A stretch of DNA of 34,067 nt from positions 1 to 34,067 of IMG/VR virus record IMGVR_UViG_3300034068_001472; one strand, written 5' to 3'. This DNA is from a virus. The position numbers and the translations under genes were made by a program. How positions within the stretch are numbered: the stretch's first letter is position 1; each line of letters begins with the position of its first letter. The notes beneath the pieces are model-generated. The model saw nothing but the letters and a program-made list of their open reading frames with translations, did not search any database and was not told the origin of the DNA. This document shows, one piece after another, positions 1-34,067 of this stretch.

Positions 1-631
1 TCCAGCTACTCCCGATGTCGAAAGCTCTCCATTATCTGACAAAGCATATAACTTAATTTTAAAATATGAAGTGGGAGGAGGGTCTGCTTACTATAATAAA
101 GCTTTAAAAAATCCATGTTATCCCGGCGGGGCTTCAGGTGTGACTATCGGGATAGGTTATGATCTTGGCTATAATACAAAAGCTCAATTCACTAATGATT
201 GGAAATCTGTTATATCAGATAAAACATTCAGTCGTTTAGAAGCTTGCTTAGGAGCTAAGAGCGCACTTGCTAAACAACTAGTTCGTAATGTTAAAGACAT
301 TGAAATTGATTGGGAAAGTGCATCTGTTGTATTCAAAAAGGAAACTCTTCCTAGATTCATAAAAGAAACACTGAAGGCGTTCCCTAATGCTGACTCATTA
401 CACCCTGATGCATTCGGAGCGCTTGTATCAATTGTATTCAATAGAGGAGCGTCTGTATCTGGTAGTAGTAGAGTAGAGATGGCTAATATACGAGCGCTGA
501 TTCCAAGTAAGAACTATAAGAAAATTGCTCAAGAAATACGTGACATGAAGCGTTTGTGGGTTGGAAAAGGCTTAGATGGATTATTAAAAAGACGCGACGA
601 AGAAGCTAATCTTGTTGACTCTTGTGCTTGA
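1..631 (+). CDS. Endolysin, lysozyme/pesticin-type muramidase (5' partial)
   Basis: The reading frame is open to the left edge (first full codon at 2), so the GTG at 71 is not the start. The visible protein opens with a Pro/Ser-rich linker (PATPDVESSP) followed by KYEVGGGSAYY and GVTIGIGYDLG, the signature of GH24/pesticin-like muramidases: a catalytic Glu in YEVGGG and a downstream Thr/Asp region. The linker suggests a separate N-terminal domain, perhaps cell-wall binding, outside the window. It would cleave peptidoglycan glycan strands at the end of infection. It lies just upstream of two small genes and a holin, a normal lysis cassette. The fold assignment is fairly secure; the exact glycosidase family is inferred. 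Confidence 0.85.
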   Translation, partial: PATPDVESSPLSDKAYNLILKYEVGGGSAYYNKALKNPCYPGGASGVTIGIGYDLGYNTKAQFTNDWKSVISDKTFSRLEACLGAKSALAKQLVRNVKDIEIDWESASVVFKKETLPRFIKETLKAFPNADSLHPDAFGALVSIVFNRGASVSGSSRVEMANIRALIPSKNYKKIAQEIRDMKRLWVGKGLDGLLKRRDEEANLVDSCA

Positions 632-635
632 GCTG

Positions 636-642
636 TTAAATA
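636..642 (+). promoter_or_regulatory. Late-type TTAAATA element before the 651 gene
   Basis: TTAAATA lies 8 nt before the ATG at 651, overlapping the end of the endolysin gene. The same element precedes nine other starts in the window. Confidence 0.45.
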
Positions 643-650
643 TTCACGCT

Positions 651-848
651 ATGATTAAGAGAATCAATGACAACACTGTAAAGCTTTGCTGCAATGGCAA
701 AGGATGCCCAACCGTAACTGATCTTGGAAATGGACTGGTTGAAATCGTCGATGATGATGGAAACAAGATCACCGTTAAGAAAGAAGAAGCTGCTTTGATT
801 TCAGATGGTGTGAAGACCTTGAATGAAGAAATGTTAATCCTTGGATGA
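651..848 (+). CDS. Small hypothetical protein in lysis module
   Basis: A 65-aa protein starting MIKRINDN. An upstream in-frame start at 612 lies inside the endolysin gene and is less likely, because the late-type TTAAATA element sits just before the ATG at 651. The middle holds a CCNGKGCP motif and an acidic VDDDGNKITV strand, so it looks like a small beta-rich cytosolic protein. It overlaps the next gene by 4 nt (ATGA), suggesting coupled translation. I do not recognise a family. Confidence 0.65.
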   Translation: MIKRINDNTVKLCCNGKGCPTVTDLGNGLVEIVDDDGNKITVKKEEAALISDGVKTLNEEMLILG

Positions 849-1114
849 CGCTGGTATATGATACTATAGTAATGTTGGGGATATGCTTCATATTAAAATA
901 TGGAGCTATCCTTAATTTTATTAGAAATCCTCTGAAGCGTATAAAATTCTTTAATGAATTATTCTCATGTGCATTGTGTATGGGATTTTGGATAGGTCTG
1001 TCATACAGTGTTATAACACCCTATGATATAACCTTTTCATTCTACACGGCTGCGATTTGTTGGATAGCAGATTACGGTGTGCAAATTATTCAAAAACATT
1101 TATATCCTGATTGA
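845..1114 (+). CDS. Small membrane protein with CALC motif (DUF1360-like)
   Basis: An 89-aa protein with about three hydrophobic segments (residues ~5-20, ~40-58, ~66-80). The FFNELFSCALCMGFWIG region resembles small phage membrane proteins of the DUF1360 type, which carry a C-x-x-C-x-G-F-W signature. Its position between endolysin and holin suggests a role in lysis or membrane modification; this is inferred from context. The start is fixed by the ATGA overlap with the 651 gene. Confidence 0.6.
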   Translation: MTLVYDTIVMLGICFILKYGAILNFIRNPLKRIKFFNELFSCALCMGFWIGLSYSVITPYDITFSFYTAAICWIADYGVQIIQKHLYPD

Positions 1115-1167
1115 TTTTTGGATAAATTTTTTTAAATAGTGTTTTCTTTTTTTATAGTATTCTAACA

Positions 1168-1174
1168 TTAAATA
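1168..1174 (+). promoter_or_regulatory. Late-type TTAAATA element before holin
   Basis: TTAAATA lies 8 nt upstream of the holin ATG in a short AT-rich gap (1115-1182). No Shine-Dalgarno-like sequence is visible. Confidence 0.5.
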
Positions 1175-1182
1175 ATACTATA

Positions 1183-1500
1183 ATGGAACCGGATAAAAAC
1201 TTAATCAAAGACTTCTTAGAGGGGGGTTGGATCATCATGATGATCGGGGGGTCTGCGATGTTAGCGAGACTTCTGGCATCCAATACTGCAATAACGATTC
1301 TTGAGCATTTTAAGAAGATAATAAGCGCAGCCATCGCATCAGGAATAGCGTGGTTTATTTTGAAAGATGTACAAGGCTGGGAGCTTTATAAAGCGATTGC
1401 CTACGGTATTGTGGGCGTAATCTCCCCGGAGATCATAGACGGTATCATAAAGCTTGGTAAGAAGTTTGCCAAGAATCCAGAGAAGATGCTTAAAAAATAA
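1183..1500 (+). CDS. Holin, LydA/holin superfamily III-like
   Basis: A 105-aa protein with a charged N-terminus, hydrophobic segments at residues ~14-30, ~45-60 and ~70-85, and a Lys-rich tail (KKFAKNPEKMLKK). The GVISPEIIDGI motif near the last membrane segment is typical of LydA-type phage holins. It would form inner-membrane lesions that release the endolysin. Its place directly downstream of the endolysin supports this. The antisense ORF across this gene is a shadow. Confidence 0.75.
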   Translation: MEPDKNLIKDFLEGGWIIMMIGGSAMLARLLASNTAITILEHFKKIISAAIASGIAWFILKDVQGWELYKAIAYGIVGVISPEIIDGIIKLGKKFAKNPEKMLKK

Positions 1501-1502
1501 TA

Positions 1503-2360
1503 TCAGTCTTCTCCATAGTAATCAACAGCATCCTGCACAGTCTCTAGTATTGCGCTTTCTTCGGATGGTTCTAATCTTGAATATATTACATCAGGGGAAT
1601 CGTGTCGTTTGATTCTAAACATACCTACAATTTTGGGATTTCCTGAAAACCCTATTGTCTTTTTAATTCTACCACTATCTAATTCCAATCCAGATGGTGT
1701 ATTTTTAGATTTAGATTTAAATCTTAGATTACTGATAGAATCGAAAAATTCTCTGAACCAAGATTCGGTATCATTTTTTCCGTAATGTTCTAGAAAACGA
1801 CGCACCATTTCAGGATCTGCATTTTTATTTTTGTCTATACCTCTGAATAATACGATGGGTGCGTTTTTTATTAACCGAATTTGGAATTGTTTTCTTTGGT
1901 AATCATTGAGTGTGAATCTTTTCTTTATATTCTTTAAAAATTCAACCAGTACAAGCCCAAGAGCTTTTGAATTTTGGAAATCACTATCGACAAAATCTGC
2001 AAACTCCGACACGATTTTATCAGGGTCAAAAGAAGGGATCGCGTCTACAAGACTATCTTCATCCATGAAGATTTGATTGTATCCTCTGGACTCCACAACA
2101 ACAAGACCGAAGTTGTTCAACTTGATGATATCCCAGTCAATAACAGTCATTGCGAGTTCTCTTAAATCTCTTCCAACATATATCCCATCGTACGATCTTT
2201 TGGATTGTGCTATATCTGAAGAAACATCTTCAAAATTTGATAATTTATTAGGAATCAATCCTTGTGATAATATACTTTTTAGATTGTTTCCATCTGTTAT
2301 ATGGTAAACTAATTCTCTAGGCTTCGCAGCCTCTTCAAAATACTGTAAGAATGTTATCAC
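1503..2360 (-). CDS. ADP-ribosyltransferase-fold-like protein, possible capsid-packaged effector
   Basis: A 285-aa protein starting with GTG at 2360, 6 nt after a late-type TTAAATA. The N-terminus MITFLQYFEE fits the capsid-targeting pattern shared by its neighbours, but its cleavage site (FEE) is the weakest match. After residue ~17 comes ELVYHITDGNNLKSILSQGL, then YDGIYVG: the LYHxT...IL..GL arrangement of KptA/ADP-ribosyltransferase-fold proteins. The C-terminal part has IGFSGNPKIVGMF, DVIYSRLEPSEESA and an acidic tail. T4 packages an ADP-ribosyltransferase (Alt) with its DNA, so a similar role is plausible. The fold is inferred from short motifs. Confidence 0.55.
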   Translation of the reverse strand: MITFLQYFEEAAKPRELVYHITDGNNLKSILSQGLIPNKLSNFEDVSSDIAQSKRSYDGIYVGRDLRELAMTVIDWDIIKLNNFGLVVVESRGYNQIFMDEDSLVDAIPSFDPDKIVSEFADFVDSDFQNSKALGLVLVEFLKNIKKRFTLNDYQRKQFQIRLIKNAPIVLFRGIDKNKNADPEMVRRFLEHYGKNDTESWFREFFDSISNLRFKSKSKNTPSGLELDSGRIKKTIGFSGNPKIVGMFRIKRHDSPDVIYSRLEPSEESAILETVQDAVDYYGED

Positions 2361-2366
2361 TTTATA

Positions 2367-2373
2367 TATTTAA
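2367..2373 (-). promoter_or_regulatory. Late-type TTAAATA element (minus strand)
   Basis: The minus strand reads TTAAATA, then 6 nt, then the GTG start at 2360. Confidence 0.5.
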
Positions 2374-2393
2374 TTTTCTATATCACCAAGGTG

Positions 2394-3665
2394 TTATTTA
2401 TACATGAGTTGTATGATTTTCTGTCTGTGATATCTCGGCAGCTTTAGAAAGTCTTCCACGCCAGTGGCCCATAGTTCATCATCATTGCTCATACCGTAGC
2501 TATCAGACCATTTCACAAGATCTTTTGCCACATCTCTAATATATTGCTTGCTCTTACCAGAGAAGTTTTTGTAACTGTCAGCTTCGTCTCTCTTTGTCAT
2601 TTTTAACACATGATGAATCAGATTCAATAATAACGCAACGACATCGGGGGATACAAATACATCAAACACCAAATCGTATCTCTTTCGGTATGACTCTATT
2701 TTTTGGCCATTAGCCTGATACCTATCTCTATCCCCCATATACGCAACATCATACAAACTCATTTCAGGATGTTCCTCGATATCCCATTTGATATCGCTAT
2801 TATCATAACTGATTTTTTTATCGACATGTGGTAACAGAAGAGGAGCATAATGAACAGCTACTTTGTTAATGAATTTCTTGTATTTATACATTTCATTTTT
2901 CAAAGATGAATCTATGATGACGCTTCCCTCAGTGATGATCTCTTCCAATGTTTTCACCAAATAAGATTCTCTTTCAGCGTATCGCTTTTCTGAACTCTCT
3001 CTCCAATATCCATCTGGGTCAAAATCGGGATCTGGGTAACTCATGGTGTATAGGGAATGATACACATTAGAAATATATCGCCAGATGTTATCTACAATGT
3101 ATGTGAATGCATCGTCTTCTAATTTGTCACTATACTCATCTCGATCTATAAAAGGATAATCCGCATTTAAATAATCATATGCATCTGGAGGGGTTGTGTA
3201 AGACTCAATCGAATAATCCCGTATCAAATCGTAATACTCTTTAACTGCTTTTTTAAATGCTTTGGAGTTATTAAACATCCAAAGGTGCGCCCATTCGTGA
3301 ACAATGAGTTTGATTAGATAATCAGCGTTTTTGATCATGTTAGCACCGATTGCCATATATTTTCCTGTGGGTTGCGCATATCCCCCAACACCACCCCCCG
3401 TGTTTTGATTTACACGTTGAGATAAATCGCGTATCACTATATTGGAATGCATGGAAGAAAACCCCATCTTGGCTATGCTATTCCTAGCTTCTTTGCACGC
3501 TTCCTGCAAACTGTTTTTATATGAGTCTATCTGATCCGCGTTTGTTTGCGCTAGTTGTTTGTCTATGAAAATAGAAAACATGGGAACATCCATTAAATGA
3601 ATGTGGTCTTTCCTATCTCTGAACCTAGATTCGTTGAGACGGTAAAATTGTTTAAATGACAGCAT
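2394..3665 (-). CDS. HExxH zinc metalloprotease-like protein with capsid-targeting-like N-terminus
   Basis: A longer frame begins at 3698, but the internal ATG at 3665 is preferred: TTAAATA precedes it by 5 nt, and starting there gives MLSFKQFYRLNE, matching the N-terminal motif of the neighbouring late genes, with an L-N-E site like those cut by the T4 prohead protease. The protein is 423 aa. LIKLIVHEWAHLWMFNN (about residues 125-140) contains HEWAH, a zinc-binding HExxH. The remainder is rich in Tyr/Asp and fits no family I know. A protease delivered with the genome could process host proteins; that role is inferred. Confidence 0.65.
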   Translation of the reverse strand: MLSFKQFYRLNESRFRDRKDHIHLMDVPMFSIFIDKQLAQTNADQIDSYKNSLQEACKEARNSIAKMGFSSMHSNIVIRDLSQRVNQNTGGGVGGYAQPTGKYMAIGANMIKNADYLIKLIVHEWAHLWMFNNSKAFKKAVKEYYDLIRDYSIESYTTPPDAYDYLNADYPFIDRDEYSDKLEDDAFTYIVDNIWRYISNVYHSLYTMSYPDPDFDPDGYWRESSEKRYAERESYLVKTLEEIITEGSVIIDSSLKNEMYKYKKFINKVAVHYAPLLLPHVDKKISYDNSDIKWDIEEHPEMSLYDVAYMGDRDRYQANGQKIESYRKRYDLVFDVFVSPDVVALLLNLIHHVLKMTKRDEADSYKNFSGKSKQYIRDVAKDLVKWSDSYGMSNDDELWATGVEDFLKLPRYHRQKIIQLMYK

Positions 3666-3670
3666 ATTTG

Positions 3671-3677
3671 TATTTAA
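3671..3677 (-). promoter_or_regulatory. Late-type TTAAATA element supporting the 3665 start
   Basis: The element lies between the first possible ATG (3698) and the second (3665), 5 nt before the latter. A transcript starting here could not encode the longer form. Confidence 0.5.
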
Positions 3678-3691
3678 TTTATAAGGTCCAC

Positions 3692-4216
3692 TCACCATTT
3701 TCTGCTCAATATAAATTGGCTTTCCCCTTCACCCATATCCTTGAACAGATCATCTAACTCGAAGTTTTGAATCATCGGAACCAATCTCTTTTTATAAAGC
3801 TTTGTTCTATTCGCTCCCTTGGATGTGAATGTCAGTAATCGGATTTCGTTGTTATCATCAAACTCTATGAATTGATTTATGATTTCAATCACGGTGGCCA
3901 ACACTCTAAACGCATCACCTCCCTTTGTCAATTCAATATCCAGCTTTGTCTCGCCTCTGATATCCTGTCCAGATTCAACACCAAAGGCTATTTCCCAAAC
4001 ACTGTCGTCGTATCTGCTTTGCCTAGCATACCACAGATACGGCACTCCTGCATCCGTTTTGAATCGTATAATTTGCACAGGAGTCAACACCTCATCCATG
4101 TAGGTTTCTCCTGTATCATCGTCTTCCTTCTCAATGGCTTCGGTGGTAAAGGTGTTTTTATATCTATAGGGATTGTCAAAACTCTCCGATAAAAAATAAG
4201 TTTTAAAAGGTAACAT
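3692..4216 (-). CDS. Hypothetical late protein with capsid-targeting-like N-terminus
   Basis: A 174-aa protein starting MLPFKTYFLSE, with F4, Y7 and an L-S-E site at 9-11, the pattern shared by the flanking late genes. The body has alternating strands (VQIIRFKTDAGVPYLWYARQ, VWEIAFGVESG) and a helix with EIINQFIEF, like phage proteins of unknown function with a beta-sandwich core. It is transcribed from the divergent 4217-4256 promoter region together with the downstream protease gene. Its stop lies inside the longer version of that gene but just upstream of the preferred 3665 start. Confidence 0.65.
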   Translation of the reverse strand: MLPFKTYFLSESFDNPYRYKNTFTTEAIEKEDDDTGETYMDEVLTPVQIIRFKTDAGVPYLWYARQSRYDDSVWEIAFGVESGQDIRGETKLDIELTKGGDAFRVLATVIEIINQFIEFDDNNEIRLLTFTSKGANRTKLYKKRLVPMIQNFELDDLFKDMGEGESQFILSRKW

Positions 4217-4256
4217 GTATCCTTTATTTAGAGTATTTTAAATTAAATACCTCCAT
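4217..4256. promoter_or_regulatory. Divergent pair of late-type promoters
   Basis: A 40-nt gap holds CTAAATA reading left (4225-4231, 8 nt before the ATG at 4216) and TTAAATA reading right (4243-4249, 7 nt before the ATG at 4257). Both genes carry the capsid-targeting-like N-terminus. Confidence 0.55.
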
Positions 4257-6311
4257 ATGGTGACTTTCAAAACTTTTTTTAATCTGATACTAGAGGATCT
4301 GAAATCTTCTATAAATCAAGCTAATAAAATTTTAACAAGCAATGAATTTTCTCCAGAAGAAGCGTCTCAAGCTGTTGATAAAATCAAAGGCATAATGGAT
4401 GAGGTTGGAAGAGGGGTGTCAAACCAACAGAAGCGTTTCAACACAGACTCGAATATTCCTATATTGTCTTACATATTACTAGCACTTAAAGATGCGGGGG
4501 GAGATCCTTATGCGAAACTAAAAAGAGAATATCAAACTTATCTGGCTTCAGAAGAAGCCACTAATAAAAAAATACTCACAATCGCGTTTGATAAATTAAG
4601 AAACGAAATACAAGGAAAAAAACTGTTTAAACCATCTCCTGAAAAAACACAAATCATTGTTTCGTGGGGAACTAATTTAATAGAAGAAATTCACAAGTAC
4701 ATCAAGGCAGATAAAACAGAGTCTCCTGTTGTCAGAAGCAACGAAGATGTTGTCTATGAAAACAATGACATCGTTGTATATAGAGCGGATTCCAAAAATA
4801 AATGTATTGCTTATGGCGCTGGTTCAAACTTGTGCATATCTGTAAAAGGAGGAGGAAATTACTACTGGGCTTATCGCATGGGAGAAATGCGCCAACGCCA
4901 AGGACTGGATGATTATGGTATGACAACTTATTTTGTGTTTTGGAAAGACACAAATGAAAGAATCCTAATTGATGCACTCGGAGACGAAGATGGACCTGCC
5001 AACAAGTATTCTTGGAACAACATCGAAAAAGACGGAACATATGACAATGTCGATGCAGACATAACTCCAGAAGAACTGATCAAAATGCACCCAGAGCTGC
5101 AAGAACCATTTTCCAACAACGTATTCCAATTCGTGCCTTATGGAGAGGATGAGAAGCGATTCAAATATATTCAAGATAATATATCCGATATCAGTAACAG
5201 TGAATTGAAAACCTTGAAAGACTATGAAATGTTTTTAGAAGGTGCAGATCCAGATGATTATGTCAATAATATATTCATTAGGTTTAGAACTTGGAGTCAT
5301 TTAATCGAAAGTAATAAGTTGAGCGAAGAAGAAGCCAGAACTCTTGTGAAGAAATATGCTGGGTTGAATTTTAATCTAGATATAGAAACCCAACAAGAGC
5401 TTCTTTCTCCATCCGATAGAAATTGGTATTTGAATACTGTTATACCAAAAAGAAAAGATGCGGAAGATATTTTAGGTTATATGCGCAGCGTGAGTTGGGA
5501 GAACATACCCGATAAGTTATATGAAATATTATCGGTTATGGACGGCGGGGATGAAATCTATACCATATTAGGAGATGTTTTAAATACCGACGATTATTAT
5601 CTGAACAATAACTTTTCTCCAAACGACGCATATAATATAATAATTGGAAATATTGATGGCGAGCTATTTGTTAAACTGCAAAAATTTATTGAAAAATTAA
5701 ACAACCCCGACGCTTTATTACAAAGTGTGATAGTTCATTATAAAAAATCTAATAAAAAAATTCCAAAGCAATTTTATAAATTAATAGTTCAATATCCAAA
5801 GGCTTCTTATAACGCGGCATTGTATTGGAAGCTGATTAGAAATAATAACATACCAAACATTCTTATAAAAAGCGCTATAAAAGATCCAGTATATGCTTTG
5901 AAAGTTGCAGAAACATTATTTGAGTTCGACAACAGGGGATACAAAAATATACCAGATTACATAAAGCGTGCAGTGTTTAAAGATCCCAAAACAAAATATC
6001 AATTTATAGACCGTGGTGTGGATGGTTCAGGATTTGAGAATTATCCAAGTTCTGAAATTGCGGATCTTTTTTCAAAACTAGATAATGGATATAGGTACGC
6101 GCAAGGCAATGATGGATTCGGGGTATTCAATAGAAAAAATAATAGCGGAGATCAAAGGGTGCGACGAGCGATATATAAAAACATAATGAACAATTCTAAA
6201 AAAGCGTATGATCATTTTTTTAATTATCGAAGTGAATTAAACAAAAACGGTGCGTTTTATAAAATGGTAAAAAGAGCCGCTGATAAATTTATAGCTGAAC
6301 GCGGCTGGTGA
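4257..6311 (+). CDS. 684-aa late protein, possible packaged internal protein
   Basis: Starts MVTFKTFFNLILE, with F4, F7 and an I-L-E site at 11-13, like its neighbours. Residues ~165-285 form a compact domain with CIAYGAGSNLCIS, GGGNYYWAYRMG, TTYFVFWKD and ERILIDALGDEDG, resembling a domain seen in phage and bacterial proteins that contains a WCxS/YCT-type signature. The C-terminal half has helical repeats with recurring LI...P..A.KVAE-like units (residues ~430-680). I do not know its activity. Large size, a late promoter and the N-terminal motif suggest a head-internal or injected protein. Confidence 0.65.
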   Translation: MVTFKTFFNLILEDLKSSINQANKILTSNEFSPEEASQAVDKIKGIMDEVGRGVSNQQKRFNTDSNIPILSYILLALKDAGGDPYAKLKREYQTYLASEEATNKKILTIAFDKLRNEIQGKKLFKPSPEKTQIIVSWGTNLIEEIHKYIKADKTESPVVRSNEDVVYENNDIVVYRADSKNKCIAYGAGSNLCISVKGGGNYYWAYRMGEMRQRQGLDDYGMTTYFVFWKDTNERILIDALGDEDGPANKYSWNNIEKDGTYDNVDADITPEELIKMHPELQEPFSNNVFQFVPYGEDEKRFKYIQDNISDISNSELKTLKDYEMFLEGADPDDYVNNIFIRFRTWSHLIESNKLSEEEARTLVKKYAGLNFNLDIETQQELLSPSDRNWYLNTVIPKRKDAEDILGYMRSVSWENIPDKLYEILSVMDGGDEIYTILGDVLNTDDYYLNNNFSPNDAYNIIIGNIDGELFVKLQKFIEKLNNPDALLQSVIVHYKKSNKKIPKQFYKLIVQYPKASYNAALYWKLIRNNNIPNILIKSAIKDPVYALKVAETLFEFDNRGYKNIPDYIKRAVFKDPKTKYQFIDRGVDGSGFENYPSSEIADLFSKLDNGYRYAQGNDGFGVFNRKNNSGDQRVRRAIYKNIMNNSKKAYDHFFNYRSELNKNGAFYKMVKRAADKFIAERGW

Positions 6312-6332
6312 TATCAAGGAATACTAAACATA

Positions 6333-6339
6333 TTAAATA
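6333..6339 (+). promoter_or_regulatory. Late-type TTAAATA element
   Basis: TTAAATA is followed by 6 nt and the ATG at 6346. Confidence 0.5.
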
Positions 6340-6345
6340 AAGACA

Positions 6346-7176
6346 ATGCGATCCTTTTCAGAATTTTATAAAATACAAGAAGCCAGAGTCATAAATGCCA
6401 ATGACCAAAAGGTTCCATTAAAAGACAATGAAACTATCAGAGTGTATCATGCGTTTAATAATCCACAGGATCTTTACGATATCTTGGAATACGGAACATC
6501 TGGAAAGCTAAGAGCAAAAAGAATATATTCATACGAAGCCAACAACAACCCGAAGGGATTCTTCGTGTCCATAGATTTCAAAACAGTGAAAGGCTTCGGG
6601 CAATACATCATGGAGTTACACACACGGGTTTCGGATTTAGAAGCGCCAGTGTGGCCCTCTGGATCTTATACAGTGCAGGGAGAATATTCGAAGTATTGGG
6701 ATGAAGAAAACCCAAGAGAAAAGGGTACAGAAGCAGCGCGGGAAAAAGCGAAACAATCAAAAGAAGATTATATACGAAACAGTGACAGACCTGAACTGGC
6801 AGACAGCTTGTACGATAGCTATGAAAAACAGGCATTGTTTGTGGGGGAGTTAGATGCAAATTCCATCAGAGCAATTTGGGTGAACAAAGACATGAAAAAG
6901 GATGGTAGGTATTCCACTTACGATAGAATGTCAGTAAAGGAATTTTTAAAAACACATCCATCCAAACCATCATCCGAACACCGATTTAAAATATTCACAC
7001 CAAGGGAAGAGTTTGATGTGGATGTAATGTTGAAGCGATTCAACCAGAGATTCGATAGAATGTCAACAGATGATATCTTGAGTGGATTAAAATATGTGGA
7101 TGATCAAGGATTAGCGGTGCATTTTTGGCCAAAGCAAATGGCAGCGGTGAAAAAGTTTATAAAAACTATAAAGTGA
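6346..7176 (+). CDS. ADP-ribosyltransferase-fold-like protein, possible capsid-packaged effector
   Basis: A 276-aa protein starting MRSFSEFYKIQE, with F4, F7 and an I-Q-E site at 10-12, a close analogue of the T4 internal-protein leader MKTYQEFIAE. After it come IRVYHAFNNPQDLYDILEYG, AKRIYSYEANNNPKGFFVS and FGQYIMELHT: a V-Y-H strand, an Ile-Leu..G helix end and a G-F-F-V-S strand, an arrangement typical of ART-fold proteins. The middle has DLEAPVWPSGSYTVQGEY and a charged helix. Whether it transfers ADP-ribose is unproven. The distinctive middle also recurs, as I recall, in unannotated phage proteins. Confidence 0.6.
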   Translation: MRSFSEFYKIQEARVINANDQKVPLKDNETIRVYHAFNNPQDLYDILEYGTSGKLRAKRIYSYEANNNPKGFFVSIDFKTVKGFGQYIMELHTRVSDLEAPVWPSGSYTVQGEYSKYWDEENPREKGTEAAREKAKQSKEDYIRNSDRPELADSLYDSYEKQALFVGELDANSIRAIWVNKDMKKDGRYSTYDRMSVKEFLKTHPSKPSSEHRFKIFTPREEFDVDVMLKRFNQRFDRMSTDDILSGLKYVDDQGLAVHFWPKQMAAVKKFIKTIK

Positions 7177-7569
7177 TCCAAATTCTCTTTAGGTAAAACC
7201 GTAAAAATATTAAAAAAATATTTTTTGATAAGGGGGCATTAGGGGGAAACAACAAAAAATACTAAAAATATTTTTAATGCGGGCATTAGGAAAAAAGGTT
7301 GAAAAATACTAAAAATATTTTTCCATGGCCCCCCCGACATATGTCGAAGTTATGTCATACATAACCAAATGATAACATGAAGTTATGGCATATCTCATCA
7401 CATATGTCAAAGATATGCCATCATCTATGACATGTCTACAGCACAACTCACCCATCCTGCACAGACATGTCATCACATATGTCATCAGTCATGGCATGCC
7501 ATATCTGAACGCAACTCACCCTACCCCGCACAGACATGCACAGGATAGGGTGAGATAGATCAGGAGATA
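7177..7569. other. Non-coding switch region between late and early modules, dense palindromes
   Basis: No credible gene is seen. The left part (7195-7325) has A/T-rich repeats of ACTAAAAATATTTTT type and two GGGCATTAGG-like copies, perhaps terminators for the 6346 gene. The right part is packed with palindromes: CGACATATGTCG (7335-7346), an 11-bp inverted repeat ATGGCATATCT/AGATATGCCAT (7385-7395 and 7411-7421), GACATGTC (7429-7436), and further CACATATGTC and GGCATGCC copies. Two copies of an imperfect ~30-bp direct repeat ending CAGACATG occur near 7441-7469 and 7507-7538. It may be an operator region or replication origin. Confidence 0.5.
7385..7421. repeat. 11-bp perfect inverted repeat
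   Basis: ATGGCATATCT and AGATATGCCAT are exact reverse complements separated by 15 nt that themselves contain CACATATGTC. This could be an operator for a dimeric protein or a hairpin. Confidence 0.6.
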
Positions 7570-7788
7570 TCAGTCCGCTGGGAATAGCACAATGGCAAAC
7601 CTATCCCGAAGATAGATACCGCTACGGCTTCCCACCATAACTTTAAGATACCGACTCATGACGGATACGCCCGTGACCCGATAGACTTGTCCTAAGATAA
7701 GGCGCGGGTTATTACCACTATCTGTGCAGATAACTGGATCACCGATAGCGAGGCTGAAGCGATTTTTGCGGATAGCTTGTGCGGACAT
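7570..7788 (-). CDS. Small hypothetical protein
   Basis: A 72-aa basic protein, MSAQAIRKNRF at the N-terminus, with repeated beta-strand-like segments (GDPVICTDSG, LGQVYRVTGVSV, YLKVMVGSRSGIYL), consistent with a small SH3-like barrel. It follows the 31-aa membrane peptide gene by 6 nt. I do not recognise a family. Confidence 0.6.
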   Translation of the reverse strand: MSAQAIRKNRFSLAIGDPVICTDSGNNPRLILGQVYRVTGVSVMSRYLKVMVGSRSGIYLRDRFAIVLFPAD

Positions 7789-7794
7789 GATGAC

Positions 7795-7890
7795 TTAAAA
7801 GTTAATGGTGAAGTTAATGAACGGGACGCCGTGGTTATCTACATAGATAGCAACGAGGATAACAAGGATGAAGGCGATAACAATTTTCAT
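7795..7890 (-). CDS. 31-aa single-pass membrane peptide
   Basis: Starts MKIVIAFILVILVAIYVDNH: one hydrophobic helix (residues 2-17) and a short polar tail ending TINF. It lies between a hairpin terminator and the 7570 gene, with which it is probably co-transcribed. Many phage accessory regions encode such peptides; the role is unknown. Confidence 0.5.
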   Translation of the reverse strand: MKIVIAFILVILVAIYVDNHGVPFINFTINF

Positions 7891-7906
7891 GATATCAGAA
7901 AAGATA

Positions 7907-7939
7907 GGGCGGGAAGATAGAAATAATATCTCCCCGCCC
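7907..7939 (-). terminator. Hairpin downstream of the RHH-like gene
   Basis: GGGCGGGAAGATA pairs with TATCTCCCCGCCC with one mismatch. On the minus strand it is followed by TATCTTTTC, a modest U-rich stretch. Confidence 0.5.
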
Positions 7940-7950
7940 CTGCTGGTCAT

Positions 7951-8292
7951 TTATTGACCAGCCAATTTCTTGAGTTCGGCAATCTGCCGTTCCAGAGCGG
8001 CGAGCTTGCTTTCACGCTTGCGCCCCTCCCGCCCGTCTTCAATCGCCTTGGAAACCACCTCGAAGCGGTCAGAACCATCTTCCGCGAAGCGGTGATCAGT
8101 CGCGACCGTCAGAAGCACCTTGAATGCTTCCATGTCGTTTTTAAGGCCGAATTCCGCTTTCAGGTCTTGAACGAATTCCTTGTCAGAGGGGAATACGACA
8201 AGCGGGAATTGCTTCACTTTCGTGGCACCAGTGACGGCATCGGAAGTCACTTCGTTCTCATTGTTGGCGGATTCGTTGTTTTCGTTGTTCAT
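7951..8292 (-). CDS. Ribbon-helix-helix-like DNA-binding protein candidate with C-terminal coiled coil
   Basis: The ATG at 8292 is chosen over 8340 because the strong sigma70 promoter at 8330-8359 would start RNA near 8323. The protein is 113 aa. An Asn/Glu-rich leader is followed by KQFPLVVFPSDKEF, a beta-strand then helix DKEFVQDLKAEFG, a turn LKND, and a second helix MEAFKVLLTVATDH, matching a ribbon-helix-helix layout. The tail KLAALERQIAELKKL is a leucine-heptad coiled coil. It lies directly beside the 9-copy AATAAAACGTTA array, making it the best candidate binder of that box. The fold is read from pattern only. Confidence 0.55.
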   Translation of the reverse strand: MNNENNESANNENEVTSDAVTGATKVKQFPLVVFPSDKEFVQDLKAEFGLKNDMEAFKVLLTVATDHRFAEDGSDRFEVVSKAIEDGREGRKRESKLAALERQIAELKKLAGQ

Positions 8293-8329
8293 TTGGTGTG
8301 GGAGTCGCTTTGTTCGCTGCGACGGGGAG

Positions 8330-8359
8330 ACTATAGGCATGGACGGGAATGAATGTCAA
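8330..8359 (-). promoter_or_regulatory. Consensus sigma70 promoter for the RHH-like gene
   Basis: The minus strand reads TTGACA (8354-8359), an 18-nt spacer, then TATAGT (8330-8335). It is the best host-type -35/-10 pair I noticed, and it has no AATAAAACGTTA box between its elements. The first box of the array starts 37 nt upstream of the -35. This suggests immediate-early expression with possible autoregulation by the array. Confidence 0.75.
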
Positions 8360-8395
8360 CCCACAAAGGGAAGAATTCCGAGATTCTTTTTCCCG

Positions 8396-8621
8396 AATAA
8401 AACGTTAAGCGCGAGCGCAGGGCCGAGTGGTTCCTAACGTTTTATTATTCCCCTCCCGCACTAACGTTTTACTATTGGATTTTGAATCAATAAAACGTTA
8501 GACATCATGCCCGCCTAACGTTTTATTGATCTCCCCCTAACGTTTTACTATTGTTCGAGCCTAACGTTTTATTGATCTGTTACCCTAACGTTTTATCAAT
8601 GCGCAGCCCTAACGTTTTATG
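8396..8621. repeat. Nine-copy array of the AATAAAACGTTA box
   Basis: Boxes start at 8396(+), 8435(-), 8462(-, one mismatch), 8489(+), 8516(-), 8538(-, one mismatch), 8562(-), 8586(-, one mismatch) and 8610(-, one mismatch). The spacing is 39, 27, 27, 27, 22, 24, 24, 24 nt. Unlike the promoter-associated copies, none is followed at 3 nt by TAnnnT, so this is a binding array and not a promoter series. Candidate roles: autoregulatory operator, iteron-type origin, or a stoperator-like titration site. The gap from 8293 to 8694 holds only this array, the promoter and a hairpin. Confidence 0.85.
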
Positions 8622-8642
8622 ATCAGGATATCCATGTGTAAA

Positions 8643-8678
8643 CCGCTGGGAGAGATCAGTTATAATCTCTCCCAGCGG
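8643..8678 (-). terminator. 14-bp hairpin after the 23-aa gene
   Basis: CCGCTGGGAGAGAT (8643-8656) pairs perfectly with ATCTCTCCCAGCGG (8665-8678). There is little U tract on the minus strand, so it may end transcription or protect a 3' end. Confidence 0.55.
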
Positions 8679-8694
8679 AGTTATGTTGAAAAAC

Positions 8695-8766
8695 TTACTT
8701 ACCGAACTCCCGCGCAAGAGCATCAATGACTTCCTCGGGACCGTCTGTAGGGATTGTGATTTGCAT
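8695..8766 (-). CDS. 23-aa peptide with its own box promoter and hairpin
   Basis: Encodes MQITIPTDGPEEVIDALARE plus FGK. It has a box at 8783-8794, a -10 TACAAT, an ATG 7 nt beyond it, and a strong hairpin 17 nt after the stop, so it is a complete transcription unit. The strand-then-helix pattern recalls the start of a ribbon-helix-helix or similar domain, but it is too short to be one. Confidence 0.5.
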   Translation of the reverse strand: MQITIPTDGPEEVIDALAREFGK

Positions 8767-8773
8767 CGACTGT

Positions 8774-8794
8774 ATTGTATCCTAACGTTTTATT
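8774..8794 (-). promoter_or_regulatory. Box promoter for the 23-aa gene
   Basis: AATAAAACGTTA, GGA, TACAAT, 7 nt, ATG at 8766. Confidence 0.7.
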
Positions 8795-8805
8795 ACTAGA
8801 AAAGG

Positions 8806-8880
8806 TGGTGGGATCAGAGGGACTCGAACCCTCAGCTTACTCATTAAAAGTGAGTTATTCTACCATTGAATTATGATCCC
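8806..8880 (-). tRNA. tRNA-Lys (UUU)
   Basis: Cloverleaf on the minus strand: acceptor GGGATCA/TGATCCC, discriminator A and encoded CCA, anticodon arm ACTCA-CTTTTAA-TGAGT with anticodon UUU, T loop GTTCGAGTC. Length 75 nt including CCA. Confidence 0.93.
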
Positions 8881-8901
8881 GTTTTATTGTTAAAAGAAAG
8901 C

Positions 8902-8976
8902 TGGTGGGTCGTAGAGGAATCGAACCCCTATTGATTGCTTAGAAGGCAACTGTCCTATCCATTAAACGAACGACCC
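8902..8976 (-). tRNA. tRNA-Arg (UCU)
   Basis: Acceptor GGGTCGT/ACGACCC, discriminator A and encoded CCA, anticodon loop CTTCTAA (anticodon UCU) on a GTTGC/GCAAT stem, T loop GTTCGATTC. It decodes AGA, usually rare in moderate-GC hosts. It is paired with tRNA-Lys, probably on one transcript. Confidence 0.93.
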
Positions 8977-9013
8977 GTTGATGAATTATATATACAAAGC
9001 CACTATAGCTGCT

Positions 9014-9025
9014 ATACGTTTTATT
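9014..9025 (-). promoter_or_regulatory. Degenerate box upstream of the tRNA pair
   Basis: The minus strand reads AATAAAACGTAT, two mismatches from the box at the end. A TATAAT lies closer to the tRNAs near 8985. It probably drives the tRNA transcript. Confidence 0.4.
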
Positions 9026-9093
9026 AGATTTATTATAGTTTGTTAAAACAATAAGTTTGTGATCTCAACAAAGAAATAATAATCTCGCGAAGT

Positions 9094-9120
9094 CGGCGGG
9101 ATGAACATCGCATCCCGCCG
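9094..9120 (-). terminator. 10-bp hairpin after the 9132 gene
   Basis: CGGCGGGATG pairs perfectly with CATCCCGCCG around a 7-nt loop, 11 nt beyond the stop codon. No long U tract. Confidence 0.5.
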
Positions 9121-9131
9121 AATATAATGTT

Positions 9132-9533
9132 TCAGAGAACAACGCCGAACACATACTTGACCTGACGCACGCCCTTATCATTAAGTCCCTTCTCATCCCA
9201 GTAGTTCTTATTGTCATGAAGGCGCTGAAGACGAAGCCAGAACATTTCACCATGTCCAGTATACTTCTTCTTGAGAACATTGTTAAGACCAACCTTGCTA
9301 TCAACATCACTAGCACTATCATCAGGGCATGTCTTCATAACACGCTCAAGCCCATTCTTAGTGAGGCAGCGACCCACTGCACACATCCTATTGTCGGGCG
9401 TGATATACTCACACTTGCTGCTGGAATATCCAGCGATCAGATCATTCTTCTCAACAGCGGCACGGTTATTAACGTTGTAGAATCCAACGGTTTCGCGAAC
9501 GATTTCTTCTTGAGTCAGACGGTTTGTAGCCAT
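9132..9533 (-). CDS. Phage protein with C-x-VGRC motif, paralogue of the 23061 gene
   Basis: The ATG at 9533 (MATNRLTQEE) is exactly 16 nt from the box; the longer frame to 9572 would run through the promoter. The protein is 133 aa. CEYITPDNRMCAVGRCLT, LQRLHD, a WDE..GLND segment and VKYVFGVVL are shared with the 23061-23441 protein. The Cys-x-x-Gly-Arg-Cys cluster suggests metal binding or a structural disulfide-type site. Function unknown; proteins with CAVG motifs recur in phage accessory regions. Confidence 0.7.
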   Translation of the reverse strand: MATNRLTQEEIVRETVGFYNVNNRAAVEKNDLIAGYSSSKCEYITPDNRMCAVGRCLTKNGLERVMKTCPDDSASDVDSKVGLNNVLKKKYTGHGEMFWLRLQRLHDNKNYWDEKGLNDKGVRQVKYVFGVVL

Positions 9534-9539
9534 GGTTGT

Positions 9540-9560
9540 AGTGTAGGTTAACGTTTTATT
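9540..9560 (-). promoter_or_regulatory. Box promoter, leaderless arrangement
   Basis: AATAAAACGTTA, ACC, TACACT, 6 nt, ATG at 9533. Confidence 0.75.
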
Positions 9561-9572
9561 CGTAGAAAGCAA

Positions 9573-9598
9573 GGGCAGTTTAATGAGATGCCCAGCTC
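9573..9598 (-). repeat. Conserved GAGCTGGGCA hairpin, copy 1
   Basis: GGGCA/TGCCC stem with an 11-nt loop, flanked by GAGCT. It sits after the 9606 gene and just before the next box promoter. Nearly identical copies lie at 12352, 13124 and 13713. Confidence 0.6.
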
Positions 9599-9605
9599 TC
9601 CCCGA

Positions 9606-9788
9606 TCACCCGATGATTTTATTGATAGCTTCGAGGCAAGCTTCGCGGGTTTTCTTCCCGGTGATTTGCTTCGCAGCAAGGAACACTTGATTGCGCGAGC
9701 TACGCATCCCGGTGTCGATTTCAAGCTTCAGACCACGGGCGATGACTTTCAGGCGGTAGGCTTCGATGTCAGCAGGATTGGTGAGCAT
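9606..9788 (-). CDS. Small basic hypothetical protein
   Basis: A 60-aa protein starting MLTNPADIEAYRLKVIARGL and containing SRNQVFLAAKQITGKKTREA, mostly helical with many Lys/Arg; it could bind nucleic acid. The start is fixed by the box promoter at 16 nt. Confidence 0.65.
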   Translation of the reverse strand: MLTNPADIEAYRLKVIARGLKLEIDTGMRSSRNQVFLAAKQITGKKTREACLEAINKIIG

Positions 9789-9794
9789 GGCAGT

Positions 9795-9815
9795 ATCTTA
9801 GTCTAACGTTTTATT
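9795..9815 (-). promoter_or_regulatory. Box promoter, leaderless arrangement
   Basis: AATAAAACGTTA, GAC, TAAGAT, 6 nt, ATG at 9788. Confidence 0.75.
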
Positions 9816-9821
9816 CTTGGA

Positions 9822-10055
9822 TCAGTCGTTCTCTTCCTCCCCATCAGGTTCATTATCATTCTCTGCATAAATCCCCATAACCTCACAACATCTATGAATT
9901 GCATCAATGATGGTGCTGTCATCCAGTTTAGCAATGATTTCATCAAAACTAATGCCGAATTCATCAATAGCCTGAGTAACAAGAGAACAACGGCAACCGG
10001 GATAGATATCAAACCCAAGTTTAGAGAGTTCCTGTTTATTTTCGTAATTATTCAT
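9822..10055 (-). CDS. Acidic hypothetical protein, third gene of a micro-operon
   Basis: A 77-aa protein starting MNNYENKQELSKLGFDIYPG. It has a CRCSLVTQ and CCEVMG cysteine pair and an acidic tail (DNEPDGEEEND). Its ATG overlaps the end of the 10048 gene by 8 nt, so translation is probably coupled; an A/G-rich AGAAGAAG precedes it. Function unknown. Confidence 0.6.
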   Translation of the reverse strand: MNNYENKQELSKLGFDIYPGCRCSLVTQAIDEFGISFDEIIAKLDDSTIIDAIHRCCEVMGIYAENDNEPDGEEEND

Positions 10056-10197
10056 CTTCTTCTTTTTCTGTAATAGGTGGTAGGGTAACACTGTTAAAGC
10101 TATCGTGGATTTCATTGACAACAAGATCAATATCTTTCCATCCACTATATACAGCTTGTAGTAATTCTTTAATTTTCTCCTTCGTCATAAAGTTCAT
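10048..10197 (-). CDS. 49-aa hypothetical protein, second gene of a micro-operon
   Basis: Starts MNFMTKEKIKELLQAVYSGW and ends in an acidic TEKEEDE tail. It overlaps the 10169 gene upstream (29 nt) and the 9822 gene downstream (8 nt). Such tight overlaps and the helical composition support real coding. Confidence 0.5.
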   Translation of the reverse strand: MNFMTKEKIKELLQAVYSGWKDIDLVVNEIHDSFNSVTLPPITEKEEDE

Positions 10198-10267
10198 TCA
10201 TCGCCAGTTCGTGCATGGCGAGCAACTCTAGTGTATCAAGCAAGGCGAGGTTGTCAAGGTCGGGCAT
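10169..10267 (-). CDS. 32-aa leader-position peptide with box promoter
   Basis: Starts MPDLDNLALLDTLELLAMHE, an amphipathic Leu-rich helix. The ATG is exactly 16 nt from the box at 10283, and the frame overlaps the next gene, so it is the first gene of a three-gene unit. Confidence 0.5.
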   Translation of the reverse strand: MPDLDNLALLDTLELLAMHELAMNELYDEGEN

Positions 10268-10273
10268 GGCACA

Positions 10274-10294
10274 ATCCTAGCCTAACGTTTTATT
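10274..10294 (-). promoter_or_regulatory. Box promoter, leaderless arrangement
   Basis: AATAAAACGTTA, GGC, TAGGAT, 6 nt, ATG at 10267. Confidence 0.75.
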
Positions 10295-10441
10295 ATTACA
10301 ATCAACGGATGGTGGGGGAAATCCTCTCCGATGGGTCGGAACGAATCTCCGTTTCTTGCCATCTAGCATCGACGTGAAGCGACGATTGAAAGCTCCCGGT
10401 ATGACAGTGCCATAAAGCACCTGCCTCAGTTCTAGGGGCAT
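10277..10441 (-). CDS. Possible 54-aa basic protein
   Basis: A frame starting MPLELRQVLYGTVIPG, rich in Arg and Pro (KKRRFVPTHRGFPPPSVD). Its last codons read through the next promoter box. The box upstream (10468) lacks the usual -10, so expression is doubtful; the stretch could instead be a non-coding RNA. Confidence 0.3.
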   Translation of the reverse strand: MPLELRQVLYGTVIPGAFNRRFTSMLDGKKRRFVPTHRRGFPPPSVDCNNKTLG

Positions 10442-10467
10442 CCTAGAGCCTCGGTGAAAACGGGGGT

Positions 10468-10479
10468 TAACGTTTTATT
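10468..10479 (-). promoter_or_regulatory. Box without a -10 hexamer
   Basis: A perfect AATAAAACGTTA just downstream of the helicase terminator; no TAnnnT follows at 3 nt. Confidence 0.5.
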
Positions 10480-10493
10480 ATTAAAATCGAAAT

Positions 10494-10532
10494 GGGAAAA
10501 AATAAGGGCGGGGGACTTGATATCCCCCGCCC
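10494..10532 (-). terminator. Rho-independent terminator of the helicase gene
   Basis: The minus strand reads GGGCGGGGGA, a 7-nt loop, TCCCCCGCCC, then TTATTTTTTCCC: a 10-bp GC stem with a U tract, 16 nt after the helicase stop. Confidence 0.85.
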
Positions 10533-10548
10533 AGATGGTAGTTATACT

Positions 10549-12069
10549 TTACTCTTCCACCGTGTTAGCCCGCTTTGTAGGAACATCGGTGATATGAACA
10601 AGGGTGTTCTTGGCGCGGGTAATAGCGACATACGCCAGATTATCTTCCTGAACCTTCATCCAATCCTGAGTAGCATACTTGCTAGGCTGGAACTGAGCCA
10701 TTCCAAGAATAAAGCAACGCTCGAACTCAAGACCCTTGCTCTTATGAATAGAACTGAGGGTGACGACATTGGGAAGATTGTAATCATCGTTGTCGCTGAA
10801 CATATCAGAGATAAGCTTGCGAAGGCTGTTGAGATCATGCTTGCCAAGACTCTGGCAACGCTCAATAAGAATCAGCATGGTTTCATACTTATCTTCAAGG
10901 TTGGCAAGCTTGGCACCCTTGGCCTTTTCCATCTCCCGATTGAAATGATTCTGAAGCCGCAGGGTGAAAGTAGCAAGATCGTTCACACGCCACTTATTAG
11001 TAAGAGTGACAAGGTTTTTGCCGATGTCCTTGCCTTCGATACGGCAACCGATACCCTGACGAATAAGAGCAAAGGCAAGGCTAACAAGAGGCGCATTATT
11101 ACGGCAGATAACACCGTCCGCTTTGCTAAGATTCAAGCTCTCAGCGGTCTTAATGAAATCCTCATGACGCATATCACTGATGGTGCCTTCGCCATTACCT
11201 TCGAAGGCAACAATATCGGGAACATACTTTTGAGCAGCGGCGATGATATTATGTCCACAACGGTAGCAGACACTAAGAGGAAGCTCGACAGCCTTGAACA
11301 TATCCCTGATGAGGTTCATGCTGTCATTCTCAGCCCCGGTGAAACCATAGATAGCTTGTCCCGGATCTCCAATAGCAAGCAGCCGACCGGTTTCGCCAAG
11401 AAGCTTTTCCATCATAAGCTTGCGAACGACATTAGTATCCTGAGCTTCATCCACAATGATCCAATCATACTTGGTGAAGTTATGATTGAACAGGAGGGGA
11501 AGATAGATCATATCGTCGAAGTCGATATTCTTAACATCACGGTTATTAAGAACCAGCACCTGCTTGCAGACCTCGACAAGATCAGCGATATCAATATCCA
11601 TGTCGATATCAATATCCTGATGCTTGATGATATTAACCCAAGCTTCGGTATCATCAATAGATGGGCAACCATCAATCCCGAAGCCAGAATTCTTAGCGAA
11701 AGAAACAAGCTTCATGATAGTGCTACGGCACTTCATAAGAGGTCCGCTCTCGGTGAAAAGCTGAACGATATTATAAACCTTGCCAGTGAAAACCTTGGCA
11801 CCCGGCTTATTCTTGAGAAACACCTTCATGCCTTCGCTGTGGAAAGTAGCAGCAGATGCATGCGGGCAACCCATAGTGGAAAGGCGAGATTGAAGCTCAA
11901 CAACAATCTTCTTATTGAAAGCGAGCATAAGAACGCTGCCAGCCATTCTAGTAATACCTTGGATGGCGGTGGTGGTTTTACCAGAACCAGCCTTGGCATT
12001 AACAATGGCGTTACCAATGCCGTTCTCGATCCAGTTGAAAATGTCGATCTGATAATTGCTAGGAGTCAT
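10549..12069 (-). CDS. SF1A UvrD/Rep-family DNA helicase
   Basis: A 506-aa ATP-dependent DNA helicase. Motifs in order: Q-motif region (TPSNYQIDIFNW), Walker A NAKAGSGKTTTA (residues ~25), LMLAFNKK, Walker B IIVDEAQD (~200), motif III GDPGQAIYGFTGA, motif IV VCYRCG, motif V LSSIHKSKGLE (~430) and motif VI YVAITRAKNTL near the C-terminus. It is shorter than bacterial UvrD (about 700 aa), lacking large 1B/2B insertions, as is common in phage enzymes. A role in replication, repair or recombination is likely. The start is 60 nt from its box promoter. The long plus-strand ORF over it is a shadow. Confidence 0.9.
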   Translation of the reverse strand: MTPSNYQIDIFNWIENGIGNAIVNAKAGSGKTTTAIQGITRMAGSVLMLAFNKKIVVELQSRLSTMGCPHASAATFHSEGMKVFLKNKPGAKVFTGKVYNIVQLFTESGPLMKCRSTIMKLVSFAKNSGFGIDGCPSIDDTEAWVNIIKHQDIDIDMDIDIADLVEVCKQVLVLNNRDVKNIDFDDMIYLPLLFNHNFTKYDWIIVDEAQDTNVVRKLMMEKLLGETGRLLAIGDPGQAIYGFTGAENDSMNLIRDMFKAVELPLSVCYRCGHNIIAAAQKYVPDIVAFEGNGEGTISDMRHEDFIKTAESLNLSKADGVICRNNAPLVSLAFALIRQGIGCRIEGKDIGKNLVTLTNKWRVNDLATFTLRLQNHFNREMEKAKGAKLANLEDKYETMLILIERCQSLGKHDLNSLRKLISDMFSDNDDYNLPNVVTLSSIHKSKGLEFERCFILGMAQFQPSKYATQDWMKVQEDNLAYVAITRAKNTLVHITDVPTKRANTVEE

Positions 12070-12119
12070 AATGAGTGGAGTCAGAGGTGATCTGCAAGCT
12101 ACCGTCGCTTGCTGGCATC

Positions 12120-12140
12120 ATCTTAGTCTAACGTTTTATC
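12120..12140 (-). promoter_or_regulatory. Box promoter of the helicase gene
   Basis: GATAAAACGTTA (one mismatch), GAC, TAAGAT, then a ~50-nt leader to the ATG at 12069. It is the first member of the four-box array. Confidence 0.65.
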
Positions 12141-12249
12141 CCTAGAACCCAGCGGGATTTTAATAATAAAACGCAGATCGGGTCTGGTTCTTATTATTGC
12201 GTAACGTTTTATTATTAGATCTCTGGCGTTTTTCAATAATAAAACGTTG
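12129..12249. repeat. Four boxes in alternating orientation at 36-37 bp spacing
   Basis: Boxes start at 12129(-), 12165(+, three terminal mismatches), 12202(-, perfect) and 12238(+, one mismatch). The spacing is 36, 37, 36 nt with strictly alternating strands. Only the first has a -10. The region 12070-12385 holds no gene. Confidence 0.7.
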
Positions 12250-12275
12250 CTGTTCATGGTATGATTAAAACCGAC

Positions 12276-12291
12276 TCTCCCTCTAGGGAGA
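12276..12291 (-). terminator. Short hairpin in the helicase upstream gap
   Basis: TCTCCC and GGGAGA form a 6-bp stem with a 4-nt loop. On the minus strand GGTTTTAATC follows within a few nt. Confidence 0.35.
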
Positions 12292-12351
12292 AATCGACTT
12301 CAATCGTTGATATATCAAGGTTTCTAAAAAATCTCTAACAGAAAAAATAAT

Positions 12352-12377
12352 GGGCAGTTTATTGAGATGCCCAGCTC
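12352..12377 (-). repeat. Conserved GAGCTGGGCA hairpin, copy 2
   Basis: Same stem and loop as at 9573. Here the minus strand continues ATTATTTTTTCTG, so this copy looks like a genuine terminator for the 12386 gene. Confidence 0.65.
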
Positions 12378-12385
12378 GATTTCCT

Positions 12386-13084
12386 TTATGCCGGTTCCAA
12401 TACGAAACCGCTTTCGTCTTTCTTAGCAAGACCCTTCTCTTTAAGACCGATAATTTTACCAGAACCATCCAAGAAACGAAGATCCGTTTCGTCCCCATCA
12501 ATAACTTCATGACCGTAGTATTGAGAAGGAAGAGACTTGCGGAAAACCATAGCGACATTGCCGCCCGACTTAAGAAACGCCAAAGCAATTGCGCCGTTAC
12601 TTTCCGAGCGGGAGAAAGTGAGATGATAGTTTTTCGGCATGTCGCCATTCACAAAACTAGTCATACGCTTCGGGCTCTTGGTGTAATCGTAAAACTGAAC
12701 ATCAGGGAAGGCTTCAAAAATAGAAGATCCGTTCAACTTAATACTTTCCCAAGGAAGATCAGAGGTAAGATTAAGACGAAAGCAAGGTTGCATATTATTT
12801 TTCTTAGCCTTGCGAACTTCCCGTGCCACTTCCTCCCAGAGCATAACCATGAAGATGGTTTTATTCTTAAAGAACATTTGGGTTTTAGCAATACGGGCTT
12901 TCTGAACGCTTGACATAGCGCCCCGTCCCGCTGTATTAAGACAAGCGGCAGCACATCCAACCGATTGATCTTTACATACATTAAAGCCAGAAAGATTGGC
13001 AGGTGCAAGGTGGATTCCAAAAGTAATCCAGCCAAGTTTTTCGCCTTTGCGGATCTTTGCGTTTGATTTGGTGAGTAGGGCCAT
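12386..13084 (-). CDS. GP88-family phage protein
   Basis: A 232-aa protein with the features I associate with the phage gene product 88 family: GWITFGIHLAPANLSGFNVC, the CKDQSVGCAAACLNTAGRG cysteine cluster, KARIAKTQMFF, RLNLTSDLPWE, FYDYTKSPKR, YHLTFSRSE and NVAMVFR. The function of the family is not known to me; the Cys cluster suggests metal or Fe-S binding. Its leaderless box promoter fixes the start (16 nt). It is followed by a GAGCTGGGCA hairpin and preceded by the 13160 gene. Confidence 0.75.
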   Translation of the reverse strand: MALLTKSNAKIRKGEKLGWITFGIHLAPANLSGFNVCKDQSVGCAAACLNTAGRGAMSSVQKARIAKTQMFFKNKTIFMVMLWEEVAREVRKAKKNNMQPCFRLNLTSDLPWESIKLNGSSIFEAFPDVQFYDYTKSPKRMTSFVNGDMPKNYHLTFSRSESNGAIALAFLKSGGNVAMVFRKSLPSQYYGHEVIDGDETDLRFLDGSGKIIGLKEKGLAKKDESGFVLEPA

Positions 13085-13090
13085 GCGAGT

Positions 13091-13111
13091 ATCTTAGTCT
13101 AACGTTTTATT
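13091..13111 (-). promoter_or_regulatory. Box promoter, leaderless arrangement
   Basis: AATAAAACGTTA, GAC, TAAGAT, 6 nt, ATG at 13084. Confidence 0.75.
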
Positions 13112-13123
13112 GAGAGAAGGAGG

Positions 13124-13149
13124 GGGCAGTTTATTGAGATGCCCAGCTC
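13124..13149 (-). repeat. Conserved GAGCTGGGCA hairpin, copy 3
   Basis: Same hairpin, between the end of the 13160 gene and the box promoter of the GP88 gene. Confidence 0.6.
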
Positions 13150-13159
13150 GATTGTATGA

Positions 13160-13669
13160 TTAACCTTCGATCAGTTCGTTATAATCATCCGTGCCAAGGA
13201 TATTATCAGCGGAAACCGTGAAACATTCAAGAGGCTTTTCCTCAGGATTAAGAAGCTTATTAGCTTCCGATGGAGTAAGATAACTTGCAAAGGTATTCTT
13301 ATCGACTTCGGCATTGTTGACGAAATACTTCACCTTCGGGATATTACCAACAGATGGGTAAAGACGAATATATTCCTTGTCTTTATGAGAGATGACATAA
13401 GGGAATTGCTTCCATTCACCCCAAGGAAGACTTTGCACTTCGCCGCGTTCTCCGTTAGCAATACCCTCTTTAACACTAGAGAGATTGGCAAAGTCAATAC
13501 CAGCACGAACAACGGCATTAGTAACCTTTTCGAGAATGATACCCGCTTTCTTATGAGCGGATGCAGGAGTAGGGTTTGACTTCCAAAAAACCTTAACAAA
13601 GTTACCTTTGCAATTAAGAATCTTTTCGGTGATTTGAAGAGCGGTCAGGGATGGAGTGTTTGTTTGCAT
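13160..13669 (-). CDS. Hypothetical protein next to GP88
   Basis: A 169-aa protein starting MQTNTPSLTALQITEKILN, with NFVKVFWKSNPTP, a helix KAGIILEKVTNAVVRAGIDF, GEWKQFPYVISHKDKEYIRL and an acidic C-terminus. It looks like a compact alpha/beta protein and may work with the GP88 neighbour. No family recognised. Confidence 0.65.
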   Translation of the reverse strand: MQTNTPSLTALQITEKILNCKGNFVKVFWKSNPTPASAHKKAGIILEKVTNAVVRAGIDFANLSSVKEGIANGERGEVQSLPWGEWKQFPYVISHKDKEYIRLYPSVGNIPKVKYFVNNAEVDKNTFASYLTPSEANKLLNPEEKPLECFTVSADNILGTDDYNELIEG

Positions 13670-13679
13670 TACGATGATG

Positions 13680-13700
13680 ATCGTAGCCTAACGTTTTATT
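13680..13700 (-). promoter_or_regulatory. Box promoter
   Basis: AATAAAACGTTA, GGC, TACGAT, 10 nt, ATG at 13669. Confidence 0.7.
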
Positions 13701-13712
13701 GGGAAACTTCAA

Positions 13713-13739
13713 GGGCAGTTTAATGAGAATACCCAGCTC
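13713..13739 (-). repeat. Conserved GAGCTGGGTA hairpin, copy 4 (diverged)
   Basis: Like the other three, but one stem position has changed and the loop is one nt longer. Confidence 0.5.
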
Positions 13740-13751
13740 GATTTTTATTCT

Positions 13752-13952
13752 TTAGTTTTTGTATGAAATATAACCTCGGGCGATATTAAGAAAACAATCG
13801 TCTCTCATAGTAAGCTCGATATACTCTTTAGCTTTCTGTAGAGCTTCAACGAAGTCTTTAAGAATATCTTTAGGCGTGATACGCATAAGAGAATAGATAT
13901 CTTCGTAATCAATACAATCTTCGAGTTTCTTTTTAAATGCTTGCGTTGTCAT
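13752..13952 (-). CDS. Small helical hypothetical protein
   Basis: The start MTTQAFKKKLEDCIDYEDIY at 13952 is chosen because the upstream ATGs lie in the -10 hexamer. The protein is about 66 aa, nearly all helix. Function unknown. Confidence 0.6.
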   Translation of the reverse strand: MTTQAFKKKLEDCIDYEDIYSLMRITPKDILKDFVEALQKAKEYIELTMRDDCFLNIARGYISYKN

Positions 13953-13959
13953 CGACATC

Positions 13960-13980
13960 ATCCTACCCTAACGTTTTATT
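13960..13980 (-). promoter_or_regulatory. Box promoter, near-leaderless
   Basis: AATAAAACGTTA, GGG, TAGGAT, 7 nt, ATG at 13952. Confidence 0.75.
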
Positions 13981-14286
13981 ATTCTTCTACCCTCGGATTC
14001 CATTCATAGAGGGTTTATTATTGGATTTTGTATTACTTCTTTTTGTATAATCCGTTGTCTGTTAATAACTTTGTATTCAGAATATAACTAGCTGGTTATA
14101 TAACTGATTGGTTATATTTACAACTGGTTACAGCTTAATACTATGTGTGTTTCATATGATTTTAATGTGTATTAGTGTGCTTTTGAGTGTATTATTGTGT
14201 ATTTTTCGCGTGTTTATCCCGCCTTTTTTACATGATACCTGCGTTCTGCGTGTGTGTATGAGGGTGTTTGTGTGTGTATATGCGCG
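13981..14286. other. Non-coding T/G-rich region with GGTTATAT repeats
   Basis: No credible gene. Three imperfect repeats GCTGGTTATAT, GATTGGTTATAT and ACTGGTTACAG lie near 14090-14135, followed by about 150 nt that is strongly T/G-rich on the plus strand, with many TGTGT/GTGTG runs. Strand asymmetry and AT-richness would fit a replication origin or DNA-unwinding element, but nothing proves it. A short plus-strand ORF here is low-complexity and rejected. Confidence 0.4.
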
Positions 14287-14475
14287 TTACTGGGTGGGGG
14301 CTGGTGTGGTCAGACTTGCAATGTAATCCTGTAATTCGTTTTTGCATCGCTGAATCTCCTTCTTAATATCTTCAATGCGCTCTGTGTTGTCTGGATCATT
14401 CAGGATCAAATATCTTAGATTGCTTTCTGCATGGGAGATCTTGAACTCCAGCTTCTGTTTATATGCGTTGTTCAT
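14287..14475 (-). CDS. Small coiled-coil hypothetical protein
   Basis: A 62-aa protein from MNNAYKQKLEFKISHAESNL. The body (ERIEDIKKEIQRCKNELQDY) is a charged heptad-like helix. An AAAGG lies just before the ATG at 14475. The longer frame to 14586 has an atypical N-terminal extension and is less likely. Confidence 0.5.
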   Translation of the reverse strand: MNNAYKQKLEFKISHAESNLRYLILNDPDNTERIEDIKKEIQRCKNELQDYIASLTTPAPTQ

Positions 14476-14603
14476 ACCTTTATATATATGGAGGGTTGTA
14501 GTGCGACAGATGCGGCTATAGCCATTATACGATCTGTGATGAATGATCGAATCTATTGGATTTACTTTTTTGTCATGGAGAGACAAAAATAATAATTTAG
14601 CCT

Positions 14604-15113
14604 TTATTCATACTTCCATTTGGAGATTAAAGATCCATCCATTGCGTAGAGTTCGATACGAATCGTTTTAGCCGTTTGTAAATCGAATTTGCAGATTTGC
14701 ATTTTAGTTTCTTCATTCTCATCGTATGCGGGAATTTTAAACACTTCCGTTTCGTTTCCAATTCTACCTTGAACTTTCAGAGTTTGTGATTCCCTGCTTT
14801 TCTCCACATACACCGTAAAGGAATTTTTAACTTCAACTTTTATACGATCTTCATGAACAATCCACTTAGAAAGATATTCCTTATCAGCATCAAGTAGATC
14901 TTCAATGTTGACCCAATAGCCTTTCTTGGTATCTTTAAGAAGAAGGTGGCACTTCCACACATTCTTATCCAGATGCTTATCGATCACTCTTGCTGTGATG
15001 GTTTTAGTTGACTTGTTTGATTCCCATTCCCTGTAAACATCAGCGGTTGATGTCGTTACAATGCAGGTCATCAGCATTGTATAATGTATGGCGCGATTAA
15101 AGTAATGTAACAT
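14604..15113 (-). CDS. Exported protein with SHD1-like domain
   Basis: About 169 aa. A short hydrophobic N-terminus (MLMTCIVTTSTADV) looks like a signal peptide; the start may be at 15113 or at the internal ATG 15077. Then come YREWESNKSTKTITARVIDK and KGYWVNIEDLLDADKEYLSKW, the R-x-W...ITA...L..AD..YL.KW pattern of SHD1-like domains frequent in Planctomycetes and Verrucomicrobia secreted proteins. A phage copy is unusual and may have been acquired from such a host. The role, perhaps in the envelope or superinfection, is inferred. Confidence 0.6.
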   Translation of the reverse strand: MLHYFNRAIHYTMLMTCIVTTSTADVYREWESNKSTKTITARVIDKHLDKNVWKCHLLLKDTKKGYWVNIEDLLDADKEYLSKWIVHEDRIKVEVKNSFTVYVEKSRESQTLKVQGRIGNETEVFKIPAYDENEETKMQICKFDLQTAKTIRIELYAMDGSLISKWKYE

Positions 15114-15118
15114 ATGGT

Positions 15119-15607
15119 TTACCTGATGATGAAAATGTTGTTTGTGATTCGGATGCGAGATGTTGGGGTTTTACAGATGGGTCGTGAATTATACATATCC
15201 GATTTCCAATTGGAATTTCGTTTTGCTCTGGCAACTTCAAGCTTACGGCGATGCTCACGATCTTCTTTGTCTCTGATTCTTTCGAAATGTTCGCGCTCTC
15301 TCGCTCTTTCTTGTGCGGCAGCAGCCTCCTTGTAATGCGCATTCAGATAAGCACCATGCCATGCTACAGCATCGTTTCTGTTGTAGCTAAAGACTCTCTT
15401 CAATTCATTAGGTAGAGTGTCAATAGGCACACAACTCTTCACTCCAGCACTGTGATGAATACTCACCCATGATGGGGAAGTTTTCACAATCTTAACATTG
15501 TGGTAGGTCTTACCATTAAAGACGCATTCATTATATTCCACTTGCTGTGCATTTAATGAAGCGATGGAGAGTAGAGAGAGCAGGGATGTTAAAAGCAGTT
15601 TCTTCAT
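15119..15607 (-). CDS. Exported protein with signal peptide and charged helix
   Basis: The N-terminus MKKLLLTSLLSLLSIASLNA is a textbook signal peptide. Next, FNGKTYHNVKIVKTSPSWV and GVKSCVPIDTLPNELKRVF match a small beta domain common in Verrucomicrobia/Planctomycetes exported proteins. A very charged helix (EAAAAQERAREREHFERI) follows. It ends 5 nt before the 15113 start of the next gene, so the two exported proteins are co-transcribed. Confidence 0.7.
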   Translation of the reverse strand: MKKLLLTSLLSLLSIASLNAQQVEYNECVFNGKTYHNVKIVKTSPSWVSIHHSAGVKSCVPIDTLPNELKRVFSYNRNDAVAWHGAYLNAHYKEAAAAQERAREREHFERIRDKEDREHRRKLEVARAKRNSNWKSDMYNSRPICKTPTSRIRITNNIFIIR

Positions 15608-15633
15608 GTCAGCTTGTGTCTTTCTTGGTTCTT

Positions 15634-15654
15634 AGTCTACTCTAACGTTTTATT
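15634..15654 (-). promoter_or_regulatory. Box promoter of the exported-protein operon
   Basis: AATAAAACGTTA, GAG, TAGACT, then a leader of about 26 nt to the ATG at 15607. Confidence 0.7.
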
Positions 15655-15667
15655 ATACGGAATGCTA

Positions 15668-16282
15668 TTACGCTGTCACCAGCTTTGGATTCCTTGTGTT
15701 TGATGGAGACGGGATTGATGTGGGTTTGTCCTTCTTTCTTTTGTCTTTGCCATCAATGATTTCTTTCACTCTGGTTGCGAGAGTCATCATGTTGCCGTCT
15801 CTTATCAGAAACTGTTGGTAGTTCTCTCCATCATACGGCAACTCTAATGATCCAAGACTACGCTCGTCTTCTTCCACACTCTTGACACTTCCCGTTGCAG
15901 TGAACACAGAATCTGTATCGATAGGTTTCTTTTCAAGGTAGCTGTTCTTCAGATCTATACCCTTTGCATTTTTATTGAAGTCTTCAAAGTTGGGCATTCG
16001 ATCCCACTCGATGATTTTCGCATCAACAATGTAAGTCTTGGCTTTGTATGTTAATGGGAAGTAAACAGAGATCGCGTTGTTTGCGTCTTGTGGGCATCTG
16101 TAATCGTAATCGATATTATAGCTTCGCAAGCCCATTGTTTTAGACAGAGGATTGTGCAGGGAATCCTTGTTGATATCCTCTGAATCGAGGTCAAACACGA
16201 TTCTAAAGGCTCCCAAGATATTCTTTTTAAACGCTTCCAACGATTGAATGGACTCTAAAAACACTGCGAATGATTGATGCAT
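15668..16282 (-). CDS. Hypothetical protein, weak capsid-targeting-like N-terminus
   Basis: A 204-aa protein starting MHQSFAVFLESIQSLEAF, which has F5, F8 and an F-L-E site reminiscent of the late-gene leaders, and a TAAATA element 8 nt upstream. The body includes YNIDYDYRCPQDANNAISVY and a basic C-terminal tail (DGKDKRKKDKPTSIPSP). Family not recognised. Confidence 0.55.
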   Translation of the reverse strand: MHQSFAVFLESIQSLEAFKKNILGAFRIVFDLDSEDINKDSLHNPLSKTMGLRSYNIDYDYRCPQDANNAISVYFPLTYKAKTYIVDAKIIEWDRMPNFEDFNKNAKGIDLKNSYLEKKPIDTDSVFTATGSVKSVEEDERSLGSLELPYDGENYQQFLIRDGNMMTLATRVKEIIDGKDKRKKDKPTSIPSPSNTRNPKLVTA

Positions 16283-16290
16283 GATGCGTA

Positions 16291-16298
16291 TATTTATC
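16291..16298 (-). promoter_or_regulatory. Late-type GATAAATA element
   Basis: The minus strand reads GATAAATA, 8 nt before the ATG at 16282, one base from the T4 late consensus TATAAATA. Confidence 0.45.
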
Positions 16299-16305
16299 GA
16301 CAGAA

Positions 16306-16716
16306 TCAGTCTTTAATTGAGGGGATAACCTTTTTATACGGAATCTCCTTGTATTCCTTTAGATACTTTCTTGGAGTGACACTCTGCTTTTTATCTTTGG
16401 CGTCGATGCGAACATTTGTGCGGTATCGGTTCAGCACGATGTCGTGCTTCTGAAACAACTTGTAGGTCTTTTCATCTGTACCAAACCAAGCTCTTAACTT
16501 TTTGAGAGTGGGAAAGCCATACACATTATCTTGGTTTTCACAGTGCTTGCAGAGAACAAGATCATAGCAAGGATGAGCATGATAATCATCCGCAAATTGA
16601 TGTCCAAGATTGCGATGCATGATCTTATAGAAATCGCGCATTCCGTTTTTCGTTTTAACGCTTGCACGATAAGGTCCGATCTTGCTTTCCCGGTGTTCGA
16701 TTCTATACAGATACAT
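16306..16716 (-). CDS. Phage accessory protein, YRIEH/GPY type
   Basis: A 136-aa basic protein starting MYLYRIEHRESKIGPYRASV, then HQFADDYHAHPCYD, GFPTLKKLRAWFG, and a Lys-rich C-terminus. The YR.E....GPY opening recurs in phage hypothetical proteins. Function unknown. Confidence 0.65.
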   Translation of the reverse strand: MYLYRIEHRESKIGPYRASVKTKNGMRDFYKIMHRNLGHQFADDYHAHPCYDLVLCKHCENQDNVYGFPTLKKLRAWFGTDEKTYKLFQKHDIVLNRYRTNVRIDAKDKKQSVTPRKYLKEYKEIPYKKVIPSIKD

Positions 16717-16748
16717 TTCGTTATCCGACGCGGGTTCGATTGTTTTGT

Positions 16749-17198
16749 TTATCGAATCTCGAAGCTTTGCTTGACCTTGCTTGGATGCACAAAGGTATTC
16801 ATCACAAGCTCAGAGATTTGCTTATGACTAAGACCCTTCTCCTTGATCTTTTTGTCTTTAATAGGAGCGGAGCCAATACTAGTTGTTCCATCATTCAGTG
16901 CTGATGCTGCATCACGCTTAATCTCTCCATTAACCACAACAGTTAGGGATGGATTATCAGAATCCCAGCCAAAGAACTCAGCTACATCATTGTCAGGCAG
17001 ACCATCATAAACTCCATCAACCTCCACTCCGCAAGAAATAGCAACATCTTGTGCCACCGCTAGGCAACAACGACCACCCTTTTCACCATACATTTCTCCA
17101 CGGGCTTTGCGCTTATTCTTCAGGAGAGCTTCAGCCCAAAGACGGTTGCGATTTTTAACTTGTGCAGGAGTTGGATCGCGTAGATCTTTGTTCTTCAT
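16749..17198 (-). CDS. Phage accessory protein with RCCLAVAQD motif
   Basis: A 149-aa protein. NRNRLWAEALLKN is followed by GGRCCLAVAQDVAIS, DGLPDNDVAEFFGWD, a strand LTVVVNGEIKRDAASALNDG and GLSHKQISELVMNTF. The RCC-L-V and L-P..V..FFGW combination is common among phage proteins of unknown function. Near-leaderless box promoter (17 nt). Confidence 0.7.
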   Translation of the reverse strand: MKNKDLRDPTPAQVKNRNRLWAEALLKNKRKARGEMYGEKGGRCCLAVAQDVAISCGVEVDGVYDGLPDNDVAEFFGWDSDNPSLTVVVNGEIKRDAASALNDGTTSIGSAPIKDKKIKEKGLSHKQISELVMNTFVHPSKVKQSFEIR

Positions 17199-17205
17199 GT
17201 TGATT

Positions 17206-17226
17206 AGTATAGTCTAACGTTTTATT
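17206..17226 (-). promoter_or_regulatory. Box promoter, near-leaderless
   Basis: AATAAAACGTTA, GAC, TATACT, 7 nt, ATG at 17198. Confidence 0.75.
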
Positions 17227-17253
17227 GCTTCTTGTTCTGTGGCGTAGTTCTTA

Positions 17254-17772
17254 TTACTTGTCGAGGATCATCAGAACTTGCCGACCATCTGACTCAGTCT
17301 CAATCTTCCACTTGTAATCACAGTCGAGGGCAATGCCATTGCCTTCATTGGTGATACTGAAGTGGATACTGAAAGTAAGCGAAGGCACCGCTTCTGCAAG
17401 TGCAACTGAGAAGTTAGTAATAGCATTATCAAAGTCCTCACCATACGCCCAGTCTGGATTCTTACGAGTCTCACGAAGCAAGATGTTATTGGTAGGAGGA
17501 AGCTTAGCATCTTCAAGCTGCTTGCGAAGATCAGCCATACGCTGTTCAGTATCCTTCAACTCCTTCTCGATCTTATTAACCAGATCAGGCGAGATAGTGT
17601 TAGTAGGATTGGCACTCACCTTTTGCTTTACTTCGATGAAGTTAGTCTTAACATACCACGCGAGCCTCCCCACATCATTACGGATCTGATATTCATCTCG
17701 ATTTGATTCTTCAACCTCATAGATGTCGTTATTATTCAGGTTGTAACTAGCTCCAGTGTATCGTACTTTCAT
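17254..17772 (-). CDS. Hypothetical protein with central coiled coil
   Basis: A 172-aa protein. An N-terminal small beta domain (MKVRYTGASYNLNNNDIYEV, RLAWYVKTNFIEV) resembles SH3-like phage domains; residues ~60-85 (VNKIEKELKDTEQRMADLRK) form a coiled coil; the C-terminus has a strand-rich part (LTFSIHFSITNEGNGIAL). Driven by the extended -10 promoter at 17815. Confidence 0.6.
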   Translation of the reverse strand: MKVRYTGASYNLNNNDIYEVEESNRDEYQIRNDVGRLAWYVKTNFIEVKQKVSANPTNTISPDLVNKIEKELKDTEQRMADLRKQLEDAKLPPTNNILLRETRKNPDWAYGEDFDNAITNFSVALAEAVPSLTFSIHFSITNEGNGIALDCDYKWKIETESDGRQVLMILDK

Positions 17773-17814
17773 ATTATTTGTTTGTTTGTGTGTGATTGTT
17801 TCTTTCGACTCCTA

Positions 17815-17830
17815 ATTGTATCAGAGTTCC
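17815..17830 (-). promoter_or_regulatory. GGAACTCTGATACAAT extended -10 promoter
   Basis: The minus strand reads GGAAC, TCTGA, TACAAT. TGA before the hexamer is the extended -10 signature. It overlaps the end of the 17821 gene. Related copies at 25943, 29767 and 32051. Confidence 0.6.
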
Positions 17831-17985
17831 GTTGCATCATTCTGGGCAATTGCTTTATCAGCACCTCTTGCAAGAATAATCAGTTCTTCCTTTGCAATTT
17901 TAATCGACATGAATGATGCGTTTGGGTTCTGTAGAACATCAATATACACCATCACTGCTTCTTCCCAAGTAAAATTAGAGTTCAT
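17821..17985 (-). CDS. 54-aa helical hypothetical protein
   Basis: Starts MNSNFTWEEAVMVYIDVLQN and contains IKIAKEELIILARGADKAIA, two amphipathic helices. The ATG is 7 nt after the stop of the 17993 gene, so it is translated from the same mRNA. The longer ORF extending to 18309 in this frame overlaps that gene and is rejected. Confidence 0.55.
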   Translation of the reverse strand: MNSNFTWEEAVMVYIDVLQNPNASFMSIKIAKEELIILARGADKAIAQNDATEL

Positions 17986-17992
17986 ATTATGT

Positions 17993-18517
17993 TTATGCGT
18001 AAGGATTGTAATCAGCGGGCAGCGGAAACTCTCCACCATTGTCAACGATGTATTGCATGATGCCTTTGAGATCATATGAGCTGAACGCTTCTGCATACAT
18101 CTGAGTAGCATATTCATCATAGTGCCAGCAATATGCATCACCTTCAAAGGCAGCTTCGATATTATCAAGCATTTCACGACCGAAGATAGTAACCAACTCA
18201 GGCACGGTATTGGCCATTGAATTAGTAACTTCATTAACACGCTCAAGACCATCCCGCTCAACATTGTTAAAGTTACCAACCCAAGAGCAGAACAATGCAC
18301 CCTTAGCACATGCCTGACATGGTTTAGTGTTGATACTCTCTTGCACAGATAGAGAGAGATCAGAATAACTCACAACACTATCTCGATTGATAAAGAAGTT
18401 ACCATGATTAGGCACGATCTTCTGAGCGTTGAGACGAGCGATGACATCCTTACAGATGGCAGCACGCTGTTCATTAGGAGCGAGAGCATCAAAGTCAGTT
18501 TTGTTCAGTAGGTTCAT
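17993..18517 (-). CDS. Hypothetical phage protein with CQACAKGALF motif
   Basis: A 174-aa protein. PNEQRAAICKDVIARLNAQK is followed by PCQACAKGALFCSWVGNFN, a Cys-rich element like those in the CAVGRC proteins at 9132 and 23061, and an acidic C-terminal helical part (YDEYATQMYAEAFSSYDLKG). Probably the same broad superfamily of phage Cys-motif proteins. Function unknown. Confidence 0.65.
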   Translation of the reverse strand: MNLLNKTDFDALAPNEQRAAICKDVIARLNAQKIVPNHGNFFINRDSVVSYSDLSLSVQESINTKPCQACAKGALFCSWVGNFNNVERDGLERVNEVTNSMANTVPELVTIFGREMLDNIEAAFEGDAYCWHYDEYATQMYAEAFSSYDLKGIMQYIVDNGGEFPLPADYNPYA

Positions 18518-18541
18518 ATGGTTTGTTGTAGGTTCGAGCTT

Positions 18542-18562
18542 AGTGTAGTCTAACGTTTTATT
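18542..18562 (-). promoter_or_regulatory. Box promoter
   Basis: AATAAAACGTTA, GAC, TACACT, then a leader of about 24 nt without a Shine-Dalgarno to the ATG at 18517. Confidence 0.7.
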
Positions 18563-18579
18563 GATTTTATCGGTGTTCT

Positions 18580-18765
18580 TTACTTTGTATCCTTGAGCGT
18601 GTTTTTGATAGTACCTTCCCGATCCATTTCAAGCAAGCCAAGATCCAGCGCGGCATCAAGAATCCGTTCCCTTGATTTATAAGAGGACTCCATATAGTAA
18701 TCCTCTAGAATGTTGAGAACCGCAATTGTAAATGAATAGGCGTTTTTATGAATAGGAGGTTGCAT
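18580..18765 (-). CDS. Small helical hypothetical protein
   Basis: A 61-aa protein starting MQPPIHKNAYSFTIAVLNIL, then YKSRERILDAALDLGLLEMD, resembling a short winged-helix or helix-turn-helix fragment. It lies 7 nt after the 18773 gene. Confidence 0.5.
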   Translation of the reverse strand: MQPPIHKNAYSFTIAVLNILEDYYMESSYKSRERILDAALDLGLLEMDREGTIKNTLKDTK

Positions 18766-18772
18766 AATTATC

Positions 18773-19012
18773 TTATGGTGTGTTGGTTGAATGAATCAAG
18801 ATGCCGTTTCGCAGGGCGAGTGGGTCGCGCTCTTTGTCAGTGTCCACGATCCCAAGACCACGGCAAAGCATCCACGGGAAGGGGTCGATTTCGGATCGGT
18901 AGAGCGTCCCAGCGTAGCTTCCATCCTGCTTTGTGAGGCGGTAGAAGCGACCATCTCCGACAGCCAGCAATGCGTGCTTGGCGATCACCTCTGCGATTTC
19001 TTGGCGGGTCAT
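18773..19012 (-). CDS. Small hypothetical protein
   Basis: A 79-aa protein starting MTRQEIAEVIAKHALLAVGD, then GRFYRLTKQDGSYAGTLYRS. A helix followed by strands. Leaderless box promoter at 16 nt. Family unknown. Confidence 0.65.
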   Translation of the reverse strand: MTRQEIAEVIAKHALLAVGDGRFYRLTKQDGSYAGTLYRSEIDPFPWMLCRGLGIVDTDKERDPLALRNGILIHSTNTP

Positions 19013-19018
19013 GTGCTT

Positions 19019-19039
19019 AGTGTAGTTTAACGTTTTATT
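19019..19039 (-). promoter_or_regulatory. Box promoter, leaderless arrangement
   Basis: AATAAAACGTTA, AAC, TACACT, 6 nt, ATG at 19012. Confidence 0.75.
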
Positions 19040-19086
19040 ACTAGAATGATCTGCCAGAATATTTCATCCAGAGACTTAGATCAAGA

Positions 19087-19968
19087 TTAATCGAGAGCTT
19101 TGAAAATATGAGCAATTACATCCACAGTCCATCCATTACCAAGACACTTCTTAGCCTTTGGAGAACTGATAACAGAGGTATAACCATCTGGAACAGTTTG
19201 CAATCTTTCGCATTCAGTTCTGGTTAGATTTCTGTATCTGTTATTGAATCTCACCCACATGTTTCCATTGTTAGGATTTGTCCTGAGCGTGTTGGATTTG
19301 AGTCCTTTAATTTCTGACTTGTTATATGGATCACAAAAATCAGGAAGATCATCGGGAGCATACTTTTCCCATCCTTCTGGAAGATCAAACTTTACATTCA
19401 GAGAACTCTCATCATATTCATCACCCGGTGGCAACTCCAAGATATCGGATAGAACGATGTTATTATCCGCTGGTTGTGTGATGTTGGGAATGTTTGTCCA
19501 ATAGTATCTGACGCGGTTTTGTGCAGAAACAGAGGATGAGTTAATCATGATTGGCTCAACTCCAAGATACTTGGAAATGACATCCAGATATTCTTTCTTC
19601 ATGCGGACATTTTCCAACAAGAATTTAACATCAGGATTCACCAACCTAACTTCATTAAGAATCCTGACATACTCAAAGAATAACTTACTACGGGGATCTT
19701 CAAAGTTAAGTTGTTTACCTGCAAAGCTGAATCCCTGACAAGGGGAGCCTCCAATTAGAAGATGGATCTCAGGTAGATCTTCAGCTTTTACATCAGTAAC
19801 ATCTCCCAACTGAACTGTATTAGGATAGTTGTGCTGTGTAATCATGATAGCGTGCCTGTCAACTTCACTTGCGAAGTAAGTATCCACACTGATACCTGCT
19901 CGTTCAAGAGCAATCTGCCCGCAACCGATTCCATCAAACAGACTTAATACATTGATTCTCTTAGACAT
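19087..19968 (-). CDS. C5 DNA cytosine methyltransferase
   Basis: A 293-aa protein. Motif I is LSLFDGIGCGQIALERAG (residues ~8-25). The catalytic motif IV GSPCQGFSFAG contains the Pro-Cys nucleophile (~75). Motif VI is LLENVR, motif VIII SAQNRVRYYWTNIP, and motifs IX-X (RTECERLQTVPDGY and CLGNGWTVDVIAHI) are near the C-terminus. It transfers methyl from SAM to cytosine C5. No restriction partner is seen, so it is an orphan phage methylase, probably protecting the genome from host restriction. It is followed by another unit after about 65 nt containing the 19028 box. The recognition sequence cannot be told. Confidence 0.93.
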   Translation of the reverse strand: MSKRINVLSLFDGIGCGQIALERAGISVDTYFASEVDRHAIMITQHNYPNTVQLGDVTDVKAEDLPEIHLLIGGSPCQGFSFAGKQLNFEDPRSKLFFEYVRILNEVRLVNPDVKFLLENVRMKKEYLDVISKYLGVEPIMINSSSVSAQNRVRYYWTNIPNITQPADNNIVLSDILELPPGDEYDESSLNVKFDLPEGWEKYAPDDLPDFCDPYNKSEIKGLKSNTLRTNPNNGNMWVRFNNRYRNLTRTECERLQTVPDGYTSVISSPKAKKCLGNGWTVDVIAHIFKALD

Positions 19969-19977
19969 ACTTTCTAA

Positions 19978-20190
19978 TTAGTCTTGATTGTAAAACCTTT
20001 TAGCGTTGCTCCGCTTCCTGAATGCTTGGTATCCCCCACCGACCCGCACAAAGAACTTATATCCCTGATAGCTTTTAGGATTATCAAGTTCTGTGATTCC
20101 ATTATAGGTGGACTTGTCAATGTCTTGGAGTTGCCAATCGTTGATAAAGTGTCCAGCGTCTGTTGGATCGGTGGGGTAGTCTCGCATCAT
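19978..20190 (-). CDS. Small hypothetical protein
   Basis: A 70-aa protein starting MMRDYPTDPTDAGHFINDWQ, with SYQGYKFFVRVGGGYQAFRK, a strand pair, and a basic end. It lies 9 nt upstream of the methyltransferase, so the two share a transcript. Start fixed by the box at 16 nt. Confidence 0.6.
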   Translation of the reverse strand: MMRDYPTDPTDAGHFINDWQLQDIDKSTYNGITELDNPKSYQGYKFFVRVGGGYQAFRKRSNAKRFYNQD

Positions 20191-20196
20191 GCCATC

Positions 20197-20217
20197 ATTC
20201 TACTCTAACGTTTTATT
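20197..20217 (-). promoter_or_regulatory. Box promoter, leaderless arrangement
   Basis: AATAAAACGTTA, GAG, TAGAAT, 6 nt, ATG at 20190. Confidence 0.75.
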
Positions 20218-20503
20218 CTTGCCCTTCTTCGAAGCTTTGGATATGTCGAATGTCTTCAGAGATGTCATCGAAGATCTCATGGTAATCGTAGATCACCAGC
20301 GCATGTTCTTCATCAATGGAGATCTTGATTGTGTATAGTTGATCCTCGATATCAAACGAGATATCCACACTTTCATTACTAAGAATCTTCTCAAGAAGAG
20401 TCTCAATAGTTCCTGTAAACTCTTCATTATCAACGAGTTTGATTTTAAGATCATACTCATCAACCTTTGTTAGAAAGAGGGCGGCTGCTTCTTTTGTGTT
20501 CAT
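20213..20503 (-). CDS. Acidic hypothetical protein
   Basis: A 96-aa protein starting MNTKEAAALFLTKVDEYDLK, with alternating strands (IKLVDNEEFTGTIETLLEKI, DQLYTIKISIDEEHALVIYD) and an acidic tail. Its last codons read into the next promoter box. Co-transcribed with the membrane peptides upstream. Confidence 0.6.
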   Translation of the reverse strand: MNTKEAAALFLTKVDEYDLKIKLVDNEEFTGTIETLLEKILSNESVDISFDIEDQLYTIKISIDEEHALVIYDYHEIFDDISEDIRHIQSFEEGQE

Positions 20504-20506
20504 ATA

Positions 20507-20593
20507 TTAAATTGTGTCAATCACGAATACGATGATTGCAATGATTGCAATTACAGCGCATACAATGGTGTGTGCTTTCAGTTGTGTTCCCAT
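20507..20593 (-). CDS. 28-aa single-pass membrane peptide
   Basis: Starts MGTQLKAHTIVCAVIAIIAI: a hydrophobic helix with a short polar N-terminus, ending VFVIDTI. Fits tightly (3 nt) before the 20213 gene. Confidence 0.45.
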   Translation of the reverse strand: MGTQLKAHTIVCAVIAIIAIIVFVIDTI

Positions 20594-20605
20594 GTTGTTT
20601 GTTGT

Positions 20606-20746
20606 TTATAGTTCGGAGATCGCTTTCAGTCCCCACAGCATCATAGCACCTCCAAGGAAAGATTCAACCCTTTCTTTGTGATACATAGAGTAAACCCAGC
20701 CGATCACATACAGTACGAAGGTGGTGTAAATGTATTCTTCTTTCAT
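20606..20746 (-). CDS. 46-aa membrane protein
   Basis: Starts MKEEYIYTTFVLYVIGWVYS and has a second apolar stretch FLGGAMMLWGLKAI. Its ATG overlaps the stop of the 20743 gene (ATGA), supporting coupled translation. Function unknown. Confidence 0.5.
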   Translation of the reverse strand: MKEEYIYTTFVLYVIGWVYSMYHKERVESFLGGAMMLWGLKAISEL

Positions 20747-21237
20747 GGTTCGTCTTCCTCTTCGTCTTCATCAAGGCCGAAGATTTCAACTTCTTCTTCC
20801 TCTTCACTTGCTTCATAATTAAAGACATCACTTGCAAATAGAAGAAGATCTGAGCCTTCATGTTCTTCATCAAGTTCAACATCGCCGTTTTTCATAGCGA
20901 CTTCACCACCAAACATCATACCTCCTTCAAAGTAATCAAGCTTGAAAGACATGGTGGGAAACTTCTCACTGAGCTTCAGAATAACAGCAGCAGGAGGACT
21001 CCATGCAGTATTGAAGAATTCAGTATCGTCTTCAGCGAAGGTGACATTATCATCTTCGTTCAAGTCCGACTTGGTTCCCCAGTTATCAACACACCAATCC
21101 CGCCACTTATCACCGTCTTCAGGACTTTTAAATGGACATTCGATGATCTTGTCGAATGAAAGCCCATCTGCAACAAACTCCTTAAACTCTGGAGTAGGAT
21201 CAGTGATCGTCAGTTTATTTTGAACCCAATTTGCCAT
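20743..21237 (-). CDS. Api92-like/DUF1281-type protein
   Basis: A 164-aa protein. MANWVQNKLTITDPTPEFKE, LSFDKIIECPF, WCVDNWGTKSD, FFNTAWSPPAAVI and LDYFEGGMMFGGE match the ferredoxin-like Api92-type phage/plasmid domain (N-x-L-x-I ... F-x-x-I-I-P-x-P ... WGTK ... TAWSPP). A long Glu/Asp-rich tail follows. The function of the family is unknown to me. Confidence 0.75.
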   Translation of the reverse strand: MANWVQNKLTITDPTPEFKEFVADGLSFDKIIECPFKSPEDGDKWRDWCVDNWGTKSDLNEDDNVTFAEDDTEFFNTAWSPPAAVILKLSEKFPTMSFKLDYFEGGMMFGGEVAMKNGDVELDEEHEGSDLLLFASDVFNYEASEEEEEVEIFGLDEDEEEDEP

Positions 21238-21254
21238 ATTATTATTTGTTTGTG

Positions 21255-21485
21255 TTATCGGTTGTTGTAGTATACTTCAAGAGGATGGTTTTTAGAAGAT
21301 GCAAACGATGGACGCTTGCGATGCCATCCCCTGATTTGCTCTCCTTGATAGTTATAGAAGTGACCAAGGTTTCCATCACTGCTTTCGTGAATGGTGTTCA
21401 TCATACGACAAGCATCATTGATTCGCTTGTTGTATTGATCCTTGAACTTCCAACGGTAATATGCTTTCCAGAACAGCGTCTTCAT
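21255..21485 (-). CDS. Small basic hypothetical protein
   Basis: A 76-aa protein starting MKTLFWKAYYRWKFKDQYNK, with NLGHFYNYQGEQIRGWHRKR. Rich in aromatics and basic residues. The start at 21485 is exactly 16 nt from the box; the longer frame reads through the promoter. Confidence 0.6.
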   Translation of the reverse strand: MKTLFWKAYYRWKFKDQYNKRINDACRMMNTIHESSDGNLGHFYNYQGEQIRGWHRKRPSFASSKNHPLEVYYNNR

Positions 21486-21491
21486 GTGTGT

Positions 21492-21512
21492 AGTGTAGTC
21501 TAACGTTTTATC
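21492..21512 (-). promoter_or_regulatory. Box promoter, leaderless arrangement
   Basis: GATAAAACGTTA (one mismatch), GAC, TACACT, 6 nt, ATG at 21485. Confidence 0.75.
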
Positions 21513-21514
21513 CT

Positions 21515-21865
21515 TCAATCGAAGTCAAGCCCATAGATGATATAGAAGTCTCCGACTTTGGTTTCCAGCAACCCACCCCTGAAATTATTTTCAACATCAG
21601 TTCCATAAAGAAAGTCGAAGTTCTCCCGCTTCTCTGAAATTCCGATGATAATTCTCGACTCGTAATTATATGTGCTGTGACACTTGTCAACTGCTTGTTT
21701 GCAGATTTCAAAGTTGGGATGTGCAAGTGCATCCGTCTGCATAGCATTTGCGATGAAAGCGGAGCGTGTATTTTGTTCTTCCGCCATGCCGTTATATTCC
21801 AAAGGCCAAGTGCCTTCCTGATCTTTATATTTCTTTACCCACTGTGGAAACTCGATGATTAGCAT
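21515..21865 (-). CDS. Hypothetical phage protein
   Basis: A 116-aa protein starting MLIIEFPQWVKKYKDQEGTW, with NFEICKQAVDKCHSTYNYES and FDFLYGTDVENNF, ending in strands (VGDFYIIYGLDFD). No family recognised. Box promoter with a ~20-nt A-rich leader. Confidence 0.6.
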   Translation of the reverse strand: MLIIEFPQWVKKYKDQEGTWPLEYNGMAEEQNTRSAFIANAMQTDALAHPNFEICKQAVDKCHSTYNYESRIIIGISEKRENFDFLYGTDVENNFRGGLLETKVGDFYIIYGLDFD

Positions 21866-21885
21866 TGTTTTCTTTTGTTGAGATT

Positions 21886-21906
21886 AGTATAGTCTAACGT
21901 TTTATC
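21886..21906 (-). promoter_or_regulatory. Box promoter
   Basis: GATAAAACGTTA (one mismatch), GAC, TATACT, then about 20 nt to the ATG at 21865. Confidence 0.7.
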
Positions 21907-22441
21907 CTTGAACTCGGATGAGAGTATTGGTGCTGATGAACCGGGTGTAGTTAATAACATTGCCGCAACTCCTACAGTTGTAACGCTTCTTACCAGCTTG
22001 GATGCGATTGTGTGCAACAGAGGAAATCTTATGAACAGTGCAGCCGCAGGAATAATCAAAACGCTTGCGGGTTCTGGTAGTGGTCACGCTGGTGTCATAG
22101 GTGTGGCAGCGATCAGCAACGAGATTATAAACCCGGCGCATGATGAACTTCCACTCTTTACCGTGTGGTTTCACAACACCATAACCATACACTGCACGCT
22201 GAACATAATGAGCAACTTCGTGCGGCACAACTTGTTTAATGAAGTTTTCTGGATTATGATCTGCGAAGTCCAGTTGGAACATAAGCTCCCGCTGACTGTA
22301 ACAACTTGTTCCAGCGGTTGTGCCATTGCGCTTGAACTTGATATTACGAGGGCGTTCGAAGTTCTTACCAAAGAACTTTTCAGCGATCATGAAGCATTCT
22401 TCGACTTTTGCGAGGATCTCTTGTTGCATGTTTCGTTGCAT
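21902..22441 (-). CDS. SprT-like zinc metalloprotease
   Basis: A 179-aa protein. VPHEVAHYVQRAVYG (about residues 72-86) holds the HExxH zinc site, with a third ligand likely in KPHGKEWKFIM. The C-terminal YSCGC...YNCRSCGNVI is the zinc ribbon typical of SprT/Spartan relatives. Family members cut DNA-bound proteins or act as accessory proteases; here it may clear protein-DNA crosslinks during replication (inferred). Length matches bacterial SprT (about 165 aa). Leaderless box promoter. Its stop lies inside the next box. Confidence 0.88.
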   Translation of the reverse strand: MQRNMQQEILAKVEECFMIAEKFFGKNFERPRNIKFKRNGTTAGTSCYSQRELMFQLDFADHNPENFIKQVVPHEVAHYVQRAVYGYGVVKPHGKEWKFIMRRVYNLVADRCHTYDTSVTTTRTRKRFDYSCGCTVHKISSVAHNRIQAGKKRYNCRSCGNVINYTRFISTNTLIRVQG

Positions 22442-22447
22442 GGACCT

Positions 22448-22468
22448 ACTTTACCCTAACGTTTTATT
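22448..22468 (-). promoter_or_regulatory. Box promoter, leaderless arrangement
   Basis: AATAAAACGTTA, GGG, TAAAGT, 6 nt, ATG at 22441. The 22451 gene reads through it. Confidence 0.75.
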
Positions 22469-22738
22469 ACTAACCTGTTTTCTTCCGCTACGCATTCTAG
22501 ATGAGTGAGCATACTTAGAATAGTTACCAAGCTTATCTTCAAACCTCAGAAGATCTCGACAAGCGGCACCAATGTGTTGCTTACCAATACAGCGATTCTC
22601 TGCGTTAAGTTCACCGTTTGTATACACACGGCAACCATACACACCCTTACCCAAGTATGTAACTTTGACGGAGTGTTCAACATCACCCAGCATCATTTTA
22701 CGAGGTGTAAAAACAATCCAGAAATTATATGTTTTCAT
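22451..22738 (-). CDS. Basic hypothetical phage protein
   Basis: A 95-aa protein starting MKTYNFWIVFTPRKMMLGDV, with strand-rich HSVKVTYLGKGVYGCRVYTN, then GAACRDLLRFEDKLG and YAHSSRMRSGRKQ. It starts 1 nt after the 22740 gene and its final codons (NKTLG) are translated from the downstream promoter box. Confidence 0.65.
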   Translation of the reverse strand: MKTYNFWIVFTPRKMMLGDVEHSVKVTYLGKGVYGCRVYTNGELNAENRCIGKQHIGAACRDLLRFEDKLGNYSKYAHSSRMRSGRKQVSNKTLG

Positions 22739-22739
22739 T

Positions 22740-23048
22740 TTATTGCACGCTCCAATCGTCTTCCATCATACACAGTTCAAAGATATCAACGCCGATCTTT
22801 CGAGCGATATGTTCTTCGTGATCCATCATGGCATCAGTAGGATCACCTGCACCTACAATCATTTCGATGTATTCATCAATCTGTTCCCACTTGTCTGCTT
22901 TGATACGATCCACCTGATCCGAAAACTTACGATTGTTTTCGCAGTAAGGACATCCACCATGTGGGCGGCAGCTATGGTCAAAAGCTTGCGACCCGTAGTA
23001 TCCCCTGCGCTTTTCTTTACCGTGTTTAACTGCTTTTTCGAGACTCAT
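22740..23048 (-). CDS. Phage protein with HGGCPYC motif
   Basis: A 102-aa protein. RRGYYGSQAFDHSCRPHGGC then CPYCENNRKFSDQV: a Cys/His cluster likely to bind zinc, followed by an acidic helical C-terminus (DEYIEMIVGAGDPTDAMMDH). Similar small proteins occur in phages with many accessory genes. Function unknown. Confidence 0.65.
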   Translation of the reverse strand: MSLEKAVKHGKEKRRGYYGSQAFDHSCRPHGGCPYCENNRKFSDQVDRIKADKWEQIDEYIEMIVGAGDPTDAMMDHEEHIARKIGVDIFELCMMEDDWSVQ

Positions 23049-23060
23049 GATTTTATTATT

Positions 23061-23441
23061 TTATAGAGTAACTCCTAAATAATACTTCACCCATTCTTTA
23101 CCCCAATCATTAATCCCAGATTCATCCCAACATAGAGAAGTATCATGCAGTAATTGAAGCCCTTTCCAAAAACTCAGGGAAGCACCTTGATACTTTTCTT
23201 GAAGAAGGGAATCAAGATTAACATTATCATTGATAACATTAACATTAGATCCTGCATCATTTGGAAATGTGTTGGCAATTTTAATACCTTCGTCGGTCAT
23301 ACAACGACCGACAGCACAACGGTTGCCATCTGGTCCTTCGTAAACACAATTACCAGAGTCTTCATCATAACCACGATTTTTTGAGTTATAGAAGCTGACG
23401 GTTTCCAGTAGGATTTCTTTTTCTTTTTGGGTGATTGTCAT
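23061..23441 (-). CDS. Paralogue of the 9132 CAVGRC-motif protein
   Basis: A 126-aa protein. CVYEGPDGNRCAVGRCMTDE, LQLLHD, CWDESGINDWG and VKYYLGVTL align throughout with the 9132-9533 protein. Two diverged copies 14 kb apart suggest an old duplication. Leaderless box promoter. Confidence 0.7.
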   Translation of the reverse strand: MTITQKEKEILLETVSFYNSKNRGYDEDSGNCVYEGPDGNRCAVGRCMTDEGIKIANTFPNDAGSNVNVINDNVNLDSLLQEKYQGASLSFWKGLQLLHDTSLCWDESGINDWGKEWVKYYLGVTL

Positions 23442-23447
23442 GTGTGT

Positions 23448-23468
23448 ATTGTAGTTTAACGTTTTATT
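23448..23468 (-). promoter_or_regulatory. Box promoter, leaderless arrangement
   Basis: AATAAAACGTTA, AAC, TACAAT, 6 nt, ATG at 23441. Confidence 0.75.
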
Positions 23469-23814
23469 ACCGGGGATTCACTGCGTAGATTCTGCGACCA
23501 TAAACGAATGCAAAATCGGAATTGTCAATATACTTTTCCCCATCGTGAAATCTTTCCAGCTTGTAGGGATTGTAGTTGATGGAGGTGTAGTTATGAAACT
23601 TGTCAGGACCGTCTACAAGCTCTCCAATGATGTAAGCATGTACATTCTTTCGCTTGTTTTTAAGCACTCTCTGCCGTCCAGCTTGTGATACATGAAAGGT
23701 TGCGTTGTTTAGAAAGACTTGTTCAGCGTGTTGGGTTACTTTCCAAACACCATTCACTTTCGTTTGAACCGAAAGCATTTTCTTGTGAAGATTAAAATAG
23801 CAGCGAACTTTCAT
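23467..23814 (-). CDS. Hypothetical phage protein
   Basis: The start MKVRCYFNLHKKMLSVQTKV at 23814 is preferred; upstream residues overlap the previous gene. The protein is 115 aa and basic, with NATFHVSQAGRQRVLKNKRK and VHAYIIGELV. It recalls an uncharacterised phage protein beginning with a similar strand. It starts 3 nt after the 23817 gene ends. Confidence 0.6.
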   Translation of the reverse strand: MKVRCYFNLHKKMLSVQTKVNGVWKVTQHAEQVFLNNATFHVSQAGRQRVLKNKRKNVHAYIIGELVDGPDKFHNYTSINYNPYKLERFHDGEKYIDNSDFAFVYGRRIYAVNPR

Positions 23815-23816
23815 AA

Positions 23817-24149
23817 TTACATTGCAAGAACTTGATTCCAAACATCAGTCACTTTGTTTTTCAACCGAAGATCCCAACCGGGAACTCTGTTGATACGATT
23901 GCTCTTGATAACTCCTCGATCTGTTTTGGTATTAACCGCGCAGACGCGGATAGCATCTTTGCCGCAAGCACGACTGATACCATCGTTCTTGTGAATAGAA
24001 CTGTAAACCTTCACAACAACATTTGGTTTGGTGAGAAGTCTCTTAACATAAACGACTTCCATAGCATGTCCACTAAATTCTTTCACCCATTTTTTCTCTG
24101 GTAGGAAGATTTTGTCGAACTCGCTTTCGAGGATGGTGATGTAAGCCAT
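23817..24149 (-). CDS. Basic hypothetical protein
   Basis: A 110-aa protein starting MAYITILESEFDKIFLPEKK, with AMEVVYVKRLLTKPNVVVKV, GKDAIRVCAVN and NRINRVPGWDLRLKNKVTDV. The start at 24149 is exactly 16 nt from the box. Function unknown. Confidence 0.65.
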   Translation of the reverse strand: MAYITILESEFDKIFLPEKKWVKEFSGHAMEVVYVKRLLTKPNVVVKVYSSIHKNDGISRACGKDAIRVCAVNTKTDRGVIKSNRINRVPGWDLRLKNKVTDVWNQVLAM

Positions 24150-24155
24150 GCCATC

Positions 24156-24176
24156 ATGATAGTCTAACGTTTTATT
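24156..24176 (-). promoter_or_regulatory. Box promoter, leaderless arrangement
   Basis: AATAAAACGTTA, GAC, TATCAT, 6 nt, ATG at 24149. Confidence 0.75.
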
Positions 24177-24182
24177 ACTGAA

Positions 24183-24255
24183 TAGCGGTGGTGGGATTTG
24201 AACCCACACTCTACTGATTTTGAGTCAGTTGCCTCTGCCGTTGGGCTACACCGCC
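24183..24255 (-). tRNA. tRNA with CAA anticodon (Leu-type) but short variable loop
   Basis: Acceptor GGCGGTG/CACCGCT (G-U at the end), discriminator A, no encoded CCA. Anticodon arm ACTGA-CTCAAAA-TCAGT gives CAA. T arm GTGGG/CCCAC with loop TTCAAAT. The variable loop is only about 5 nt, whereas bacterial tRNA-Leu has a long variable arm, so charging with leucine is uncertain. Confidence 0.8.
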
Positions 24256-24261
24256 GAAATC

Positions 24262-24441
24262 TTATTTAAAACACTGCGCTGCAAAGTAGATAAGAGCCGC
24301 TAAAACTCCTCCAATACTGAGAACAACACCAGTGATAAAGGCAAAGTATAGCATCAATGCCTTCATGAAGATCTTACGATCATCTGGAGAAAGGAGGGAA
24401 TCAAATGTTTCTGTTTGTTTATTTTTAAATGGTAGTTTCAT
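24262..24441 (-). CDS. 59-aa membrane protein
   Basis: Starts MKLPFKNKQTETFDSLLSPD with a polar N-terminus, then a helix ALMLYFAFITGVVLSIGGVL plus AALIYFAAQCFK. It overlaps the end of the 24425 gene by 17 nt and lies just before the tRNA. Confidence 0.5.
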   Translation of the reverse strand: MKLPFKNKQTETFDSLLSPDDRKIFMKALMLYFAFITGVVLSIGGVLAALIYFAAQCFK

Positions 24442-25015
24442 TTGTTGTTTTTTCGTAGACTAATACTTTGTTTTTGTTTGAATCATCCGCGCTCCAAATA
24501 TCAGATTGAGGAGTTGCTGTGGTGATATTATCAGATCTTTTCATACTGTCAAGGTCCATTAGATAAACCTTGTATTCAGGATTTGCGGTTGCGTTTTTAA
24601 TGAAAGATTCCCACAGCTTCTTCCCGCCCTCAAGGTGTTCATTGTCAGACACAATGCCATTAAATTTATCAACATAAAGTTTGTACCATGTTGATGTAAT
24701 GTTGGCATTTGCATAAGCTTCTCGAATCCTGAGAAAGTATGCTTGCTTGTATTGCAATGGTGTATCCCTGAGAGAGACACGCATCACGGGAATCACGGTT
24801 TGCTTTCCTGCTTGTAGATCGTTGATTGAGAACACAAACCCCATAGTTTGTTGAGGATGAACAACATAAAGGAATTCATCCTGTTCTCCAAGAACAATAT
24901 AATCTTCAATGTTGCGCACACTAATGGGAGTGAACTTTGCGTCCTTTTGATAGATCACATCACCAGCGTAATATTTTGGCATTTCTTGAAGTAGAAATTG
25001 TTGAAAGGTTCTCAT
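24425..25015 (-). CDS. Hypothetical late protein with capsid-targeting-like N-terminus
   Basis: A 196-aa protein starting MRTFQQFLLQE, with F4, F7 and an L-Q-E site at 9-11: the same leader as the 1503-7176 cassette, although it lies in the early region. TTAAATA precedes the ATG by 6 nt. The body begins YYAGDVIYQKDAKFTPISV, which looks like an SH3-like beta domain, then FLYVVHPQQTMGFVFS. A possible additional packaged protein. Confidence 0.6.
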   Translation of the reverse strand: MRTFQQFLLQEMPKYYAGDVIYQKDAKFTPISVRNIEDYIVLGEQDEFLYVVHPQQTMGFVFSINDLQAGKQTVIPVMRVSLRDTPLQYKQAYFLRIREAYANANITSTWYKLYVDKFNGIVSDNEHLEGGKKLWESFIKNATANPEYKVYLMDLDSMKRSDNITTATPQSDIWSADDSNKNKVLVYEKTTNETTI

Positions 25016-25021
25016 AACTAT

Positions 25022-25028
25022 TATTTAA
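25022..25028 (-). promoter_or_regulatory. Late-type TTAAATA element
   Basis: The minus strand reads TTTAAATA, then 6 nt, then the ATG at 25015. It is one of the few late-type sites within the early gene block. Confidence 0.5.
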
Positions 25029-25030
25029 AC

Positions 25031-25219
25031 TCAAGCAAAATGTTTAAGTAATTCTGTCACAATAAACCAAACACCAGCTAGAATGGCAAACAATCCACAG
25101 AGAATACCAACTACCCAGAGTGCCAAGATGATTTGCAATCGCTTGAGAAGAGTCTTTTCAAATGGCGTGAGATCCGATTCATCAATCTGTTCGCCGTTTC
25201 TTTTATAATTCATCTTCAT
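25031..25219 (-). CDS. Small membrane protein
   Basis: About 62 aa from MKMNYKRNGEQIDESDLTPF. A helix EKTLLKRLQ leads into a hydrophobic stretch ALWVVGILCGLFAILAGVWF. The start could also be at 25213 or 25261. Function unknown. Confidence 0.5.
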   Translation of the reverse strand: MKMNYKRNGEQIDESDLTPFEKTLLKRLQIILALWVVGILCGLFAILAGVWFIVTELLKHFA

Positions 25220-25232
25220 ATCGTGTTGGTTG

Positions 25233-25517
25233 TTATCGAAGGTATGCCACACTGTATTCATGGCAAGCCGCTAGACCAGATTCATCATTGATGTTGCCTC
25301 TGATGTGTGCAGCAGGAGCCGACCACCCAGCAGGTTTAAAAAGATCACCTGTGTTCTTATCAACGAATGCGTATGCGCTGCTCGGTGTAATCCCGTCACG
25401 ACTACGGCAAATCTTATAGAATTTTTTGCCCGCAGTAAACACAAATGATTCTCTACTTGCGCTGGTTTTTGGGAACTTCAAGTTCAACTCTGACACGAAC
25501 TCTTCGATTGCTTTCAT
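25233..25517 (-). CDS. Phage accessory protein (HIRGN/YLR type)
   Basis: A 94-aa protein. SFVFTAGKKFYKICRSRDGI, SSAYAFVDKNTGDLFKPAGW, APAAHIRGNIND and YSVAYLR. The pattern of a small beta domain ending HIRGN...YLR is familiar from many phages, function unknown. Leaderless box promoter. Confidence 0.7.
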   Translation of the reverse strand: MKAIEEFVSELNLKFPKTSASRESFVFTAGKKFYKICRSRDGITPSSAYAFVDKNTGDLFKPAGWSAPAAHIRGNINDESGLAACHEYSVAYLR

Positions 25518-25523
25518 GCTGCT

Positions 25524-25544
25524 AGTCTACTCTAACGTTTTATT
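25524..25544 (-). promoter_or_regulatory. Box promoter, leaderless arrangement
   Basis: AATAAAACGTTA, GAG, TAGACT, 6 nt, ATG at 25517. Confidence 0.75.
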
Positions 25545-25551
25545 AAAAAAG

Positions 25552-25641
25552 TAGGGCAGGTGGGACTTGAACCCACAAAGGACTTTCACATCCATACCGG
25601 TTTATGAAACCGGGCCATTCACCAATTCTGGTCACTGCCCC
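25552..25641 (-). tRNA. Class II-like tRNA with CAU anticodon
   Basis: A 90-nt cloverleaf on the minus strand: acceptor GGGGCAG/CTGCCCT, D loop with TTGGTGAA, anticodon arm CCGGT-TTCATAA-ACCGG giving CAU, a ~20-nt variable region containing a GGA/TCC stem, T arm GTGGG-TTCAAGT-CCCAC, discriminator A, no CCA. Long variable arms belong to Leu, Ser and Tyr tRNAs, so CAU here is unusual. If C34 is modified to lysidine it would read AUA. Confidence 0.65.
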
Positions 25642-25686
25642 TTTGTTTTTAAATTATAGCACGATTATTTAATATGTCAATCGAAT

Positions 25687-25872
25687 TTAGTAAAGATATC
25701 CACTATTGGTATTGGTCTTGGCAACAAATGATCCCATGCTTTTCACAATAGGAGAATGTCGGGTTCCAAGGCTTCGATTGACAATGGTTCCAGTCTTACC
25801 AGACTTCTTGAACACCTCACTACGCCATGAGGATTGAAGCTGTCGTTGCGGTGCTTTGAATTTCGTTTGCAT
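25687..25872 (-). CDS. Small basic hypothetical protein
   Basis: A 61-aa protein starting MQTKFKAPQRQLQSSWRSEV, very basic, with TGTIVNRSLGTRHSPIVKSM. Possibly nucleic-acid binding. Leaderless box promoter. Confidence 0.55.
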   Translation of the reverse strand: MQTKFKAPQRQLQSSWRSEVFKKSGKTGTIVNRSLGTRHSPIVKSMGSFVAKTNTNSGYLY

Positions 25873-25878
25873 GTCGTT

Positions 25879-25899
25879 ACTTTACTCTAACGTTTTATT
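25879..25899 (-). promoter_or_regulatory. Box promoter, leaderless arrangement
   Basis: AATAAAACGTTA, GAG, TAAAGT, 6 nt, ATG at 25872. Confidence 0.75.
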
Positions 25900-25942
25900 A
25901 CTGAATCGTGATGCTCCAAGTATCACCACCCGATCTGTAATT

Positions 25943-25958
25943 ATTATATCAGTGTTCC
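25943..25958 (-). promoter_or_regulatory. GGAACACTGATATAAT extended -10 promoter
   Basis: The same 16-mer as at 29767. It overlaps the end of the 25949 gene. No intact gene follows immediately; only a short peptide-coding remnant precedes the 25888 box. Confidence 0.5.
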
Positions 25959-26215
25959 TTAGCAAGCCACTCTTCGTACTTGATAACCTCTTCCGATGTG
26001 ATTCCTCGACCCATTACATAGGTAAAGGCTCCATGGAAATTCATAAACTTTTTAAGAAGACCGTCAAGTCTACCATCTCCGTTAGAATCTTCTGTAACAT
26101 CCCATCCAGTGATATAAATAGGAGTTGTTGACTTTTGAAGCTGATCAATAATACCTTGACCTAATGGTTCTCCTGTGTTGGGGATGTGTTTAATAGTTCC
26201 TAGTTTGTATGTCAT
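25949..26215 (-). CDS. Hypothetical protein, paralogue of the 26977 gene
   Basis: The start MTYKLGTIKHIPNTGEPLGQ at 26215 aligns with the start of the 26977-27168 protein; an extra ATG lies at 26227. About 88 aa: IIDQLQKSTTPIYITGWDVTE, SNGDGRLDGLLKKFMNF, then a tail GITSEEVIKYEEWLAKEH. Function unknown. Confidence 0.6.
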   Translation of the reverse strand: MTYKLGTIKHIPNTGEPLGQGIIDQLQKSTTPIYITGWDVTEDSNGDGRLDGLLKKFMNFHGAFTYVMGRGITSEEVIKYEEWLAKEH

Positions 26216-26239
26216 ATTTTTATTCATATTTTTATTAAG

Positions 26240-26488
26240 TTAATATCTACGGGTGTATCCACAACGAGAACAACGAATGTTGTTGGTTCCGGGAATATCA
26301 TCCATAAGGCAAACCTCTACTGTTTTAAACTCACTGTGCCAATCACCATCCCAATCCTCATAACCATCATCAATTTCCTTAAATTTAGTATGAGAACATT
26401 CTGATTGTTCTTTCGTTGGTTTTGGAACTCGACAGGATAATCCATGAAGATCTCTACCTGCTAGTTTATCAGCTACAGTGTATTTCAT
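26240..26488 (-). CDS. Zinc-ribbon hypothetical protein
   Basis: An 82-aa protein. Basic N-terminus (KLAGRDLHGLSCRVPKPTKE), SECSHTKFKEIDDGYEDWDG, and a terminal NNIRCSRCGYTRRY. The C..H and C-x-x-C pairs likely bind one zinc. Recurrent type in phages; role unknown. Confidence 0.65.
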   Translation of the reverse strand: MKYTVADKLAGRDLHGLSCRVPKPTKEQSECSHTKFKEIDDGYEDWDGDWHSEFKTVEVCLMDDIPGTNNIRCSRCGYTRRY

Positions 26489-26491
26489 ATC

Positions 26492-26824
26492 TTAAACTGG
26501 GAAGTGACCGTATCCGTATGACTTAGCTTTAGGGAACAACACACCAATTATTTCAGCTGTGTCTTTACTAATTTCGATGATTTCAAAATTCTTTAAGAAG
26601 TTGCTAAAAGAATCATAGTCAATGTATTCATTAGTACCAAAGCAAACTTCAAAGTATTTATTAGTACCAAAGCAAACTTCAAAGTATTGATCGTCTTCTT
26701 CAATTTCTAGCTCGCTTTTAAATTCACTCAACGCTTTATTCCAAGCATCAAGATTGTCAAAAATCTTAAACCCGCTGACATCCATTTCGTCAGCCAAATT
26801 ATCTTCAAATTTTACTAGTATCAT
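26492..26824 (-). CDS. Acidic hypothetical protein with internal tandem duplication
   Basis: A 110-aa protein starting MILVKFEDNLADEMDVSGFK. Residues about 48-67 are a duplicated 10-residue unit, YFEVCFGTNK then YFEVCFGTNE. The rest is strand/helix mixed (FSNFLKNFEIIEISKDTAEI). Function unknown. Confidence 0.6.
   Translation of the reverse strand: MILVKFEDNLADEMDVSGFKIFDNLDAWNKALSEFKSELEIEEDDQYFEVCFGTNKYFEVCFGTNEYIDYDSFSNFLKNFEIIEISKDTAEIIGVLFPKAKSYGYGHFPV
26625..26684. repeat. 30-bp tandem duplication inside the 26492 gene
   Basis: Two adjacent 30-bp copies differ at one base, adding 10 residues in frame. This looks like a recent slippage event. Confidence 0.85.
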
Positions 26825-26842
26825 ATTATTTATTTAAAAAAG

Positions 26843-26959
26843 TAAGCGGTATCGTGGGTGGTGGCTCCTAGTCACCTGAAGCTCGACTGGATATCTACTC
26901 CATTGCCGTCCAGTTTACGACAGTCAATCCACGGGATTTGACTACCACGATACCGCTTA
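26843..26959. ncRNA. Structured RNA candidate, 15-bp closing stem with three hairpins
   Basis: TAAGCGGTATCGTGG (26843-26857) pairs perfectly with CCACGATACCGCTTA (26945-26959). Inside are GGTG/CACC (26860-26876), ACTGGA/TCCAGT (26886-26914) and AGTCAATCC/GGATTTGACT with one bulge (26922-26943). The four-helix junction resembles a cloverleaf but has no tRNA T loop or plausible anticodon arm. It fills the gap between the 26492 and 26977 genes. Strand is undetermined; the minus strand would match its neighbours. No class recognised (hammerhead core not seen). Confidence 0.65.
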
Positions 26960-26976
26960 TAATCATTTAGAAGTTC

Positions 26977-27168
26977 TTAGCTACAAAAGTTTTTTAGACT
27001 ATTGTCTAGATCTGTATGGAGTAAACTATCTCCATTAGAAGATTCTGTAATGGTCCACCCAAAATGAGAAATTGGAGTACCTAACTTTTCAAGCTGGTTG
27101 ATAATATCCTCTCCCAAAGGATCTCCTGTGGGTGGAATGTCTTTGATATTTCCTAAATTATAATTCAT
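26977..27168 (-). CDS. Short paralogue of the 25949 protein, possibly truncated
   Basis: A 63-aa protein, MNYNLGNIKDIPPTGDPLGE then IINQLEKLGTPISHFGWTIT and ESSNGDSLLHTDLDNSL. It aligns with the first two thirds of the 25949 protein and lacks the GITSEEVIKYEEW tail. Its 3' end merges with a stretch resembling the old NAMPT 3' end (26967-26984). Confidence 0.5.
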   Translation of the reverse strand: MNYNLGNIKDIPPTGDPLGEDIINQLEKLGTPISHFGWTITESSNGDSLLHTDLDNSLKNFCS

Positions 27169-27177
27169 ATTGATCTA

Positions 27178-27276
27178 TTAGAAGTTCTTAGCAACATTAG
27201 CACGAACCTCTGCCAATGTCCAATCCTTCTTGATAAATCCGTTACAAAAGACTTGAACAAAAGCACAGTTCTTAAC
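27178..27276 (-). pseudogene. Remnant of the NAMPT gene 3' end
   Basis: Reads VKNCAFVQVFCNGFIKKDWT then LAEVRANVAKNF and a stop: 33 codons aligning with the last 33 of the intact NAMPT gene (19 of 32 residues identical, same length, no gaps). A stop lies two codons upstream, so it cannot extend. It is separated from the intact gene by the homing endonuclease. TTAGAAGTTCTTAGC at its end recurs at 26967. Confidence 0.8.
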
Positions 27277-27283
27277 ATATTAA

Positions 27284-27290
27284 CTAAATA
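27284..27290 (+). promoter_or_regulatory. Late-type CTAAATA element before the homing endonuclease
   Basis: CTAAATA, 5 nt, ATG at 27296. T4 I-TevI is likewise under late control. Confidence 0.45.
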
Positions 27291-27295
27291 TAGTT

Positions 27296-28123
27296 ATGAC
27301 AACATATTATACTGTTTATAAAATAACTAATTTAATTAATAATAAAGTTTACGTAGGAGTTCATAAAACTGACAATCTGAACGATGGGTATATGGGGAGT
27401 GGGAAGATCATAAAATCATCAGTTGAAAAACATGGAATAGAAAATTTTAAAAAAGAAATTATTCACATATTTGATAATTCTGAAGAAGCATACGATATGG
27501 AATCTAAAATTGTCACTGAAGAGTTTATTTCAAGAGATGACACATACAATATACGGATCGGTGGGATAGGAGGATGGGATCATATAATCCCCGGTAAATA
27601 TCAACTTTCAAAAGAAACTAGATCGCGTATTGGTAATAAGCTCAGGGGCAGAACATTCACATCCGAATCTAAAGATAAAATGTCAATATCTAGAAAACTA
27701 TATATTGCAAGTGGTGTAGAACTACCGAAAGGTATGTTAGGAAAGGAGCATTCAGAAGAGACAAAAGAAAAAATAGCGAAAACTAAAGAAGGGAAACGAA
27801 ATCCAAATTTCGGAAAAATTTGGATTACAGATGGCATCAAAAATAAACATATTCTCAAAAGTGAGGTGATTCCAGATGGATGGAATCGAGGAATGACGGT
27901 GAGTGATGAGACTAAACGAAAACAATCTGAATCAGCAAAAACTCGCGCAATTAGAGAAAAAAATACCAACACTAGACACAATAACAATGCTAAAAAAGGA
28001 AAGTCACATGTCAATTTCGGAAAATTTTGGATAACGGATGGATGCAGTAATATTATGATTTTTAAGACTGAATGTATCCCTGCTGGGTGGAAGAAAGGGA
28101 TGACTGTAGTTAAGCAGTTTTAA
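27296..28123 (+). CDS. GIY-YIG homing endonuclease with NUMOD3-type repeats
   Basis: A 275-aa protein. YTVYKITNLINNKVYVGVHK carries the GIY-YIG core as VYK...VYVG; DGYMGSG, a helix with Glu in EEAYDMESKIV, and YNIRIGGIGGWDHI follow. The C-terminal half has two repeats, each with an RSRIGNKLRG- or SEETKEKIAK-like NUMOD helix and a FGKIWITDG...IPDGW unit, which bind DNA. It is the only large plus-strand gene in the right part. Free-standing, not in an intron. It sits exactly at the break between the NAMPT gene and its old tail. Confidence 0.9.
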   Translation: MTTYYTVYKITNLINNKVYVGVHKTDNLNDGYMGSGKIIKSSVEKHGIENFKKEIIHIFDNSEEAYDMESKIVTEEFISRDDTYNIRIGGIGGWDHIIPGKYQLSKETRSRIGNKLRGRTFTSESKDKMSISRKLYIASGVELPKGMLGKEHSEETKEKIAKTKEGKRNPNFGKIWITDGIKNKHILKSEVIPDGWNRGMTVSDETKRKQSESAKTRAIREKNTNTRHNNNAKKGKSHVNFGKFWITDGCSNIMIFKTECIPAGWKKGMTVVKQF

Positions 28124-28133
28124 CTACAGTCAT
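28100..28133. terminator. 14-bp hairpin between convergent genes
   Basis: ATGACTGTAGTTAA pairs perfectly with TTAACTACAGTCAT over a 6-nt loop and spans the endonuclease stop codon. It lies 11 nt from the NAMPT stop on the other strand, so it could stop transcription both ways. Confidence 0.6.
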
Positions 28134-28144
28134 CCTATCTATTA

Positions 28145-29758
28145 TCAGAAATTTTTAGATACAATGTTCCTAATTTCCGATAGTGTGTATTCCTTCATAA
28201 TTTTACCGTTCTTGAAAACACATTTCAGTGCGCAATTTTTCACCTCATCCCAAGTGGCTTGATCCTTGAGAATAAACTCACCATCTTGTTCATAGACAGC
28301 AGTTAGACCCTTGGCACTCTTCTTCATACCGCTGTCAGTCTTGGGATCTTTGAAGATCTCAACACCAACACGCTGTCCATCCTTTAGAACTTCTCCATAG
28401 GTACTCTTAACAGCAAACATGTGAGTGTCCCGTGTGACAATGGCATCTCGGGTTACAGCACCTTGATAAGTGAAGCTACCAATACCGAAGACAACATTGG
28501 TGGAAGCAAACCCCTTATCAGCAAGACGCTGACAGATTTGTTCAGCACGCTCTAGAGTAATACTATCTCCGTAGATTGCTCCAATGTGACTATCAAGAAG
28601 CTTGTATCCAGTAGTGCTTTCGGTTCCTCCGAAGATTTCCCAAAGACACTGAACCATACCCTTGACTTCAAGTTCGGTTAGTTCATCACCCTTATATTGA
28701 CATTGGGCTATATACTTGTCACCGATAGTCAACTTAATATAAATCTTACCATCCTTACGAATGATTTCATCTTCAGTATAGCCTGTAACAATCTTAACTG
28801 GATCACCACTGTCAGGCCGAATCACAACCTTGCCATCACGGGCAAGAATCTTATCCTTGAGACGAACTAGTGTGCCATTATTAGGATCAACGACCCGCCA
28901 AAAATCATAGGTGTCACTGACAAGACTTACAATACCAGAAGGATATACTTCTGTAATCATACGCTCAAAATAAGCAAAATCATCAGGATTTCCATCCTCA
29001 TCATAAGTCGATCCCATGCAAGCCACTGAGTGTTCGGACGCTGCCACGCTGCCACCAATCAGTTCCTTCTCACAATCAGCATTGTAATATTCTTCAAGGA
29101 AATCAATTGCTGGTAGAGTATCAGTTCCAGTGAATGATAGAAGGTGAGCAGCACCACTCATACAAGCGGCTTCAAACCCAAAGTGACCACGGAAAGAGAA
29201 ATCATGCCCCTGCCACGGAACAAACCCAATAGCTTCAGGAGAAGTTTCCTTAGCCCACTTTTCAAAGATCTTACGATACATAACAGCAGTGGTAGCACTG
29301 GTACACGGACCCCAGATAGTAGTGGATAGAATGGTTTCAATGGCATTGGTTAGCCAGAAGAAACGAGCATCAGTGTTCCAGACAACAAAGGTAGGCACAC
29401 GAAGATTAACATTAGAACCTTCAGGCAAAGCCCAAATCTCCAGAGGAAGATATCCAAGAGCATGTAGATCACGGATGTGTTGATCTCCAACATTATTCAC
29501 TCCAAGATAACCAAGGAGACGACGACCATAACGAGCAGTGACAGTATCGAGAGGTAGATTGAAGAAGGTACGATTCCATTCTTCAATGAGATACTTCTTC
29601 ATGAAGTATTGAAGACCAAAGGTAATCACCTTATCCAAACCATCGACCCGTGTGCCACGGGGTGTAAGATTGGAGAAAACCAATTGGCTGTTGGTGGGAT
29701 ACTGACGACGGTGATCGACTTTATACCCATCGATTTGTAGAGGTGCTAGTGTATTCAT
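28145..29758 (-). CDS. nadV: Nicotinamide phosphoribosyltransferase
   Basis: A 537-aa protein, close to the usual ~490-500 aa. It joins nicotinamide and PRPP to make NMN in NAD+ salvage. Seen: SNLTPRGTRV and ITFGLQYFMKKYLIEEW at the N-terminus, FVPWQGHDFSFRGHFG, SVACMGSTYDEDG, VSLVSDTYDFWRVV, the RPDSGDPVKIVTGY phosphate-site segment, GAIYGDSITLERA and VVFGIGSFTYQGAVTRD. The last 33 codons differ strongly from the old tail at 27178, implying tail replacement when the endonuclease arrived. Tandem promoters (box and extended -10) lie upstream. PRPP synthetase is encoded nearby. Confidence 0.95.
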   Translation of the reverse strand: MNTLAPLQIDGYKVDHRRQYPTNSQLVFSNLTPRGTRVDGLDKVITFGLQYFMKKYLIEEWNRTFFNLPLDTVTARYGRRLLGYLGVNNVGDQHIRDLHALGYLPLEIWALPEGSNVNLRVPTFVVWNTDARFFWLTNAIETILSTTIWGPCTSATTAVMYRKIFEKWAKETSPEAIGFVPWQGHDFSFRGHFGFEAACMSGAAHLLSFTGTDTLPAIDFLEEYYNADCEKELIGGSVAASEHSVACMGSTYDEDGNPDDFAYFERMITEVYPSGIVSLVSDTYDFWRVVDPNNGTLVRLKDKILARDGKVVIRPDSGDPVKIVTGYTEDEIIRKDGKIYIKLTIGDKYIAQCQYKGDELTELEVKGMVQCLWEIFGGTESTTGYKLLDSHIGAIYGDSITLERAEQICQRLADKGFASTNVVFGIGSFTYQGAVTRDAIVTRDTHMFAVKSTYGEVLKDGQRVGVEIFKDPKTDSGMKKSAKGLTAVYEQDGEFILKDQATWDEVKNCALKCVFKNGKIMKEYTLSEIRNIVSKNF

Positions 29759-29766
29759 TGTATATT

Positions 29767-29782
29767 ATTATATCAGTGTTCC
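29767..29782 (-). promoter_or_regulatory. GGAACACTGATATAAT extended -10 promoter of NAMPT
   Basis: GGAAC, ACTGA, TATAAT, then 8 nt to the ATG at 29758. Confidence 0.65.
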
Positions 29783-29786
29783 TTTG

Positions 29787-29807
29787 ATTCTAGTTTAACG
29801 TTTTATT
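29787..29807 (-). promoter_or_regulatory. Box promoter upstream of NAMPT
   Basis: AATAAAACGTTA, AAC, TAGAAT, about 29 nt to the ATG. A second promoter for the same gene. Confidence 0.7.
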
Positions 29808-29820
29808 TATTTTTGATGCT

Positions 29821-30345
29821 TTAGAGATTTTTGATAATCTCATCCCGTGCTTGCATGATGGCTTTACCTAGAAGATTTTCTCCTTGCCAATTCTTCTTAT
29901 CCAATATTTCTGGATTGTCTTCTCCAAGACCCACACCCCAAATTCTATCATAGGGTGATGCTTCAACCAATTCATATCCATCTGTATAAATCAGAAGCTC
30001 TTTCCATTCAGTTTTTTGAGAGAATTTTGCATAATTAGTAGCTGCTACGATATCGTAGCGAACTTCACCCCAAACTTTATCATCATAATTTTTGATGGAT
30101 CTACCAATAGCTTTATGCTCTCTTGGATCTTTTACCTTTAGAATTTTTTCTTTGGCTTCCTCATCTTTAAAGGTATTGGCTTTATGCCACATCATGGATT
30201 GCTCAGCACAATTAAAAGTGATGCCTAGAATATCATCATAAATATCACATTTTGCCCATTGACTAAAAATACCACGCCAAAAGTAAATTCTCTTGTTGGT
30301 TAAATCCATTGTTGCTTCTAAGAGAAGTGATTTGTATAGTTTCAT
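29821..30345 (-). CDS. NADAR/YbiA-family N-glycosidase
   Basis: A 174-aa protein (or 162 aa from an internal ATG at 30309). FNCAEQSMMWHKA, KVKDPREHKAIGR, NYAKFSQ, ELVEASPYDRIWGVG and WQGENLLGKAIM are the full set of NADAR signatures. NADAR proteins remove ADP-ribose from guanine or cleave N-glycosidic bonds in related compounds. With NAMPT and PRPP synthetase beside it, a role in reversing ADP-ribosylation or restoring NAD metabolites is likely. The N-terminus MKLYKSLLLEATM also fits the capsid-targeting pattern (L-L-E) weakly. Confidence 0.88.
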   Translation of the reverse strand: MKLYKSLLLEATMDLTNKRIYFWRGIFSQWAKCDIYDDILGITFNCAEQSMMWHKANTFKDEEAKEKILKVKDPREHKAIGRSIKNYDDKVWGEVRYDIVAATNYAKFSQKTEWKELLIYTDGYELVEASPYDRIWGVGLGEDNPEILDKKNWQGENLLGKAIMQARDEIIKNL

Positions 30346-30349
30346 ATTA

Positions 30350-30365
30350 ATTTTAAGAGAGTTCC
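30350..30365 (-). promoter_or_regulatory. GGAACTCTCTTAAAAT element before NADAR
   Basis: A variant of the extended -10 element with TAAAAT and 4 nt to the ATG at 30345. The same 16-mer recurs at 30720 and 31090, where it runs straight into a box. Confidence 0.4.
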
Positions 30366-30689
30366 TTACTTAGCGATCTTGAGCTTACCGACTTCAATCC
30401 CAAACTTAGCAGCAATCTCATCCATTGTCAAGATAGTTTCTTTAGCAGTCCGCTTGAGGAATTCTTGTTCACTCATTCTCTCTCCGTTGAGCGCCCAAGT
30501 TTTATCACCATAATCCCATTCAATAGCAGGTCCATCTTCACGATGAAGCTTTCCATTAATTCTCCATTCTTTACTACCATTACTTCCTTCAAAAGCAGGA
30601 CCATCTTCACGATGGAGAGTGATCATGGCTTTGTCATTGTAGTAAAACTTGCTTCCGTATGAGTTGATTTCGATGTATTGTGGGGTCAT
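30366..30689 (-). CDS. HREDGPA-repeat protein, copy 1
   Basis: A 107-aa protein. MTPQYIEINSYGSKFYYNDK, then two MORN/YwqK-like units (HREDGPAFE, WRINGKLHREDGPAIEWDYG, WALNGERM), then a helical tail KETILTMDEIAAKFGIEVGK. Such repeats occur in phage and bacterial proteins, function unknown. Nearly identical to the 30736 gene. Confidence 0.7.
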   Translation of the reverse strand: MTPQYIEINSYGSKFYYNDKAMITLHREDGPAFEGSNGSKEWRINGKLHREDGPAIEWDYGDKTWALNGERMSEQEFLKRTAKETILTMDEIAAKFGIEVGKLKIAK

Positions 30690-30697
30690 GTGTTTAT

Positions 30698-30718
30698 TTT
30701 GTATTCTAACGTTTTATT
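30698..30718 (-). promoter_or_regulatory. Box promoter of HREDGPA copy 1
   Basis: AATAAAACGTTA, GAA, TACAAA, 8 nt, ATG at 30689. Confidence 0.65.
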
Positions 30719-30735
30719 AATTTTAAGAGAGTTCC

Positions 30736-31059
30736 TTACTTAGCGATCTTGAGCTTGCTAACTTCAATCCCAAACTTAGCAGCAATCTCATCCATTGTCA
30801 AGATGGTTTCTTTAGCAGTTCGCTTGAGGAATTCTTGTTCAGTTAGAATCTCTCCATTGAGATACCAATTTACGGTACCATCACACCGTTCAACAGCAGG
30901 ACCATCTTCACGATGAAGCTTTCCATTTAAATACCATTCTTTACGACCAGTGGAATATTCAAGAGCTGGACCGTCTTCACGATGAAGAATGGTCATCGCT
31001 TTGTCCTTGTAGTAAAACTTGCTTCCGTTTGAGTTGATTTCGATGTATTGTGGGGTCAT
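30736..31059 (-). CDS. HREDGPA-repeat protein, copy 2
   Basis: Same length (107 aa) and architecture as the 30366 protein; ends are almost identical (MTPQYIEINSNGSKFYYKDK; TMDEIAAKFGIEVSKLKIAK), while the two central repeats differ. Promoter and 3' flank are duplicated too, so this is a tandem duplication of a whole transcription unit of ~370 bp. Confidence 0.7.
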   Translation of the reverse strand: MTPQYIEINSNGSKFYYKDKAMTILHREDGPALEYSTGRKEWYLNGKLHREDGPAVERCDGTVNWYLNGEILTEQEFLKRTAKETILTMDEIAAKFGIEVSKLKIAK

Positions 31060-31067
31060 GTGTTTAT

Positions 31068-31088
31068 TTTGTATTCTAACGTTTTATT
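31068..31088 (-). promoter_or_regulatory. Box promoter of HREDGPA copy 2
   Basis: Identical to the 30698 promoter: AATAAAACGTTA, GAA, TACAAA, 8 nt, ATG at 31059. Confidence 0.65.
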
Positions 31089-31105
31089 AATTTTAAGAGA
31101 GTTCC

Positions 31106-32044
31106 TTACAGCTTGAACTCAAAGACAGTGAATTTATCATAGTCATAATCTTCATTACGACGACTGTTTGTGGTGTAATACCAATCAAAGTAGTTGATCA
31201 TCTTTTCAATACCCATCTGGCAATCAGCATGAGCAGTGAACAGCATAAGCTTGCCACAATTCTTAGCACGGAGTTTATCACCAAGACCAATGAAGGTGCC
31301 TCCCATGCTCAAAATGTCGTCAAAGATGATTGTAGGAAGTCCCTGAAGATCATCAGCTTGAACAAAGAAATCCTTCAAGCTACCATCCTTTACATCACGG
31401 ATCTTCTCACAACGAATCAGATTGAATGAACAACAATTAAACTTATTGGCAAGGTGACTGACAATCTTACCAACCCGCTTGCCAGCACCAGCATCAGGAC
31501 AAACAATATTGAACTTGGTGTTGAGAGCATCTTGAGACAGGTTATGTTCAATCACCTTCTCAGCATACTCCAGTTCATCCACAACCTCAACATTATTCAG
31601 TAGAGCAGGAGTAACTTCACTGTGAGGAGAGAAGATAAACACCTTTTCAAAATTACACTGATTAATCACATCAGTGAAGATTTTCAGAGTGAGAGGTTCT
31701 CCTTCATTACAAACCCGATCCTGACGAGCAGCAGGGAAATAAGGCAGGATGAGTTTAATGGAATTGAAATTCATCCGACGAGCAGCATCCACAGCCAGAA
31801 TGATGGTGAACAGATCACTAACACTGAGGACACGCTGAGTGATGATAAGATTCTTGTCCTGTAGATCAGCAATGTCAGGAGTTGTAATTTGAAAGTGAGG
31901 TTCTCCTCCTAGAAAGTTAAAGGACTTGTGCTTGAGATAAAACAGATTATTCTTTTCCTTGATGGGATCAAAGGTTGGATCAAGGTTCAAAACAAAGGTT
32001 TGATCTGGAACGGCGCTCCAGCGAATGTGTAGGTATTGTTTCAT
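31106..32044 (-). CDS. prs: Ribose-phosphate pyrophosphokinase (PRPP synthetase)
   Basis: A 312-aa protein, normal length. KLILPYFPAARQDRVCNEGE is the PYxxxxRQDR catalytic region; VCPDAGAGKRVGKI is the flexible pyrophosphate loop region; IIFDDILSMGGTFIG is the PRPP-binding loop (DDI..GGT). It makes PRPP from ribose-5-phosphate and ATP and would feed the NAMPT at 28145, the phage NAD+ salvage pair. An extended -10 promoter with TATAAT and 6 nt to the ATG suggests a leaderless mRNA. Confidence 0.93.
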   Translation of the reverse strand: MKQYLHIRWSAVPDQTFVLNLDPTFDPIKEKNNLFYLKHKSFNFLGGEPHFQITTPDIADLQDKNLIITQRVLSVSDLFTIILAVDAARRMNFNSIKLILPYFPAARQDRVCNEGEPLTLKIFTDVINQCNFEKVFIFSPHSEVTPALLNNVEVVDELEYAEKVIEHNLSQDALNTKFNIVCPDAGAGKRVGKIVSHLANKFNCCSFNLIRCEKIRDVKDGSLKDFFVQADDLQGLPTIIFDDILSMGGTFIGLGDKLRAKNCGKLMLFTAHADCQMGIEKMINYFDWYYTTNSRRNEDYDYDKFTVFEFKL

Positions 32045-32050
32045 GTTGTT

Positions 32051-32066
32051 ATTATATCAGAGTTCC
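32051..32066 (-). promoter_or_regulatory. GGAACTCTGATATAAT extended -10 promoter of PRPP synthetase
   Basis: GGAAC, TCTGA, TATAAT, 6 nt, ATG at 32044. It overlaps the stop region of the YD-repeat gene by no codons (it starts 2 nt after). Confidence 0.7.
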
Positions 32067-32067
32067 G

Positions 32068-33126
32068 TTACTCAATCGTGATGGTCCAACCATCTCCAGA
32101 TGGATCAATCTTCTTGATCTTATTTCCAAAGGAATCGTATTCATACTGATAGACAGTTCCAGATGGTCCAGTTGTCTTGAGCCGATTCCCACATGAATCA
32201 TATTCCCACTGCCAGACATCACCATTTGAATCAGTCTTCTTGATCATGTTTCCGTAGGTATCATATTCATACTGATAGACAGTTCCAGATGGATAAATCT
32301 CCTTGATCTTGTTTCCAAAGGAATCATACTCAAACTGAGAAATTCTTCCAGATGGTCCAGTTGTCTTGAGCCGATTCCCACATGAATCATATTCCCACTG
32401 CCAGACATCACCATTTGAATCAGTCTCCTTGATCATGTTTCCAAAGGAATCGTATTCATACTGATAGACATTTCCAGATGGATTAGTTTCCTTGATCTTG
32501 TTTCCAAAGGAATCATATTCATACTGATGGACATCTCCATCTGAATAAATCTCCTTGATCATATTTCCAAAGGAATCGTATTCATACTGATAGACAGTTC
32601 CATATGGATATGGAGTAGTTTTCTTGATCCTATTTCCAAAGGAATCGTATTCATACTGATAGACACCTTCAGATGAAGTAGTTTCCTTGATCTTGTTTCC
32701 AAAGGAATCGTATTCATACTGATAGACATTTCCAGATGGATTAGTTTGCTTGATCTTATTTCCAAAGGAATCATATTCATACTGAAAGACATTTCCATCT
32801 GAATAAATCTCCTTGATCATATTTCCAAAGGAATCGTATTCATACTGAACGACATCAAAAGTATATTCTTCTCTTGGAACAACCCTGATTACTTTGAGTT
32901 TATCAGTAGCCGATTTATTATCCTGTGTTTGAATCTCTCCAAGTGCTTCTACTTCAAGAAGAACAAAGTCTTCTGTTGGTTGATAATAATTGATAACATC
33001 CTTCATCTCTTGACAGAAATGAAATCCATGAGAACAAATTTTTAGTTTATCGATAGTATAAGTCTTACCTACTTCGTAGGTGAGATCCCTACACTTCATG
33101 TTGTTTGTTGCTTTGTAACCTTTCAT
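32068..33126 (-). CDS. DUF7666-like domain fused to 12 YD repeats
   Basis: A 352-aa protein. Residues 1-90 (MKGYKATNNMKCRDLTYEVG, ICSHGFHFCQEM, FVLLEVEALG, KLKVIRVV) match a phage domain I know as DUF7666. Residues ~92-350 are 12 tandem 21-residue repeats of the form Q-Y-E-Y-D-S-F-G-N-x-I-K, as in RHS/YD-repeat proteins, ending DGWTITIE. There is no signal peptide and no RHS core or toxin tip. The repeats are nearly identical at DNA level (63-bp unit), implying recent expansion. Function unknown. Confidence 0.8.
   Translation of the reverse strand: MKGYKATNNMKCRDLTYEVGKTYTIDKLKICSHGFHFCQEMKDVINYYQPTEDFVLLEVEALGEIQTQDNKSATDKLKVIRVVPREEYTFDVVQYEYDSFGNMIKEIYSDGNVFQYEYDSFGNKIKQTNPSGNVYQYEYDSFGNKIKETTSSEGVYQYEYDSFGNRIKKTTPYPYGTVYQYEYDSFGNMIKEIYSDGDVHQYEYDSFGNKIKETNPSGNVYQYEYDSFGNMIKETDSNGDVWQWEYDSCGNRLKTTGPSGRISQFEYDSFGNKIKEIYPSGTVYQYEYDTYGNMIKKTDSNGDVWQWEYDSCGNRLKTTGPSGTVYQYEYDSFGNKIKKIDPSGDGWTITIE
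32096..32853. repeat. 63-bp repeats encoding YD units
   Basis: About 12 copies of a 63-bp unit containing a TTTCCAAAGGAATC-like core on the plus strand. Likely prone to copy-number change by recombination. Confidence 0.8.
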
Positions 33127-33128
33127 TA

Positions 33129-33542
33129 TTAATTGATGTTGTTATTATGTTTGATGTAAGTTGTTCCGTCGTAGAACCAAATGTTTTTGTAACCGATCTG
33201 ATTTAAAACTCTCTGACAATTAGAACAAGGACGACTATTAGCCAATCGATTGTTATTGTCAACCCTGATGTTCACAAAGGTAATGTCGCTACAATCTTCC
33301 ATTCCAAGTTTGATCAGAGAGCTTACCTCTGAATGGATACCAGCGACATAATCTCCTCCTCCTTTGGTTGATACATAGTTTCCAAACTTACGAGCAGGAT
33401 GCTGTTTCTTATAATTGTTAATTCCAATTGAAAGCAACTTGCTTCCACGAAATGCAAATGTGGTGTGAAAACACTTACCAGTCTGCTTTGAACTTTTCAA
33501 AGCTTTAGTGATTTCTTCAAGCTTGGAAAAATTGATAGCCAT
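33129..33542 (-). CDS. Cytidine/dCMP deaminase-like protein
   Basis: A 137-aa protein. GIHSEVSSLIK supplies the H-x-E zinc/proton-shuttle site and SRPCSNCQRVL the P-C-x-x-C zinc pair of the deaminase superfamily. Typical length for a nucleotide deaminase. Substrate unclear: dCMP, cytidine or another base. It follows the 33547 gene with a TAAAGT and 6 nt before the ATG. Confidence 0.82.
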   Translation of the reverse strand: MAINFSKLEEITKALKSSKQTGKCFHTTFAFRGSKLLSIGINNYKKQHPARKFGNYVSTKGGGDYVAGIHSEVSSLIKLGMEDCSDITFVNIRVDNNNRLANSRPCSNCQRVLNQIGYKNIWFYDGTTYIKHNNNIN

Positions 33543-33546
33543 TTGG

Positions 33547-33786
33547 TTACTTTACAGCGTTGCTCTTGATACCCGCCATGGTTTTGCGATACTTGCCAAT
33601 AATCGAATAAACAGCATCTTGATTACTAGCGATGATGCTGGCAACATCAGTGCTGCTAAGACTTCCGTTTCGACCAGAAGTGTGCAGGAATCCACGGATA
33701 TTCAACATCAGTTCATGATTCTCTGCTTCCGTTCGATCATTAAACAGCCGATTGTCTTTGGTTTGGTATGATTTGACTTGCTTCAT
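33547..33786 (-). CDS. Small hypothetical protein
   Basis: A 79-aa protein starting MKQVKSYQTKDNRLFNDRTE, with HELMLNIRGFLHTSGRNGSL and a helical C-terminus. Function unknown. Leaderless box promoter. Confidence 0.6.
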   Translation of the reverse strand: MKQVKSYQTKDNRLFNDRTEAENHELMLNIRGFLHTSGRNGSLSSTDVASIIASNQDAVYSIIGKYRKTMAGIKSNAVK

Positions 33787-33792
33787 GTGTGT

Positions 33793-33813
33793 AGTGTAGC
33801 CTAACGTTTTATT
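33793..33813 (-). promoter_or_regulatory. Box promoter, leaderless arrangement
   Basis: AATAAAACGTTA, GGC, TACACT, 6 nt, ATG at 33786. Confidence 0.75.
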
Positions 33814-33816
33814 AAT

Positions 33817-34067
33817 TTACTGGTAGAACTTTTTATATACGATTTTCTCTAAACCAAAATCGTCAAGCATGGGAATGATTTGATTACGAATGTGATTGCG
33901 CCTGAACCTATTATCAGAGTTGGATGGATCTTCCACAATATATTTCATTAATCCGTTATTAGCAGCGTAACGCTGAATATTAAGTTTCGGATTGGTTAAA
34001 AATGGCCTGATCAATTTGAAAGGAACTCCATCCAACTTGGTGACTTCTTGAATTGGTTTATACTCAG
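33817..34067 (-). CDS. TilS-like tRNA(Ile)-lysidine synthetase, C-terminal part (5' partial)
   Basis: The frame is open to the window end (first codons read EYKPIQEVTKLDGVPFKLIR). PFLTNPKLNIQRYA, then YIVEDPSNSDNRFRRNHIR and QIIPMLDDFG match the conserved end of the TilS N-terminal catalytic domain (RPLL....I..YA...; eDpSN.d..f.RN.iR..iiP.L). The PP-loop must lie outside. TilS converts C34 of CAU-anticodon tRNA-Ile to lysidine so that it reads AUA. A phage CAU tRNA is at 25552. Confidence 0.7.
   Translation of the reverse strand, partial: EYKPIQEVTKLDGVPFKLIRPFLTNPKLNIQRYAANNGLMKYIVEDPSNSDNRFRRNHIRNQIIPMLDDFGLEKIVYKKFYQ

Follow-up and report, generated by a model that had tools for sequence, protein, structure and literature searches.

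The DNA considered here, called the window in what follows, is IMG/VR virus record IMGVR_UViG_3300034068_001472, which has a length of 34,067 bases. Read leftward, the locus of interest comprises tRNA genes, a mini-ORF with a complete box promoter, a hairpin, an array of nine short repeats (boxes), a sigma70-type promoter and an ORF for a protein of 113 amino acids. The array extends from 8397 to 8620, with seven boxes on the minus strand and two (8397, 8490) on the plus strand. The features are listed below; L009 is a related contig.

8782..8793, minus strand: box of the complete promoter of the mini-ORF (AAAACGTTAGGATACAAT), given for contrast with the array boxes
8695..8766, minus strand: mini-ORF of 23 codons (MQITIPTDGPEEVIDALAREFGK), the last gene with a complete box promoter before the array
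8643..8678, no strand assigned: perfect hairpin of 14 bp that separates the array from the upstream mini-gene, with a terminator-like score on the plus strand only
8609..8620, minus strand: array box 9 (ATAAAACGTTAG)
8585..8596, minus strand: array box 8 (ATAAAACGTTAG)
8561..8572, minus strand: array box 7 (ATAAAACGTTAG)
8537..8548, minus strand: array box 6 (GTAAAACGTTAG)
8515..8526, minus strand: array box 5 (ATAAAACGTTAG)
8490..8501, plus strand: array box 4 (ATAAAACGTTAG), inverted
8461..8472, minus strand: array box 3 (GTAAAACGTTAG)
8434..8445, minus strand: array box 2 (ATAAAACGTTAG)
8397..8408, plus strand: array box 1 (ATAAAACGTTAA), inverted with respect to most boxes
8330..8359, minus strand: sigma70-type promoter of the 113-aa gene (TTGACA-18-TATAGT, 11/12 match)
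7951..8292, minus strand: 113-aa ORF without a recognised fold, candidate box-binding factor, 92% identical in L009

The sequence-only reading of this DNA had listed nine boxes, all of which were recovered where it had placed them. The 10-mer TAAAACGTTA is common to all nine; the exact 12-mer ATAAAACGTTAG, which had been thought to be kept throughout the array, occurs in six, those at 8397 (plus), 8461 (minus) and 8537 (minus) having one mismatch each. There are 35 copies of AAAACGTTA in the window, where 0.34 would be expected (the mean of 100 dinucleotide-preserving shuffles of the window; the maximum in any shuffle was 2). Stop codons interrupt all six reading frames across the array. The core-to-core steps are 37, 27, 29, 25, 22, 24, 24 and 24 nt. 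The run of 24-nt steps noticed earlier is thus real, while the 27-nt step mentioned along with it occurs once and the other steps are irregular (range 22-37). With this spacing, and with no common helical face found for the nine boxes (R = 0.21, all nine), the argument from regular steps to cooperative binding is weak.

The only contig found to cover the array locus, L009, has 95% DNA identity to the window over 9.1 kb that include the array, and encodes an identical mini-ORF peptide. In this one pair, on which the conservation of the array rests, 0 of 108 box positions have changed as compared to 13 of 118 linker positions (Fisher p = 0.0002), and all 13 linker changes fall 3' of the nearest box. 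The pattern bears on the origin of the array by duplication. A 48-nt period spans several of the boxes and points to tandem duplication, and the array could be a relic of such an event, i.e., a duplicated promoter segment that lost its -10 elements and has no present function. A relic is very unlikely, since the box positions are unchanged while the linkers vary.

The boxes outside the array reveal what the repeated element belongs to. At 22 of the 27 non-array AAAACGTT sites in the window, TAnnnT is present exactly 4 nt past the core, and the layout of this promoter class is a box, 4 nt, TAnnnT, 6 nt, and then usually the ATG itself. Its consensus is AATAAAACGTTAG, in which the box is nearly invariant. 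Three further non-array boxes have a near-miss -10 (AATAAT at 12203, TACAAA at 30708 and 31078) and two, at 10469 and 12241, have none. The stretches 30345-31109 and 32091-32855 of the window hold a tandem gene duplication of 370 bp, box promoter included, and a 63-nt tandem repeat encoding YEYDSFGN-type repeats. When the promoters of the window and of related contigs are pooled (n=54), the ATG is found exactly 6 nt after the -10 in 32, position -1 is C in 43, and position +1 is A in 44. Of the 22 pooled promoters that have the ATG elsewhere, 13 still have the C and 12 the A. The preference for C/A at -1/+1, even where the ATG is elsewhere, indicates that this is the likely start site. We infer that the box, located at about -26 to -15, is the upstream half of the promoter class, and that the majority of box-promoter transcripts should be leaderless.

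In the array, none of the nine boxes has a TAnnnT at the promoter offset, against 22 of the 27 boxes elsewhere. The absence had been noticed before, and it is correct for the array, but it is not an exclusive trait of the array boxes because five of the 27 others also lack a full TAnnnT. The proposal that the box can stand apart from the promoter and serves as a protein-binding site has gained ground: with boxes conserved amid changing linkers and TAnnnT missing from all nine, the array box is very probably such a site. A box that is kept where the -10 is lost is best read as a site for the factor that acts at the promoters. Nine clustered sites without promoter function could also form a passive sink, which titrates the factor and thereby delays or tunes the box promoters. 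We regard a sink as improbable: the window has 27 other boxes, so the capacity gained from nine more would be modest if these do not bind much more tightly, and the location beside a sigma70 promoter would be left unexplained.

What recurs in other related contigs is the promoter class and not the array, with 18 promoters in G002 (found by weight matrix), 11 in L016 and two in G011, and as a single box promoter ahead of a conserved 79-aa gene in each of G005, G008, L010 and L012. The gene content of these contigs is informative about their affiliation. L019 has gp32-, gp41-, primase-, clamp- and UvsX-like genes, and G011 has rIIA, rIIB, RNA ligase and a structural protein that is 53-55% identical to those of T4-like cyanophages, as well as a gene in common with the window that is 78% identical. 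Judged from these sequences, the contigs belong to an uncultivated clade within the T4 superfamily; the links between them are drawn from shared genes and the shared promoter rather than from a tree.

IMG/VR was scanned for pairs of boxes at a distance of 20-29 nt, and the 91 stretches obtained were all screened by box count; the 18 of the 91 with the most boxes or the most suggestive spacing contain other repeats, and none of these 18 has the promoter class. Examples are L041, with a repeat at a contig end, and L090, with TTACAAAACGTTAGAGAGAG. The latter is an unrelated contig, with many GTTACAAAACGTTAGAGAGAG repeats at 11394-13976 that have the AAAACGTTAG core in common. A genome scan with the promoter pattern gave six single matches, which were taken as chance. 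The papers listed by a full-text literature match of AAAACGTTA and phage were seemingly unrelated by title and abstract, and an earlier description is possible.

The closest functional parallel is the middle promoter of T4, in which dispersed phage-specific boxes likewise replace the -35 ahead of a sigma70-type -10, in front of non-late genes of a member of the same superfamily. The MotA box, (a/t)(a/t)(a/t)TGCTTtA, has its centre at -30, at a distance of 12+-1 bp from the -10 (PMC2988021), whereas the core AAAACGTT ends 4 bp before TAnnnT in 22 of 22 cases, is centred near -20 and is nearly invariant, and the consensus is AATAAAACGTTAG instead of wwwTGCTTtA. The downstream half does correspond to a sigma70-type element (TAnnnT in 22/27, C/A at -1/+1). 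Further differences from T4 middle promoters are that most starts look leaderless and that an array without -10s is present. The box thus appears to work like a MotA-type box, yet by sequence and spacing it is not one. T4-like cyanophages reportedly have no T4-like middle promoters and lack motA and/or asiA (PMC5780444).

The box core contains ACGT, and 36 of the 43 ACGT copies in the window are within boxes. Outside boxes, no tetramer is more depleted than ACGT in the window, G001, G002, L016, G005 and G008, and in G011 it ranks third; in the window, G002, L016, G005 and G008 together, 35 copies outside boxes were counted against 278 expected, with depletion in every flanking context. No such depletion was found in the 10-kb piece of T4 that was examined. 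The scarcity may reflect either selection against stray copies of the box core or a restriction enzyme that cuts ACGT. The tetramers GTAC, GGCC and CCGG are likewise low, which fits the restriction enzyme; in that case the boxes would retain their ACGT at a cost. The window also encodes a C5 cytosine methyltransferase (19087-19968, minus strand), which might bear on the ACGT in the boxes.

To the left of the array, the sequence-only reading had placed a sigma70 promoter, and this is borne out: TTGACA-18-TATAGT is present at 8359-8330 on the minus strand. Its counterpart in L009, TTGACA-18-TATATT, is conserved though the leader behind it has diverged. Since the window has three sigma70 matches of at least 11/12 and about 1.5 are expected by chance, position and conservation outweigh the score. 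As for the other two, one overlaps a box promoter and the perfect one serves tRNA-Met (TTGACA-16-TATAAT at 25653-25680, minus strand, immediately before the tRNA gene). With the array upstream of this good sigma70 promoter, a regulatory role of the array is a fair reading of the sequence. About 37 bp separate the -35 hexamer from the nearest box upstream, a distance at which repression would have to work by other means than simple blocking.

The same setting argues against stoperator action, in which sites halt the elongating polymerase when a repressor is bound. A phage genome with one asymmetric site in many copies is indeed reminiscent of cluster A mycobacteriophages (PMC9283540), and the stoperators of the L5 group are also asymmetric sites of 12-13 bp, some of them off promoters. 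Stoperators are sites for a temperate repressor and affect the transcripts that pass over them; they are within transcribed regions and oriented with transcription. In the present case, the majority of sites belong to promoters, and the array is intergenic, between a hairpin and an outward-pointing promoter, has two of nine boxes inverted, and has no annotated gene transcribed across it, although read-through is possible. The suggestion of stoperator-like sites is therefore disfavoured, and we consider it extremely unlikely.

The array is also at a border between genes with box promoters and genes with a late-type TTAAATA motif. In the region 1-7500, TTAAATA-N1-12-ATG is found 6 times against 1.05 expected and boxes are absent (0), whereas the region 8300-34067 has 2 against 1.7 expected and 36 boxes. 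A contig that continues the late side in a relative, G136, has 18 such sites against 2.1 expected, and 0 boxes. From this division one could envisage that the array insulates the box-promoter domain from the late-promoter domain or has an architectural role where they meet, but position is the sole basis of this idea and it is quite improbable.

Plasmid iterons are direct repeats with a spacing of about 20-24 bp by a possibly autoregulated Rep gene, and the array has some likeness to them. An iteron-type replication origin is the main rival to a control function, although rather unlikely. The factor or a replication protein would bind the repeats and open the DNA or recruit other components there, with the AT-rich segment at 7189-7322 as possible unwinding region. 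An origin would agree with direct repeats that cluster in non-coding DNA where two transcription domains meet, and with other repeats nearby. Between convergent genes, the window has three AT-rich 37-nt repeats (7189-7322) and a set of CATATGTC-type repeats (7337-7500), both of which have similar counterparts in L009 and L166. The latter is a second relative that was found via synteny of the gene at 7570-7788; its contig stops shortly after the 113-aa gene, on the downstream side. On the other side, the repeats are the promoter boxes themselves, which makes a separate initiator site needless as an explanation, and GC skew tracks gene direction with no clear extra signal. In contrast to plasmid iterons, the repeats double as promoter elements of the phage, and no Rep-like protein was found; the ORF beside the repeats is that of the 113-aa protein, in which no known domain was recognised.

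A precedent for an origin of this type could be T4 oriE, described with evenly spaced 12-nt repeats and dependence on an early promoter (PMC3016281). Like the array, oriE combines regular short repeats in 24-nt steps with neighbouring small early genes and an early-type promoter. However, the T4 repeats (L133 6403-6570, corresponding to T4 79402-79569) are in frame within gene 5, where they code for the VxGxxxxx octads of gp5. Coding can explain their 24-nt period, whereas the array is non-coding and identical to a promoter box. The review states that the T4 repeats had not been linked to origin activity (PMC3016281). Because its repeats are coding, oriE is a poor precedent.

The protein encoded next to the array had been labelled as ribbon-helix-helix (RHH)-like. 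It has no Pfam, PHROG or PADLOC family match, no RHH match in Pfam at E<=10, and no relative in the PDB. When its core was compared by hhalign with an alignment of RHH_1 (PF01402; profile built from 29 sequences), the score was 9.3, within the range of shuffles (median 8.0, up to 14.3). Monomer models are of low confidence (mean pLDDT of 64-66), with helices at 38-48 and 53-65, a long C-terminal helix and no strand; Foldseek gave nothing significant, the one weak match being VapB11 (prob 0.35, E 6.3). The RHH label should thus be dropped until tested. Three scans for homologues yielded only the L009 protein, and none was found in phage records.

The reading that we prefer, while holding it tentatively and with somewhat less than even confidence, is that the array is a set of stand-alone sites for the box-promoter factor and acts as a concentration-sensing feedback control region for the 113-aa gene. 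Feedback control is suggested by where the array lies: the promoter that follows it is of host type and belongs to an early-type gene. One factor, probably encoded by the phage, would bind promoter boxes and array boxes alike. Located at about -26 to -15, it would replace the -35 element ahead of a sigma-type -10; in the array, where the -10 is gone, it would bind but no transcript could start. Once the factor is abundant the array would be filled, and the output of the early sigma70 promoter of the 113-aa gene would be altered, in the simplest form as negative feedback that closes the early phase. We take as observed that the sites exist and are conserved, that their -10 is missing, that the promoter class is present as a sequence pattern and that a sigma70 consensus is adjacent. 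That the same factor acts at both kinds of site, that the 113-aa protein, which has no recognisable DNA-binding domain, is this factor, and in which direction regulation would go, we infer.

Close together in the window, on the minus strand, are genes for a nicotinamide phosphoribosyltransferase (28145-29758), a NADAR-domain protein (29821-30345) and a ribose-phosphate pyrophosphokinase (31106-32044), possibly a set for NAD repair or counter-defence.

The cluster is real and conserved, and probably serves as a control region for the gene-expression switch of the phage. The locus may bear on how T4 relatives outside the coliphages switch between gene classes. At least 22 promoters within 34 kb have this one box, which is found again in related contigs. 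The tight box-to-start geometry predicts that leaderless mRNAs are widespread in these phages. The separate array provides a clean bait for the box protein and a single locus at which a feedback or origin function can be addressed. It is conceivable, though we would call it doubtful, that in a clade of the T4 superfamily whose promoters have no MotA-type box, many leaderless promoters are switched on by an activator of the clade's own, bound at -26 to -15 and against the -10, and that the amount of this activator is sensed via a nine-site array without -10s that controls a host-type early promoter.
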